Shown in pieces: positions 1 through 64,000 of a stretch of 64,000 nt of DNA; position 1 is the stretch's first letter, and every line of letters starts with the position of its first letter. The stretch lies in assembly GCA_949825045.1 (NCBI GenBank), contig OX463832.1:19958552-20022551 (forward strand). Direction: 5' to 3'. Origin of the DNA: Argyresthia goedartella (taxonomy: Eukaryota > Arthropoda > Insecta > Lepidoptera > Argyresthiidae). Made by a program: the position numbers and the translations under genes. The notes beneath the pieces were generated by a model that saw only the letters and a program-made list of their open reading frames with translations, made no database searches and was not told where the DNA came from.

Positions 1-117
1 TATATCAAAAAGCCGAGAGGGGTCGAGCGATAAAGTTAAAATAATCGTGTAGTACCTACCGAAAGTGGAACAACTACTGGGCCTTGCTAAAAAAATAGAC
101 TAGTATATAATCGCACA

Positions 118-366
118 GCAAATATACTGATTTTCACAGCAAAAAGGACCAGCAAAAACACTTTTTATTTTTTAAGTATTTTTGTTGCTCTTACATGTTC
201 AACCTAATACGAAGGATAAAGGGAGCTTCGCTTCGCCCACCCCCTTTACCCTTCACCTAAGCTACCACAGTAGTATTGCCCTGATATTTGCTGTAAAAAT
301 CTGTATATTTGCTGTAAAAATCAGTATATTTGCTGTAAAAATCAGTATATTTGCTGTGCAAATCAG
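118..366 (-). repeat. Rep-3 dispersed repeat
   Basis: Minus-strand copy of the element containing the GGTGAGCGAAGC-type motif, followed by a short local repeat of TATTTGCTGTAAAAATCAG (about four units, 287-366). It matches copies at 17130, 45308 and 59930. Confidence 0.7.
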
Positions 367-1033
367 TATTATTGATGTGCTGTTTAATATTTCCCAAAAA
401 AAAATACGTAGTTCTTTTGATTTTATTTCGTGAAATTTTGGGCTATTTTATTTTTTGGGTAATGGATGTTTTTTTTTTAATAATATTTAAAATAACACCC
501 CGTGTGACGTCACTATCTCACAATTTTGGGACGGTTGCACTTGAGGCTGGTTGTTTCCGATTATAAAATAGACGACTAGACGATCAATATTTGTTTGGTT
601 TTTACTGACATCTGCGTTATCGATTGATACTTGACAGTTTTACAGAACATCCAACTTGGTGAACGGAATTTGAACAAACTACGCCGTAGACAAATTAAGT
701 ACGTTGTGTTTTATGGATATTTCAGTAACCCAGTTATATTTTATGATATGAATAACGGAATTTAGATAGAAACACAATTAATCTCGAAATGGTTTTCTCA
801 GTTCATTTGCATATTTTTACACGGCCCAATGCTAATTTCATTCCTACCCTTATACGTCAACTAATTCATTTTCTTAATATACATAAAATAATTACGAGAA
901 ACATACATACACGCCTTTTTCCCGGAGAAGGGATAGGCAGAGAGAGACTAAAGAAGACTAAAGACTCCATTTGCTACGAATCCTCGAATACATCTCTCGC
1001 AGCCTCAAAATTCACAAGTCTCTTCATACAAGT
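367..1033. other. AT-rich stretch, nothing recognised
   Basis: AT-rich sequence downstream of hand. Open frames of up to 84 codons show no motif and are not supported as genes. A minus-strand AATAAA appears near 446 and could serve as a distant polyadenylation signal for hand; that is only a possibility. Confidence 0.4.
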
Positions 1034-1294
1034 TCACCGGTAACTGATAAAGATATCTTCAGGCCAAGTTGTTCTCTTGTTCCCCCTCCAGGGGGCACTC
1101 AGCGCCAAGAAACCTTCAGTAATTAATCGCCAATTTGGTCTTTGTAGGATCTTCTTGGGGGACCTCGTCCGACGGCTCCATTTTACACCGATTGTAAACA
1201 TCTGTTTCGACAATCTCCTTACATACAACCTTTCAACGTGACCAAACCATCTAAGCTGGCCTTTCTCTATTCGAACAACATTCGCCGGAAGCAA
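1034..1294 (-). pseudogene. LINE reverse transcriptase C-terminal fragment (RTE/endonuclease-RT type)
   Basis: An 86-codon frame includes GQLRWFGHVERLYVRRLSKQ followed by RRTRSPKKILQ. This resembles the RWFGHVERM...RLTKQ...GRPRK region common near the C-terminus of RTE-like non-LTR elements in insects. The catalytic domains are absent, so it is a small relic. Confidence 0.55.
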
Positions 1295-1348
1295 TATCTA
1301 ATAATAATAGAGGCCATTCTGGCCGAACGGAATTAGTGCAAAATAGAA

Positions 1349-1745
1349 GTTTATGTGACTGCTACATAATGGAGGGCATTAATACTCGAGAATGGGTTTA
1401 TGAAACGAGCCGAAGGCGAGTTTCATAATAATATCACTCGAAAGTTTTAAAGTTACATACACTAGTTTATCTACACACATACCCAAGCTCTCTTTGATGT
1501 GTTCAGGAACCGCATGTTCGACCGCCATTGTGGCATTGATCATTGCTCTGCAGATATTTAGCTTGTTCAGTAGTACCAACTTCACAGACAAACTAGGGGT
1601 GGCACGCGGTGGGCGTCGGCGTTCGAAATTTGAATGTCATAATTTGACAAATTTTGGTACATTATGGTCATATTCAGATAAGAAATTAGTTTTTACCAAG
1701 AAGTTTATCAATATGCTGGTCGTAACATGTGGTTTTTGGATGTAC
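1349..1745 (+). repeat. MITE-1 copy
   Basis: Begins AGTTTATGTGACTGCTACAT, includes the XhoI-type CTCGAG hairpin module and the GTTTATCTACACACAT terminal region, and is truncated after the CGTAACATGTGGTTTTTGGA stretch. Confidence 0.8.
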
Positions 1746-1796
1746 GAGTCCAGAATATAATTTTTCCGCCTGAGAAATCAATAACCAAAACAAGTG

Positions 1797-1834
1797 GCGA
1801 AGGTGCTATTTTGAGGTTAGAAGGCGGAAAAATA
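1797..1834. repeat. Short motif shared with 30399-30431
   Basis: GCTATTTTGAGGTTAGAAGG and flanks occur here and at 30403. It is part of an unnamed dispersed repeat. Confidence 0.4.
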
Positions 1835-2012
1835 GTTAACAAACAAAGGTCTCAGCTTTTTTGTTTTTTATCAAGCAAAACCATATGGGTAACTGAAAAT
1901 ATTTTGCACTCATCCGGCTCAGCCAGAATACCCTCATGAAGTATCCGTAATTGAATACAATTATTCAAATGACAAGTTGGCCTTACTTCCCTCAATCAAA
2001 TCGTCAAAGCAA

Positions 2013-2090
2013 GAGCGTCTGTGGTCTATTTACCAACACGCTCGCCTTTCAGGCTGGAGAACCGGGTTCGAATCCGACCAACGAGATTTA
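2013..2090 (+). repeat. tRNA-like SINE head, solitary
   Basis: Contains a B-box-like GGGTTCGAATCC and an A-box-like TGGTCTATTTACC. There is no full cloverleaf and no body, so it is read as a SINE remnant rather than a tRNA gene. It lies in the probable 3' UTR of hand. Confidence 0.4.
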
Positions 2091-2122
2091 AGTAAGTCAT
2101 GTGTTTTCGGTGGATGTGCTTG

Positions 2123-2224
2123 CTAGGTTTGTAGATTTTGTTCGTTCTTCAGCTCCAAAGCCCACACGTGCTGGGGCCAGCCGGTCCTGCCTTTGCTCCT
2201 TTTGTTATCTGTCGCCGACTGTAC
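2123..2224 (-). CDS. hand: hand exon 6 (C-terminal signature and stop)
   Basis: The acceptor is CTGTCCGTCCACAG (AG at 2225-2226). There are 33 codons then TAG at 2123-2125. It encodes [10 protein letters not shown] then [16 protein letters not shown], the conserved Hand C-terminus, and ends NEQNLQT. Phase 0 matches exon 5. No AATAAA or ATTAAA on the minus strand is seen in the first ~1.5 kb after the stop, so the 3' UTR is long, uses a variant signal, or is spliced. Confidence 0.95.
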   Translation of the reverse strand, partial: VQSATDNKRSKGRTGWPQHVWALELKNEQNLQT

Positions 2225-5200
2225 CTGTGGACGGACAGACAAACTATTTGTTGAAACAAACAAGACACAATCTACAACCCACATTTGAATAAACATTTTT
2301 GCTGTGTGGGAGCGGGGTCATATAAGTCAGCGATGAGCTACGATAACTTGGCGCGCCCCTTCACAACACCATAGCAGGGGGGTCTCACTGTACAGTTTAG
2401 GTACGTTCGACCGGCCAACCCGACGGGCGGTGTTGCCGCTCGCTTGGCTGGCAGTCGCCTCGCGCGCTAGCCGCTCCTCATAAGCAACTTTTCTGTGTTT
2501 TTGCAACAACAATGACTTAAGTACCTAACATTTCAGGGTGCCTAAGGGAATTGTTCACAAATAAAATTCGATTCTTTTTAATTGAATACCTTTTTTTTTA
2601 ACTAAAAGTAAACACATTAGAGCCAGTATAAAACAAATGACAATTACATAAGTAAGGAGTTAGGTACCTACCTAGCCTTAGAATTTACCAATAGCCTGAA
2701 TAAGTACAAATAACACCTCTCTTACACAGAGTGGACTAAAATTCACAAACACAAATAATCGTACGTATACATAGGTAACCCTAGCTTGATCAAGCGAGAC
2801 AGGAGTTTACAGGACGACCTTGTGATGTCAGAGTAAAACAAGCTCTCAGGCGTACATAGTGATGCGGCGCAATCTAGCCTGCACGGGCGGGGCAACCGAT
2901 TCTGTAGGTGCTTAGCGATTGTTGTAGGTAGCGCAGGTGAGAGCTAGATTGCGCTTTATTGTCGCGCAGCGAGAGTAGCTATTTATTTAAGAGCATTTGA
3001 GGAGTAATCTTTCTGTACGTAGTACTATGAAGTATTCTGTGACCATAAGTAAGGTACGCTGTCACGCTCGCCCGCATCGCTCTCGCTCTCTCACCGGCGG
3101 GTAGTTTATCTGCAGGTCACAACATTACACTCTAATACAGCCCCTACGACAAAGAGTTATGGCCTACTGTCGCTCGGCAAGTCGTCGCAGCTATTAGTTC
3201 AAAAACTAAAACATCGCGCTCTCACCACACAACGCCTGGACCTGGTTATGTTGTATCGCGATTTTGAACCTTAGGCCATGGTAATAAAGTTCAAAACCTA
3301 TAACGGGCAAGTGACATCAATAGATGTCGCCAGGCGTTGAGAGGAGAGTAAATAACCACCAGACGGAATTTAGCGAACAAGAATAAGTAATACTGGGTGA
3401 CATTTAATTAGCTGATATTTGATTAGCTAATTAGCAATATGAACAACTTTCCCAAAGAAACATATGGTCGTAAATGAAAAAAATATCGTCCCGCAGTACA
3501 GTGACCCGATCAGCTGATTACAAGTTACTATGGGAGACCCAATTTTTTTTTTCGTTTGCGACCATATTTTTCTTGGGGAGAGTTGTTCATATTATGGGTA
3601 CTATCATTCCCCAAAATGTGGTCAGCTAATTAAATGTCATCCAGTACGTATAGTCAGGTTATAATCTGAGTTTTTTTTTCTCGTTAGTTTACAAACTATC
3701 GATAAATTGTAAACTGTACCGTACTTCTGACGATATGGCGCGTTAGTTATTAATAAAACCATAAAATTGTGAACTGGTTTAAACTTGAATTGCAAACGAA
3801 ATAACAGGGCAAACACTGCGGCAACTTAGGTCAAGACTAGAGGGGGCGAGCGCAGCGAAGCCCACGAATAGACTTCTCGTTAGGTTGATATGTAAAAACA
3901 AAAGAAACGTAAATTCTAAACCCTGTCAGTCTGGTTAACAGTTTTTCGATGGTTTTAATTTATAAACTATCTAACGGTTTTGACAATCTTACGGTGACAT
4001 ATATATTTGTCTCCGTAAGCTAATTAACTCTTTCGCGAACGCTAACCGAATGGCGCGTATTACGTTTTGGACACTAAAATTTTGTATGGGAAACATGTAA
4101 ACACTAGAGAAGTCGTGTCCGTTTGCCGGTACTATTAATTATGGAGAACAACCGGGCCGCCATATTGAATTTAGTATCACGTGACATATCATTTAATCAG
4201 TGGACGATCAAGACGCTTCTAACGATACCTTTTTTGTTAAATTATGTTAAATAGTTTAAGATGTTCTGAAGGAACAAATGAACATACTACATATAAACCA
4301 TAGCGTCACGCCTTTTACCATAAGGGATGGCAAAGCACAGTTGTGCCCACGTTTAACCAGCTATTCAATACTCTTTATTGCGTGACAAGGGGGCAGCCCA
4401 TCGCCGCAACTTTTCTGAACTTTATTGACTTTTGTCGCAAATTTGCATTACTTATTACTTTTATCTACACACATATCATAAGCTCTCTTTGATCTCTCAC
4501 ACTAACATAGATTAGGAAATTCTCTTTTTGTACTAACAATACTATGGAACCGTGTTTTCTGAAAATAAATGTTTTATTATTATTATTATTATATCATAAA
4601 CCCTCTTTACTGCGTCCAAAAACCGCACGTTACGACCAGCATAGTGATAAACTTCTTGGTAAAAACTAATTTCTTATCTGAATAATTGATACATTATGAC
4701 CATAATGACAAATTATGATATTCAAATTTGGAACGCCGACGCCTGCCCGCGTGCTTCCCTAGTTTGTCTGTGAAGTTGGTACTACTGAACAAGCTAAACA
4801 AGAGCAGATCAATTATATCAATGCCACAATGCCGGTCGAACATGCGGTTCCTGAACAGATCAAAGAGAGCTTATGATATGTGTGTAGATAAACTAGTGTA
4901 TGTAACTTTACATAATTAGGCAGTTTTAATGCCCTCCATTAGCTGTCACATAAACTACTATTAAAAATGTGTTCCAAATATGAATCAAATCAATCTTTCT
5001 CTCAAATAAATTAAATGCGCCTGCTATTACAAACTACCTATAGAAAATATTGACCAAAAATTATAGATAATATTAATAATGATAATTGATTATTTTCCCT
5101 TAAACATACATACACCATTTGCTTGCACTCGTGACGTTTACACAACAACGCGTTGTCAAACCCGGAACTGATTGTTTAGAAGCCCGCCTCATAATGTTAC

Positions 5201-8200
5201 AAGAAACATGTTTAACATAAAACGAGACTATTAAAAAATAAAACTGAAACCGTAAGCTTCCCTTTTCGGACAAAAAAGGTCGGAGTTTGTAACTTATTCC
5301 GTCTCGAAATAAAAATGGGGATGGCATGTGAAATTAAATAGAACCTTATAATCTGCAGCTCGATTCAATCTCTGAGGTGTTCCCCACCGATACAATTTGT
5401 TTGAAGTTCGCACACGGTCCGACGTTAAATGCGTCGTCACGTGACCCATCGGAATAGGGTATTTGACAAGGTAGTCCAATAAATCTAGAAACGTGTCTCA
5501 AGCTGAACTTGAAACTTGAATGTTTCCAGCAGTTGAATTTTATAAACTCATTTTTGTGTTAAAAAGACAGCATTTGACTATGACGTCACATCCTAGTATT
5601 TCACAGAACTCGTGAACAAAATTACCATTTTGACAGTTCCTAAAAAGTATCTATTTTGACTAGCAGTCAAATACCGTATTGCATGGCGGCGGTAGGATAC
5701 CCGCGCGTATCAAATTCGAGTCGCCTTCTATTAGTCCTGTGTGCAGAATGCCTAAATGGTATTGATTTTCAAAGGTAAAATTACATATATCAGAACCTAT
5801 TAAAACTATTGACATGGTTATAATATTGAAAATGGTATTGCGACTGGGGTACCAATGCAATTTTGAATTTACAAATATCAAAATGGTGATTTGGTTCATT
5901 CAAATCATTCAAATAACTGTCTCAATTGAAATCAAAAGGAGCTCTGAAGGCGACTACCATCCTTCAAAATGTTAATATGATTGCCATCCGGATTCATAGA
6001 CAGAAAGAGAATCGAGCTACCACATTAAAGAAAAAAGCCCGCTAAAGAAAAAAAAGTTTTCTATACTCAGATAAACAGACTGATAACTTCAGTATTTGAC
6101 ATTTCACTCGAACAAATTCTGTCAAATTCCTGAAGAAAACAGACAGGTTAACATTATCTGAAGAATGATCAATCGGCCGTTAGGCGTAATGCGGAACCCG
6201 GTCACGTTCACCAAAACCTCGCCCTTAGCGGGTGTTGGCCCTGAAGTTTTTCTACATTTTACAAGACGCTGATTGTTAGCAGGTGCCAGCTCCAGGCTGA
6301 ATGCCGGCAGTGATCCTTGACTTCAAGTGTGCGAGAAAAAAAGTCAAAAAAGTCAAGATGGCTACCGCAACAAGATAACCCGAGATAATCTTTGGCGCGC
6401 GTTTTTGAAGGATTTAAACTTATTTGGCAAAAAGAGTTAGGCTATATGCACACTGATTGATCAGTGACGCTAATTACTGATTAGTTTGCTTTGAGTACTT
6501 CTTCTGTAATCAAATGTTTCACATACTATAATAATAATAATACCCTGGACACTATTTACACACATTGATCTATCACCAAACTAGGATTCCCTGTATCTCG
6601 GGTACTAGACAACGATACACATACTTATATAGATCAATATTATACTGAGATAGATAAACAACCATGACTAGGGTACAAACATCCGTTCTCATCAAACAAA
6701 TATTTGCCCCCACCGGGACTCGAACCCGGGACCCTTGGCTTTGTAGGCAGGGTTACTGCCGACTCGGCCATTCGGGTCGTCTGTTGTTGTTGATTATCTG
6801 CTTTATCCTAAAACCAAGTAGCCGTCGATACTTTGAAAAAAACCCCGAAATATTAACATTTACATACAGGCATATACATTGCTTCTGTGGTGTGGGGGCA
6901 CCAGGATACCCTGTGGTAACCAGAAACAGTGACGTCACACACATACAAACATCCAAGACCTGGGGTTTTTCTTTCTTTACCCCCAGCCCGGGATCGAACC
7001 CGGGACCTCTCGCGTGATAGGCCGAGCCACAGCCGCTGTGCCACAGAGGTGGTCGCATGTCGAGCATGCATACCAACATGCTATAGACCACAAAGCAACA
7101 ATGACAGCGCAGCGAGTGATTAGGAGTCGCATCAAGTTACAAATACCATCAACACCCCGATAATGATTACAAATCGAGGCGATACAGTTGGCTGCAGACC
7201 GAAAGCTAACTCAACTTAGTGTAGCTTAGCTCGCATAGCTGATGCAGGTTTTCATTGGGAAATACTAAACTGCACATCAAAAATACTGATTTACAAATAT
7301 CAGGGCAAAATGCTTATCCTTCGTGTTAGGTTGAACATGCAAGAACAACAAAATATACTTAAACCTTAAACTTGAGTACACATAAAATATTTTATCTACA
7401 CACGTATCATAAGCCCTCTTTACTGCGTCTAAAAACCGCACGTTAAGACCAGCATAATGTAAAACTATTTAGTAAATACTAATTTCTTATCTGAATTTGT
7501 ACATTATGACCATAATGTGTAAATTTTCTACATATTATGACATTCAAATTACGAACGCGGACGCTCGCCTAAGTGCCGGTAACTAGGGGTAGATTGTCTG
7601 TGAAGTTGGTACTACAGAACAAGCTAAACTAAACAACTGCAGAGATAAGATCAATGCCACAATGCCGGTCAAACATGCGGTTCCTGAACACATCCAAGAG
7701 AGCTTAAGATATGTGTTTAGATAAACTAGTGTATGTAACTGTACATAATTAGGCATTACAAATCAAATCAAAATCAAAAATCATTTATTTCCATAGGATG
7801 TTGTTACATCACTTAGATCCGTCATTACATTTTTTTGGGTGAGTTCACTAACACAATGGCGGAATCTGTGGAGAAGAGCTCACCGAAGAAACTCCACAGT
7901 CGTCGCATCTTTTGCGTTTCCTTTTTTAAATAAAATATTGTCAAATTACAAAATGAATGCTAATTATATATCGAAACAGCCTGTTACTCAAACAATCTAT
8001 TCCCATGGACATCTGTCCTCTAAGTAATCAGATATCCTATAGTAACCTTTTTTATACAATTTCTGTTTTATTATTATTTTAAACTTGTCTAAAGGTAAGT
8101 TTTTAATATCAGTAGGGACCTTATTGTAATAGCGTATACAATTGCCTTTAAAAGAATTACTAATTTTATGTAGTCGGCTTACATAAGCAACCAACTTGTC

Positions 8201-11200
8201 TTTATTTCTAGTATTAAAATTGTGTATATCACTGTACTTCTGAAAATTAGTTATATTTCTTTTTACATACACAAGATTGTCATAGATATATTGAGACACA
8301 AATGTCAGAATATTGATTTCTTTAAACTTTTCCCTCAGTGACACTCTACACTCAGAGAAAAATCGGCTAACAAAGCGACAATAAAAGCTTTGTTAGAATT
8401 TTATTGTTACCGCACGTAAGTGCATCGTCGCTGCAGCTATAGGCCCATAGTTGCTGTGGCAACTTTTTTATTGTTGAAATTATTTTTGTTATTTTAGCTA
8501 AAGACACGTAGATACGGTAACTATGTTAAAAATGTTTAAACGGGATAACAAAGGCATGGTGTCAACTTATCAACGTTATGAAGTGATATTGTAGCAAAGT
8601 TTAATCTATCAAAATAGGCATTGTAACTATGGCTAAATGGTGTTGTTGACACGGCAACGTTATGAAGTGATGTTACAGCATAGTTTAATCTATCAAAATA
8701 ACAGTTGTTACTACGGATAAATGATGTTGTTGATACGGCAACGTTATATACTAACAAAATACGAAGTAGATGTTTTGACAAAGTATTCTTAGATAAAATT
8801 ACAAAGTGACGTCTTATAATTGTTCTCGCAAGCGCAAACTGTTTCTCCTATTCTGCCAGTTTCAACGTGGATGTCGTGCAGAGAAGTAGTGTTTGTGCTC
8901 AAGAGTGATATGAAATATGGCATTGGAGACTTTTTTAACAGAAAATAAACTGCGGCATCTGCTGCAGTCTATGCTTGGTAAGTAACAGTGCCCTAATACA
9001 ATTATGAGGTTCATGTCGTTGACCCGTTGTCGTTCACCGTCTTGAATCCAGAAACCCACAAAACAAAATCGCGATAGATCTGCTGCAAGAAGACTCCAAC
9101 CTCATGCAACAATGGTCGCAACAATGGAACTCAACAATGGCCGGCAAATTAGGCTCAGATCTTGTTCCAGGCTCCAAACTAAAGGGGTCCCAGCTGCCAA
9201 GGCGCGACTGGTGTAACTTGAACAGACTACGAACGGGACTACGCATGGACGCTGTGCCCAATATAAACATCGCTGCGGCTGGATAGACTCCCCTACTTGT
9301 ACCTGCGGAATTGAAGTACAAGACATCCAACATATTATCTCTGAATTCCCAGAAACGCGATATACCGGGGGACCTCCCGAGGACCTGATCAAGCTTACTG
9401 ACGAAGCCACCGAGTGGCTTAAATCCCTTAATATTAACTTGTAATTTGGTATGAACTGTTTACTAATGCCATAGGAATAAATAAGTAAAGTAGAGATTAT
9501 TACATACTTTTGATATAAATATTTTCTTATTTTCTTTTAGGATTCTCAAATACCTCTATCCTCTTATCGTATCTTGTGCTACCCAAGCAATGTACTATAT
9601 TGTAGATTACAATCCCTTCACTTTGTAAATGGTACACACAAAAATCTATATTCCTCAAAGCTTCTGCCTATATATTGTTACAGGTATACGTACCTTGACC
9701 GGAGTGCTCTGTGTATGCACCATACAGATGTATGGTGTACATTAAACATAGCTCAGGGTACGCATACTCCTGGAATAATAGTCAGAAGCTTCGGGGAGTA
9801 TATAATATTTTTTCATGGTATACCATTAACAAAGTGCAGGGATAAGATCAGCCATGTTACTTTGATAGAGCAGCAAAATATATACGAGAAAAGTAACTTT
9901 GTCGGAGAAGCAACGGTGAATTGATAAAAGCACAAAGGAAGATAGCTAATTTAACAAAACAAAGTTAGATCCACGGACAGTAAACCTTTGTCTTTTTAGC
10001 AAAACCCCTTGTCATCGGGACAATATACCTTTGATATGATAGCTTAAGGCATTTGTCATGGGAACAAAAGGACAAGAAATCATATAGTGACACGAACAAT
10101 TTTAGCATTGTGATTTCAACAATGTTTTATTGCTATTGCATCAAAATTGATGAATTTACTTAGTAATAATAAAAACGTTGTCCTCATAACTATGCACCTT
10201 TGACGGCTGTCCAGCATCAAAGTTTTTTTGTTGCAATGGCAATATTTTTTTGAGAGTGTAGGCCCTAATCTATAAATTGCACGAACAGCCCGTTTCTGCA
10301 GAATAAATATACTATTAGCATTCGCAGCGTGACCCCACAATAAAATACCATAGGTCATTACAACTCTCGAGTGATATTATTATGAAACTCGCCTTCGGTC
10401 CGTTTCATAAACCCACTCTCGAGTATTAATGCCCTCCATTATGTAGCAGTCACATAAACTACTATAAAACATAAAAGGTGTTTGTTTTTGCTGATCCTTT
10501 TTTGCTGCGATTAAATACTAACCGGTTTCATTTAGTTAGCAAAGTTAGCAGTCTGCACACAAGTAAGGAAAATTAACCAAGTTAAAAACTTAATAAAACC
10601 GACTTTAAGTTGAAGCCCCATTTCTTCCCCCCGGTCGGCATGCGAATGAAGTCTGTGTACATGAGAAGTCCTCATCAAAACCTTTGCTGCACGGAACCAC
10701 ATACCAAAACGTCATCTGTGTATATGTTTTGTTTTTGTTGATTTTTCAAAATGCGCTAAATCATTTTGATAAAATTTATTTGGCGCTACCTCTGAAGTAT
10801 GACCAGCCAATCAAAATAAGAATCATCAAAAACGATTAATAATTGACGGGATAGACGCGTATCAAGCATTAAAAAAAACGGTAAAGTAAGAGTCGAACTC
10901 GCGCACGAAGGGTTCCTTACCACCGTACAATGGTGTGGAGTGAATAGTTTGGATTTTACATAGCAAAATTATGTTTACAAAGTTATTGGTGCTGCTACTT
11001 TCACACTCCATGCACGTAACCAGGTGCATTCATAAGTTTGTATCTGGTATTGAAATAATTGTTGTATGGGAGCCGCCTTAAATATTTATTTTATTCTGCT
11101 TTTCAGTGTTTGTTGTTTTAGCGGCAACATAAATACATCGTTCTGTCAAAATTTCGACCGTCTCACTATCACGGTTCATGAGATACAGCCTGGTGACAGA

Positions 11201-14200
11201 CGGACGGACGGACGGACAGGGAGGCTTAGTAATAGGGTCCCGTTTGGCTCCCTTTGGGTACGGAACCCTAAAAACCAGTCGAATTGAGAACCTCCTCCTT
11301 TTTGAAGGCGGTTGAAAGCTGCGAGGTAAGCTTAACGAGCTTAGGTAGCTTAGCTTTTGGTCTGTAACTAGTAGCCATATACGTATTTCTAAATGCAAAT
11401 CAAAATCATCCAATCACTTCGCAAGAAAGATATTAAGCTCGTGTAAAATAGGAGAGTATCGATTATTATCAGCAAACTAAAGTAAGCCAACAAAGATGGA
11501 AAGCATGCGACCCGAATGGCCGAGTCGGCAGTGACCCTGCCTACGAAGCCTGGGGTCCCGGGTTCGAGTCCCGGTGGGGGCAAATATTTATTTGATGAGA
11601 ACGGATGTTTGTACCCTAGTCGTTGTTTTTCTATCTAAGTAAAATATTTATCTATAGGACACTATTTACACTCATTGATCTAGCCCCAAACTAGGATTCC
11701 CTGTATCTTGGGTACTAGACAACGACACACATACTTATATATATAAATATTGTACTAGAGAGATAAACGACCATGACTAGGGTACAAACCTCCGTTCTCA
11801 TCAAACACATATTTGCCCCCACCGGGACTCGAACCAGGGACCCTTGGCTTCGTAGGCAGGGTCACTGCCGACTCGGCCATTCGGCTCCCTGTTAACCGGG
11901 AATAAACATGCTCTTTTCGAATAGATGTGATGCAAACTCCTTCGTCGTTGACCTCTTTGGGCACAACTTTGCCGCTGCCGCCCCATGTGGTACAAGCTGA
12001 GTATCGTTGTTACTTAGATGCTAATCAGCCTGGCAGAGTCCTAAGTTTCACTTGATGGCGCCCGGTTGAGTCTCAAGTGCTGTGCATTCCACCACATGCT
12101 GCATTTAGATACTGTATGACTGCACTCACAGATAAGATTATCTCAATTACTCGGCTGTTTTCCCTCGTGAAAGGTCGCTGAAGTGGATGCTTTGATTTAA
12201 TGAGTATTTTGGTTGAAACATCGGTGACAATAGAAAGTAATATATGAGAAAGAAAGAAAATGATAAATGAATCACAGAAACAAACCGCTCCAAAAATCTC
12301 CCGGTCCGAATGTGATTTAAAGTATTTATCTACACACGTATCATAAACCTTCTTTACTGCGTACAAAAACCGCACGTTACGATCAGCATAATGTTAAAAT
12401 ACTTGGTAAAAACTCATTTCTTATCTGGAAAACTACACATTATGACCATAATGTGTAATTTACCTACATATTATGACATTCAAATTTCGAACGCCGACGC
12501 CCGCCTGCGTGCCGCCGTACTTTGTGTGTGAAGTTGGTACTACTGAACAAGCTAAACAAGTGCAAAGGAATTATCAATGCCACCATGCCGGTCGAACATG
12601 CGGTTCCTGAACACATTAAAGAGAGCTTATGATATGTGTGTAGATGAACTAGTGTATGTAACTGTACATAATTAGGCATTAAAACTCTCGAGTGATATTA
12701 TTATGAAACTTGCCTTCGGCTCGTTTCATAAACCCACTCTCGAGTATTAATACCCTCCATTATGTAGCAGTCACAAAAAATACGATTTTAACCCTCTCAT
12801 CAGCCATAAAATATATATATATATATATATATATGGCTATAAAAAGCCAAATTGTTATGGCGGCCAGCCACATTACCGATTGTTTTATGTTTTTCATTTA
12901 CTCAGTCAGTCGACCAATCAATTGTGAGATACCAGAGAGAAGGTACGTTAATCCTCTATTTCCGGTCAGTATTGCCAGTGACAAAAAAGATTTGTGGGTA
13001 GTAGTAATTATGTTATAAATATAAATATTATTCCAAGTCCATACTAGGTGTTCCTAAGCGAGTGGACAGGTTTACTTGAACCTGCGTGGGTAAATACTGG
13101 GACGTTTGAATGATGATTGAGAATGGGAAATATTAAACTGCACATTAAGAATACCGATTTGTACATCAAATATCAGGCCAATATGCTGCAGTAGCTTCGC
13201 GAATATTTATCCTTCGTGTTAGGTTGAACATGTAAGAACAACAAAAAATACTTAAAACACATACCTAAGTAGCAGTGAAGAAGCGAGCAACCGTATTCCG
13301 CGTGTCCAACGAGGTCATTTTCCATCCTCGCTCATGGTTTGGTTGGGAGTCTCTTATTGGGGCTCAACTGAGGTACATTTTTGTGAGAAAGGCATAAAAA
13401 CGAATGCAGTTGTGTATCAAAATACAGTCCTCAAGAACCTTGTGGAACCTGTTTCTCATACCATGTTTAATAACAGGCACTGGGTATTCCAACAAGATTC
13501 TGCGCCAGCTCATAGAGCGAAAAGCACACAAGACTGGCTGGCGGCGCGTGAAATCGACTTCATCCGGCACGAAGACTGGCCCTCCTCCAGTCCAGATTTG
13601 AGTCCGTTAGATTACAAGATATGGCAACACTTGGAGGAAAAGGTCTGCTCAAAGCCTCATCCTGATTTGGAGTCACTCAAGGCAACCTTGATTAAGCCAG
13701 CCGCCGATATTGACATGGACCTCGTTCGTGCTGCGATAGACGACTGGCCGCGCAGAATAAAGGCCTGTATTCAAAATCGCGGGGGTCATTTTGAATAAAC
13801 TTTATTACCATAAGAATCTATGTTTTATTAAGTTCATTTTGCTATATAAATGTTTACATAAATAATAAACATGTCTAAATTATTTCATATTGCACATGTG
13901 ACAGAACTTATGACCTGACTATGTATATGGTTGTCTAGTACCCAAGATACAGGGAATTCTAGCTTGGGGCTAGATCAATGTGTGTAAATAGTGTCCATTA
14001 AATATATTAAATATTAAATTAATTCCATAACGTTATACGGCTATAACGTTATTATCTTAGATTTATAGCGCTATATTCAGTAGCGCTATGTACAAAATAA
14101 CGTTATCATAACGTTATAGGGCATCTCTTTCACGCCCTCACTCCTTCGTTATAGTCCACCTTTTTCACGCATCGCGCGCTTGAGTAGTGTAGGTACCTAA

Positions 14201-17200
14201 ACAACACACAGCAGTCATAGCGTACGGCAACAGCGCAATAACTTTATTCATAACGTTATTTTGATTTCGTTATGTTTCTGCTACAGTTTTGTTATCATAA
14301 CGTTATAATAGCGCTACAATAACGAAATGAATTGATTATAACGTTACATAATACAATATAGCGTTACATTTCATAACGTTATGAAGGTCTACCCGCCAGG
14401 AAGACAAAGTTGTCTCTCTCGAATAGGCTATGGTAGGGTGTGAGGGAGAGAGGTGACAGCTGGCTCAAACGCTAAGCAACGGCCTGTACAGGTCGCGCCA
14501 AGTTTCTCTGTCCGAGTGCCGCCCTTGGGGCCTATACGAGAAAGAGAAGTTACCCCTTCCACGCGGCGCTTAGACAGAGAAAATGGCGCGACCAAGTGGC
14601 CCAAGATCACACAAAACCACTGAAGAGAGCTTTGACAAAAAACAAATATAAAATTATTTCCAATAAATTCAATGGTCTCAATAAAATATATGTTATTCAC
14701 AAAGAGATAATCTAGTTTAAATACTATGTCTTTATGCGATTGCATTAATTTGGCTCGATCGTAAAAAATCCTGAACATAGTCTATATTTAAAAGGAGATA
14801 CGATAATTTTGATATAAAATTACTGATTTTCTCCAAATTTTTTATCCTTAAATTTTCCTCTCTTAGAGGTCCGTATCAATCCTTAAATTTTATCAATTAG
14901 CTTATTTCCGTTTTTCAGTAAATTCGAAAAAACGCCTAATTTCTAATGTAGCCGGGCGGCGCGATGCTATTCCGCGCCTCCCGCTACCCCGCCAGTTCCG
15001 CTACCCCGCCAGAAGACGACGGGCGAGTGCGGCGCCCCCCACCTCAACAGCCAGAACTGGGCCTTACTCCTGAGTGACAGGAGTAAACAATATATTCGTT
15101 GCCTTACTAAATCGGCAGTCTGCCAATATTTTTTGTTTCAAAGTTAATCATCCCGCGACGTCTTGATAATCTCACTTCCACCATCAATCTATAATTACAT
15201 TACCGCCGCGCGAATATACGACGTATACAGGTTGTAACAAAAAGGTGCAATCATGAAGGAGTTGGAAATCTCGGCGCACACCGACCACTACATGTCGCCA
15301 CAAAACGCCGACACTGGTCAGTGGTCACCACAATCTGGTCGGTGGCCGCTACGTTTTGATTTCACGTTACTTGCAACGTCATTAAACAACTTCGGCAGGA
15401 GTGACTGAAGCGAATGGAGAGGGGTGGGTTTATCGCACGCGTTTTGTGGTCCGTGTGCGCCGAAGCTAGGAGTCATTTTTCTGAGCATTTTTCACTATGA
15501 AACGGATTTGATGAGAGCGCATTTTGGTGCGCGGGGTCAGTTGATTTCTATAGAGAAGTGAAAATAGAGTTGCTCTGATCAAATCGGTTTCATAGTGAAA
15601 GTTGTTCGGAATGTTGTCCCTAACCACCCATTAAGATGATACCTCGTCCCTAAAGGTCCCCGTTACTCGATGCGGAAAGACCCTAGTGTGAGAGGGACGG
15701 AATTAGGGAAAAATTACATAACGTAGCGCCAGACCACAGAAAAATAGTTTAAAAATAAGTTTATTTTGTTAAAAAGATTTTCAAGGAGAGTTTACGAATA
15801 CATAAAATCCACATTTTGAACGCAGTTCCGTAATAAAGTTAGTTAGAATTTCAGAACTACAGGCAAAAATAAAACAATTTAGAGATCTTTTCGTACTTGA
15901 ATTCTATCAAGAAAATTTAATTAAATCCTTTAATGAGAATCTTAATCAAATACTCAGTAAACGTAGACCCAAAAAAAATCTGTAGATTGACTTTATGGTG
16001 GAGTAAATGGATTCGAAAAATACCACTTTTTTTCGTGTCACCTTACGATATGACTACGCCTTTCTGTTACACCCTGTATACGTTGGTCTCTATTATAGTT
16101 GGGGGAAGTGCACGTGGCAAAAAGCAATTTTATTTATTGGTGGTAATTCAATTGTGGGTTCTGTTGGAGTTTATGTGGTAATGGAGACACTGATGAGGTC
16201 TGTGACAATAATAAATAAGGTGACTTATCAATCTTATGATTCACTAAGGTCTATTTGATTTAACTAGCAAAAAGCGCGGTTTTGTCCTTACAAACCCTTG
16301 CTCACGAGATTTTTTACTTAGAAGGTACGATATAATAATCCTACGAAAAAACAAATATTATAATTTTAAACTCAAAAAACTGAATACTCAAAACAATTAG
16401 AGCAAGTAGGCAAAATAATGCACTTTTACAAGTGAAACACTTACTTAAGTCTCTTATACATGGAAAATCAATATAAATAAATAAAATATGATCAGCTAAA
16501 CTACATAACTGATTATGGTTTGAGTTTGAAAAAGGATATTTTCCCTTCAAGTGGTGATTCATGACTGAATCTCGCAGGGGATAAAAAAACTCCATTAGCT
16601 CTACCAGTGCTTCGGAAATACGCCCGTCAGAGAAGATAGCACCAAGAAACTCTACGGGGATGTCATTTTTAAAATTTTCGTCATATTTTTTTATTGCACA
16701 ATGTACGGTATACAAATTATCTAATCTAATGAAAATATTATAACATCGCAGCCATAAGTGCCAATAAGATGTCTCAAAATAACAATCCAACATAATAAAT
16801 AAATATGTAAGAACAAAGACAAGCTGTGATGAACATAACTTATGGGAAACCAGACTGGACCAGTCCCCCCAAGCAGCACCCGTTCACGAGTATTAGTTTA
16901 GTAGTAGTTTCGGTACTAATTTTAACATATGGCTTTATTCGTACGTTAGCGTTGCAGTTCATACTCTAAATAATATTTTCTATTTTGAGTTTATTTCGAA
17001 AATAAAACCCTTAGGTCTTACCACAAAAGAAATAACTCCTGTTCAACACTTGTTTAAAAACAAAAATGTATAGAGTATAAAAATGTTTTGAGGTTAAACT
17101 ATTTGTAATATTTTTTGTAGGGGCATTATTAAACTGCACATAAAAATACTGATTTGCAAGCAAATATCAGGGGAAAATGCTGCGGCAGCTTAGGTGACGG

Positions 17201-20200
17201 GTAAAGGGGGTGGCCAAGCGAAAGCTCCTTTATCCTTCGTGTTAGGTTGAACATGCAAGAACAACAAAAAATACTTAAAACATAAACTTGAGTACTCATA
17301 AAATATTTAAAACATAAAAAGTGTTTTTGCTGATCTTTTTTTGCTGCGTAAATCAGTATTTTTGCTATGCTGCTGTACGATTAAATACCAGCCTTTTGTA
17401 TTAAGTTGCAAATCAAAAACCGGCCAAGTGCGAGTCGGACTCGCGCACCAAAGCTTCCGCAAATTTTTTTTTTTTTTCGCAGCTATAAATTTATCGTTTT
17501 TAGATTATTATTTTTACTTATGTGTCCTTGTTTCGTGCCACATTTCATGATTCTAGATCAACGGGAACTAACTAGCTATAGGCTTTGATTTCCTCGCGAA
17601 TATCAAGTAAATACCGCAAAGTTGCGGCATAACCAGCCACATCTTTTGATTTCGTTGACCCAAAAGTTTGGTCTTCTTACTCCACCAAAGGACCACAGAC
17701 TCCATTCATTGCTATTAATTGCAACTTGATGCCTTCGTGTTCCTGGTCTTACCGCGAAAAATGGTCTTGCTAGACAGACAGCTACGAAGTGATCGTATAA
17801 GGCCCAAAAGTAAGTCTTACTTACAGGTAATGGCCTTACCCGAAATGATGATCTTGAAATTGACATTTGAGCAATTTAAAAACCATGTTAAAGCGACTTT
17901 GTCGAAAAAGGGATATTACAATGTTCAAGATCACTTAAATGATGGGACTGTATGGGGTTAATCTGGCTCAACACAGACCTTGCTGTTAATAATTTTGTAA
18001 TTTTTTATTCCTGCTTATTAAATGATATTGTAATATTTGTATTAGTTAAGAACAACCAATTTTTTAAAGAGATCTAAAAATCAATCTGTGGGAGTTTCTA
18101 CGCCCTTCTTCTCCCACAGTGGTCCAATGTAGAGAAGTGGCAAAAAATTACGATTGCTAAGTATATGTAAATATCTACAGTAATAAAGACATTTGGAATT
18201 TGGAATTTTGAAAATTGATCGCGATTTTGTTCCTTATAGCTTGGTAATGAAGTTCAAAACGGTGACGGGTTAAGGTACGGAACCCTAAAAAACTTCCAAA
18301 ACAATATATTTTCGCCTCGAAATTAAAACATTTCCGCCACGAGCCACCGACCACACTGCAGAGCAGACAGGGCCATGTGGTTTCGTTATTAGATTACGGC
18401 GTTTTATCGCTCATCTGTTCGCGGCCTGAGGAAGCTCTTCCGAGTTGTACCAAAATAGCTGCCATCCTATGCGGCGATGGGTTAGCCCGCTTTCACGCAA
18501 ACATGACTGATGGCTGAATCCGTATAGGTAAAGGCGTGGCTCTATTTATTACCCTTAAGAAAGAGGGGTGTAATAAGTATGAAGCGTCTGTCTGTCTTTG
18601 TGCGTGTGTGTATCTGTCTTTGGCACCCTCGCGGCCAATCGGGCGTTGACATTTGATGGTTCTAACTACGCTTTATCAAGATCCGTTGGGTGGTTCGAAA
18701 GGTATGAGCTCAACAAGGAAGCAAGCAAATCAAATTTTACACTTTCGCCGTGTACTAAAAAAAATGTAACATGGCCTAACCAAAAAAACTACTCTTCAAC
18801 ACTTGTTCAAAAACAAAAACGTATGGGATTTGACGTTTGTTTTGAGGTTAAACGCTGTTTACTATTTTTTGTGGTAACACAGATATAGTTTAACCTCAAA
18901 ACAAACGTCAAATCCCATATTTTTTTGTTTTAAAAACAAGTGTTGAACCGATATTTTTTGTGGTAAGACAGCAGAACGCTGATCAATAATTCCGCCATCT
19001 TGAAACACAAGACACTCAGTAAACAAGCTTTCTCGGTTGCCTACATTGATAACATAATATAAGCCATGCCTATCCCTAATACAATACTAAAAACCGTTTT
19101 GTGTTAACGATTTTTGTAATCATGTGTTAACAATGGTTAAAGTTTTTTGTAGTAAGATGGTTACAATTCATTTCTTATACCGGGGTATTTTAAATGCTTT
19201 ATTTGTAGTTGTAAACATATAACCCATTATTGTACCCACCAAAGGAGCACGGGCCTTTACCGGATACAAGTAACATTAAGCCGTACTCCACCACGCTGGC
19301 TCAGTTCGGGTTGGTGGATGGAGGGGTTCACGACTACTGCTACTGCTTAACGTGTCATCCGAAACACGGAACGTCCTATAATGTATTCAGGTTTCGAACC
19401 GGCATCTCCTGTGTGCCACGAAGCCTTATTTGGAATAACATCCACCACCCCTTCGATTGCTAGACAGGTTTTTAATCACACCGCCTTGTGACGTCACGAA
19501 GTTGAGTCGACCAGCACCGGATGCGGTTTCTTCTGGAACTTCCAAAATACTGGAACCCCAGAAGGACACGTATGCTGCTGAGTCCCGCCGTGCCCGCCGC
19601 CCGCGCCCCGCATCGCCCACCACCTAACAACAGAAGCTGCAGGCTGAGCCGCGCGATGCCGGCCAGGCCCGCCCGTGACCCGCCGAACGCGACAGTTGAT
19701 GGAGAAGGCTTTCTCCTGGTCAGAAACAGGAAGCGCCGCTCCAGACGCAGCCGCAATCAGCGTGGCACAGCCCCCGCCGGTGAGAGCAGCCTGAAAGCTG
19801 CCGCTCCCACCGTTCAGTTATACATTTCCAGGATTGACGTGAAAATGACCTGCCAGGACGTTGAACGTCATATCATGGAAAATCTGAAGAAAAATCCGTT
19901 GTCTGGTATAAAAGAGGCGAATGTACAGATCGAAGTTTTGGAGTCAGGAAAGACCCAAGGAGTTCCTTTCCTTCAAACTTCGTGTGCCGGCGGACCTCAA
20001 GACGATGTTCCTGGCCAAAGATTACTGGCCGGAGGGCATCGTTTACCGACGCTACAGGGAAGCGAGAACGAAGAAAAAAAATCCCTAGCTAGGTTAGATT
20101 ATATTTTGTGTGTTTTTTTATATTACATTATGTATCTCTATTTGTAACGTAATTATAGATATGGGTTTTTGTAAGCCTGAAATAGAGATTATTATTATTA

Positions 20201-23200
20201 TTAATGCTGCAGCAGAAGGCGGAGGAGTCAGCACATTGAATTCGCTGGTATGCCCTTGGTTATAATTTGAAGAAATCTCCAACCTGACAAAAAAACATTT
20301 TTTATTTGACTACCATACGCCGTAATCATTGACATTACATTATCCTTTTGCTATTCATATAATACAATTCTGAAATTTTCTCTAATTTTAATCACACAAT
20401 TCCAATACTATTAATTCAATTGCTTATATTAGTAGATTTTAAATTTTTATTTAATATATATATATAGCGTCAAGCCTTTTCCCATATGGTGTGGCAGAGG
20501 CACAATTGTGCCCACTTTAAGCCAGTTATTTAATGCTCCATTTTGCTTGACAGGGGGCTAGCCCATCGCCGCAGCTATGGAGTATTGAAGGTTTCCTCAC
20601 GATGTTTTCCATCACCGTTAGAACGTCCGTATAATGTAGTTAAGATAAATTAATTATCTCATTGGTACATGGTCAGGAATCGAACCTGCATCTCCTGTGT
20701 GAGAAGCAAGAGTGATACCCATTAGACCACGGAGCAGTTCCATTAGACCACGGAGCAGTTATTTTATTTTATCAATATTTAATTTAATTTTTTTAATTTT
20801 ATTTAATTGCTGTAATAATTTTTATATATTGTGTACTTGAGCCTATTGCTGTCTTGTCCGCTTTGGCTCTGGCAGAATATCAGCGTCACAGATTCCTTTG
20901 TGACATTGCTGAGTCAGGGCCATTTCATTGTCGCGGTACAGTCACAGTGCCACATAGTGTGTTAATTATAATTATTTTCATTGTTTTATTTAATTTCTTT
21001 GATTTTTTTGTCATAATTTATTTTGTGTGGTTTATAATTTGTTAATTATCTATAATGTGTTTTTGTTTTATACCGATCAATAATAATAATAATACTTTGG
21101 ACACTCTTTACACACATTGATCTAGCCCCGAACTAGGATTCCCTGTATCTTGGGTACTAGACAACGATACACATACTTATATAGATCAATATATACTCAG
21201 ATAGATAAACAACCATGACTAGGTACAAACAGCCTTTCTCATCAAACAAATATTTGCCCACACCGGGAATCGAACCCGGGACCCTTGGCTTCGTAGGCAG
21301 GGTCACTGCCGACTCGGCTATTCGGGTCGGCAGTGACGGTTATGAATAAATGAATTATCTATCTATCTATTTGTAGTTATTTCTTTAAAAAAAACCTGTC
21401 TGACTAGATAATACTACTAGCGTAGATTGGAAGCGTAATTATTCATAATCGGGATGCAAGGCCATGTGGTTTCGTTAATAGATTGCCGCGCTTTATCGCT
21501 CGTCTGTTCGAGGCCTCAGCGAAGTCACCGATGCACCTCAAATATCCGGGCAAAGTGTTGGGTCAGGGTAAAGGCGGTGAGCGAAGCGTAGCCCCCTTTA
21601 TCCTTCGTGTTAGGTTGACATGTGAGAGCAAAAGAGACATAAAATTTGAGTTAGCATAAAATGATTAGAACAAATTCACCAAGTCAGAAAATGAAAAAAC
21701 ACGACTTCAACATGTTTCACAACTGTTTCGTTTAAGTAAAACGACTTCAAAATTTTTCTTCCGCCCCGGTCGAGATGCGAATGAAGTCTTTTTACATGAA
21801 ATTCTAGATCAAAATGTTTGCTGCTAGGAACCACGAACAAAAACGTCATCTGTGTATATATTTTTTGTTTTTGTAGATTTTTTCAAAAAGCGCTTATTCT
21901 ATTTTGATAAAATTTATATCGGAATACCTCTGAAGTATGAGCTACCAATCAAAGTAAGAATCATAAAAATTTATTCAGAAATGACGGAATAATCGCGCAA
22001 CCAATGTTTTTGAAGTCGGTTGAAAAGTGTTTTTGTAGTACTTTTTGGTGTGCAAATAGGACATATTTAATGTGCAATTAAATACTATCGTGTGAGAAAT
22101 ATCGAGGGCAAAATCAGTGGGCCACATGAGAAATATCGAGGGTAACATCAGTGAGCCACATGAGAATTATCGAGGGTAAAATCAGTGAACCACGTGAGAA
22201 ATATCGAGGGTAACATCAGTGAACCACATGAGAAATATCGAGGGTAACATCAGTGAGCCACATGCGAATTATCGAGGGTAACATCAGTGAACCACATGAG
22301 AAATATCGAAGGTAACATCAGTAAGCCACATGCGAATTATCGAGGGTAACATCAGTGAACCACATGAGTAATATCGAGGGTAACATCAGTCAGCCACATC
22401 AGAAATATCGAGGGTAATATCAGTGAACCACATGAGAAATATCGAGGGTAACATCAGTCAGCCACATCAGAAATATCAAGAGTAACATCAGTGAACCACA
22501 TGAGAAAGATCGAGGGTAAAATCAGTGAGCCACATGAGAATTGTCGAGGGTAACCTCAGTGAACCACGTGATAAATATCGAGAGTAGATCAATGAGCCAC
22601 ATGAGACATATCGAGTGTAACAGCAGTGAACCACGTGAGACATATCAAGGGTAGCATCAGTGAGCCACATGAGAAATAAAGAGGGTAACATCAGTGTACC
22701 ACGTGAGAAATATCGAGAGTAACATCGGTGAGCCACATCAGAAATACTTATCGAGAGTAAAATCAGATATAAGGAGACAGGATATTTGGATGCAAATTTA
22801 TCTAAAGTTAATTTTTATCTTTGAAACCCGGGATTCCAGGAAATCTGGGAATGCGTACCAAATGGGATGCAGAGATGAAGAAATTAAAATAACCAAATTT
22901 CACTTTTTTTTTAAATATTTTTTTTCATATAGACTTTTTATTTATCCTGACATTGTTTGTTTTGCCAGTTTGGTAATACCTACCATACGATATAAGATTT
23001 GAATGCGATGAAAGAGAATTGGATATATAAAGTCTATAGTCATAAAAATAAAAAAAATGTCGATTCACAAGTGCCTTCCATATTAGCCAACACCTGCACT
23101 TCCATATAGGTGAATATACATCCGATTCTCTAATTTTGCGATTCCACAATCAGAACACTAAATTTGCGATTCTATATTCAGAACAATAAATCTGTCGATC

Positions 23201-26200
23201 CCGGAACCGCGGGGTTTTTTCCTCCAATAGCCAACACCTCAACATTAGGTGCATCCGATTATTCGATCTCTGGCGCGAATTTTGAAAACATGTGAGTGGC
23301 CTCAGACCGAAGGGTGGCTAAGAACATCAGGTCATGCATCAGTGTCGGGAGTGTGGTGGAGAGGAAGGAGCAGCCGCATTTGTAGATTACCTCTCAGATG
23401 TTATCCACAGCGACAAGCCGGCGCTTGATCTGGTAAACAGTTCTGGCGACTCGCGCACTGCTTACTACAGTTCATAAAATCTTAGAAGTGATATGACAGA
23501 TAACCTAAAACTTCATAACATCTACTTTTTTAACACTACGGATGATACAAAAACCATCGGAAAGAATTCAAATAAAAAAGTGAAGTTTGAAGAGTGGATC
23601 GATTCATTTGATTAATCGATCTTTTTAACAAAAATCCCCTCACAGACAGGCTTAGACTGACACCCGTCCAGCACCATTTTGTCTTATTTTTTAGTGTACG
23701 TCCAAATTTCACGTTTCCCTTAGGGATATAGAGCAGGTATTAAGGCAGCTAAGGCCAAGGAGCGCAATTGGACCGGACAACGCTCCTCCTTACTTTTTAA
23801 GGCTTATAGCGATCAGCTGGTTGTACCTTCGCCCCGTATTTTGAAACTAGCTCCAGAGTAAGGGGATTACCCTGCCAGATAGAAGCTCTCTGTAGTCAGT
23901 TCTAATCCTAAGACAAGTGACACTGCCTCTGTAAATCGATATCGACCGTTTGCAATCCCAAGTTCAATGGCAAACTTGTTCGAGTCAATCATATAAAAAT
24001 CTGTCCGTAGATTGCACCGTATTAGTGCAACTTACTAACGCCAGTCGAGATGTTCTCGGAGAGTATAAATCGTCGATTTCAGGTAGACGTCGCCTATTTG
24101 GACTTCTGTAAGGCGTTCGATACAGTCGATAACGACGTCGTAATGAAGAAATTCTGTTGCGTTGTATTTGCCCCGCGGTTGTTGGTTTTCTTCGCTGACT
24201 ACCTGAAGAACCGCCAATAATATGTGCGATACGGCAGTTTTAAGTACCAGCCGTACCACACACGGTCGGGTGTTAGCCAAGGCTCTATTCTTGGTACTTT
24301 TTTATTTATCACCATGATAAATGTTCTGGAAACAGAGCTAAAACATGCTAAATGCCTTTTATACGCGGACGATCTGAAACTGGTACTTCCCGTGAAGTCA
24401 GGGTAGGAGGATCTCGATGTGGTTCATCGTTGGAGAGTGAACAACAAACTCCTATTCAATAATAAGAAGTGTTGTATAATATCCTTCACGCACTCGCCTC
24501 GGCCTATTAGTGCGACCTATAAACTGGGCACGGAGTTTATCGCTTGTATTAACAATTTTATTGATATGATGATATATTAATTGAGTTGAATGATGTTATA
24601 TTTAAATAAGGTAATGTGGTGGTTACAATTACATTTATTTTATTTTATTTTTATTATATACAACGATTGGAATGCGAATGCGAATTATTTTATTAATAAA
24701 TAAATGTGCCTCTGCCACATCGTATGAAAATGGCGTGTCGCTACTTTTTGTATAACGGATCAGAAGTCAAGTCAAGTCAAGTCAAGTCAAGGCCTCAATG
24801 TACAAAGTAAAGAGCGACAGTTAAGATTTGAATTTCTTGCGGAATTTTATTGTAGAATCGTATACAGTGTCCTTTAAAAGAACTGCTAACTTTTGTGAGT
24901 CTTAACAATGGGAAAGAAAGTATATGTTTATTTCTAGTTTGCACGTTTTGGCGACTATCAATGGTATTAAACCTAATGATATTTTTCCTCACATACATTA
25001 TGTTTTCATAGATATATTGACTTGCAACTGTTACGATGTTGGTTTCTTTGAAGAAATCTCTCAGAGATTCTCTATTACATAGCTTATAAATAAATCGGAT
25101 CGCTCTCTTCTGTAAAATGAAGATGGGCTCAATGTCAGCAGCCCGCCCCCGTAGTAGTATGCCGTAGGACATAATGCTATGGAAATAACTAAAATATACA
25201 AGTCTAGCAGTTGCAACGTCAGTCAATTCCCTGATTCTTTTAACCCCATATGCTGCGGTTAAAAGAATCAGGACTGTAGTTTGGAATCAATAGTGATGCC
25301 GAGAAATACAGTTTCATCTACTAGTAAAACTAGTAGATGAAGATTGAGATAAAAGTTTGTATTTCCCCAATTCAATGTTACTCTCAACTTGCCTTACATT
25401 AGGTAAAGTGAATTTTATGCACTGTGTCTCTTTTAAATTCAGAAGCAAGTTATTGGCAGTAAACCAGTCTAGTACTCGCAAGAGAGCATTATTTGTTTCC
25501 TGGAAGTCATTTTCCTGTCTCCTTAAATAATAAAATTTAAATATAATTTAAAAAATTAGTGACGTGTCATCTGCAAATAATACTATCTCTGATATGTTTT
25601 GTACCATGAATGGCAAATCATTTACATACACGAGGAAAAGGAACGGACCCAGAATAGATCCCTGTGGGACTCCCATCTTTACCTGAGAACCCTTTGTCCT
25701 ATTAATTTCAGCTTTTTGAACCGTCCCCTCTAAATACGATCTCATATGCTTAGAGCATTTGCATTATGCTTAGCCTTTTATGCCATAGTGTTTTAATTTT
25801 AAGAGCAATGTTTCGTGTTCTACACAGTCAAATGCCTTGGACAGGTCACAAAAAACACCTATAGCGTCCCTACGATCTTCCGACGCATTAAAAATATGTT
25901 AAACTAACATGACTCCAGCATCTGTTGTCGACCGCCCTTTTGTAAATCCAAACTGCTGGCTATGGAAAATTTGATACGCATTGAAGTGCGCCAGTAACTA
26001 ACCCAATATGATCTTCTCAAATATTTTACTCAATACAAGTAGAAAAGAAACGGGTCTGAAATTTGTAGGTTCATCCCTATCGCCGCTTTTAAATAAAGGT
26101 ACTGCCGTGCCTGCTGTGTTTCATGAGATCAGGGAAAGTACTCTCATCTACACATTTATTGAAGATTTTAGCTAAATGAGGGGCAAGTTCGTCTATCACC

Positions 26201-29200
26201 GAGCTAATAATTTTTACTGACATGCCCCAGAGATCCTCGGATTTTTTCAAATTTAATAACTTAAATTAATTAATTAAATTATGCCATAGGGCCACATATA
26301 TGCGAATGAGAAATTTTGATTGCACTTTTGAACATTGACTTTTAAAAATGATGCAGAAAGATCCGGAGACGAGTCTAAAGAAGCCGTAGTAACAATCGGA
26401 ATATTTGTAAAGAATTGTTCAAATGCGGCCGCGATGTCATCGTTAGAAGTTATTAGTTTATCTTCAATCTTAATAGCTACGGTCTCCTGATTTTGTTTTA
26501 CCTGCTTCTCTATTTATGATATTCCAAATTGTTTTACTTTTATTCGACGATGTAAGAATCTTCATTTTTATGTGTTCGCACTTAGCATTATGGCAGACGG
26601 CCCTAAATATTCTAATGCTCTAAGGCAGAACCTGAGACCTCTCCCTTGTGAGGCAAATACTATACAATGACACCATACCACACCTCTGTGGCGCTCGCTG
26701 CGGAGAGGTCACGGGTTCGATCCCCGGCTGGGGGTGAAAAAAAAGGTCAAGTGCGAGTCTAACTCGTACAATTATAGGGATGGTGTGGAGTGAATAGTTT
26801 GGTTTTACATAGCAAAATGTTATTTACAAAGTCATTGGTGCGGCTGCTTTCTGCATGTACCTAATCAGGTGTATTCATAAGTTTGTATGTGGTATTAAAA
26901 AGAATTGTTGTATCGGAGCCCCGTTAAATATTTATTTTATTGTTTTTTTGTATTCGTTGTTATAACTGCAACAGAAATACATCATCTGTGAAGATTTCAT
27001 CTGTTTAACTATCACGGTTCATGAGATACAGCCTGGTGACAGAAGGACGGACTGACATATTCCAAATTTTCCAAATTCCAAATGTCTTTATTACTGTAGA
27101 TATTTACATAAACTTAGCAACCGTAATGTTTTGCCATTCTCTACATTGGAACACTGTGGGAGTAGAAGGGCGTAGAAACTCCCACAGATTGATTATTAGA
27201 CCTCTTTTAAAAATTGCTTGTGCTTAACTAATACAAATATTGTAATATCATTATGATAATTAATAGCAGGAAAAAATAACACAGTAAAATTTTGGCGGAA
27301 GACACCAACACTGAATTAAAATCATTATTACCTGCGCACTACAGTCGCCATTCCTCCTCCTCGGAGGCGTATTATGCAGTTCAGCTCTAAACCCTCCTGC
27401 TGGTTCGTTGTCACTCTCTAACACCCGCATAAGGTAAGAGATGTAAGATGTGGCCAGTCGAAGAGTCTTTATCTGTGGACAAACGGTTAGTGTTGAAGAA
27501 AGGTTTGGTTAGAGGAATAAAAAACCTGACTGCCAAAAAGGAACAAACCTAGGTCCATGGAGTTATTAAGCAAAAAGATTCGTTTATCTGAGCCTAATAT
27601 ACGTCAAATATAATAACCAAAGAGGTATTATTTAAAGACTTCACTAATCTCACTAAAAACATATACTTAACCTTCTTGGTCTAACACTGAACTGTGGCGG
27701 GAAATCCAGCACTATGACAAAAAGAAAAACTAATGAATGAAAATGCTGCTATACTTTAAATTGAAAAACATTATTTTTTTTAAGGTTACGTACCTTAGGA
27801 CCCTGACACTAAGGTTCACCAGTCCATCAAATGGCTTATTTTATTGCAGACATTACTATTGGTTTACATTTTACCTAGGTTCCTTCCTTTTTGGCAAGGA
27901 GGCTTTTTATTACCTTGGACAGTTTGGTGTCAGCAGGTACGTTCGGAATGCGTTCCTTCAGGTCTGAGAACGCTGTATTTATACTCTGTGTCCGTCGACG
28001 TCCTCCGGTTGCTATGCTCTGTAATAAGGGCCGCAGCTCTATACTATATCTCAGAAATGTCTACAGATAGGTAGCTACTGCCGGCTAAGTTAACTTGGCA
28101 CCTGTAAGGAATGCGCTTCTTCTCCCTCTCTCGCTTGCCCTCGCCTTACGCGTCCGTAGGACAGTGCCGGACGCTATGACGTCATAAAAGCAAGACGCCA
28201 AGTTAACGTTCGCGGGTATTAAGTAGGTACTTGAAATCACACCTATTCCCGCATTTGCTCCCGCTTGGCAGGAAAAGAGTTTAATTCATCTGAGGTAAGA
28301 TTAAAAAATAAGTCACTTTCAAATACACTTGATACTGGCAAAATTAACCTCAAATGGAATTAATGGAAATTTACAATGATCCAGAAGAAATCCCGCGATC
28401 TCTACAGAAATTATTAAGAAAAAAATAAAACTTTAAAACAATTTATAACTTTATAATTAACACTATAGAAGAAAAAGAATTGAGAACATTGTAGACTCTA
28501 AAGCCAAATATGAAACCCCCTTCAGATGATCTTCAAAAGAAGATATTTAATAATGCTTTATAGAAAGCGAAATAAAATAAATTGAGGACATGGCCATGTG
28601 GCCCTGAAGATATTGGAAGATAAGATACATTTATGGAGACTATAGAAAGATGACATACAACAAACAAGGCGGTACAGCCTAGCACCGTAGCCTTTCCCTG
28701 AAGGGATAAATAAAGCCAAAAAATAATACCTCAAATGAGGTTAGGTTGCCATATATTACTTATAAGAAGAAGTAATTAAAAATTGACGAACTCAAACAGC
28801 CTCCAACTATCACCAGCGCCAGCAATAAATAAGCTTAATTTACATATTAGTTGCCATTGACGATTGTGATTGGTAAAACCTTTAAGCCTATAGGCATATC
28901 TGTCAAAGTCGACAAATCCTACTTCTACTACTTCTTCTTATAATATACGGCGTGCTAACCTCATTTGAGGATAATCTTGCCAGTGTCAAGTGCATTTGAA
29001 AGATCCCGTGACGTGTTTTGGAACTTATCGGGCGGGCATAGGTGTCATGTGAAAGGAATCGCAATATCTCACGAGATACAGTCTCGAGCTGCCAATTTGA
29101 TAATAACACACGTATAATAGACAATAGTAGACTGGTAACCAAGCTGGAAAGTGATCCATTTCACCTGAGATATTTCTAATTATCGACATTTCGTCAATAG

Positions 29201-32200
29201 TTCGAGGGTGAAATGGGTCACTTTCACCCGAGTTAAACACTCTGGGTCACACCACAAAAAAAAACGCCTGTTCAACACATGTTTAAAAACAAAAATGTTA
29301 TAGGATTTGACGTTTGTTTTGAGGTTAAACTATGTGTAACATTTTTTATAGTAACACGGTCTACTTTTTAATTCGAATGTGAGGAAAACACATTTTCCGA
29401 AAGGGACTTGACGTTTTTAGCAGATCTCCAGTTCATGAAATGGTTGTATGCCATAAGATATCTCTCCTTAGAGCACTGCGGTAATTTTATTACCCTTAGA
29501 TTGTTAACAACAGTATTTGCCTGCTATTTTATCACATCGGGAGTTAAATCAATGACCATGGGTGTTACCACAATCTTTTCAAAAAAATCCCCAGGTCTTG
29601 GATGTTTATATGTGTGTGACGTCGCTGTTTCTGGTACCCACGACACAGGGTATCCTAGTGTGGTGCCAGAAGCAATGTATGTGCCTGTATGTAAATGTTT
29701 CAAATGTTTCAAAAATGTTTCAAATGTTTTCCCGGTTCAAATTACGTTCAAAACAAGAACATCACCATGGCAACCATTTACATTCCAATTCGCCATAATG
29801 GGCTTTATTTACCTATTAACAATACTTGTTTTAAGACGGTCACGGTAATTTTGCAGGCTAAATTAGGTTCCTATTTGAATCGGCATAAGATGTTGTGGTA
29901 ACTCCCCATGTCACTGGAATCGCTTTCCGAAACCATTTTTAACCAAAAAAAGACACGGTATGTATATTTAATCTCGTGTTCCCGCTTTTTCTATTGCAAA
30001 CTTTCATTGTTTTTTTTACGCAATTTGATTCTGAAAAAAAGTTTAAATACACATACTTACTGCCAACATTATAAAAGTTTTAAAAACGTATCCATTGGTT
30101 TCAGTTTTGATTTTTAATAATATGACGCATCTCGATTATCAGTAAATCCGTGGCCAATCGAAAAATAAAAATTTACACCCTAGGGATGGAAAAGCAATGT
30201 TCCATGAAACTTATGAAAATTAAACTTTCCCAACAGGAGAGATGAAATAGTACATTTCGTAAGAGTTCGCAAAGGCGAACGCATTTACGAACCGAGAAGA
30301 TTACGGCACAAGCCAAAGGCGTGGGTCGTAGCGAGGTTCTTAAAGCAGCCTTTTTGAACGAGTTAAGAATATAATGTCTGTATTGAGAACCCATAATCGA
30401 AGGTGCTATTTTGAGGTTAGAAGGCGGAAAATAATAGAACGTATAATACAAGTGTGCAAAGTTGGTTGTTACGAACGAGGCGGTATTCGCGCGAGCCCTC
30501 GGCGGGCGCGATAAGGTAGCCGAGTGTTTAATGACCAATGCACACGCGTTTTTTTTTGAAGCTTTTGAACACAGTTGCGAGGAAAAAAACCTTTTCATAA
30601 TAATTTTAAATTAACCACACAACGAAAAGGTCAACAAATATTTATATGTTGGACATATTAAAATAAAGTTTACAACGGCTCACACTGCACAACATGGCTG
30701 TTAAGTCAGTCGAAAGATTAATTCAATTAAAAATTCAATTAGAATTGCGAAAATTTAGTGTTTTTCATTAATTTCTTCAGAACCACTAATTATTTCTTAA
30801 TTTAAAAGACATAGTTTTAAGATATTTAGAATTCATATTTTTTGTCGCAAGAATCATATCAATATTAGTTTTAGATCTTAAGAAATAGTAAGTTTTAGGT
30901 AAAAAGCATCTATTAAGTTTTTTTTAATTAAACACATGTCTTCATAAGTTTTATATACATACATATATACATATATACATATATTTTTTCGGAATTTGCA
31001 AAGTGTCTCCTTAGGAGGAAAGACGCTAATGAACAACCCAGCGTCTTCCCAAGCGAAAACACCCTCGCTACACTCGAGAGTTAAATCGGTGGTCCTTCGC
31101 TACGTCCGGGGAATCTCACTTCGCATTTTAGGCACGTTTGCCGGCGCGCCTCCCCGCGCAGGCGTATCAATAGGTACCGGACCGGCTTGCACCCTAGCCG
31201 CGCGTGGGATGTCAGAGTAAAAGATGCTCTCGGGCGTAGTGATGCGGTGCAATCTAGCTCGCACGGACGGGGAACCGATTCTGAAGGTGATCTGGAGCTC
31301 TCTTTTTGAATCGCTCGCATGACTTTTATGTCACGCGAGCGCTCTTGTCTACTGATTTTCCTTCGACATCCGAAATTTCGTATTTTTCAGTCATTCGCCT
31401 GCAACAAGTGGTCAGCACCACTCGTTGCTGGAGGCCATTAATACTCGAGAGTGGGAAACGAGCCGAAGGCGAGTTTCATAATAATATCACTCGAGAGTTT
31501 TAATGCCTAATTATGTACAGTTACATACACTAGTTTATCTACACACATATCATAAGCTCTCTTTGATGTGTGTGGCATTGTGGCATTGAGTTGTTTAGCT
31601 TGTTCTGTTGTACCAACTTCACAGACAAAGTAGGGGCTTTATTTATGTACCGCGCCACGCAGGCGGGCGTCGGCGTTCGAAATTTGAATGTCATAATATG
31701 TAGAAAATTTACACATTATGGTCATAATGTTCAATATTCAGTAGTTTAACATTATGCTGATCGTAACGTGAGGTTTTTGGACGCAAGTAGAGAGTTTATG
31801 ATACGTGTGTAGATAAAACTATTAACAGCGAGTTCTGTGTTGAGTTCGATTATTCCCAATGAAACTTGCTGTTGCTGTTGGCAATGTTTAACAATAATAA
31901 CATAAAATAACATAGCGTCACGCCTTTTCCCATACGGGGTGTCAGAGGCACAATTCTGCCCACTTTGAGCCAGTTATTTAATAGTCCATTTTGCGTGACG
32001 AGGGCTCATCGGTGTGGTGGCAAGGAAATGGAGATAATCTTCGCCATTGCATAAGTTTTGAACCATAATCAAAGGCATTGGGGCCATACCACAAAAAACT
32101 AAACTACTGTTCAACACTCATTTAAAAACAAAAGTGTACGGGATTTGATGTTTGTTTTGAGGTTAAACGCTGTTTAGTATTGTTGTGGTAAAACGGAAGT

Positions 32201-35200
32201 TTATAGTGTACCTTAGATAGTTTAGTGTCAGCGGGCACGTTCGGTATACACTCCCGAAGGTCCGAGAAAGCCGTGTTGATGCTCTGTGTGCGTCGTCTGA
32301 AATCATACAAAGTTTGATTCCAAATCTATAATAACATTTATCTACACACGTATCGTAAACCCTCTTTACTGCGTACAAAAACCGCACGTTACGATCTGCA
32401 TAATGTTAAAACTACTTGGTAAAAAACTAAAAACTCATTTCTTATCTGAAAAATTACACTTTATGACCATAATGTGTAATTTTTCTACATATTATGATAT
32501 TCAAATTTCGAACGCCGACGTCCGCCTGCGTGCCGCCCCTACTTTGTTTGTGAAGTTGGTACTACTGAACAAGCTAAACAAGTGCAAAGGAGTTATCAAT
32601 GCCACCACGCCGGTCGAACATGCGGTTCCTGAACACATTAAAGGGAGCTTATGATATATGTGTAGATAAACTAGTGTATGTAACTGTACATAATTAGGCA
32701 TTAAAACTCTCGAGTGATATTATTATGAAACTCGCCTTCGGCTCGTTTCATAAACCCACTCTCGAGTCTTAATGCCCTCCATAGTCAGTCACATAAACTA
32801 CTATTACACTTTGGATCGCTCAAGGAAACATATCATATACACATATATATCGCCCAAAAGGGCAAATTGCAGGCAGAAAGCCTTCAGCATATACCGAGGC
32901 CATGGCTCACAGTAAAGTCTTAGACAGATAACTGTACACACAAAGGGTTTGTTTTTAGTCCGTATACCACACGAGCTGATGCCCGCTCAATATGTGGGGA
33001 CCCGGTCATAGCAAGGAGGTCTGACTCCTGGGCATGCGTAACTTCATTTTTTCCCCTCCAACAAAAAAATAAATGAAGATCACACAGCGAAATTTTCGTT
33101 GATATTTGAATCATGATTTAAGAGCTCCGTGATCTAATGGGTTTCACGCTTGCTTCTCACACAACATGCAGGTTCGATTCCTGACCATGTGCCAATGAGT
33201 AAATTAATTTATCTCAAGTACTTTATCGAACATTAACGGCCGGTTTCCTGGGCGCTGGTTAAGTTAACAAATTGGTTAAACTGATTTCAGCCAATCACGT
33301 GCCGCTATTTTGAATATTAGCGGCACGTGATTGGCTCAATTCAGTTCAACCTATTTGTTAACTTAATCAGCGCCCAGGAAACTGGCAGTCAGTGTTTCAG
33401 ATGACACGTTAAGCTGTAGGTCCCGGCTACTATCGATACGTGGTAGTGGTCGTAACATCCCTCCACCGACCCGCACTGAACCAGGGTCATGGGCTGCATT
33501 TATTATTGAATCATAAATCACTAGGGAAGGGATATTGAGACACGTCTCTTGTACGGGGACCCCTTTAGTGTATAAAATATCGTGTATTCCATGATTTTTT
33601 GCTGTTGCGGTAACAGAAATACACATTCTGTTAAAATGTCGACTCTCTACCTGCTTCGGTTCCTAAGATACAGCTCTCTGACGGACAGACAGACGGAGAG
33701 ATAGACTGTTTAATATTTATGCTTCGGAACGCACCTCTTTTTGTTGCGCGACTCGGACCGCGAGTGATCGTAAACGGAACTAGCAGCTGTCACTTGTATA
33801 GAAACGAGATGACGAGTTAGAGGTTACTTTATTGCACATGGCATTCGGGCCTCGGCTGTATTTTATTGTAATAATTCTCTAACACAGGTGTCGGGCCTGG
33901 TCGGAGTGTTAATTATAATAATCGTCGGGAATAAGTAGATTCACGTCATCGGAGTGAGTGCTTCGTGTTGTGGAAGGTTAATGTGATTCGGGGATCAATT
34001 CGTCGCATTCGGACAGCGACCCTTTGTGTCGGCAAGCAACACGACGGCGACAGCATCGGGCTACGACGAGAGTAAGATTCGACTCCTCTCCCCTCACCCC
34101 CCGTGTGCTCCTTATCCCGTATTCCTGTCTCGAATTGAGCTTTCGAATTTCGGTCCACGGCGTCAAAGGTCAGTACCCCTGGTGAAAACCAACCCTACCA
34201 GATTCCACGCCCGTTCGGTTGAGGCGTGGAATTTAACATTTTGGTAGCAGGCGCGGTTTCCTAGTAGGAAATCGATTCACGGACGGTTGTAGGGTTGTTT
34301 TTTTGCCACATTGTAGTTGGGAGAAAAGGGTATCTCGGATTGGTCGGCAATCAGTTTGTGAGAGAGTCGAGTGGTCGGTATACCACAATTTAGGTTCATT
34401 TTCGGTTAGTGAACGTATAATTGACGATTTAGTTAACAATTATTATAAATTTGTAGTCGGAAACTACTCGGTGTGCATAAGAAACAGTCATTCGGTCGGA
34501 CTATAGTATTGCAGTCGGGTTCCATAGCATTGCAGTGTTATTTCAGATTACAGAGCAGGGTCAGGCTATTTAAGGGGTATTAAGCTGATTTTGCTGACCT
34601 CAGTAGAAGTGTGGGTCATATCGGAGGGGCCACTTCTAGAAGGTTCACAGCTACCTTCATTATATTAAAATAGCCTTTTTTCTTATAATAAATTTTTGTG
34701 TGTTATTTTTTATTGTGCCTTATGGTGGCATTCTCTAATTGATTTAGAGTGTATAGTTATAAGGTGTATGTCCACAGGGCGACCATATTAAATATTGTTT
34801 AGGATTTAATTGTTTTTAGTGGTTGCCTTAGTTTTGACAACTTAGTTTTAATTTCTGTGCCCAGCGCTGACGGGCAAGTGCTGGTCTCTGGCTATACTTA
34901 GTTCGGTAGTGAAGTATAAGACCAGAATCTATTAAATCGGTCAAAATGGCACCTTCGCCCTTGACGGTACTGCGACATGGTGTCCGGGAGGAAATGAGAT
35001 GGCTCGCCCATACTCATAAGTATGTGGAGCGACCTGACATGGGCGATTTCCTGCTCAAGCGTGTGGAGGACGCAATGACACGCGTCGGGAAGGTGTGTCG
35101 GCTGGCTGCGGAGGCTGAAGCTCTCGGGCTTACGGATGAAGCCTCGGTGGCTGCAGTGAAACAGCTCTGCGCGGATGCTGACCAAGCGATGGAATGCTTG

Positions 35201-38200
35201 GGCGACATCGAGCGTCGCGCGGAGAAAATTAAGCGGTCGCGAAGGAATGACCGTGGGGAGGGTAACGGAGACCCACCCCCGAAGGGTGTTGTTGGACGGC
35301 TGCCACACCTGGAGATTCCGGCCTTCAGTGGGGCAATTGATGAGTGGCCGGCATTCATTAATTTATTTGATAGTTTGGTCCACGGTCGGGACGACCTGGA
35401 CAACGCCTACAAGTTGGCCCAACTATTGATGGCTCTGCAGGTTAACCGAAGGAGTTGGTCGGTCACCTAACGGTCACGGCGGGCAATTATGAGATAGCCA
35501 GGTCCATATTGTTTGACCGCTACCAACACAAACGGCGGTTGGTTGATGCGCAGCTGGGGAAGCTGTTTAGCATCCCAAGAGTAACCCGGGATGTTGACAT
35601 CCGAGTACAGGTGCTCAACCCTGTGCTGGTGGCCACTAAGGCCCTTCAGAACCTTGGTCTTCCGGTAGACCAATGGTCATATATTGTTCTATATATGGTT
35701 TTGTCACGGTTGCCTGCAGCTGTTCAAAGTCGGTTTGAACAGCTGCATGGGGGCAGTAGCACGGAACTGCCCACGCTCGTCCAATTGACGGATTTTTTGG
35801 AGGGTGAATGCAGGCGATGTGACACACTGGATACGGAGGCCAGTGTGCAGTGCCAACCCGCGCGGATGCGGGAGGGGCCGCGCCCCCCGCCCCCACGGGG
35901 GGGTGGGAGGTCGAAACAATTTGGCGTTTTGAATGCCGCGCCGTCGGGTGACGGCTGTGTGCACTGCGACAGTGCCGGTCATGAAGTGACCAGTTGCGCC
36001 AGCTTTAAGGCGCTCGGGGTAGCTGCCCGCAGGAAGTTAGTCTTCCGCCACCGATTGTGTTTCGGTTGTTTGGGGCCGCACTCGCTGAGCGAGTGCTCGC
36101 GCGCGTTCCCCTGTGAGTGCTGTGGTGGCAAGCACCACATCGTGTTGTGCCTGAATCTGTCAGGCCCTTCGGACGGTCACCAGGGCCGGACTCAGGTTGG
36201 TCGGCCACAGGGCCCAACCAGGGCCGGACCCAGTCCCCCTCCGGGCAACGGGAGTCACTAACGGGGTGACTGGGATACCCGCGGACGGGACCCCCCCCCC
36301 CCCCCCCCCCCCCCCCGAGGGGAAGGGGGTAGCGCGGGGGGTAACATGCGGGATAGCCGGGGTTCGGTCGCCGCTGTCCACGGTCAGCGAGGACTTCGGG
36401 CCGCTGGCTCACCGCGTGTTACGGGCGGGTGTCAGATGGCACCTATGAGTGGCGCGAAGGCTGGGAGCCCACCACCTTCTGCGCCACCCTGCCCGTCGCT
36501 CTGGGAGGCGAACAGGGAGGCGAACAGTCGGATGTCGCCCCCATTCCTAGAGCGCCCCAGGTTGGATCCGCTCTCCCCCATCCATCTACGGTGGCCACCG
36601 GGCACACTGTACACCGTCCGGTATGGTCGGATACCGGGGCAGCGAGGGGCCTATTATGCGGGTTGGGACCCCTTGATGTGCATACGGTCTGATATGCCAC
36701 CGGCATATCAGCAGCCGAGTTACTCCACGGCCGACGGAGGTCTCAGCGGGTTCGGATCCCGCGGAGGTTCCCGCTAGGGACACGCCGCCCACTTACAGGG
36801 TGCCGCCACTCCACAGACGGTCATGCTCCCCACCGCCTCTGTGATAGCGTGGAGTTCGGACGGCAAATCTTGTGTGGCACGAGCACTATTGGACTCGGGG
36901 GCCCAGGGGTGCTTAGTCTCGTGCAACCTTGTAAGACGGTTGGGCATTTCGGTAAGGGAGTATCCACATTCCATTCGGGGAATTGGGAACACGGAAGTCG
37001 GTTCCGTTAAGGGAGTATGTCGGATTACTCTCTCGTCACGGGTGGATTCGTCGGTGAATCTGACGGTCACGGCATTAGTCATGCCTAATGTGATGGGCTC
37101 ACACCCTCACGTACGGTTGTCGCCCTCGGTGCGACAGTTGGTCGCTGGGTTGTCACTGGCTGACCCGGAGTTCGATATTCCGGGCCCAGTAGACATTTTA
37201 TTGGGTGTCGATGCCTTGGGATACCTGTTAGTGCAAGGTGTCCACGTGTTGCAGGCGACTGGTCTGGTTTCGGTAAACACCAGACTGGGCCATGCGGTAA
37301 TGGGTCCGGCCATGCCGGCTGCCCCACGCCTAGCGACTCGTAGTCCCTTATTCGTTTCTATACTCTCGGAGGTGATACAGAAGTTTTGGGAGGTGGAGGA
37401 ACCACCTACGGTCCGCCGGTTGGACCCGGTTGAAGAATAGTGTGAACAGTTTTATCGGAACAATACTGGTCGCCTTCGGTCAGGTCGATTTCTCACACGT
37501 CTTCCATTCCGGAGTGATCGCCCACCGCTGGGCAGTTCACACCATGCAGCCGAGACGCGGCTTCTGTCGATGGAACGACGCATAAAGCGTGACGGGATTT
37601 TCCGGCAGAAGTACGTCGACTTCATGCGGGAATACGAGTCGCTCGGCCACATGTCGGTTTCGGGTATCGACTGGAAGCGTGAAGACCACTGCTTCCTGCC
37701 TCATCACGCGGTCTTGAGGACCCCGGAGGGCAAAATACGGGTAGTGTTCGATGGATCGGCATCAACATCTAACGGCATGAACCTGAACCAGTGTTTGCAT
37801 TCAGGGCCGAAGTTGAACCATGACATCGCGGATGTTATCACACGGTTCCGTCGACACAATGTTGTGTTTGTAGCTGACATCCGGATGATGTTTAGGCAGA
37901 CGGTCATTCACCCTGACGATAGACGGTATCAGCTGATACTGTGGCGAGAGAGCCCAGATCAGCCCATCAGGGTGTACGAGCTGAACACCAGCACGTACGG
38001 GCTACGGTCTAGTCCTTATTTGGCGATTCGCACTCTGCGGGAGTTAGCGGATCGAGAACGGTTAAATTTCCCTAGAGGAGCAGCAATCCTGGAGCAGGAT
38101 CTCTACGTGGACGATATCTGTACCGGTGCAGATTCCGTAGAGGAGGCGCTCGCTCGTCGGGACGAGCTAGTTGAGCTCCTACGGGGTGGAGGTTACGAGC

Positions 38201-41200
38201 TCCGGAAATGGATGTCGAACTCTCCAGAGTTACTGTCTGGTCTTCCGGATGACTACCAGCAGGATCCCCACATTTTTGAAAACTTGGAAAATCCAAATAT
38301 GTTGTCGGTATTAGGCGTCCAGTACCAGCCGGTGTCAGACATGTTTTCGTATCGGGTCGAGTTGGACTCCCCGAAGGTCTGGACGAAACGGAACGTCCTT
38401 TCAACGGTGGCTAGGACATTTGATCCAAACGGGTGGATCACCCCGGTAACATTTCAGCTCAAGTGTTTTATGCAGCAATTGTGCATTGCAGCGATCGGCG
38501 GGTCATTGAGCTCAGAGTGGGACTCGTTCTTTTCGACCCTCCCTGGCATCAATCGGATTTCACTGCCACGGAGGTTGGTCCCCACCAAACGATACACCGC
38601 CACCCTGCATGGGTTTTGCGATGCCTCGGAGAAGGGCTACGGAGCTGCGGTATATCTGCGTACGGTCGACTCCTCGGGGGAGGTTGATGTGCGGTTGGTC
38701 ATGGCCAAGAGCAAGGTTGCGCCGTTGCGCACTCGCCTGACCATTCCCAAACTAGAGCTTTCGGGAGCGGCTCTCCTGACTCGTCTGCTCAACCACACGA
38801 TGACGGTTCTTCGTGGGTCAATAGCGTTAGAAGATACGGTCTACGCTTGGACGGACAGCCAGATAGTGTTATGCTGGCTGAAGGCTTCAGTTCACAAGCT
38901 GGAGATTTTTGTGGCGAATCGGGTTGCGCAGATTTTGAATTCGGAGGTTCCCTTAATCTGGAGACATGTTCCAGGGGAAATTAACCCAGCAGACTGTGCG
39001 TCTCGTGGGTGTCACGCTCCGGAGTTGGTTGGACATCCCTTGTGGTGGGGTCCAAAATGGTTGACTCAAGCCGAATCGGATTGGCCAATGAGTCCACGCG
39101 TTACCTCGGCGAACGGCGCCTTGACAGTCGGTGTCTGTACGACGCAACCAGAGCCGGAAGAGGAGTTCAGCCTGCTGGAACGGTACAGCTCGCTTGACAA
39201 GCTGGTCAATGTGACCGCCTGGATCTTCCGATTTGCGCGGAATTGTCGCAATTCTGAGGCGCAACGGGTGCGGACACAGGTCCTGACACCACGGGAACGG
39301 AACCATGCGTTGTTCGCATTGGTACGGAACATGCAGACGGTGCACTTTAAGTCCGAACTGGACATTCTGAGACGCGGCCGCGTCCAACTGAAGGGAGCTG
39401 TGGCTCGGCTCAACCCGTTTATTGACCCTCAAGGATTGCTTAGGGTAGGAGGTCGGCTGCGGAATGCCAATCTGCCTCATGCGGTTCGCCACCCGTTGAT
39501 ACTCCCTAGGAAAGGGAAGTTGGTCGAACTGTTGATACAGGATCGACACATTCGGAATGGGCATATCGGATGCCACGCCTTGATGGCGTTTCTCCAGCGC
39601 GAGTTCTGGATTCTATCGGAAAGACGCTTAGTGCGTAGCGTCGTATTTCGGTGCCTGCCTTGTTATCGGGCTAAGGTGGCTACGATGCAGCCCCAGATGG
39701 GCGATTTGCCCTCGGATAGGGTTAACGAAATCCGGCCCTTTGCGGGTGTCGGAACGGATTTCGCGGGACCATTCATGGTCAAGTCTTCACAGCTACGGAA
39801 CGCCAGATTAGTGAAGACATACCTGTGCGTCTTCGTGTGCTTGACCACGAAGGCAGTCCACTTGGAGGTGGTCAGTGACCTCACTACGGAGGCATTTATC
39901 GCATGTCTGGATCGGTTCGTCTCACGAAGGGGCCTCCCGACATTAATCCGTTCGGACAACGGCACAAATTTTGTCGGAGCCAGGCGATATCTGCAGGAGG
40001 TCACTCAATTCCTGAACGGTAACCAGGACGCCATCGGTACGGCTTGCTCCCGACGAGGGATTGAATGGGTTTTCAGTCCGCCGGGATGTCCTCATTGGGG
40101 AGGAATTTTTGAGGCTGCGGTTAAATCGGCTAAGTCGCACCTGACGAGGATCATCGGTGAGACCTCTCTACGCTTTGAAGAGCTTGCGACGCTGTTCTGT
40201 AAAATTGAGATGACACTGAACTGGCGTCCGTTGTGCCCGCTCAGTTCGGATCCAAATGATTTGGAAGCGTTGACGCCGGGTCACTTCCTGATAGGTCAGC
40301 CCCTTAACGCCCTGCCAGAATACCCATTCGGTGATGTTAAGTTAAGTCGGTTAACTAGGTGGCAGATGTTGCAGTAGATGGCTCAAGATTTTTGGAAACG
40401 GTGGTCCCTTGAGTACTTGCACATCTTGCAGCAGCGCCTTAAGTGGACTGACCGGACGAGCCCCCCTCAAGTCGGTGATTTGGTGCTGATTAAGGATGCG
40501 AACCTGCCATCATTGAGATGGAGACGAGGACGGATCGTCAAATTGTACACGGGTCGGGATGGCACGCCTCGATCAGCATAAGTCAAGGTGGGGGACTCGG
40601 TCCTCAAGAGAGCGGTCGCAACACTTTCTCGCCTTCCTATTGATTAGGGACAGGTTCGGGCCTGTCCGGGCGGGTGACTGTTTAATATTTATGCTTCGGA
40701 ACGCACCTCTTTTTGTTGCGCGACTCGGACCGCGAGTGATCGGAAACGGAACTAGCAGCTGTCACTTGTATAGAAACGAGATGACAAGTTAGAGGTTACT
40801 TTTTTGCACATTGCATTCGGGCCTCGGCTGTATTTTATTGTAATAATTGTCTAACACAGGTGTCGGGCCTGGTCGGAGTGTTAATTATAATAATCGTCGG
40901 GAATAAGTAGATTCACGTCATCGGAGTGAGTGCTTCGTGTTGTGGAAGGTTAATGTGATTCGGGGATCAATTCGTCGCATTCGGACAGCGACCCTTTGTG
41001 TCGGCAAGCAACACGACGGCGACAGCATCGGGCTACGACGAGAGTAAGATTCGACTCCTCTCCCCTCACCCCCCGTGTGCTCCTTATCCCGTATTCCTGC
41101 CTCGAATTGGGCTTTCGAATTTCGGTCCACGGCGTCAAAGGTCAGTACCACTTGTGGTACTCCTGGTGAAAACCAACCCTACCAAGATTCCACGCCCGTT

Positions 41201-41624
41201 CGGTTGAGGCGTGGAATTAATCATAGACAGCGGAGGCTTAGTAGTAGGGCGGGTCCCTATTTTTGGCACCCTTTGGGTATGGAGCCCTAAAAAGTTTGTT
41301 AATTGCTTGGTAGGCCTGCCCACAACCGCAGCGCCGCAGATGTCGTCAGAATATTCAAAATATATCTACAGTGACAAATAAATGTTGATTTGAGTAAAGT
41401 TTAACCTCACCAGTATCACAACATTGGCTTACTAAAGTAAGTTTAGTTAAGTTTAGCTTCATTATTTGGAAAAATGCAAGTGAGAAATATTGTTGTTACT
41501 GATTGATAGTGTGTAAATAAATACTATTTATTTCTCATAACTTAGACAATTATATGGACATAATTCTATTGAAAATAAATCAATGTACAGCATCAGTCAA
41601 CTGCTTTGTACAAAACTTAAATAT

Positions 41625-41660
<36 letters not shown>

Positions 41661-44200
41661 ACACACACACACAAACACACTAAGAAAATAAAGCGCCCCG
41701 GACCATAGCTTGGCTGAGCTAATAAATAAATTAACATAATATTTACCTACAGGCAAATACATTGCTTCTGGCCCCACACTACGATATCCTGTGTCGTGAG
41801 AACCAGAAACAGCGACGTCACATACATATAAACATCTAAGACCTGTTTTTTTTTCTACCCCCAGCCGGGGATCGAACCCGGGACCTCTCGCAAGGTAGGA
41901 AGAGACTTAAAGTTTCACGATTCAAGAAAAATAAATGTATGACAAATCAGGCGACGCTTTCAAAATTTTTTTACGATATTGCGGACGGTAACTTTAAAAT
42001 ATTGTAATGTTCTCCCACCTCTCTTTCTTATTGGCCGTGTTCCTCCGCTTGACGACTCGTATGAACGAGGTGCCGACTGGTCGGTCGTACGGACGGAGGG
42101 TCTGAAGCTCGCACTCTACGCCTGTAGAAGTGAGGAGCGAATGAATGAGTGCTTGAGTAAGTCTGTGAGTCGTTTTACGACTCTTATGAACGGGGAGCCA
42201 ACTGGTCGGTCGTACGGACGGAGGGTCTGAAGCTCGAACTGTACACCTGTGGAAGTGAGTGAGCGAGTGAAAGAGAGCTTGAGTAAGCCTGTGAGTCGTT
42301 TGACTACTCGTATGAACCAGGTGCCAACTGGTCGGTCGTACGGACGGAGGTCCTGAAGCTTGAACTGTACACCTGTGGAAGTGAGTGAGCGAGTGAAAGA
42401 GAGCTTGAGTAAGCCTGTGAGTCGTTTGACTACTCGTATGAACGAGGTGCCAACTGGTCGGTCGTACGGACGAAGGTCCTGAAGCTCGAACTGTACACCT
42501 GTGGAAGTGAGTGAGCGAGTGAAAGAGAGCTTGAGTAAGCCTGTGAGTCGTTTTATGACTCTTATGAACGGGGAGCCAACTGGTCGGTCGTACGGACGGA
42601 GGGTCTGAAGCTCGCACTCTACACCTGTGGAAGTGAGCGAGCGAGTGAAAGAGAGCTTGAGTAAGTCTGTGAGTCGTCTGACGACTCGTATGAACGGGGT
42701 GCCAACTGGTCGGTCGTACGGACGGAGGGTCTGAAGCTCGAACTGTACACCTGTGGAAGTGAGTGAGCGAGTGAATGAGTGCTTGAGTAAGTCTGTGAGT
42801 CGTTTGACTACTCGTATGAACGGGGAGCCAACTGGTCGGTCGTACGGACGGAGGGTCTGAAGGTAGCACATTTAGAAAATGTTGACAATTTTTTACGAAA
42901 GATATTAGGTTTTTATCACCACTCATTCATTCAGCTAGAATTTATTTCAGACTTACGATTACCTAATTATGAACCTTACCCATATTGTTTTGTGTGTAGC
43001 CATGGATGCCATTCTGCTGGTGGTACCCGTCGTATGGTTCATTGCCAGTTATCTGCATGTCATCGTAAGCTAAAAAAAAGTAAAAACTGAAGCTTCAAAT
43101 GATCAAAACAAACAGTATGCCTCTGTATAGCTTAGTAAATAAGTGGTCACAAGTGGTCTAGTAGGAATAGTCGAAAACATAATGTTTTTCGGAATTTTGT
43201 TGGGACTATTTAGGAGACATATTACTAAAAGTCCTGACCCCTCCGAAGTGAGCCCCAGGGGGCGGGGGGGGGGGCGAAAGGGAAGGTCCCGTTGTTGGGA
43301 TTTTTGGTTACATCTCGAAAACGACAAAATTTAATGAAAGTAATGTAATGTTGTGATGAAAACGATAGGTAATTGGTTGAAAGTGTATAGAATCAAAGTT
43401 GCTTCGAGCTTCAGCTTTTTCAGCTTCCATTACGTAGTAAAGTCAAAGTCAAAGTACTTTATTTACATATACTTAGCAAACGTCAATTTTGTCTCTTCTC
43501 TACATTGGACCACTGTGGGAGAAGACAACAAATAAAACAAAGTTCCCTAAGACGCGTCGTTTTCAAGATGTAAGCAAAAATTGAAAAACTGGACGTTCAT
43601 TGTGCTACCTGCCCTAGGGCTCCTGATATTGTGACCTTACAATATGCCACAAAGTTTACATGGCTCCTCGCTCTGATGACGTCACAGCGTCGACGGCGAG
43701 AGCGAGCGAGAGAGGGAGGAGAAGAGCATTCCTCAAATCAATCAAATAATGCACTTTTACAAGTCAAACACTTACTTAAGTCTCATATTTATGGAAAAAG
43801 AAACTCCATGAACTCTACCAGTGCTTCGGAAATATGACCTTCAGAGAAGATAGCACCAAGAAACTCTACGGGGATGTTTTTTTTATTATTTTCGTCATTT
43901 TTTTACACAATGTTATAACATCGTATCCATAAGTGCCAATAAGATGTCTCAAAATAACAATCTAACAAAATAAATAAATAAGAACAAAGACGAGCTGTAA
44001 TGAACATAACTTATGAGAAACCCGACTGGACCAGTCCTTTGAACTCGCTGGTGCCAAGTTTACTTTGGGAGGCAGTACAAGAAGAGCATTGTTATTTACT
44101 GACCGAAGCTCCTTCCTATGTAGTGGCTGGTGTCGTGGTATATGTCCTGCGGCTCGTAGTCCTGTTGTTCCGCCGACCCGTGCCAGTACAAAGCTTCCAT
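2123..44200 (-). CDS. hand: Hand-family bHLH transcription factor, whole gene span (six coding exons)
   Basis: Joined CDS on the minus strand: 44104-44200, 42980-43069, 42019-42121, 32212-32296, 27332-27472, 2123-2224. The lengths 97+90+103+85+141+102 give 618 nt, 205 residues plus stop. Every junction has GT/AG and every split codon completes correctly. Domains: Tyr/Gln-rich N-terminus (1-63), bHLH about 88-143 with basic region [13 protein letters not shown] and the E-box-contacting Glu96, helix 2 starting [15 protein letters not shown], a GGFRAEL stretch after it, and the Hand C-terminal signature [14 protein letters not shown] (184-197). Known of the family: Hand proteins are nuclear, dimerise with E proteins such as Daughterless, bind E-boxes and act in heart, blood-cell and visceral-muscle development. 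Length is close to that of other Hand proteins. Introns rule out a processed copy. The family assignment rests on recognised motifs, not on a search. Confidence 0.93.
2227..3390. other. 3' end of hand intron 5, no gene
   Basis: Holds a GC-rich patch (2300-2480) and an ~80-bp segment (2823-2903, GATGTCAGAGTAAAA... to ...ACCGATTCTG) repeated at 31207-31284. No coding signal is recognised. Confidence 0.5.
3391..3646. mobile_element. Fold-back MITE, ~256 bp
   Basis: Left end TACTGGGTGACATTTAATTA and right end, reversed, TACTGGATGACATTTAATTA: one mismatch in 20. Inner inverted segments (GAACAACT..., AAACATATGGTCG...) extend the stem. A related partial piece lies near 49835-49890. Confidence 0.8.
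3655..4020 (+). repeat. Rep-3 long variant
   Basis: About 360 bp shared in the same order with 63100-63460: TCTCGTTAGTTTACAAACTA, GGTTTAAACTTGAATTGCAA, the GGGGGCGAGCGCAGCGAAGC core, and an end at TCTTACGGTGACATATAT. Confidence 0.7.
4299..4412 (-). repeat. SINE-C 3' part
   Basis: AGCGTCACGCCTTTTACCAT through GCAGCCCATCGCCGCAAC, the end opposite the tRNA-like head in complete SINE-C copies (20466, 62356). Confidence 0.75.
4455..4966 (-). repeat. MITE-1, partial plus near-complete copy
   Basis: A short piece of the terminal region (4455-4500) is followed, after an ATT microsatellite near 4567-4592, by a minus-strand copy 4592-4966 ending CAGCTGTCACATAAACTACT-like. Confidence 0.75.
4967..6528. 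other. Intron 5 DNA, nothing recognised
   Basis: AT-rich, no motif-bearing frame on either strand. The longest frames here (79 codons or fewer) lack any recognisable domain. Confidence 0.5.
6529..6780 (-). mobile_element. SINE-A, full copy
   Basis: On the minus strand: tRNA-like head (TGGCCGAGTCGGCAGTAACC, GGTTCGAGTCCCGGTGGGGG), a ~170-bp body, and a 3' tail of (ATT)n repeats. The head has an RNA polymerase III B box, GGTTCGAGTCC. Confidence 0.85.
6848..7065 (-). mobile_element. SINE-B, full copy
   Basis: tRNA-like head (CACCTCTGTGGCACAGCGGC, B box GGTTCGATCCC) and body (CTTGGATGTTTGTATGTGTG... to ...AGAAGCAATGTATATGCCTG). Confidence 0.8.
7262..7387 (+). repeat. Rep-3, internally deleted copy
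   Basis: AAACTGCACATCAAAAATAC... then TATCCTTCGTGTTAGGTTGA; the GGTGAGCGAAGC core is missing. Confidence 0.7.
7388..7757 (-). repeat. MITE-1 copy
   Basis: Starts TATCTACACACGTATCATAA, includes the palindrome ACATTATGACCATAATGTGT, and ends at AACTGTACATAATTAGGCAT; the outer hairpin module is absent. Confidence 0.8.
7755..8344 (-). pseudogene. LINE 3' end with C-terminal RT-associated region
   Basis: The minus-strand frame 7997-8344 encodes [20 protein letters not shown]... to ...[14 protein letters not shown], the C-terminal tail of a Jockey/CR1-like element. The same tail appears at 24795-25226 and 55709-56050. The 3' end has a run of (AATCAAA)-like tail repeats at 7755-7785. The RT core is absent, so the copy is 5'-truncated. 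Confidence 0.75.
8571..8750. repeat. 84-bp tandem duplication
   Basis: CAACGTTATGAAGTGAT begins at 8571 and 8655, and a third partial unit begins at 8739 (CAACGTTATA). Units are about 85% alike by eye. 84 is a multiple of 3, which explains an 81-codon open frame on the minus strand. Confidence 0.8.
9080..9490 (+). pseudogene. LINE (R1/I-like) C-terminal fragment, frameshifted
   Basis: Encodes ...[17 protein letters not shown], then after one frameshift near 9250 [20 protein letters not shown] and [13 protein letters not shown], stop 9442-9444. The CxC...H...C pattern after WxxLNRLRTG is typical of the C-terminal zinc-like region of non-LTR elements. It is followed by an AATAAATAAG 3' end. 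Confidence 0.7.
9491..10115. other. Intron 5 DNA with unrecognised 116-codon frame
   Basis: The plus frame 9574-9924 starts at an ATG and is preceded by a pyrimidine tract and AG, but shows no domain or repeat. I do not regard it as a gene. Confidence 0.3.
10116..10361 (-). pseudogene. LINE RT C-terminal fragment
   Basis: [20 protein letters not shown] and [11 protein letters not shown] match the MSYGILLWG...FILQKRAVR motif of the same Jockey/CR1-like elements as at 24795 and 55709. Confidence 0.65.
10362..10520 (-). repeat. MITE-1 hairpin module next to Rep-3 fragment
   Basis: 10362-10464 is the outer CTCGAG hairpin module alone; 10465-10520 is the TTGCTGATCCTTTTTTGCTG end of Rep-3. Confidence 0.7.
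10869..11273 (+). repeat. Rep-2, full-length copy
   Basis: Runs from GTCGAACTCGCGCACGAAGG to GGTACGGAACCCTAAAAA. It contains a (GACG)n stretch and the sentence-like conserved core GGTGTGGAGTGAATAGTTTG. Confidence 0.85.
11508..11657 (+). mobile_element. SINE-A, 3'-truncated copy
   Basis: Head CGACCCGAATGGCCGAGTCG, B box GGTTCGAGTCC, body cut near 11655, and immediately followed by an inverted copy. Confidence 0.8.
11658..11890 (-). mobile_element. SINE-A, inverted partner copy
   Basis: Runs from ACACTATTTACACTCATTGA to the head reversed (ACTCGGCCATTCGG). It is tail-to-tail with the preceding copy. Confidence 0.8.
12322..12778 (-). repeat. MITE-1, full composite copy
   Basis: Both modules are present: terminal inverted repeats (TTTATCTACACACGTATCAT / reversed TTCATCTACACACATATCAT) and the CTCGAG hairpin (12685-12748). 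Confidence 0.85.
12811..12834. repeat. (TA)n microsatellite
   Basis: An uninterrupted run of TA dinucleotides. Confidence 0.9.
13130..13261 (+). repeat. Rep-3 copy
   Basis: TATTAAACTGCACATTAAGA to ACAACAAAAAATACTTAAAA; the core is internally deleted. Confidence 0.7.
13262..13798 (+). pseudogene. maT-type mariner transposase, 5'-truncated
   Basis: The frame 13334-13798 (ATG to TAA) encodes [20 protein letters not shown], then [28 protein letters not shown] and ends NRGGHFE. The second catalytic Asp (QQDSAPAH) and the third Asp (SPLDY) are separated by 37 residues. That is the DD37D spacing of maT elements, a Tc1/mariner branch known from moths. In-frame coding continues upstream ([11 protein letters not shown]) to about 13262, but the N-terminal DNA-binding domain and the first catalytic Asp region are not found, so it cannot be autonomous. 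An AATAAA-like 3' end follows the stop. Confidence 0.85.
13921..14000 (+). repeat. SINE-A 3' fragment
   Basis: Body only, GTCTAGTACCCAAGATACAG to AATAGTGTCC. Confidence 0.75.
14024..14385. repeat. Palindrome cluster (ATAACGTTAT and TAGCGCTA)
   Basis: Exact ATAACGTTAT occurs at 14027, 14043, 14097, 14108, 14250, 14297 and 14373. TAGCGCTA occurs at 14066, 14081 and 14309. One more near-match, TATAACGTTACA, lies at 14338. The block begins and ends with CATAACGTTAT, and flanking DNA lacks the motif. Confidence 0.85.
14386..15640. other. Intron 5 DNA, nothing identified
   Basis: Contains a GC-rich patch (14945-15060, CTACCCCGCCAG twice) and, at 15540-15640, a stretch resembling 54390-54480 (GTTGCTCTGATCAAATCGGT). 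Open frames here carry no motif. Confidence 0.5.
15648..16085 (+). repeat. Dispersed repeat shared with 58318-58740
   Basis: About 430 bp in the same order in both places: GGTCCCCGTTACTC, AGATTTTCAAGGAGAGTTTA, CACATTTTGAACGCAGTTCC, TCTTAATCAAATACTCA. The right part continues to CTTTCTGTTACACCCTGTAT, also seen at 54500. Confidence 0.75.
16341..16860 (-). repeat. Dispersed repeat with an unrecognised 150-codon frame
   Basis: The minus frame 16341-16793 is open for 150 codons ([20 protein letters not shown]) but matches no family I know. The segment recurs in shortened form at 43741-44035, where the frame is broken. Both copies end with the same AACATAACTTATG...ACTGGACCAGTCC. It could be a decayed transposon ORF or a captured exon. 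Confidence 0.5.
17019..17122. mobile_element. MITE-4 copy
   Basis: About 104 bp, left end TACCACAAAAG, conserved middle GTTTTGAGGTTAAACTATTT, right end TTTTTTGTAG (terminal bases changed). Confidence 0.7.
17130..17400 (+). repeat. Rep-3, near-complete copy
   Basis: ATTAAACTGCACATAAAAAT, core GGGTAAAGGGGGTGGCCAAG, end AAATCAGTATTTTTGCTATG. Confidence 0.75.
17405..18293 (+). repeat. Rep-2 variant interrupted by a LINE
   Basis: The head AAAACCGGCCAAGTGCGAGT at 17412 and the terminal GGTACGGAACCCTAAAAAA at 18275 bracket a LINE 3' end (about 17700-18222). A similar Rep-2 variant lies at 57295-57985. Confidence 0.6.
17700..18222 (+). pseudogene. LINE 3' end
   Basis: The end of the last frame, [20 protein letters not shown] then [11 protein letters not shown], stop 17959-17961, is the C-terminus of a Jockey/CR1-like ORF2. 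It is followed by a ~250-bp 3' UTR (CTCCCACAGTGGTCCAATGT) and a TTTGGAATTTGGAATTTTG tail. The same 3' UTR occurs reversed at 27058-27285 and 43439-43540. Confidence 0.75.
18372..18430 (+). repeat. Short repeat shared with 21463-21520
   Basis: GGCCATGTGGTTTCGTTA and the following TTTATCGCTC...CTGTTCG are in both places. Confidence 0.6.
18776..18970. mobile_element. MITE-4, two copies head-to-head
   Basis: A forward copy (18776-18876) is joined to an inverted one (18880-18970). CAAATCCCAT...AAACCTC arms make a ~190-bp inverted repeat. Confidence 0.75.
19240..19445 (+). repeat. Dispersed repeat related to 52250-52345
   Basis: GGGCCTTTACCGGATACAAG...GTAACATTAAGCC matches the 52270 segment. A downstream TTCGAACCGGCATCTCCTGT looks like a reversed tRNA-like box. 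Confidence 0.5.
19521..20200 (+). pseudogene. ORF1-like (Gag-like) protein of a non-LTR element, frameshifted
   Basis: The frame 19521-20147 is Arg/Pro-rich at first, then [20 protein letters not shown] and [20 protein letters not shown], ending [11 protein letters not shown] shift of frame near 19955 continues the domain as [35 protein letters not shown], stop about 20088. This is the RNA-binding ORF1 type found in insect LINEs. It is followed within ~80 bp by an ATT-repeat tail, with no reverse transcriptase between, so it is an ORF1-only derivative. Confidence 0.65.
20466..20738 (-). mobile_element. SINE-C, full copy
   Basis: Minus strand: CTCCGTGGTCTAATGGGTAT, B-box-like GGTTCGATTCC, body with GATGGAAAACATCGTGAGGA, end AAAAGGCTTGACGCTATAT. 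A 22-bp part of the head is duplicated at 20739-20760. Confidence 0.8.
21087..21332 (-). mobile_element. SINE-A, full copy
   Basis: (ATT)n tail at 21080-21095, body, then tRNA-like head ending GACCCGAATAGCCGAGTCGG. Confidence 0.85.
21530..21660 (+). repeat. Rep-3 fragment
   Basis: GGGTAAAGGCGGTGAGCGAA, TATCCTTCGTGTTAGGTTGA. Confidence 0.65.
22090..22770. repeat. 34-bp tandem array (about 19 units)
   Basis: The unit reads CCACATGAGAAATATCGAGG GTAACATCAGTGAG; starts at 22121, 22155, 22189 and 22223 show exact 34-bp spacing. Many neighbours alternate GAGCCACATG and GAACCACATG, giving a 68-bp dimer. Some units carry CACGTG. Confidence 0.9.
22771..23689. other. Intron 5 DNA, nothing identified
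   Basis: AT-rich, then a GC-richer patch at 23270-23470 without a recognisable frame. Confidence 0.45.
23690..24545 (+). pseudogene. LINE reverse transcriptase relic
   Basis: Traces of RT motifs in order: [20 protein letters not shown] (23937-23990), [20 protein letters not shown] (about 24085), [13 protein letters not shown] (about 24270) and [12 protein letters not shown] (about 24360). Stops and shifts break the frame, e.g. in KNRQ*Y near 24217. Jockey-type. Confidence 0.75.
24708..24755 (+). repeat. SINE-C 3' fragment
   Basis: GTGCCTCTGCCACATCGTAT...GCGTGTCGCTA, followed by a (GTCAA)n run at 24766-24790. Confidence 0.6.
24790..26600 (-). pseudogene. LINE, long decayed copy with RT domain
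   Basis: Minus strand, 5' to 3': [20 protein letters not shown] (26500-26570), [15 protein letters not shown] (about 25830), [20 protein letters not shown] and [12 protein letters not shown] (25548-25700), then [20 protein letters not shown] and [31 protein letters not shown] (24795-25226). FADD is the RT catalytic box. Several frame breaks are present. Jockey/CR1-like, same family as 7755, 10116 and 55435. Confidence 0.8.
26680..26740 (+). repeat. SINE-B head fragment
   Basis: ACACCTCTGTGGCGCTCGC, GGGTTCGATCCCCGGCTGGG, joined directly to Rep-2. Confidence 0.7.
26741..27057 (+). repeat. Rep-2, 3' end cut by a LINE
   Basis: GGTCAAGTGCGAGTCTAACT to GCCTGGTGACAGAAGGACGG, then interrupted by the LINE 3' end at 27058. 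Confidence 0.8.
27058..27285 (-). repeat. LINE 3' UTR
   Basis: ATTCCAAATTTTCCAAATTC tail repeats, then the reverse of the 3' UTR seen at 17962-18222. It ends about 45 bp before hand exon 5. Confidence 0.75.
27332..27472 (-). CDS. hand: hand exon 5 (helix 2 of bHLH)
   Basis: The acceptor is CCGTTTGTCCACAG (AG at 27473-27474) and the donor CAG|GTAATA at 27331. The exon is 47 codons in phase 0 on both sides. It starts [15 protein letters not shown], a typical Hand helix 2, continues RVLESDNEP and then AGGFRAEL, a stretch also typical of Hand proteins, and ends in an Arg-rich piece ([12 protein letters not shown]). It can be joined to either 4a or 4b because both end in phase 0. The intron to 4b is 441 nt; the intron to exon 6 is about 25.1 kb. 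Confidence 0.95.
27914..28016 (-). CDS. hand: hand exon 4b, duplicate bHLH core exon
   Basis: The 28 codons at 27914-27997 align without gaps to exon 4a and end at the same place with the donor AAG|GTAATA. The protein differs at two positions only (Arg to Lys and Cys to Arg; [18 protein letters not shown]), while 15 further codons differ by synonymous change. That pattern indicates old duplication under purifying selection. The acceptor is unclear: no AG lies at the position homologous to 4a. The nearest AG in phase with exon 3 is TTACAGAG, starting the exon at 28016 and adding SIATGG before the RRRTQ motif. A better-looking CAG two bases upstream is out of phase. It may be a mutually exclusive exon, an exon needing another partner, or one whose acceptor has decayed. 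The 5' limit given is the in-phase option. Confidence 0.8.
28087..28208. mobile_element. Small MITE, ~120 bp
   Basis: Terminal inverted repeats AGTTAACTTGGC / GCCAAGTTAACG. It lies just upstream of exon 4b on the minus strand. Confidence 0.55.
28728..28972. mobile_element. MITE with ~45-bp terminal inverted repeats
   Basis: Left CCTCAAATGAGGTTAGGTTG...AAGAAGAAGTA and right TACTTCTTCTTATAATATAC...CCTCATTTGAGG pair over about 45 bp. Each end starts with the palindrome CCTCAAATGAGG or CCTCATTTGAGG. Confidence 0.8.
29250..29355. mobile_element. MITE-4 copy
   Basis: ACCACAAAAAAAAACGCCTG, GTTTTGAGGTTAAACTATGT, TTTTTTATAGTAA. Confidence 0.75.
29588..29700 (+). repeat. SINE-B body fragment
   Basis: CCAGGTCTTGGATGTTTATA to AGCAATGTATGTGCCTGTAT, followed by a short GTTTCAAAT repeat (29692-29730). 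Confidence 0.7.
29731..31206. other. Intron between exons 4a and 4b, no gene supported
   Basis: Includes a 141-codon minus frame (30173-30598) in sequence that shares a motif with 1797-1834, so it is probably a repeat. An (ATACAT)n run lies near 30955-30985. Confidence 0.4.
31207..31284 (+). repeat. Copy of the 2823-2903 segment
   Basis: GATGTCAGAGTAAAAGATGC, GTGATGCGGTGCAATCTAGC, ACCGATTCTG. Confidence 0.65.
31432..31822 (+). repeat. MITE-1 copy
   Basis: Hairpin module (ATTAATACTCGAGAGTGGG) plus inverted-repeat module ending TTATGATACGTGTGTAGATA. Confidence 0.8.
31914..32015 (-). repeat. SINE-C 3' part
   Basis: ATAGCGTCACGCCTTTTCCC to GCGTGACGAGGGCTCATCGG. Confidence 0.7.
32087..32190. 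mobile_element. MITE-4, best-preserved copy
   Basis: Ends TACCACAAAAAACT and ATTGTTGTGGTA pair as terminal inverted repeats over 104 bp. It lies in the hand intron about 22 nt past the exon 4a donor. Confidence 0.8.
32212..32296 (-). CDS. hand: hand exon 4a (bHLH core)
   Basis: The acceptor is TATGATTTCAG (AG at 32297-32298) and the donor AAG|GTACAC. The exon is A + 28 codons, encoding [18 protein letters not shown] then [10 protein letters not shown]: end of basic region, helix 1 and loop. Residues [15 protein letters not shown] match the form known for vertebrate Hand proteins. Phases fit exon 3 (AG|A) and exon 5 (phase 0) exactly. The exon sits between two MITEs: a MITE-1 copy begins about 38 nt upstream of the acceptor (32337) and a MITE-4 copy ends about 22 nt past the donor (32190). 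Confidence 0.95.
32337..32808 (-). repeat. MITE-1, full composite copy
   Basis: TTTATCTACACACGTATCGT to AGTCACATAAACTACTATTA, both modules present. It begins about 38 nt upstream of the exon 4a acceptor. Confidence 0.85.
32847..33117 (-). repeat. Dispersed repeat, inverted relative to 45731-46008
   Basis: Shared in reverse order: GCCCAAAAGGGCAAATTGCA, CAGCATATACCGAGGCCATG, CTCAATATGTGGGGACC, ATCACACAGCGAAATTTTCG. No ORF or inverted ends; class unknown. Confidence 0.7.
33122..33240 (+). mobile_element. SINE-C, head half
   Basis: GAGCTCCGTGATCTAATGGG, GCAGGTTCGATTCCTGACCA, then cut at the fold-back element. Confidence 0.75.
33240..33386. mobile_element. Fold-back element, ~146 bp
   Basis: CCGGTTTCCTGGGCGCTGGT pairs with ATCAGCGCCCAGGAAACTGG at the other end. 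The stem runs nearly the full length to a loop at TTTTGAATATTA; it contains CACGTG in both arms. Confidence 0.85.
33590..33706 (+). repeat. Rep-2, left part split by the BEL/Pao element
   Basis: GCTGTTGCGGTAACAGAAAT to ACGGACAGACAGACGGAGAG; it resumes at 41229. Confidence 0.8.
33702..33706 (+). other. Target site duplication, left
   Basis: TAGAC, identical to 41224-41228 on the other side of the element. A five-base duplication fits BEL/Pao integration. Confidence 0.85.
33707..34238 (+). repeat. 5' LTR (532 bp)
   Basis: Begins TGTTTAATATTTATGC and ends GGAATTTAACA. Compared with the 3' LTR I count 9 substitutions, one 12-nt indel and one 1-nt indel. Confidence 0.93.
34242..34258 (+). other. 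Primer binding site (putative)
   Basis: TGGTAGCAGGCGCGGTT begins three bases after the LTR and starts with TGG, complementary to the CCA end of a tRNA. Which tRNA is not determined. Confidence 0.6.
34946..36261 (+). pseudogene. gag of the BEL/Pao element, frameshifted
   Basis: ATG at 34946. The first part (to ~35440) contains [19 protein letters not shown], the DUF1759-like capsid motif of Pao Gag. Near 35443 one base appears lost and a TAA lies in the following frame. From 35446 the frame continues with three zinc-knuckle-like groups: [14 protein letters not shown] (35956-35997), [13 protein letters not shown] and [13 protein letters not shown] (about 36058-36150). A TAA follows at 36259-36261. 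In family members Gag and Pol are usually one polyprotein, and here the same frame stays open beyond this stop. Confidence 0.88.
36262..36822 (+). other. Gag-protease linker with poly-C tract
   Basis: Open in the gag-pol frame except for TAG at 36775-36777. It holds an uninterrupted run of 26 C (36291-36316). The encoded linker is rich in Pro, Gly and Arg and matches no domain. Confidence 0.6.
36823..37440 (+). pseudogene. Aspartic protease of the BEL/Pao element
   Basis: 205 codons. [13 protein letters not shown] places the catalytic Asp at residue 24 (Asp-Ser-Gly), as in the DUF1758/A17-like protease of Pao elements; [13 protein letters not shown] is the flap-side motif. TAG at 37438-37440 interrupts the frame, which then continues open into the reverse transcriptase. 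Confidence 0.88.
37441..40647 (+). pseudogene. pol of the BEL/Pao element: reverse transcriptase, RNase H, integrase
   Basis: One frame throughout; ATG at 37570 starts a 935-codon run. Counting from it: RT box [11 protein letters not shown] with catalytic Asp181-Asp182, preceded by [13 protein letters not shown]; RNase H motifs [11 protein letters not shown] (Asp351) and [11 protein letters not shown] (Asp429); integrase zinc finger His660...CLPCYR (Cys695, Cys698); integrase core GTDFAGPF (Asp730), [10 protein letters not shown] (Asp796), [10 protein letters not shown] (Glu848). TAG at 40375-40377 and TAA at 40579-40581 interrupt the C-terminal part (...VGDLVLIKD...); the last stop is TAG 40645-40647. 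All catalytic residues are present; the stops and the upstream frameshift would prevent a full polyprotein. Confidence 0.93.
40679..41223 (+). repeat. 3' LTR (545 bp)
   Basis: TGTTTAATATTTATGC to GGAATTAATCA, with a 12-nt insertion ACTTGTGGTACT at about 41149 relative to the 5' LTR. Confidence 0.93.
41224..41293 (+). repeat. TAGAC duplication and right part of the split Rep-2
   Basis: TAGAC, then AGCGGAGGCTTAGTAGTAGG to GGTATGGAGCCCTAAAAAG, the expected end of Rep-2. Confidence 0.85.
41629..41677. repeat. (AC)n microsatellite
   Basis: CACACA run with a single ATAC interruption. Confidence 0.9.
41735..41897 (-). mobile_element. SINE-B copy, head truncated
   Basis: GGCAAATACATTGCTTCTGG, GATCGAACCCGGGACCTCTC. 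It ends ~120 bp from the hand exon 3 donor. Confidence 0.75.
42019..42121 (-). CDS. hand: hand exon 3 (start of bHLH basic region)
   Basis: The acceptor is CTCCTCACTTCTACAG, with AG at 42122-42123. The exon is GC + 33 codons + AG, and the donor is GTGGGAGA from 42018. It encodes VECELQ... to ...[13 protein letters not shown], the classic Hand lead-in to the DNA-binding basic region. The last two bases AG join A of exon 4a to make Arg97. The first ~70 nt of this exon, together with the acceptor and its pyrimidine tract, are the last monomer of a 126-bp tandem array running to 42864. The unique part of the exon begins at the [10 protein letters not shown] codons. Confidence 0.95.
42050..42864 (-). 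repeat. 126-bp minisatellite built from intron 2 / exon 3 junction
   Basis: There are about 6.5 tandem units. The shared motif TCGGTCGTAC starts at 42081, 42206, 42332, 42458, 42584, 42710 and 42836, so the spacing is 125 once and then 126 five times. Read on the minus strand, each full unit carries a pyrimidine-rich tract, CACTTCCACAG, and the first ~70 nt of hand exon 3. Five decoy acceptors would start exons at 42246, 42372, 42498, 42624 and 42750. Because 126 is divisible by 3 and the unit lacks stops in two frames, the array gives long minus-strand open frames (310 and 251 codons). These are a by-product of the repeat. The one-base deletion sits in the exon-proximal unit. Confidence 0.9.
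42980..43069 (-). CDS. hand: hand exon 2
   Basis: This 90-nt exon follows a strong acceptor (a run of T then AG at 43070-43071) and ends at a strong donor, GTAAGG, at 42979. Only one frame is open: two bases finishing the Ala codon, 29 codons (YDDMQITG... to ...TQNNM), then one G that joins GC of exon 3 to form Gly63. The composition (Tyr, Gln, Asn, Gly, His) fits the low-complexity, Tyr-rich N-terminal half of Hand proteins. Intron 1 downstream of exon 1 is about 1.03 kb and holds a LINE 3' end and a dispersed repeat. Confidence 0.85.
43439..43540 (-). repeat. LINE 3' end
   Basis: Tail AAAGTCAAAGTCAAAGTACT, then the reversed 3' UTR CTCTACATTGGACCACTGTG. It lies in hand intron 1. Confidence 0.7.
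43741..44035 (-). repeat. Dispersed repeat, shortened copy of 16341-16860
   Basis: AATAATGCACTTTTACAAGT, CTACCAGTGCTTCGGAAATA, AACATAACTTATGAGAAACC. It lies in intron 1, ~70 bp from the exon 1 donor. Confidence 0.7.
44104..44200 (-). CDS. hand: hand exon 1 (start codon exon)
   Basis: The exon begins with ATG at 44200-44198 and encodes 32 residues (MEALYWHG... to ...GRSF) plus one base. The donor is GTCAGTAA at 44103 downward. The last base G joins CT of exon 2 to give an Ala codon. Just upstream on the minus strand, TTTTCTGTTCAG (AG at 44209-44210) is a good 3' splice site, so this may be an internal exon with only an 8-nt 5' UTR piece and an unseen upstream leader exon. There is no in-frame alternative ATG. 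A MITE-1 copy begins at 44269, about 60 bp upstream. The N-terminus itself is not diagnostic; the assignment rests on matching phase and continuous frame with exons 2 and 3. Confidence 0.82.
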
Positions 44201-44268
44201 TGGCGAGCCTGAACAGAAAATGCGAAACTACTTAGATGGTATCGTTATTAAATACAGTGTGTCCCAAA

Positions 44269-45033
44269 AGTAGTTTATGTGACTGATACATAGAGGGCAT
44301 TAAAACTCGAGGGCGAGTGCCATATTAATATCACTCCAGAGTTTTAATGCCTAATTATGTATAGTTACATAAACTAGTTTATCTACTCACATGTCATAAG
44401 CTCTCTTTGATGTGTTCAGGAACCACATGTTTGACCGGCATTGTGGCATTGATAATTGCTCTGCACTTGTTTAGCTTTGTTCAATAGTACCAACTTCACA
44501 GACAAACTAGGGGCGGCACGCAGGCGGGCGTTGGCGTTCGAAATTTGAATGTCATAATATGTAGAAAAATTACACATTATGGTCATAATGTGTAATTTTT
44601 CAGATAAGAAATGAGTTTTTACCAAGTAGTTTAACATTATGCTGATCGTAACGTGCGGTTTTTGTACGCAGTAGAGAGGGTTTATGATACACGTGCGTAG
44701 ATAAACTAATTTATCTACACACATGTCATAGCTCTCTTTTATGTGTTCAGGAACCACATGATTGACCGGCATTGTGGCATTGATAATTGCTCTGCACTTG
44801 TTTAGCTTTGTTCAGTAGTACCAACTTCAGAGACAAACTAGGAGCGGTACGCAGGCGGGCGTTGGCGTTCGAAATTTGAATGTCATAATTTGTCGAAAAT
44901 TTATACATTATAGTCATAATATATCAATATTCAGATAATAACTGAGTTTTTACCAAGTAGTATATCATTATGCTGGTCGTAACGTGCGGTTTTTGAACGC
45001 AGTAAAGATGGTTTATGATACGTGTGTCGATAA
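44269..45033 (+). repeat. MITE-1, one composite copy plus a second inverted-repeat module
   Basis: First copy 44269-44703 with the hairpin module; a second copy lacking it follows directly, 44704-45033, sharing the AACTAATTTATCTACACACA junction. Confidence 0.85.
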
Positions 45034-45307
45034 AAGTAATTTCATATTTAAAAAATCCATAAAAAAATAGGGAAGCCATCTACAGGAAATATGTTTATTG
45101 TTAATATATGCACCAAGTCATCGTACTTATTATGCGAATAACGAACCTTTATCTCGTATGGCTAACATATACAACAAAGATTTTAAATTTGTAGATTTAT
45201 TTCAACACCCCAAAAAAACTTTCAGACGCAATATTGTCGATAAGTTATTTATCTCCAGATGGCGATGACAACTGATTAATTCCAATATATGCTCTTTTTT
45301 TATAGGG

Positions 45308-45540
45308 AAATATTAAACTGCACATCAAAAATACTGATTGGCACAGCAAATATCAGGGCAAAGCACTGCGGTAGCTTAGGTGAAGGGTAAAGGGGGTGAG
45401 CGAAGCGAAGCCCCCTTTATCCTTCGTGTTACGTTGAACATGCAAGAACAACAAAAAATATTGAAAACATAAAAAGTACTTTTCATGATCCTTTTTTGCT
45501 GTGCAAATCAGTATTTTTGATGTGCGATGAAATACTAGCC
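45308..45540 (+). repeat. Rep-3, near-complete copy
   Basis: TATTAAACTGCACATCAAAA, GGGTAAAGGGGGTGAGCGAA, GTGCAAATCAGTATTTTTGA. Confidence 0.8.
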
Positions 45541-45547
45541 ATTCTAC

Positions 45548-45589
45548 ATAAAAATAAGAGCATATATAAATATATGCTCTTATTTTTAT
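45548..45589. repeat. Perfect 20-bp inverted repeat, 2-nt loop
   Basis: Left arm ATAAAAATAAGAGCATATAT, right arm its exact reverse complement at 45570-45589. Confidence 0.9.
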
Positions 45590-45730
45590 ATTGGATTTAT
45601 TTTTATTTAGGACATATTCCTTTATATGTATATATACTAGATAGATATATATATATATTTTTATTAGTTTTTTCATATCCATAGTCTATATAGTAAGTAT
45701 TTATATTCTTATATTAATACTTACTCTCAA

Positions 45731-46008
45731 ATCATGATTCAAATATCAATGAAAATTTCGCTGTGTGATCTTTTTTTTTTATTGGAGGAAAAAAAATGGA
45801 ATTACCCATGCCCAGGAGTCACACATCCTTGCTATGCCCGGGGTCCCCACATATTGAGCGGGCATCAGACTATACAGACTAAAAACAATCGCTTTGTGTT
45901 TACCGTTATCGATAGTCGATTTAACTGTGAGCCATGACCTCGGTATATGCTGAAGGCTTTCTACCTGCAATTTGCCCTTTTGGGCGATATATATGTGTGT
46001 ATTGTATG
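45731..46008 (+). repeat. Dispersed repeat shared with 32847-33117
   Basis: CATGATTCAAATATCAATGA to TTGCCCTTTTGGGCGATATA; opposite orientation to the other copy. Confidence 0.7.
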
Positions 46009-46462
46009 ATATATATGGGTGTTTCGTCACCCTATCAAGTCCGTGGTAAATATGGAATGGAGGAAGGAAGGCGCACGAAGCGACGGACAGTTGGGTGACT
46101 TTTTTTGTCGCCGGACACGCCCCCGCTGGCAAGAAGGCCACTCGCCGCGTCATTGGCTGCATAATAGATCGTTAGCGAGTTGTGTCATGGGAAAGTGAGG
46201 AAATTGTGTCACTCCCAACCTTAATTGACAGTATAATACGCAAAAAAAATCCCCTAGCCTATCAATAAAATATTCTAGTATAACAATAGTGTTCATATGT
46301 GTATGTGCTAAGCTAGGCTTAATTTTCAGCTTAAGCTTAAGCAAGCGTACTTACCTACCTATGTATTTTTTGTTTTTTGTCATTCATTTCATTTTTCTAT
46401 TATTATTAATGTCAAACACTGAAATATATTGAATGGTTTCTGTAAGAAAACACTAATCTTTG

Positions 46463-46620
46463 AATGAATGAATGAATGAATGAATGAATGAATACTTTAT
46501 TGCACAAAACAAACATACAGAGATATACAAAGAAAGATATATGTACAAGAGGCGCGCTTATCTCTATAAAAGAGATTTCTACCAGCAAACCCAGATAGGA
46601 AAGGAAAGTGGATTGTGAGA
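46463..46620 (-). repeat. LINE 3' end with (TGAA)n tail
   Basis: GAATGAATGAATGAATGAAT then ACTTTATTGCACAAAACAAA and CTTATCTCTATAAAAGAGAT, a 3' UTR type common in moth LINEs. A related piece is near 50130-50180. Confidence 0.6.
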
Positions 46621-46923
46621 GATCTTTTTGTAGTTTTGAAAAGGTAATCTAGTGTAGATTACGTAGGTATAAAACAACACATATTTGTTGTTGTTGCTTT
46701 TCTCATGACAGCCGATTTGTGTCGAGAGGTAGCATTTTCTTAGTAGTCTGGGACTCTCAGGCCGGGACAAAAAATACTGAAGTTGCAGTGTCATTCTTTT
46801 CAAACACAATAAGAGAATGTTTCTTCAGCTACTCAGAAGTATAACTCTTATAGTTCTGAGTGCTACCATTCAAACAGAATCACTTGATATGTCTGTCAAG
46901 CGGTGGAAGCCGTTAGGGCGTGA

Positions 46924-46990
46924 TAGATAGATAGATAGATAAATGTTTATTCCATCAAAGCAGCACGCATATAAATTAAAAGTGGTACGA
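46924..46990 (-). repeat. LINE 3' end with (GATA)n tail
   Basis: GATAGATAGATAGATAAATG then TTTATTCCATCAAAGCAGCA. Confidence 0.5.
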
Positions 46991-47286
46991 AGATGCACTA
47001 CAAAAGAACTTAAATGATAGCAAAATAATAAAAACAAACACACATAAATTTATAACATAAAACAATAAAGCAAAAAGAAGAATATAGGTGCGCTGCATTG
47101 ACGCGAAAAGGTCAAAGCTCAGTCAAAAAAAAAAAATGTGTCAGAAAGAGATATATCCTTACAAGTGTTTAAAGATGTGGAAATAAATAAATACATTGCA
47201 TATAAATGTGTTGAAATAATGAGTAAGTTTCATGAGAGGATAGTACAAAATACTTATACATGAAGATTATATAAATAAGGATATTA

Positions 47287-47706
47287 GTAGTTTATGTGAC
47301 TGCTGCATAATGCCTAATTATGTACAGTTACATACACTAGTTTATCTACACACATATCATAAGCTCTCTTTGATGTGTTCAGGAACCGCATGTTTGACCG
47401 GCATTGTGGTTCTGCAATTGTTTAGCTTGTTCTGTAGTACCAACTTCACGCAGACGGGCGTCGGCGTTCGAAATTTGAATGTCAGTACCAACTTCACAGA
47501 CAAACTAGGGACGGCACGCGGGTGGGCGTCGGCGTTCGAAATTTGAATGTCATTATATGTAGAAAAACTACACATAATGACCATTATGTGTAGTTTTCCA
47601 GATACGAAATGAGTTTTTACCAAGTAGTTTAACATAATGCTGATCGTAACGTGCGGTTTTTGAACGCAGTAAAGAGGGTTTATGATACGTGTGTAGATAA
47701 AAGTAT
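47287..47706 (+). repeat. MITE-1 with internal duplication
   Basis: GGCGTTCGAAATTTGAATGT and preceding ACCAACTTCAC occur twice (47440-47485 and 47487-47552); otherwise a normal copy ending GTGTGTAGATAAAA. Confidence 0.8.
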
Positions 47707-47969
47707 ATTATACCTTGTGTCTAGTAGTGAGTGAATATGACGTGGGCTTTGATGTCAGAATAAATTATCAAGCCTAAGTTTTGTTGTTCTGTCAATGTGT
47801 TTCGTTGGTACCTTGTTGCGTATGCGGCTGGCAGTAGAAAGGAGGCTCGTATCTGTCAAACCCTTCGTCTGACGGCGACATAGAGCCATAACTGGACATT
47901 GCACTTCTATTCTGTGAACAAAATCGAAATTAAACATAGGTATCAATTAACATGTATTTTGAGGTTATG

Positions 47970-48225
47970 CCTCCCAAGCGTGGTTTCGGGTTCAAATCCC
48001 GACTGGGAGGAAGAAATAAAAAGTCTTGGATGTTTATATGTGTGTGACAACGCTGTTTCTGGTTGCCACGCCACAGAGTATCCTACTGTGGGGCCAAAAG
48101 CCTGTATTTATTTACCTATGTGTTTATTTACAGGCACATACATTGCTTCTGGCCCCACACTAGGATACCCTGTGTCGTGGAAAACAGAAACACCGACGTC
48201 ACACACATCAACATCTAAGACCTAA
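47970..48225. mobile_element. SINE-B, inverted pair
   Basis: Plus-strand copy 47970-48125 (head GGTTTCGGGTTCAAATCCCG) followed by a minus-strand body 48126-48225; the two bodies face each other over ~95 bp. Confidence 0.75.
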
Positions 48226-48228
48226 TAT

Positions 48229-48575
48229 GACTAGTGGCCCTGTGGGCAGTAGACCTCGCTAACAGGGGGGACTGTAAACCAATTTATAGGTAAGTATTTT
48301 AGATTCAATCAAAATCAAGTAGTAAAGTAGCCGCACCAATAACTTTGTTAACTACATTTTGCGATTTGAAATACAATCTATTGACTTTTCACGAAAATAG
48401 TTATACTTAGTTTATTTCACTCACTCTCATGGTCTGTATAGATCCTCTTTACTAATCCGTCTCCTACTTCGAGGAGTCCAAACTTGGTATGTTTTGAAAA
48501 TATTTCTTGGATTTTTAGAAAACAGGCGGCCGAAAGTTAATGGTGTAGCATATTCTCGCTTCGCTCGCTCGGTCA
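48229..48575 (+). repeat. Rep-5, short copy
   Basis: ACTAGTGGCCCTGTGGGCAG to TTCGCTCGCTCGGTCAAT. Matches 52730 closely over its first ~300 bp. Confidence 0.75.
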
Positions 48576-48822
48576 ATTATTGTGATACGACTGATTTTGG
48601 TCACGACGACCACTTATGCTAGTCTAAACTTAGACTTACACTTCGCTCGTGGGACAACCTATAGTATGGAAAAGATAACATGGTTCTTGACGTCTGTCAG
48701 TCTTAGTCTGTTAGTGAGGGATATTGATTAAAACATCGATTAATCAAATGAATCAATAAACTCCTCAAACATTTGTGAATTGGATGCAGAACATTTGGAT
48801 AGATTTTGACGTTCCTTTTAGG

Positions 48823-49648
48823 CTTCCGTATCCGAAGGGTGCCGAACGGGATCCTATTACTAAGCCTCCGCTGTCCGTCCGTCCGTCCGTCCGTCTGATG
48901 TCACCAGGCTGTATCTCATGAACCGTGATAGTTAGACAGATGAAAATTTCACAGACGATGTATTTCTGTTGCAGCTATAACAACAAATACTAATAAAACC
49001 GGTCAAGTGCGAGTCTAAATCGCGCACGAAGGGTTCCGTACCACCGTTCAATGGAAGCGATGGTGTGGAGTGAATAGTTTGGATTTTACACAGCAAAATA
49101 TTATTTACAAAGTTATTGGTGCGGTTACTTTCACACTCCATGTACGTAACCAGGTGCATCCATAAGTTTGTATGTGGTATTGAAAGAATTGTTGTATGGG
49201 AGCCCCCTTAAATATTTCTTTTATCCTGTTTTTTAGTATTTGTTGTTATAGCGGCAACAGAAATACATAATCTGTGAAAATTTCTACTCTCTAGCTAGCT
49301 AGGTTCTTGAGATACAGCCTGGTGACAGACGGACGGACGGACGGACGGACGGACAGCGAAGTCTTAGTAATAGGGTCCCGTTTGGAACCCTTCGGGTACG
49401 GAACCCTAAAAAGCAGAATAAAATAAATATTTAAGGGGGCTCGCACACAACAATTATTTCAATACCACATACAAAATTATGAGTGCACCTGGTTACGTAC
49501 ATGGAGTGTGAGAGTAGCCGCACCAATAACTTTGTAAACAACATTTTACTATGTAAAATCCAAACTATTCACTCCACACCATCCTTACCATTGTACGGTG
49601 GTAAGGAACCCTTCGTGCGCGAGTTCGACTTGCACTTGACCGGTTTTT
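48823..49648. repeat. Three Rep-2 copies, alternating orientation
   Basis: Minus partial (48823-48998), plus full (48999-49412), minus partial (49413-49648). Junctions fall at the shared AAAACCGGTCAAGTGCGAGT and at GGAACCCTAAAAAGCAGAAT. Confidence 0.8.
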
Positions 49649-50084
49649 CAATTTCGATTAGTTGCGATTGTTTTGGTTTTAAAAAGTGGAATTTACGAAG
49701 TTTTAGGTTTATGTCATATCACTTCTAAGATTTTAACTGTACCTACATGAACGATAAATCTACGGGGAAGATATTTTACCCTTAATTTGGATCCACGTGC
49801 TCCGAAATAAAAGCTTTGAATTTAAATTGAAGATGTATTTTTGTTTGCGGCCATAGGTTTTTTGAGGAAAGTCGTTCACTACAACGAAAGGTCAGCTCAT
49901 AAAATATGGCAAAATTACCGGTATCGCCTGACTGAATGACTGAATAGCTACAAAAAATGAGCGCGACTAGAAATACTGGTTTCGTCTGACAAAACTACTG
50001 AATTACGCGACTAGAAATCTTAATCAGCAACTTAATTAGAATTGCATAAAATACAAAACAAGCGTTGGATTATGTTGTTCTTAC

Positions 50085-50250
50085 ATTTCGTAATTTCAAA
50101 ACAGGCATACAGATATCTTGTAATAAAAAAAACATGTACAAAGACGAGCTTATCTCTAACAAGATATTTCTTCCAGCATACCAACCAACATGTTCAGCCT
50201 AACACAAATGATAAAGGGGCTTCGCTTTGCTCACCCCCTTCATCCTATGT
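50085..50250 (-). repeat. LINE tail piece joined to Rep-3 fragment
   Basis: GACGAGCTTATCTCTAACAA (LINE 3' UTR-like), then ATGTTCAGCCTAACACAAAT and GGGGCTTCGCTTTGCTCACC (Rep-3 reversed). Confidence 0.55.
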
Positions 50251-50262
50251 TGTTATCTTTAT

Positions 50263-50925
50263 CTACACACGTATCATAAACCCTCTTTACTGCGTCCAAA
50301 AACCGCACGTTACGATCTTCATAATGATATACTACTTGGTAAAAACTCATTTCTTATCTGAATATAGATACATTTTGAGTATTATGACCATAACGTAGGT
50401 ATCAATATTTCGACATATTATGACATTCAAATTTCAACGCCGACGCCCGCCTGCGTGCCGCCCCTAGTTTGTCTGTGAAGTTGGTACTACTGAACAAGAT
50501 AAACAAGTGCAAAGCAATTATCAATGCCACCATGCTGCTCGAACATGCGGTTCCTGAACACATCAAAGAGAGCTTATGATATGTGTGTAGATAAACTAGT
50601 GTATGTAACTATATCATACCTTGGACACTATTTACACACATTGATCTAGCCCCAAACTAGGATTTCCTGTATCTTGGGTACTAGACAACGATACACATAC
50701 TTATATAGATAAATAATATACTTAGATAGATAAACAACCATTAGGGTACAGACATCTGTTCTCTTCAAACAAATATTTGCCCCCACCGGGACTCGAACCC
50801 GGGACCCTTGGATTCGTAGGCAGGGTCACTGCCGAGTTGGCCATTCGGGTCGTCAGCTACTGTATAATTAGGCATTATGTATCAGCCACATAAACTACTA
50901 TTATTTAGCTAATAAGCGGTGGCAA
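50263..50925 (-). repeat. MITE-1 interrupted by SINE-A
   Basis: TTTATCTACACACGTATCAT to GTGTATGTAACTATA (50617), SINE-A at 50618-50855, then CTGTATAATTAGGCATTATG and CACATAAACTACTATTA. Confidence 0.8.
50618..50855 (-). mobile_element. SINE-A, full copy
   Basis: TACCTTGGACACTATTTACA to GCCATTCGGGTCGTCAG. Sits inside MITE-1. Confidence 0.85.
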
Positions 50926-52245
50926 AACCAGTATTTTAGTCACGCAAATCAGTAATTGTGTCGCGCAATTCAGCATTTTTTTCGTTCATTTCAGGACACT
51001 CCGCTGTTCACCATAGTAAAGTGCCCAGTATTTCTTCGCTGATGATCTTAGGGGGGTGATTGATGAGTGAATACCTTCCTATTTAAATTTCTTAACCTGA
51101 GCTTGATCCTTACCCTCCAGTCATAATAATGTTACTAGAGGATACAAAAAGCAAATTGTTTATGCTATGCCACGGTTTGATAGCCAAAATGTGCTCTACA
51201 CATGCGTAGATATTTACCACCGTCCTCCGTTTTCGTCGCAGCTGCAACGTAACTTTTACCCAACCTCACATTCACACCAAAATGCCACAGTGTTTTTTTT
51301 TTTCCATTTTTACGGCTCTGGATTCTTGTCCTTTAGCCGGGTCTTAAAGTTCTGACTATGGTTACTTTTATTGTTCCGTAGTCTCACCACTGCATCCGAA
51401 CACACCCTTGAGCATAAAAACATGTCATTTCCCAGATGAGATGGCAGAGGCACCTTCACATAATACATCTAACCTTCCTATGTCGCGTTTCCGAATCACG
51501 TCAACAAAGCCATCATCGCTCACGTGACGTCACGACCATCATGCCCGTTCCGAATGGGAAATGGCGACCACCATAGATATCCATTCGGAACGCTTTCCAA
51601 GCGACGGTAGACGTTGACACTGACAGATGACAATATTATGACACAACTTTTTTAAGTTATTATAATTTCGATTCGTAGACAGACGTAACAGTTATATTAG
51701 CTTTGTGTTGTAGCTTTTGTATCGTATGCGCATATTAGTAAACTAAACTGAAAATCTAGTGTACTTTATACTGTAGTAATGTTAACTGTTACTGTTTGTT
51801 AGTTTACCCACATAGTTTACGATAAGTTGTGCTATGAGAAATAAATAAATTTTGTCTTTGTCTCTGTTGGGTGAATAAGTGAGGAAATAAACAATTATGG
51901 AGAGCCAAAAGTCGCTGCTAGCTGTTCTAATTTAGAGATTGTCAGCTGCCAGCGTGACAGCTGTCACTTTTGATGGCTCACTCACAGTGCTGACGCTGAA
52001 AGCATGGGCGATGATAGAACAACATGGCGGCGTTAATGATGTCATTCATGACGTCATATCAATCATTTTGAGCTATTGTTGACACGCTAAAACTCATTCG
52101 GAACGACCTCGTAGACGCTGTCATCGACTATGGTGCGATTCGGAACGCGCTGCTACTATCATGAATTTTTTGACAGCTGTCATAGGCGTGTGTCCGCTAC
52201 TTGTCGTTCTGACCATAATTTCCAACTTGTCTATAAATGTAGCCC
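50926..52245. other. Upstream region, nothing identified
   Basis: Contains repeated CATTCGGAACG-type motifs (51540, 51585, 52098, 52138), suggesting an old repeat, but ends are unclear. No gene is supported. Confidence 0.4.
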
Positions 52246-52249
52246 ATTA

Positions 52250-52345
52250 GTGTCCCCGCCGAGGGGCATCGGCCTTTACCCGGATACGAGTAACATTGAG
52301 CCATACTCTACCAGCTGGCTCAGTGTTAGAAGTTATCAAATCGCC
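52250..52345 (+). repeat. Dispersed repeat related to 19240
   Basis: CGGCCTTTACCCGGATACGA, GTAACATTGAGCC, CTGGCTCAGT. Confidence 0.5.
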
Positions 52346-52447
52346 CTATTGAGGGCCTCTTGACTAGTGATGCAACGAATACTACTTTTACGACCGACGC
52401 GCTTATTCGCCGAATACGAAAATTATGTAAATGTATATTATTCGGCA

Positions 52448-52481
52448 AATACGAATATTCGTATTCGTATTCGTATTCGTT
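52448..52481. repeat. (TATTCG)n hexamer run
   Basis: CGAATATTCGTATTCGTATT continuing to TATTCGTTGC. Confidence 0.8.
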
Positions 52482-52729
52482 GCATCACTTCACTACCTCT
52501 GACACAGCTTTTCTGCTGCCATCGAGCAGCGATAGTAGCCGGGACCTACAGCTTAACGTGTCGTCCGAAACACGGAAGCGGCCGATACAAATGCCACAAA
52601 GAACGGGCACCCATCCAGTACCCGTCTCGGCCAGATGTTGCTACCCGCATGGTGGTTTCCGATGTGCGAATACCGCAAGGCCACGGACGCTCAGACCTCA
52701 CCTACATCCTTGTCTATTATATTATAATA

Positions 52730-53340
52730 CTAGTGGCCCTGTGGGCAGTAGACCTCGCTAACAGGGGGAACTGTGAACCCATTTTTTAGGTAAGTATTTT
52801 AGATTCAATCAAAATCAAGTAGTAAAGTAGCCGCACCAATAACTTTGTAAACTACATTTTGCGATTTAAAATACAATCTATTGACTTTTCACGAAAATAG
52901 TTATAGTCTATTTCACTCAATCTCATGGTCTGTATAGATCCTCTTTAATAATCCGTCTCCTACTTCGAGGAGTCCAAACTTAGTATGTTTTGAAAAGATT
53001 TCTTGGATTTTTAGAAAACAGGCGGCCGAAGGTGGTATTGGTGTAGTATATTTTTAGAACCGGCTCGTGAAGCCCTTTAATTTGATACCCCACACGATAG
53101 GTTTCAAAAAAAAAAACATACAATAAAATTATGACGTCATAACTCCCCAAGGGGAAAATCAAGAAAAGCTCTCGACAAAAAAAAAATCTTTTAATTCAAG
53201 GAATACGTGTGCCAAGTTTTGTGAGGATCGGTTGGAAACTGTGGCCCATAGACCGGAACTGACAGACATAGAGACAGACGAAAGCAAAATCGGCCTCCTA
53301 TCGAAATGGAGCCCTTCGCTCGATTCGCTCGCTCGGTCAA
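52730..53340 (+). repeat. Rep-5, long copy
   Basis: CTAGTGGCCCTGTGGGCAGT to CGCTCGCTCGGTCAA; it contains an extra ~260 bp absent from the 48229 copy. Confidence 0.7.
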
Positions 53341-53365
53341 TAAAGAAAAAGCAAAACTTAAAAAA

Positions 53366-53839
53366 CTAGTGGCTCTGTGAGCTGTAGACTTCGCGAGTGA
53401 CATTTTCTATTAATAACACATGCACACTTATGAATGCACCTGGCTACGTATATGGAGTATGAAAGTAGCCGCACCAATAACTTTGTGAACTAAATTTTGC
53501 GGTCTTAAAACCTATTGACTTTTCACCAAAATTATATAGCCTGTTACTGTCAGGGCCTCTACAAATCCACCGACACCTCATTTCTTAAAATCCGTCAAGT
53601 TGTTTGGACTGCAGCGGTTTTTTGAAATTTCCAACCCCCACATCTCCGCCATTTTGGAAAAAATCCAAAAACTGAATCGACAAAAATAAATAGTTAATTA
53701 TTGAAACTTCTCACAAAAGTTCACGACAATTGTTTGAGAAATGCGGCCTGTAGAGAATAACATCCGGCCGGACACACGAAAGCATTTTGCCCAATCCTGA
53801 AACGGAGTTTCGCTTCGCTCGTTTCGCTCGCTCGGTCAA
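53366..53839 (+). repeat. Rep-5, divergent copy
   Basis: CTAGTGGCTCTGTGAGCTGT to TTTCGCTCGCTCGGTCAAA, 25 bp after the previous copy. Confidence 0.65.
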
Positions 53840-53873
53840 AAACCGCCTTCAATTAAACTCTATTAAACAAATT

Positions 53874-53930
53874 GGGAAACGATTGCTAAAATAGTTGGTA
53901 ATCAACCAACTTTTTTAGCAATCGTTTCCC
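53874..53930. repeat. 57-bp inverted repeat
   Basis: GGGAAACGATTGCTAAAATA pairs with TTTTAGCAATCGTTTCCC, arms ~26 bp with one or two mismatches. Confidence 0.85.
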
Positions 53931-54006
53931 ATCCCAATGCCAATCACAACCAAGCCATCTTCCCGGGAACTCCAGTCTCCAAATGCACGCCGAGATGAGA
54001 GATGAC

Positions 54007-54260
54007 GACCCGAATGGCCGAGTCGGCAGTGACCCTGCCTACGAAGCCAAGGGTCCCGGGTTCGAGTGCCGGTGGGGGCAAATATTTGTTTGATGAGAAC
54101 GGACGTTTGTACCCTAGTCATGGCTTTTTATCTATCTGAGTATATACTATTTATCTATATAAGTATGTGTATCGTTGTCTAGTACCCAAGATATAGGGAA
54201 TCCTAGTTTGGGGCTATATAGATCAATGTGTGTAAATAGTGTCCAAGGTATTATTATTAA
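54007..54260 (+). mobile_element. SINE-A, full copy
   Basis: CGACCCGAATGGCCGAGTCG to GTGTCCAAGGTATTATTATT. Confidence 0.85.
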
Positions 54261-55320
54261 TAAGTACAGTGCAGAGAATAACACAAATATGTAGTCATAT
54301 TTCATGGTGTTGTTCGGGACATAATTCTGATCAACTTCCACTATGAACTTTATTTTTCACTTCTCCATACAAATCAGCTGACCGCCCCGGCCAAATCCTA
54401 TGCAGGAAAGAAAAATCAAGTTGCTCTGATCAAATCGGTGTCAGAGTAAAAGTTGTTCAGAACGATGTCCCTAACAACACCCCGAAGTATGACTACACCT
54501 TTCTGTTACACCCTGTATAGAAAGTACCCAAATCGCAGCATTTACGCCAATTAAACGTAGATAATCCTTTTGTTTCTCTTACAGAAATTTGGTAAGTTGA
54601 ATTGCGATATTACATGGTTATTCATAATTTACAACTCCCATTTTCGGTTTACCTAAACGTACTGTACCTAATGATAATAGGACAAATAAAGTCTTCGGCA
54701 ATAACTAATCATTCTTTATTAATAAAGATAATACAAAATACCTAAATCAAATTTAATCATTGTTTCCAGTACCGTTTTCTCCATAACCTTTAATATTTCT
54801 CGCCTTGGGTATACTCTCGTACATTGGGTATACCTACTTTTGTTTCCATATTGTTGTCGTATAAAAACGTGCATATATGCATATATGGGAATACATAGGC
54901 ACCTGAACCTGATGGCATATAATTTATGAAACACTTGAAAGATATAAACATAACCTAAAATTTCAGTCCTTGTTAGCAAACGTAGCAATATTGTCAGATA
55001 AGCTCATTGCTGGCAGTTCATTCCAATATTAGCCATTGATGAATAGAATTTCTGATTGAAGATTGCATGTAATATTCGAAGAGTTTTCTCGATTTATCAG
55101 GTCCTGATGTTGATAAATTGTTGAGAAGCTCTCCTGGTAGCAGATACGTCACCATCACATTCACTTCACCACGCATCATACCGTCATGAAGAAACCATAT
55201 CACAGCCTAGTATGGATCAGTTCCGGTAACCATCTGTGGTTTGATCACCAGTTCCACTTAAAAAAAATGCTTCCAAGGGGAAATGCACGAGTTATAATGA
55301 AAAAAAAACCGCTATAGTGA
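54261..55320. other. Upstream region, one repeat fragment, otherwise nothing identified
   Basis: 54390-54530 resembles 15560-15640 and 16055-16085 (CTTTCTGTTACACCCTGTAT). The rest is AT-rich without motifs. Confidence 0.45.
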
Positions 55321-55321
55321 T

Positions 55322-56519
55322 AATAATAATACCTTGGACACTATTTACACACATTGATCTAGTCCCAAACTAGGATTCCCTGTATCTTGGGTACTAGACA
55401 ACGATACACATACTTACATAGTATTATACTTTGATAGAATTCAAAATTCAAAATTCAAAAAGAGTTTATTTCCATAAGAAACACATAGGTAACATTTGGA
55501 GAATGTCAAATCTTAAACTAACACATGTATAAGTTACAGGGAAATATAGAACTCAATTTTAATTCCGTCACCTCAATGTTTTAGATGCTGGAGGCAAAGA
55601 GGCGACTAGAAACCTCCAGCTTTATACGTTATTTTTTACAGAATTGGAGCAAACACCTTCCCAAGCTTTCTTGTCTTCTACATAATCTGATATTTTGTAG
55701 TAACCTTTTTAACATAAGTGATTTTTAACAACATTTTTAAATTTATTTACAGACAATTCTTGTAACTCAGTCGGTATTTTGTTGTAAAAGCGAATACATT
55801 GCCCTTTAAAAGATACATTAACCTTATGGAGCCTAGTAGTAAGTATAGCTAGTTTATTCCTATTTCTAGTGTTGACATTGTGCCTGTCGCTATTCTTAGG
55901 AAATTTATCAATGTTTTTGTGGACGTACATTAGGTTTTCATAAATATACTGACACGGCACTGTCATAATGTTAATTTCCTTAAATTTACAACGCAGTGAC
56001 TCTCTGGGACCCACATTGTAGAATGCACGAACAGCCCTCTTTTGCAGCACAAATATTATGTTAATGTCTGCAGCGTTCCCCCACAGCAGTAGACATCTAT
56101 GCCGTAAGACATAATGCTATGGAAGTAGCTGAAGTAAACTAGTCTAGCTGTTTCCACGTCCGTAAAAAGACGGATTTTTTTAACTTCATAAACTGCGGAG
56201 CTGAGTTTTTTTGATAGCTTATCTATGCGTGGGCCCCACTGAAGCTTATTATCTAAGGTGATTCCTAGGAATACCGTGCTATCTACAATTTCTAAATTTT
56301 CACCTTTAACATTAACATTAGCCGAGACTTGTTTAACATTGGGAAGTATAAACCGAATACATTTAGTTTTGTTATTGTTCAGTAAAAGATTATTAGCACT
56401 AGATAAACAACCACGACTAGGGTACAGACATCCGTTCTCATCAAACAAATATTCGCCCCCACCGGGACTCGAACCCGGGACCCTCGGCTTCGTAGGCAGG
56501 GTCACTGCCGACTCGGCCA
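55322..56519 (-). mobile_element. SINE-A split by a LINE
   Basis: SINE tail and body 55322-55434 and SINE head 56398-56519 read continuously once the inserted LINE is ignored: CTTTGATAG on one side, AGATAAACAACCACG on the other. Confidence 0.8.
55435..56398 (-). pseudogene. LINE, 5'-truncated, inserted into SINE-A
   Basis: Minus strand: [56 protein letters not shown], then after one frame break [13 protein letters not shown] and [17 protein letters not shown]. This is the region from after the YADD box to the end of a Jockey/CR1-like ORF2. The 3' end has (AAAATTC)n repeats at 55440-55460. Confidence 0.8.
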
Positions 56520-57294
56520 TGTTTCATAGTTCCCTCGATTTCTCCAGAATTCCATCGCGAATCCTGACCAGAAGCCTTATGGCGTAAGTCGTCTGAGTTA
56601 TGAACTTCATATAGACTTTTACGTTTGACACCTTGCACCAGCGTCATCTGTCAAATTGGTATCAAGCAAATAGCATCATAATGGAGGCCAAACCCAAGCT
56701 CATTGAATGAAGCCTAGAAGCCTTCGGTGATACCCCGCAATCGATGAAATTGTATGAGCATGAGATGAACCATAGAATAGACACACGCTAGGAACTTCAG
56801 AGAGAGAGTTACGCCATAAGGATGAACCATAGACACACGCTACGAACTTCAGAGAGTTACGCCACAAGGCTGCTGGTGGCAGTGGGATCAATCGGCAGGT
56901 AAACCATCTCTAACAAAAAAAAACTAAATCGGTCTATCCGCCTTGGAGAAATATATGGAAAAAAAAAACAAAAAAATACATGCGACGAATTGAAAAACTC
57001 TCTTTGTTTAGTCGGTTAAAAATGTGTTGGTAAGCGCGAATCCACCAAATCATGTATTGAGGTCTTGGGAAGGCTCTTTGGTTGAGAAAAAATTGAAAAT
57101 GACAAAAGGAACAGCAGAAACATTGAAAAATGTATTAGTATGGGGGTATTCTACGAGAATTCAAGATGGCGGGCGGCAGAAGTGAGGGGTCGCGCATTCC
57201 ATTCGAAATTCGAATTTAATTTTTTCGTCTAAAATTTGAGACGCTCAGCACTCATTCGTTTCTCTTGACGGGAACTATTATACTACTATACAAA
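56520..57294. other. Upstream region with a short direct repeat
   Basis: GATGAACCATAG...ACACACGCTA...CTTCAGAGAGTTACGCCA occurs twice (56763-56818 and 56821-56868). Otherwise nothing recognised. Confidence 0.5.
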
Positions 57295-57985
57295 CCAGCA
57301 AAGTGCGTGTCGGACTCCGCAAATTCGGGGTTCCGCAATGAATTTAGAGTATACGCCAAAAAAAAAAGTACTAAGGTTCTCACTTCACATACACCTGACA
57401 CACCAAGCTAAAATATCACTATCATTCTTCACTAGCAAATAATTACTTTGTTTTTCGTAGTGTTTGTATGAATGACAAAGTTATTTTTGCGTTTTTAATA
57501 AATGTTTTATATCTTAAAAACTGCTTATTTTATTTTGTTCAAACTATTTTTTTAAAGTGTTTATTGAGATACACAACGTATATTTTGTTAGATTTTTCAC
57601 TCTCTTACTCTAAAAGGTAGAGGGGAGGACAATTGTTTCCACCTTGGAAGGGTCTGTCTCTTTATCGATTTACTTTAAGCAAATATGGTTTCAGGAACCT
57701 CACCGTCATTTTTAAAGACCTATAGGCCCCACACATATAGGTTTGATGAAAAAAAAAATTGTTTCAGTTCCATGTATGGGGAGCCGCCCTTATTTTTTAT
57801 TTTATTTTTTTTTGTATAAGGATCGTAAAGCGGTTTAAAGAATACATCTGCATACTTTGTTTCAACTGTGTAGTCCTGATAGTATCCGTAAAAAGTTGTT
57901 GTGACATACGGACGGACAGACGGACAGACAGACATGTCGAAACTATAAAGGGTCCTTGTTTCTCAACGGAACCCTAAAAACGCGC
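57295..57985 (+). repeat. Rep-2 variant, long
   Basis: CCAGCAAAGTGCGTGTCGGA to TTTCTCAACGGAACCCTAAA, with a (GACG)/(GACA) run at 57910-57935. Confidence 0.65.
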
Positions 57986-58121
57986 GTGCGAAGCGGCGCT
58001 ACGGGCAGCTTATTTGATAGTGAATATGAATATATTTTTATTAGCATGTAGATCCGCATTGAACACTTCCCAAATCGCCAGCTTTTCGTCTTCAAGTTAA
58101 TATCACCATCTACATACTGGC

Positions 58122-58215
58122 GCATACATTGCTTCTGGCCTTACACTAGGATACCCCTGTGTTGTGAAAACCAGAAACAGCGACGTCACACACATATAAA
58201 CATCCAAGAACTGGG
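58122..58215 (-). repeat. SINE-B body fragment
   Basis: GCGCATACATTGCTTCTGGC to CATATAAACATCCAAGAACT. Confidence 0.7.
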
Positions 58216-58317
58216 AATTTATTTTTGCTTGGGGGGACGCCATTGTTCAAGTTAGCAAGTCGTCGAAATGGTAGTGGTCAACATGTGAACTTGACTAAAG
58301 GCGATGCCTCCTCCGTG

Positions 58318-58740
58318 CAGAGGTCCCCGTTACTCCAGGCGGAAAGACCCGCAGTGTGAGAGGGACGGAGTCGGGGAAAAATTACATAACGCAGCGGTAA
58401 ACCACAGAAAAAAGGTTTGAAAATAAACTACGGTATTTTGTTAAAAAGATTTTCAAGGAGAGTTTACAAATACTTAATATCCACATTTTGAACGCAGTTC
58501 CATAACGAAATTTGTTGGGATTTCAGAGTTACAGGAAAAAATAAAACAATTTAGAGGTCTTTTCGTAATTAGATTATATGAAGAAAATTTCATCCAATCG
58601 CGTTTTCCTTCAGTGATAATCTTAATCAAATACTCAATAAACGTTGACTCGAAAATGAAATCTGTAGATGGCTTCATGGTGGAGGTAATGGATTCGGAAA
58701 AAACGCCGTTATTTTTCCGTAACATTTTAATGAGGAGTGG
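58318..58740 (+). repeat. Dispersed repeat shared with 15648-16085
   Basis: GGTCCCCGTTACTCCAGGCG, AGATTTTCAAGGAGAGTTTA, CTTAATCAAATACTCAATAA. Confidence 0.75.
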
Positions 58741-58857
58741 TCTCAACCGCTGGAGACCTGGACCTGGACTTGGTTATGAGGTATCGCGATTTCAAAATTT
58801 TAAATTCAAAACCCTTAACGGGAAAATGTCTTCTTAGAAGATCCCCGGATGCTTATT

Positions 58858-59151
58858 AATAACAATAATAATAATAATAATACCTTGGACACTATATACA
58901 CAAAATTTGGGGCTAGATCAATGTGTGTAAATTAATCTAGCCCCAAACTAGGATTCCCTGTATCTTGGGTACTAGACAACGATACACATACTTATATAGA
59001 TAAATATTATACTTAGATAGATAAACAACCATGACCAGGGTACAAACATCAGTTCTCATCAAACAAATATTTGTCCTCACCGGGACTTGAACCCGGGACC
59101 CTTGGCTTCGCAGGCAGGGTCACTGCCGACTCGTCCATTCGGGTCGTCAAG
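58858..59151 (-). mobile_element. SINE-A with short internal inversion
   Basis: (AAT)n tail, then TTTGGGGCTAGATCAATGTG inverted against TCTAGCCCCAAACTAGG, then the normal body and head. Confidence 0.8.
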
Positions 59152-59826
59152 TAATAGTAATCTACTGACTCTGAAACAACTTACCGTTTAAATTAACTAA
59201 AATTATTCCTTTTCACGAAATATTGCTCAACTCCGCTCACAACTTTCTTAAACAAATTTCCAATATTTTTCAGAATCACAAAAAAAAATGTTTCTTTTTT
59301 CAAAACTCACTTTTTTAACATGTTCCAATTTAGCACTGATTCGATTAGCCTACCTAATTAGATAACTATCTTAAAATAATAAAACAAAATATTGCCAAAA
59401 CTATTAAACTAAAGCTTGTGGCTACGCGTGGCAGGTTCCCTGTCGTTATGAAAACTAAACTAAACCACAGATTAATGAAGATACTAAACTAAGATTAAAC
59501 CCGGGTTATTTCGGAGGCGGCGCCTCGACCTATCACAGCGCAGCAAATCAGCCAATCAGGAGTCAGATGGAGACGTGACTTCGTCATCGTACTAATGTCA
59601 ATCTTATTCCTGGCCTGTTAAACCAGAGAGTCGCGTGCCTCGGGATAAGTGCGCAACATATTTTACGGTCAAGCTAAATTTGATCTAAACGCATGTGGTA
59701 TAAGGACGATAGTCGTAATGTCTAGGGAATATGGTGGGTGGAGCAGAGAGTCAATATTGGATTTAGACTGTCGGAAACTTCAGAAGACGTATCTTTATCA
59801 TGTTATTCTGATTTCTGGGAGTTTAT
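59152..59826. other. Upstream region, nothing identified
   Basis: No motif-bearing frame or repeat match seen. Confidence 0.45.
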
Positions 59827-60090
59827 AGTAGTTTATGTGACTGATACATAATGGCAACAAATATAATGACCACCAAAATATTTTTTTCCTACCCAAAATG
59901 GATAAATGAACACCAAAAGTTGCAAAAAATATCAGGGCAAAATACTGCGGTAGCTTAGGTGAAGGCTAAAGAGGGTGAGCGAAGCGAAGCCCCCTTTATC
60001 CTTCGTGTTAGATTGAACATGTAAGAACAACAAACAATACTTAAAACATAAACTTAAGTACACAAAACATAAAAAGAAGTTTGGTGATCA
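59827..60090 (+). repeat. MITE-1 end piece and Rep-3 copy
   Basis: AGTAGTTTATGTGACTGATA (59827-59856) and, at 59930-60090, GCGGTAGCTTAGGTGAAGGC and TATCCTTCGTGTTAGATTGA. Confidence 0.65.
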
Positions 60091-60179
60091 TTTATCCAAA
60101 CACAATTTGGTGGACATTTATCCATTCTGGCAGTCATTTCGAATTTATTGGTAGTAAAATAGGTGCGTATTTGGTAATC

Positions 60180-61035
60180 CTTTAAAAATAATATCACTCG
60201 AGAGTTTTAATGCCTAATTACCTACAGTTACATACACTAGTTTATCTACACACATATCATAAGCTCTTTTTGATGTGTTCAGGAACCGCATGTTTGACCG
60301 GCATTGTGGCTCTGCAGTTGTTTAGCTTGTTCTGTAGTACCAACATCACAGACAAACTAGGGGCGGCACGTAGGCGGGCGTCGGTGTTCGATGGATGTCA
60401 TAATATGTAGAAAATTTACACATTATGGTCATAATGTTCAATATTCACACGACACTCTTCAACGTATCTCTGGCTCGTACAAACTACGCTGTTTACTCCC
60501 TCAGCCACCGCCTGCCACGCACTTATAACAGATTGTTTTCTGAATTGGACATCTTCCACCACACGCCGAGCCTATTCAAAAAACTCATGACCAAAATACT
60601 AACGGACGCAACTGCTACTTATCAGTTAATTGAATAACTAAATAATATTCTCTCTATTTCCTACACACACGCAAACACACATACACACACACACACAAAC
60701 ACATATACACACAAACACACAACGGACAACTGTTTATTATTTCTTTTGTTTTGTTTTATTCATATTTGTAATAATATGAGATGCCTATGTTTTATTTTTA
60801 AGTTTATTGCTTACTCTATTGGATGTTAAGGTCGTATAATAAGAGTCCTTAAGTGGCCTATGTCATATATTAATGCTAAGAAATTTAGATTGTATCGTGC
60901 TGTGGACTCAGTTCCCAAATAAACAAATATTCAGATAAGAAATGAGTTTTTACCAAGTATTTTAACATTATGCAGATCGTAACGTGCGGTTTTTGGACGC
61001 AGTAAAGAGGGTTTATGATACGTGTGAAGATAAAA
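60180..61035 (+). repeat. MITE-1 interrupted by a LINE
   Basis: Left part 60180-60447 ends ...TTCAATATTCA; right part resumes AAATATTCAGATAAGAAATG at 60925 and ends GATACGTGTGAAGATAAA. AATATTCA is repeated at both junctions. Confidence 0.85.
60448..60925 (+). pseudogene. LINE 3' end inserted in MITE-1
   Basis: The frame to 60637 encodes TTLFNVSLARTNYAVYSLSH and FKKLMTKILTDATATYQLIE, the C-terminus of a non-LTR ORF2, followed by a 3' UTR with an (AC)n run (60661-60720) and AAATAAAC at the end. Confidence 0.7.
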
Positions 61036-61065
61036 TCACTTATAAAGAGCTCCGTGGTCTAATGG

Positions 61066-62040
61066 GTATCATTATTATTTTTATTAATGATATTGACATT
61101 TGCTTTAATCATTCCGAATTCCTCCTATTTGCTGATGATATGAAGGTGTTTAGAGTGGTCAATAGTCCGGAGGACTCTGATTTACTACAGGACGATCTTA
61201 ATAGACTTGATACGTATTGCAGACTGAACAGTTTGGATATAAATGTCTCAAAGTGCATCTCCATTTCATTTGGTCGTAAAAGAAACATGTATCGGAGTTC
61301 TTATAGTCTCAGCGATAAATCTATTTCCAGCTGTAATGAGATAAGGGATTTGGGTATAATAATGGACTCAAAATTACTTTTTGATAAACATATTGATACA
61401 ATAGTAAAGAAAGCATATAAATTACTAGGATTCCTTATACGCTCCTGCAAAAATTTCAAGTTGATGAAGTCTATTAAGATAATTTACTGCACTCTTGTAA
61501 GAAGCAACTTGGAGTACGCATCTCAGGTGTGGAACCCACGTTATGACGTCTATATTTCAAAAATTGAGTCCATCCAAAAAAAGTTTATTCGCTATCTATG
61601 TTACAAATTTAGAATTCCAAGACGGAGCTATGAGTTTCATTGCAATCAATTCCACCTTCTCCCTCTTCAAATCAGGCGTGAAGCTGCAGATATAATATTC
61701 CTCACTAGGCTGGCTCAGAATAGTATTGATTGTCCAGATTTGCTGAATAAAATCCATCTGTTAGTTCCCGCACGTCAATTACGTCTCAAATCACTGCTTC
61801 ATGTTCCACTCGTTCATACCAACTACAGGCAGAACTCGTTTCTTTTGAGAGCTTCGCGCTCTTTCAATTCACTTAGTTTTGACTGTATGGACATAGACAT
61901 GTTTTGTAGTAGTGCTCGGTCTGTCAGCTATTATCTGACCAGTAAGTTTAGCTCAACTATTTAAGTTTAGTGCTAAGCAATATTAAACTATATCCTTGTA
62001 TTAACTGTTTATACGTCTCGCGTATCTCTCTTAATGTTTT
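61066..62040 (+). pseudogene. LINE reverse transcriptase, 5'-truncated but open to the natural stop
   Basis: The frame runs open from before 61066 to TAA at 61962-61964. FINDIDICFNHSEFLLFADDMK carries the catalytic FADD box; DILDINVSKC-like and LGIIMDSKLLFDKHI follow, then IYCTLVRSNLEYASQVWNP, a Jockey-clade hallmark. The RT fingers and the endonuclease are missing. About 300 codons without a stop suggest a fairly young insertion. It abuts a 25-bp SINE-C piece at 61040. Confidence 0.82.
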
Positions 62041-62355
62041 AATTTACAAGTAGAAGTAGGTATATATGTCTCAATATAGGCTTGTGTTGTTTCTTTGTAA
62101 TAATTAACGTAATATGCATAGTTAGGTACTCACTCATGTAACATTCATAAAAATGTAGGTATTAATAATATTGTATTTTATTTGGTTTCGTGTTTCCAGT
62201 TAGGTATGTCTGCATTCATAGGAATCAATTTGTTATTATACTCTGTCGTCAATTAGTGAAAACTTGTAATTGGCTATCAACTGTACATTTTTAGTGTTAA
62301 ACTGTAAAATTTTAGCTGTAAGTTTTCCATACAAGAAAAATAAAAAAATAAAAAA
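62041..62355 (+). other. LINE 3' UTR or flanking DNA
   Basis: AT-rich, no coding signal; the 3' limit of the LINE is not clear. Confidence 0.35.
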
Positions 62356-62590
62356 TCACGCTTGCTTCTCACACAGAAGATGCAGGTTCGATTCCTGGCC
62401 TTTAAACAATGACATAATTAATTTATCTCAAGTACATTATAAGGACGTTCTAACGGTGATGGAAAACATCGCGAGGAAACCTTCATTGCTCCGTAGCCGC
62501 GGCGATGGGCTAGCCCCCTGTCACAATTGTGCCCCTGCCACCCCGTATGGTAAAAGGCGTGACGCTATGTTTTGTTATGTTAAATAACTT
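62356..62590 (+). mobile_element. SINE-C, near-complete copy
   Basis: CACGCTTGCTTCTCACACAG, GCAGGTTCGATTCCTGGCC, GATGGAAAACATCGCGAGGA, AAAAGGCGTGACGCTATG. Confidence 0.8.
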
Positions 62591-62636
62591 TTCGCATAAG
62601 CAAGCCGGGTCGCAGTAAAAATCAGCTCGTGTGTTT

Positions 62637-63000
62637 TTTAGGGTTCCGTACCCGAAGGGTTCCAAACGGGACCCTATTACTAAGACTTCGCTGTCCGTCC
62701 GTCCGAGTTTAAATTTTCACAGATTATTTATTTCTGTTGCCGCTATAACAACAAATACTAAAAAACAGGATAAAAGAAATATTTAAGGGGGCTCCCATAC
62801 AACAATTCTTTCAATACCACTTACAAACTTATGGATGCACCTGGTTACGTACATGGAGTGTGAAAGTAGCCGCACCAATAACTTTGTAAACAATATTTTG
62901 CTGTGTAAAATCCAAACTATTCACTCCACACCATCGCTTCCATTGAACGGTGGTACGGAACCCTTCGTGTGCGGGTTTGACTCGCACTTGGCCGGTTTTA
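62637..63000 (-). repeat. Rep-2 copy, (GACG)n part shortened
   Basis: TTAGGGTTCCGTACCCGAAG to GACTCGCACTTGGCCGGTTT. Confidence 0.85.
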
Positions 63001-63099
63001 TTTTATTATTATAGATATCAGAATTACATGATAAGGAAGGCTTCAGTTCTATTTAGGTACATATGTCACCGATTGTCAAAACAAAGTTGATAAACTAAC

Positions 63100-63535
63100 G
63101 TTTTTTCTCGTTAGTTGGTCAACTATCGACAGATAGTAAACTGTAGCGTACCTACTGCTTACTATATGACGCGTTAATTGATAAACTAACGGTTAAAACT
63201 GTTAAATAGTAAACTGGTTTAAACTTGAATTGCAAACGAAATACCAGGGCAAACACTGCGGTAGCTTAGGTGCAGACTAGAGGGGGCGAGCTCAGCGAAG
63301 CCCCCGAATCGTCTTCGTGTTAGTTGGACATGTAAGAACAAAAGAAACGTAAATTATATACTCTGTCGGTCTGGTTTACTTTTTGTTGATAGTTGATCAA
63401 CTAACGCGTTAGTTTATCAACTAACAGTTATGACTATCTTACGGTGACATATATAATGCCTAAAACGTGCAGGTAATATATGAAATAGATATTATTTATT
63501 TTCACCCAAGCTACCGCAGTGTTTTGCCCTGATTC
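63100..63535 (+). repeat. Rep-3 long variant and a reversed Rep-3 piece
   Basis: Main copy 63100-63460 matches 3655-4020; CACCCAAGCTACCGCAGTGT (63500-63530) is an inverted fragment. Confidence 0.7.
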
Positions 63536-63937
63536 TACCAAAATCAATTTATTTTCAACTTTGCCGGTGGCCAAGTAGGTATTCTACATAATCTCTGGGC
63601 ATTATATATATTACCTAGGTAGAGTATGCAATGGACATTAATATTAATAATTTTTCATACAATGCCTGAACGCTCCCAGGTATTATATTTATTGCCTAGG
63701 TATTATATAGAATACCTGCATTATACAGACTGTCGGTAACATACACAATCGATAGGCGCAAGTACAGACCGCGCCCACTCTCAATATTTAACCTCTCTCT
63801 CTTTCACACCACATTTCCCTATTTTTGCCATCCCACCTTCTCCCTCGCACCGCACGTTTCGTTCTGAAACACAGGTATTTGGTGCAGTCTCCAACACACA
63901 GGTAAATATAAGTATCGTATCCAAAACATAAATAAAA

Positions 63938-64000
63938 AACCGGTCAAGTGCGAGTCTAAATCGCGCACGAAGGGTTCCGTACCACCGTTCAATGGAAGCG
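63938..64000 (+). repeat. Rep-2, cut by the window end
   Basis: AAAAACCGGTCAAGTGCGAG to CCGTTCAATGGAAGCG. Confidence 0.85.

Follow-up and report, generated by a model that had tools for sequence, protein, structure and literature searches.

The closest described precedent for the locus analysed here is found in vertebrate COE/EBF proteins, where the H2d element goes back to the tandem duplication of an exon lying within the helix-loop-helix (HLH) motif (Daburon et al. 2008, PMC2394523). In the authors' model, the ancestral exon was asymmetric and its copies were first used in an either/or fashion; the shift of a splice site then yielded a phase-0 cassette, which allowed the two copies to reside together in one protein (PMC2394523). 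The authors remark that, to their knowledge in 2008, no other protein had been explained by this route (PMC2394523).

Our window, a stretch of 64,000 nucleotides of contig OX463832.1 from the lepidopteran Argyresthia goedartella, contains a hand gene in which an exon for part of the DNA-binding domain is duplicated (Table 1). HAND, a member of bHLH group A, is a conserved factor that regulates how the heart and the blood cells develop, and the features of its family are also visible in alignments. Both the basic region and helix 2 are present in the window gene, and the conserved C-terminus is found at window positions 2135-2194, where 20/20 query residues are matched. The helix-1 segment hardly varies among the insect and vertebrate HAND proteins compared.

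Table 1. Exon structure of hand in the window (a slash marks an exon boundary).
Feature	Position in window	Strand	Description
Exon 1	47812..47899	-	coding part, starting at the ATG (MSSYGSMSPSDEGFDRYEPPFYCQPHTQQ); phase 1 at the donor; 24/24 residues agree with the lepidopteran consensus start
Exon 1b	44104..44208	-	SPMEALYW...YIGRSF; phase 1 to phase 1
Exon 2	42980..43069	-	phase 1 to phase 1
Exon 3	42019..42121	-	ends inside the basic region with AG of a split Arg codon; donor phase 2
Exon 4b	32212..32296	-	regular exon of 85 nt; codes for the last part of the basic region, for helix 1 and for the loop
Exon 4b splice sites			acceptor phase 2 (ATTTCAG/A CGA); donor phase 0
Exon 4a	27914..28018	-	second helix-1/loop copy; 105 nt with TTATTACAG/AGC as acceptor; putative cassette exon
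Exon 4a splice sites			acceptor TTATTACAG/AGC phase 0 (if used); donor AAG/GTAATA phase 0; core homologous to 4b at 27914-28000
Exon 5	27332..27472	-	helix 2 and downstream; phase 0
Exon 6	2123..2224	-	C-terminal coding end and stop

Exons 4b and 4a, in this order of transcription and 4.2 kb apart, encode the same stretch of 28 residues. Comparison of the 28 complete codons reproduced exactly both the exon ends and the codon split given by an earlier sequence-only reading of this DNA: 11 codons are identical, 15 differ synonymously and 2 are replaced (AAG Lys/CGG Arg and CGC Arg/TGT Cys). Its impression that silent sites are close to saturation while the protein is kept was likewise borne out, as the 19 differences in 84 nt correspond to a pS of 0.78 (dS is not computable owing to saturation) and a pN of 0.04 by the method of Nei and Gojobori. 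Random placement of these 19 differences, with stop codons disallowed, altered the residue in a mean of 12.1 codons (minimum 6), and two or fewer replaced codons occurred in 0 of 20,000 draws. The protein encoded by 4b is identical to the HAND of Arctopsyche (a caddisfly) and Ctenocephalides (a flea) over 29 residues. The view that both exons are old and that both were under purifying selection is supported.

Similar exons 4.2 kb apart might also belong to two tandem hand genes or to a haplotype duplicated by the assembler, an explanation that we consider extremely unlikely. Exons 1, 1b, 5 and 6 each have a single good match in the window and its 120 kb flanks, no additional hand-like exon was found among the best candidates scored in the genome, the copies themselves differ at 19 of 84 nt, and the DNA next to 4a has no match next to 4b. 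The only hand-like helix-1 exons found in the 1.1-Gb assembly are those of this pair, which match the query at 94% and 78% identity; the remaining 20 of the 22 genome matches are exon 5 of hand (59%) and 19 places at no more than 64% identity, the scoring being confined to the best candidates (26/26 scored). This looks like one hand locus rather than two genes. Several other origins for 4a were considered and rejected. A retrocopy is contradicted by the absence of exon 3 or exon 5 sequence attached to 4a, and a fresh segmental duplication by the DNA beside it (27476-27913 and 28061-29000), which matches nothing beside 4b. A 94-nt direct repeat (29253-29346 and 32092-32184) is a dispersed repeat with copies elsewhere, and a start codon of its own is ruled out for 4a by the lack of ATG in the open frame 27878-28060. 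A tree of 60 exon segments (29 columns) gives no verdict for or against one common origin of the 4a copies (AU p 0.17).

The two exons differ in how they can be joined to their neighbours. Exon 4b is asymmetric, and conceptual splicing with 4b alone yields an ordinary HAND of 237 residues. At the homologous place in 4a the acceptor AG has become CG, and the AG of TTATTACAG, which is in phase 0, lies 18 nt upstream of the lost one; with this acceptor 4a is symmetric (phase 0-0). A conceptual 3-4b-4a-5 transcript accordingly remains open through to the normal C-terminus and encodes 272 residues, in which the basic region, helix 1 and the loop are followed by a remnant basic region with helix 1' and loop', and only then by helix 2. 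Because the likeliest acceptor is in phase 0, 4a joins in frame after 4b, yet runs into a stop when joined to exon 3: the conceptual 3-4a-5 product at TTATTACAG ends after 130 residues. Skipping of exon 4 altogether (3-5) leads to a stop at 129 residues.

The upstream end of 4a has three open phase-0 candidates in all, the other two placing the exon start at 28036 or 28060, and TTATTACAG is predicted to be the likeliest acceptor. The share of pyrimidines at positions -12 to -5 is 0.88 at this site and 0.75 at the next candidate measured (-60), as compared with 0.50 for the acceptor of 4b; at the place in 4a that corresponds to the latter, where the AG is missing, it is 0.25. Pyrimidine content nevertheless does little to set the candidates apart: over positions -20 to -5 the share at TTATTACAG is 0.62, and 24% of the AGs on the minus strand of the window attain at least this value. 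In-frame junctions of 4a with exon 3 are available at weaker-looking AGs located 16, 43 and 49 nt upstream of the 4a core, and with exon 2 at AGs 2, 11 and 38 nt upstream of it.

This arrangement bears on the possibility that the exons are mutually exclusive, each transcript using either 4a or 4b to make one of two interchangeable bHLH variants. Homology of the exons, the equal phase of their donors and the conservation of both would fit such a scheme, as would the in-frame 3-4a junction at the AG 16 nt upstream of the core, only 2 nt past the main one. The homologous acceptor AG is nonetheless absent from 4a, and the main acceptor brings about a stop after exon 3. A swap of 4a for 4b is therefore unlikely rather than impossible, given that an in-frame junction exists at the weaker-looking AGs; as an account of the pair, mutual exclusion seems to us very unlikely, all the more so as no 4a without 4b was found in 72 proteins among the matches listed, while at least 22 contain both.

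The latter come from a set of 286 proteins (272 of them parsable) drawn from the best 120 of 183, 1072 and 1348 matches. Sequence between the loop and helix 2 was present in 26 of the 272 parsed proteins among the matches listed; the set was enriched by a query containing 4a, and the number of long forms is accordingly no measure of their frequency. A copy of 4a, 29-34 residues long, stands between 4b and helix 2 in at least 22 HAND proteins of 21 lepidopteran species, so that the search for both exons in relatives proposed in the sequence-only reading was positive at the protein level. One further insert-bearing protein among the 26 belongs to the beetle Leptinotarsa. No MSSYGS-type protein (0/72 among the matches listed) has 4a in place of 4b, which speaks against the earlier proposal of two DNA-binding variants made through 3-4a-5 and 3-4b-5. 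The pair had also been described as ancient alternative exons; their age, their purifying selection and the presence of both in relatives are upheld, whereas the idea that they replace each other is not supported, 3-4a at TTATTACAG leading to a stop.

The long product was found in at least 21 other lepidopteran species, and the short counterpart was compared for 15. In 12 of these 15 pairs, removal of the insert from the long form leaves exactly the sequence of the short form, and skipping of 4a would thus restore the ordinary protein there; the inexact pairs are those of Manduca and Loxostege, with 2 residues different, and Plutella, with a length off by 1. The long-form proteins are largely gene models, many of them automatic, which might suggest that they are prediction artefacts in which a neutral exon copy was joined to the gene. 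We give this explanation very little credence: the insert point is common to all 21 species, the inserts always consist of whole codons with the frame open, and the helix-1 positions described below are invariant, whereas a neutral copy would have decayed. An additional 'lgn' source, which we take to be assembled sequencing reads, is given for just one of the 22 long forms, the Bombyx cluster (P0248). The phase of 4a in relatives is deduced from the whole-codon inserts, the comparison across species being made at the protein level. Since the Dendrolimus entry (P0255) has a broken reading and that of Eumeta (P0257) no helix-1 copy, the cassette is not universal.

Across the 4a copies of 21 proteins and the window, 12 of 28 positions are invariant, including A9, F10, L13, I17 and V20, and position 6 is either I or V; mean identity is 0.71 among 4a copies versus 0.95 among those of 4b. 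The E-box glutamate is retained in 22/22 copies of 4b as opposed to 4/22 copies of 4a (lost in 18/22). Pfam recognised two HLH stretches in all five long forms submitted to it, of which 4 are lepidopteran and 1 is from a beetle; the three short forms have one apiece. Two AlphaFold2 models place three helices in the region; these are weak models (mean pLDDT 53, pTM 0.19-0.20) and give no answer on which helix 1 packs against helix 2. A Foldseek search of the PDB with the P0234 model returned 0 matches, as expected at a mean pLDDT of 53.

In the window, the basic side of 4a reads SIATGG and differs from what the other 21 proteins in the comparison have there, which raises the possibility that an ancestral cassette has recently been disabled in A. 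goedartella and is now skipped. The mediocre tract before the acceptor (the 0.62 given above) and the two relatives that seem to have lost or broken 4a point the same way. Against this, 4a has an open frame together with a donor and an acceptor, and 26 of 28 residues remain identical to 4b despite saturated silent sites, an agreement that would not persist for long without selection. We therefore regard recent disablement as unlikely.

On the reading that we favour, 4a arose by tandem duplication of the helix-1 exon within a single hand gene and is spliced in frame as a cassette after 4b; we put the probability of this at roughly three in four. From the sequence evidence, 4a appears to be an old, conserved cassette exon that adds a second helix 1 to HAND; the predicted outcome is a normal protein together with a longer form bearing an inserted helix 1, rather than two interchangeable DNA-binding variants. 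The copy probably arose early in Lepidoptera. A raw duplicate of an 85-nt exon would have permitted either/or use only, and the upstream phase-0 acceptor would have taken over from the old one, probably in this order, to make a cassette. The two copies of helix 1 in the long form might compete for the single helix 2. Since helix 1' is mostly devoid of the E-box glutamate, pairing through it could leave HAND dimerised with a partner such as Daughterless but in a complex that binds DNA poorly or differently, and splicing of 4a would then tune down or redirect HAND. We advance this chain, from helix-1 competition to its consequence for HAND, tentatively, at somewhat less than even odds. An inhibitory or altered-binding isoform is plausible as a prediction because only 4 of the 22 copies of 4a keep the glutamate. 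Less likely than not is the full proposal of a splice-encoded switch in Lepidoptera, in which competing helix-1 copies would make a partner-titrating HAND; hand would then furnish an independent second instance of the two-step route of COE from an either/or exon to a cassette, with Leptinotarsa arriving at a like design separately.

An optional second helix 1 in the HAND of Lepidoptera would reveal an unexpected mode of bHLH regulation, and hand would offer a second worked example of a duplicated asymmetric exon turned into a cassette by moving one splice site. The earlier statement that such a pair is undescribed for hand holds in so far as our literature search found no description of the exon pair or the insert; the products themselves are already in public protein databases, many entries being labelled isoform X1 or X2. 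These entries share with the window the gene, the insert point and the exon pair, and offer labels only; the window adds the anatomy at the DNA level, namely the phases, the lost acceptor and the saturated silent sites. Like mutually exclusive tandem exons, 4a and 4b are homologous neighbours that arose by duplication, but they differ in that relatives have both in one protein and that the phase of the main acceptor forbids a swap. In the inhibitors Id and extramacrochaetae, no intact basic region lies beside the HLH surface, and these proteins dimerise without binding DNA. Long HAND would resemble them in its predicted working only, as helix 1' has no intact basic region adjoining it; unlike them, it would be a splice form in which the factor's own basic region and helix 1 are retained. 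The closest likeness is with COE/EBF: each case combines a duplicated HLH exon, an asymmetric ancestor and a splice site that moved, in hand probably after the duplication. In COE/EBF, helix 2 was affected, the donor moved, the lineage is that of vertebrates and inclusion is compulsory, whereas in hand it is helix 1 and the loop that were duplicated, the acceptor that appears to have moved, and Lepidoptera in which forms with and without the insert coexist.

The complete coding region of hand lies inside the window on the minus strand (see table). Without exon 4a, the predicted HAND protein comprises 237 residues, carries the N-terminus MSSYGSMSPSDEGFDRYEPPFYCQ and matches lepidopteran HAND proteins at both ends. 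In the 1.1-Gb assembly, the only hand-like helix-1 exons found are the two members of this 4a/4b pair (one at 94%, the other at 78% identity to the query); the remaining 20 of the 22 genome matches fall in hand exon 5 (59%) and in 19 other places (at most 64% identity). Two pairs of bHLH loci in the assembly, G000:C23:6984351 and 6999061 (15 kb apart) and G000:C13:4698185 and 4600375 (98 kb apart), have scores that are the same or almost so, with frames of equal length, and may be either tandem bHLH genes or unmerged haplotypes.

Coding exons of hand, with the repeats that lie among them (window positions)
Feature	Position	Strand	Remarks
Hand exon (start of coding region)	47812-47899	minus	
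Hand exon	44104-44208	minus	
Hand exon	42980-43069	minus	
Hand exon 3	42019-42121	minus	last two bases open a split arginine codon (phase 2)
Hand exon 4b	32212-32296	minus	third base of the split codon first, after ATTTCAG; ends in phase 0
Hand exon 4a (candidate)	27914-28018	minus	acceptor TTATTACAG, phase 0
Hand exon 5	27332-27472	minus	starts in phase 0
Hand exon (end of coding region)	2123-2224	minus	
126-bp unit x 6.5	42049-42862	minus	92% matches; intron 2 into exon 3
Pao-type LTR retrotransposon	33704-40975	plus	intron between exons 3 and 4b
Palindrome	33229-33396		79-nt arms, 89%; loop 10 nt
Inverted repeat copies around exon 4b	31455-31785; 32370-32749		dispersed family
34-bp tandem repeat	22093-22746		19.3 copies; last hand intron

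The exon 3 acceptor falls inside the 126-bp unit together with the beginning of that exon, so that several additional functional-looking acceptors with partial copies of exon 3 stand just upstream of the true one. The Pao-type element, whose 978-codon frame matches Peptidase_A17 and integrase, ends in 300-nt direct repeats of 98% identity, which suggests a recent insertion. The repeat family flanking exon 4b has further copies within the window; its inverted arms (117 nt at 97%, 87 nt at 91%, 47 nt at 94% and 41 nt at 93%) could fold the transcript into a hairpin enclosing the exon.

The codon counts claimed for 4a against 4b by the sequence-only reading were reproduced exactly (11 identical, 15 synonymous, 2 replaced), and silent sites are indeed near saturation while the protein is kept (pS 0.78, pN 0.04). 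When the 19 differences were placed at random, none of 20,000 draws gave so few residue changes. Comparison of the flanking stretches found nothing beside 4b that matches the DNA beside 4a. Judged by these patterns, the pair is real, its duplication is old, and both copies have been under constraint during most of the period that followed; by its conservation, the pair is functional.

At the position homologous to the 4b acceptor, 4a has CG, not AG. Candidate acceptors were sought among the AGs of the 200 nt preceding the 4a core, and those that keep the frame open were listed. One of these, TTATTACAG, lies 18 nt upstream in phase 0, and conceptual splicing there leaves the chain 4b-4a-5 open (272 aa), whereas 3-4a-5 meets a stop after 130 residues. 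From -12 to -5, pyrimidines make up a share of 0.88 for TTATTACAG, compared with 0.75 at the candidate 60 nt from the core and 0.50 at the acceptor of 4b. Across -20 to -5 the TTATTACAG share is 0.62, a level that 24% of the window's minus-strand AGs attain as well, so that sequence alone is no proof of this acceptor. Two further phase-0 acceptors lie 36 and 60 nt upstream of the core. Exon 3 could be joined to 4a in frame at three AGs, 16, 43 and 49 nt before the core; the nearest of them is just 2 nt past the TTATTACAG acceptor. In-frame exon 2-4a junctions, which would remove most of the basic region, exist at 2, 11 and 38 nt. Skipping both copies brings a stop at 129 residues; one copy is therefore needed, and 4b is the fitting one.

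Both exons were sought in relatives at the protein level. The best 120 matches of each of three database searches (of 183, 1072 and 1348) yielded 286 proteins, including the window translation, of which 272 were parsed. Long forms came from the search with the 272-residue query including 4a (best 120 of 1348), and a search limited to 245 residues (best 120 of 1072) brought up numerous X2 isoform entries as well as a single insert-bearing Danaus protein; as the queries favour such proteins, these sets show existence and give no frequency. Loop and helix 2 are adjacent in 246 of the 272 proteins and separated in 26. Twenty-two of the latter, from 21 lepidopteran species (Danaus twice), carry 4b plus a second helix-1 copy within an insert of 29-34 residues ending directly before IKTLRL. 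The other four are from the beetle Leptinotarsa decemlineata (P0256) and from Eumeta (P0257), plus two short sequences (P0085, P0086) whose inserts are of other kinds. Among the matches listed, 72 proteins start with MSSYGS: both copies are present in 22, 4b only in 48 and in the caddisfly Arctopsyche, the reading of one (Dendrolimus, P0255) is broken, and 4a replaces 4b in none. Some of the 48 are short partners of the 22 long forms. Removing the insert from the long form gives the short form letter for letter in 12 of 15 pairs (the Bombyx pair being mandarina versus mori); in Manduca and in Loxostege the two differ by 2 residues, and in Plutella by 1 in length. The extra segment of Eumeta japonica lacks helix-1 likeness and that of Dendrolimus kikuchii is frame-broken, possibly through loss or poor gene models. 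P0094 (120 aa) is a beetle-like HAND fragment with an unusually changed helix-1/loop segment (INNAYFCLRECIPFVAKDTKLSK) and an ordinary-looking remainder.

An ancient, functional exon pair, as the sequence-only reading had it, is thus upheld by conservation, but either/or use of the two exons is made unlikely by the 22 proteins with both copies and by the stop in 3-4a-5 at the TTATTACAG acceptor. We put the probability that 4a serves as a cassette exon joined after 4b at roughly three in four.

Across 21 proteins and the window, mean identity is 95% for 4b, 96% for the first 34 residues of exon 5 and 71% for 4a. Twelve of the 28 positions of 4a are invariant (R2, N7, A9, F10, L13, I17, P18, V20, D23, T24, K25 and K28), mainly in helix 1 and the loop; on the basic side, R2 alone is fixed. 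In bHLH proteins, the glutamate preceding the RRR motif contacts the E-box. This residue, which aligns with the TWIST1 glutamate in 8osb, is kept in 22/22 copies of 4b versus 4/22 of 4a (Plutella, Colias, Tuta and Chilo), and is a glycine in the window's 4a. Cysteine 16 is present in all 22 copies of 4b, and Arg or His replaces it in 21/22 of 4a. The window's 4a is the closest to 4b among all those compared (26/28).

In relatives, the optional segment adds a helix 1 and loop ahead of the sole helix 2. A Pfam scan found two HLH stretches in 5/5 long forms, four from Lepidoptera and one from a beetle, against a single stretch in 3/3 short forms, and low-confidence AlphaFold2 models have three helices in Plutella (125-146, 157-180, 189-212) and Danaus (122-143, 159-174, 183-205). 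Helix 1 and the helix 1' encoded by 4a would vie for helix 2. Were helix 1' to win, the true basic region would be displaced and the dimer would be expected to bind DNA poorly or differently, acting as a brake on HAND or its partners. We tentatively favour this brake, and the glutamate retained in four species counts against it operating in all of them. Were helix 1 to win, the insert would form a long loop with an additional interaction surface; such an adaptor seems somewhat less probable, the remaining share falling to an insert without major effect.

Over 29 residues, the window's 4b does not differ from the single copy of Arctopsyche or from that of the flea Ctenocephalides, and hence retains the ancestral form. 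No insert was present in the one caddisfly protein examined. The finding of 4a-type copies from Plutella to butterflies suggests an origin early in Lepidoptera; for a single origin, the AU test on a short tree of 29 residues gave p 0.17. The second helix-1 copy of Leptinotarsa (isoform X1), also before helix 2, looks like an independent duplication, because it shares INNAY with its own ordinary exon and with other beetles; the short form is likewise in databases (P0188, X2). A survey of an ant lists the hand bHLH motif as a single uninterrupted coding segment (PMC3527142), so the introns framing exon 4 are not common to all insects.

The literature search, with most subscription papers outside its reach, found no paper on the hand exon pair, whose products already stand in databases as unexplained isoform labels; within that reach, the pair is new as a described feature. 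The nearest known case is COE/EBF, where, in the model of its authors, an asymmetric exon inside the HLH was duplicated, initially used either/or, and then became a phase-0 cassette when a splice site shifted, a two-step route that they state was, to their knowledge, uninvoked for other proteins (PMC2394523). Both would be duplicated HLH exons turned cassette; in hand, by difference from COE/EBF, the copied part is helix 1, the acceptor would be the site that moved, and both forms persist.
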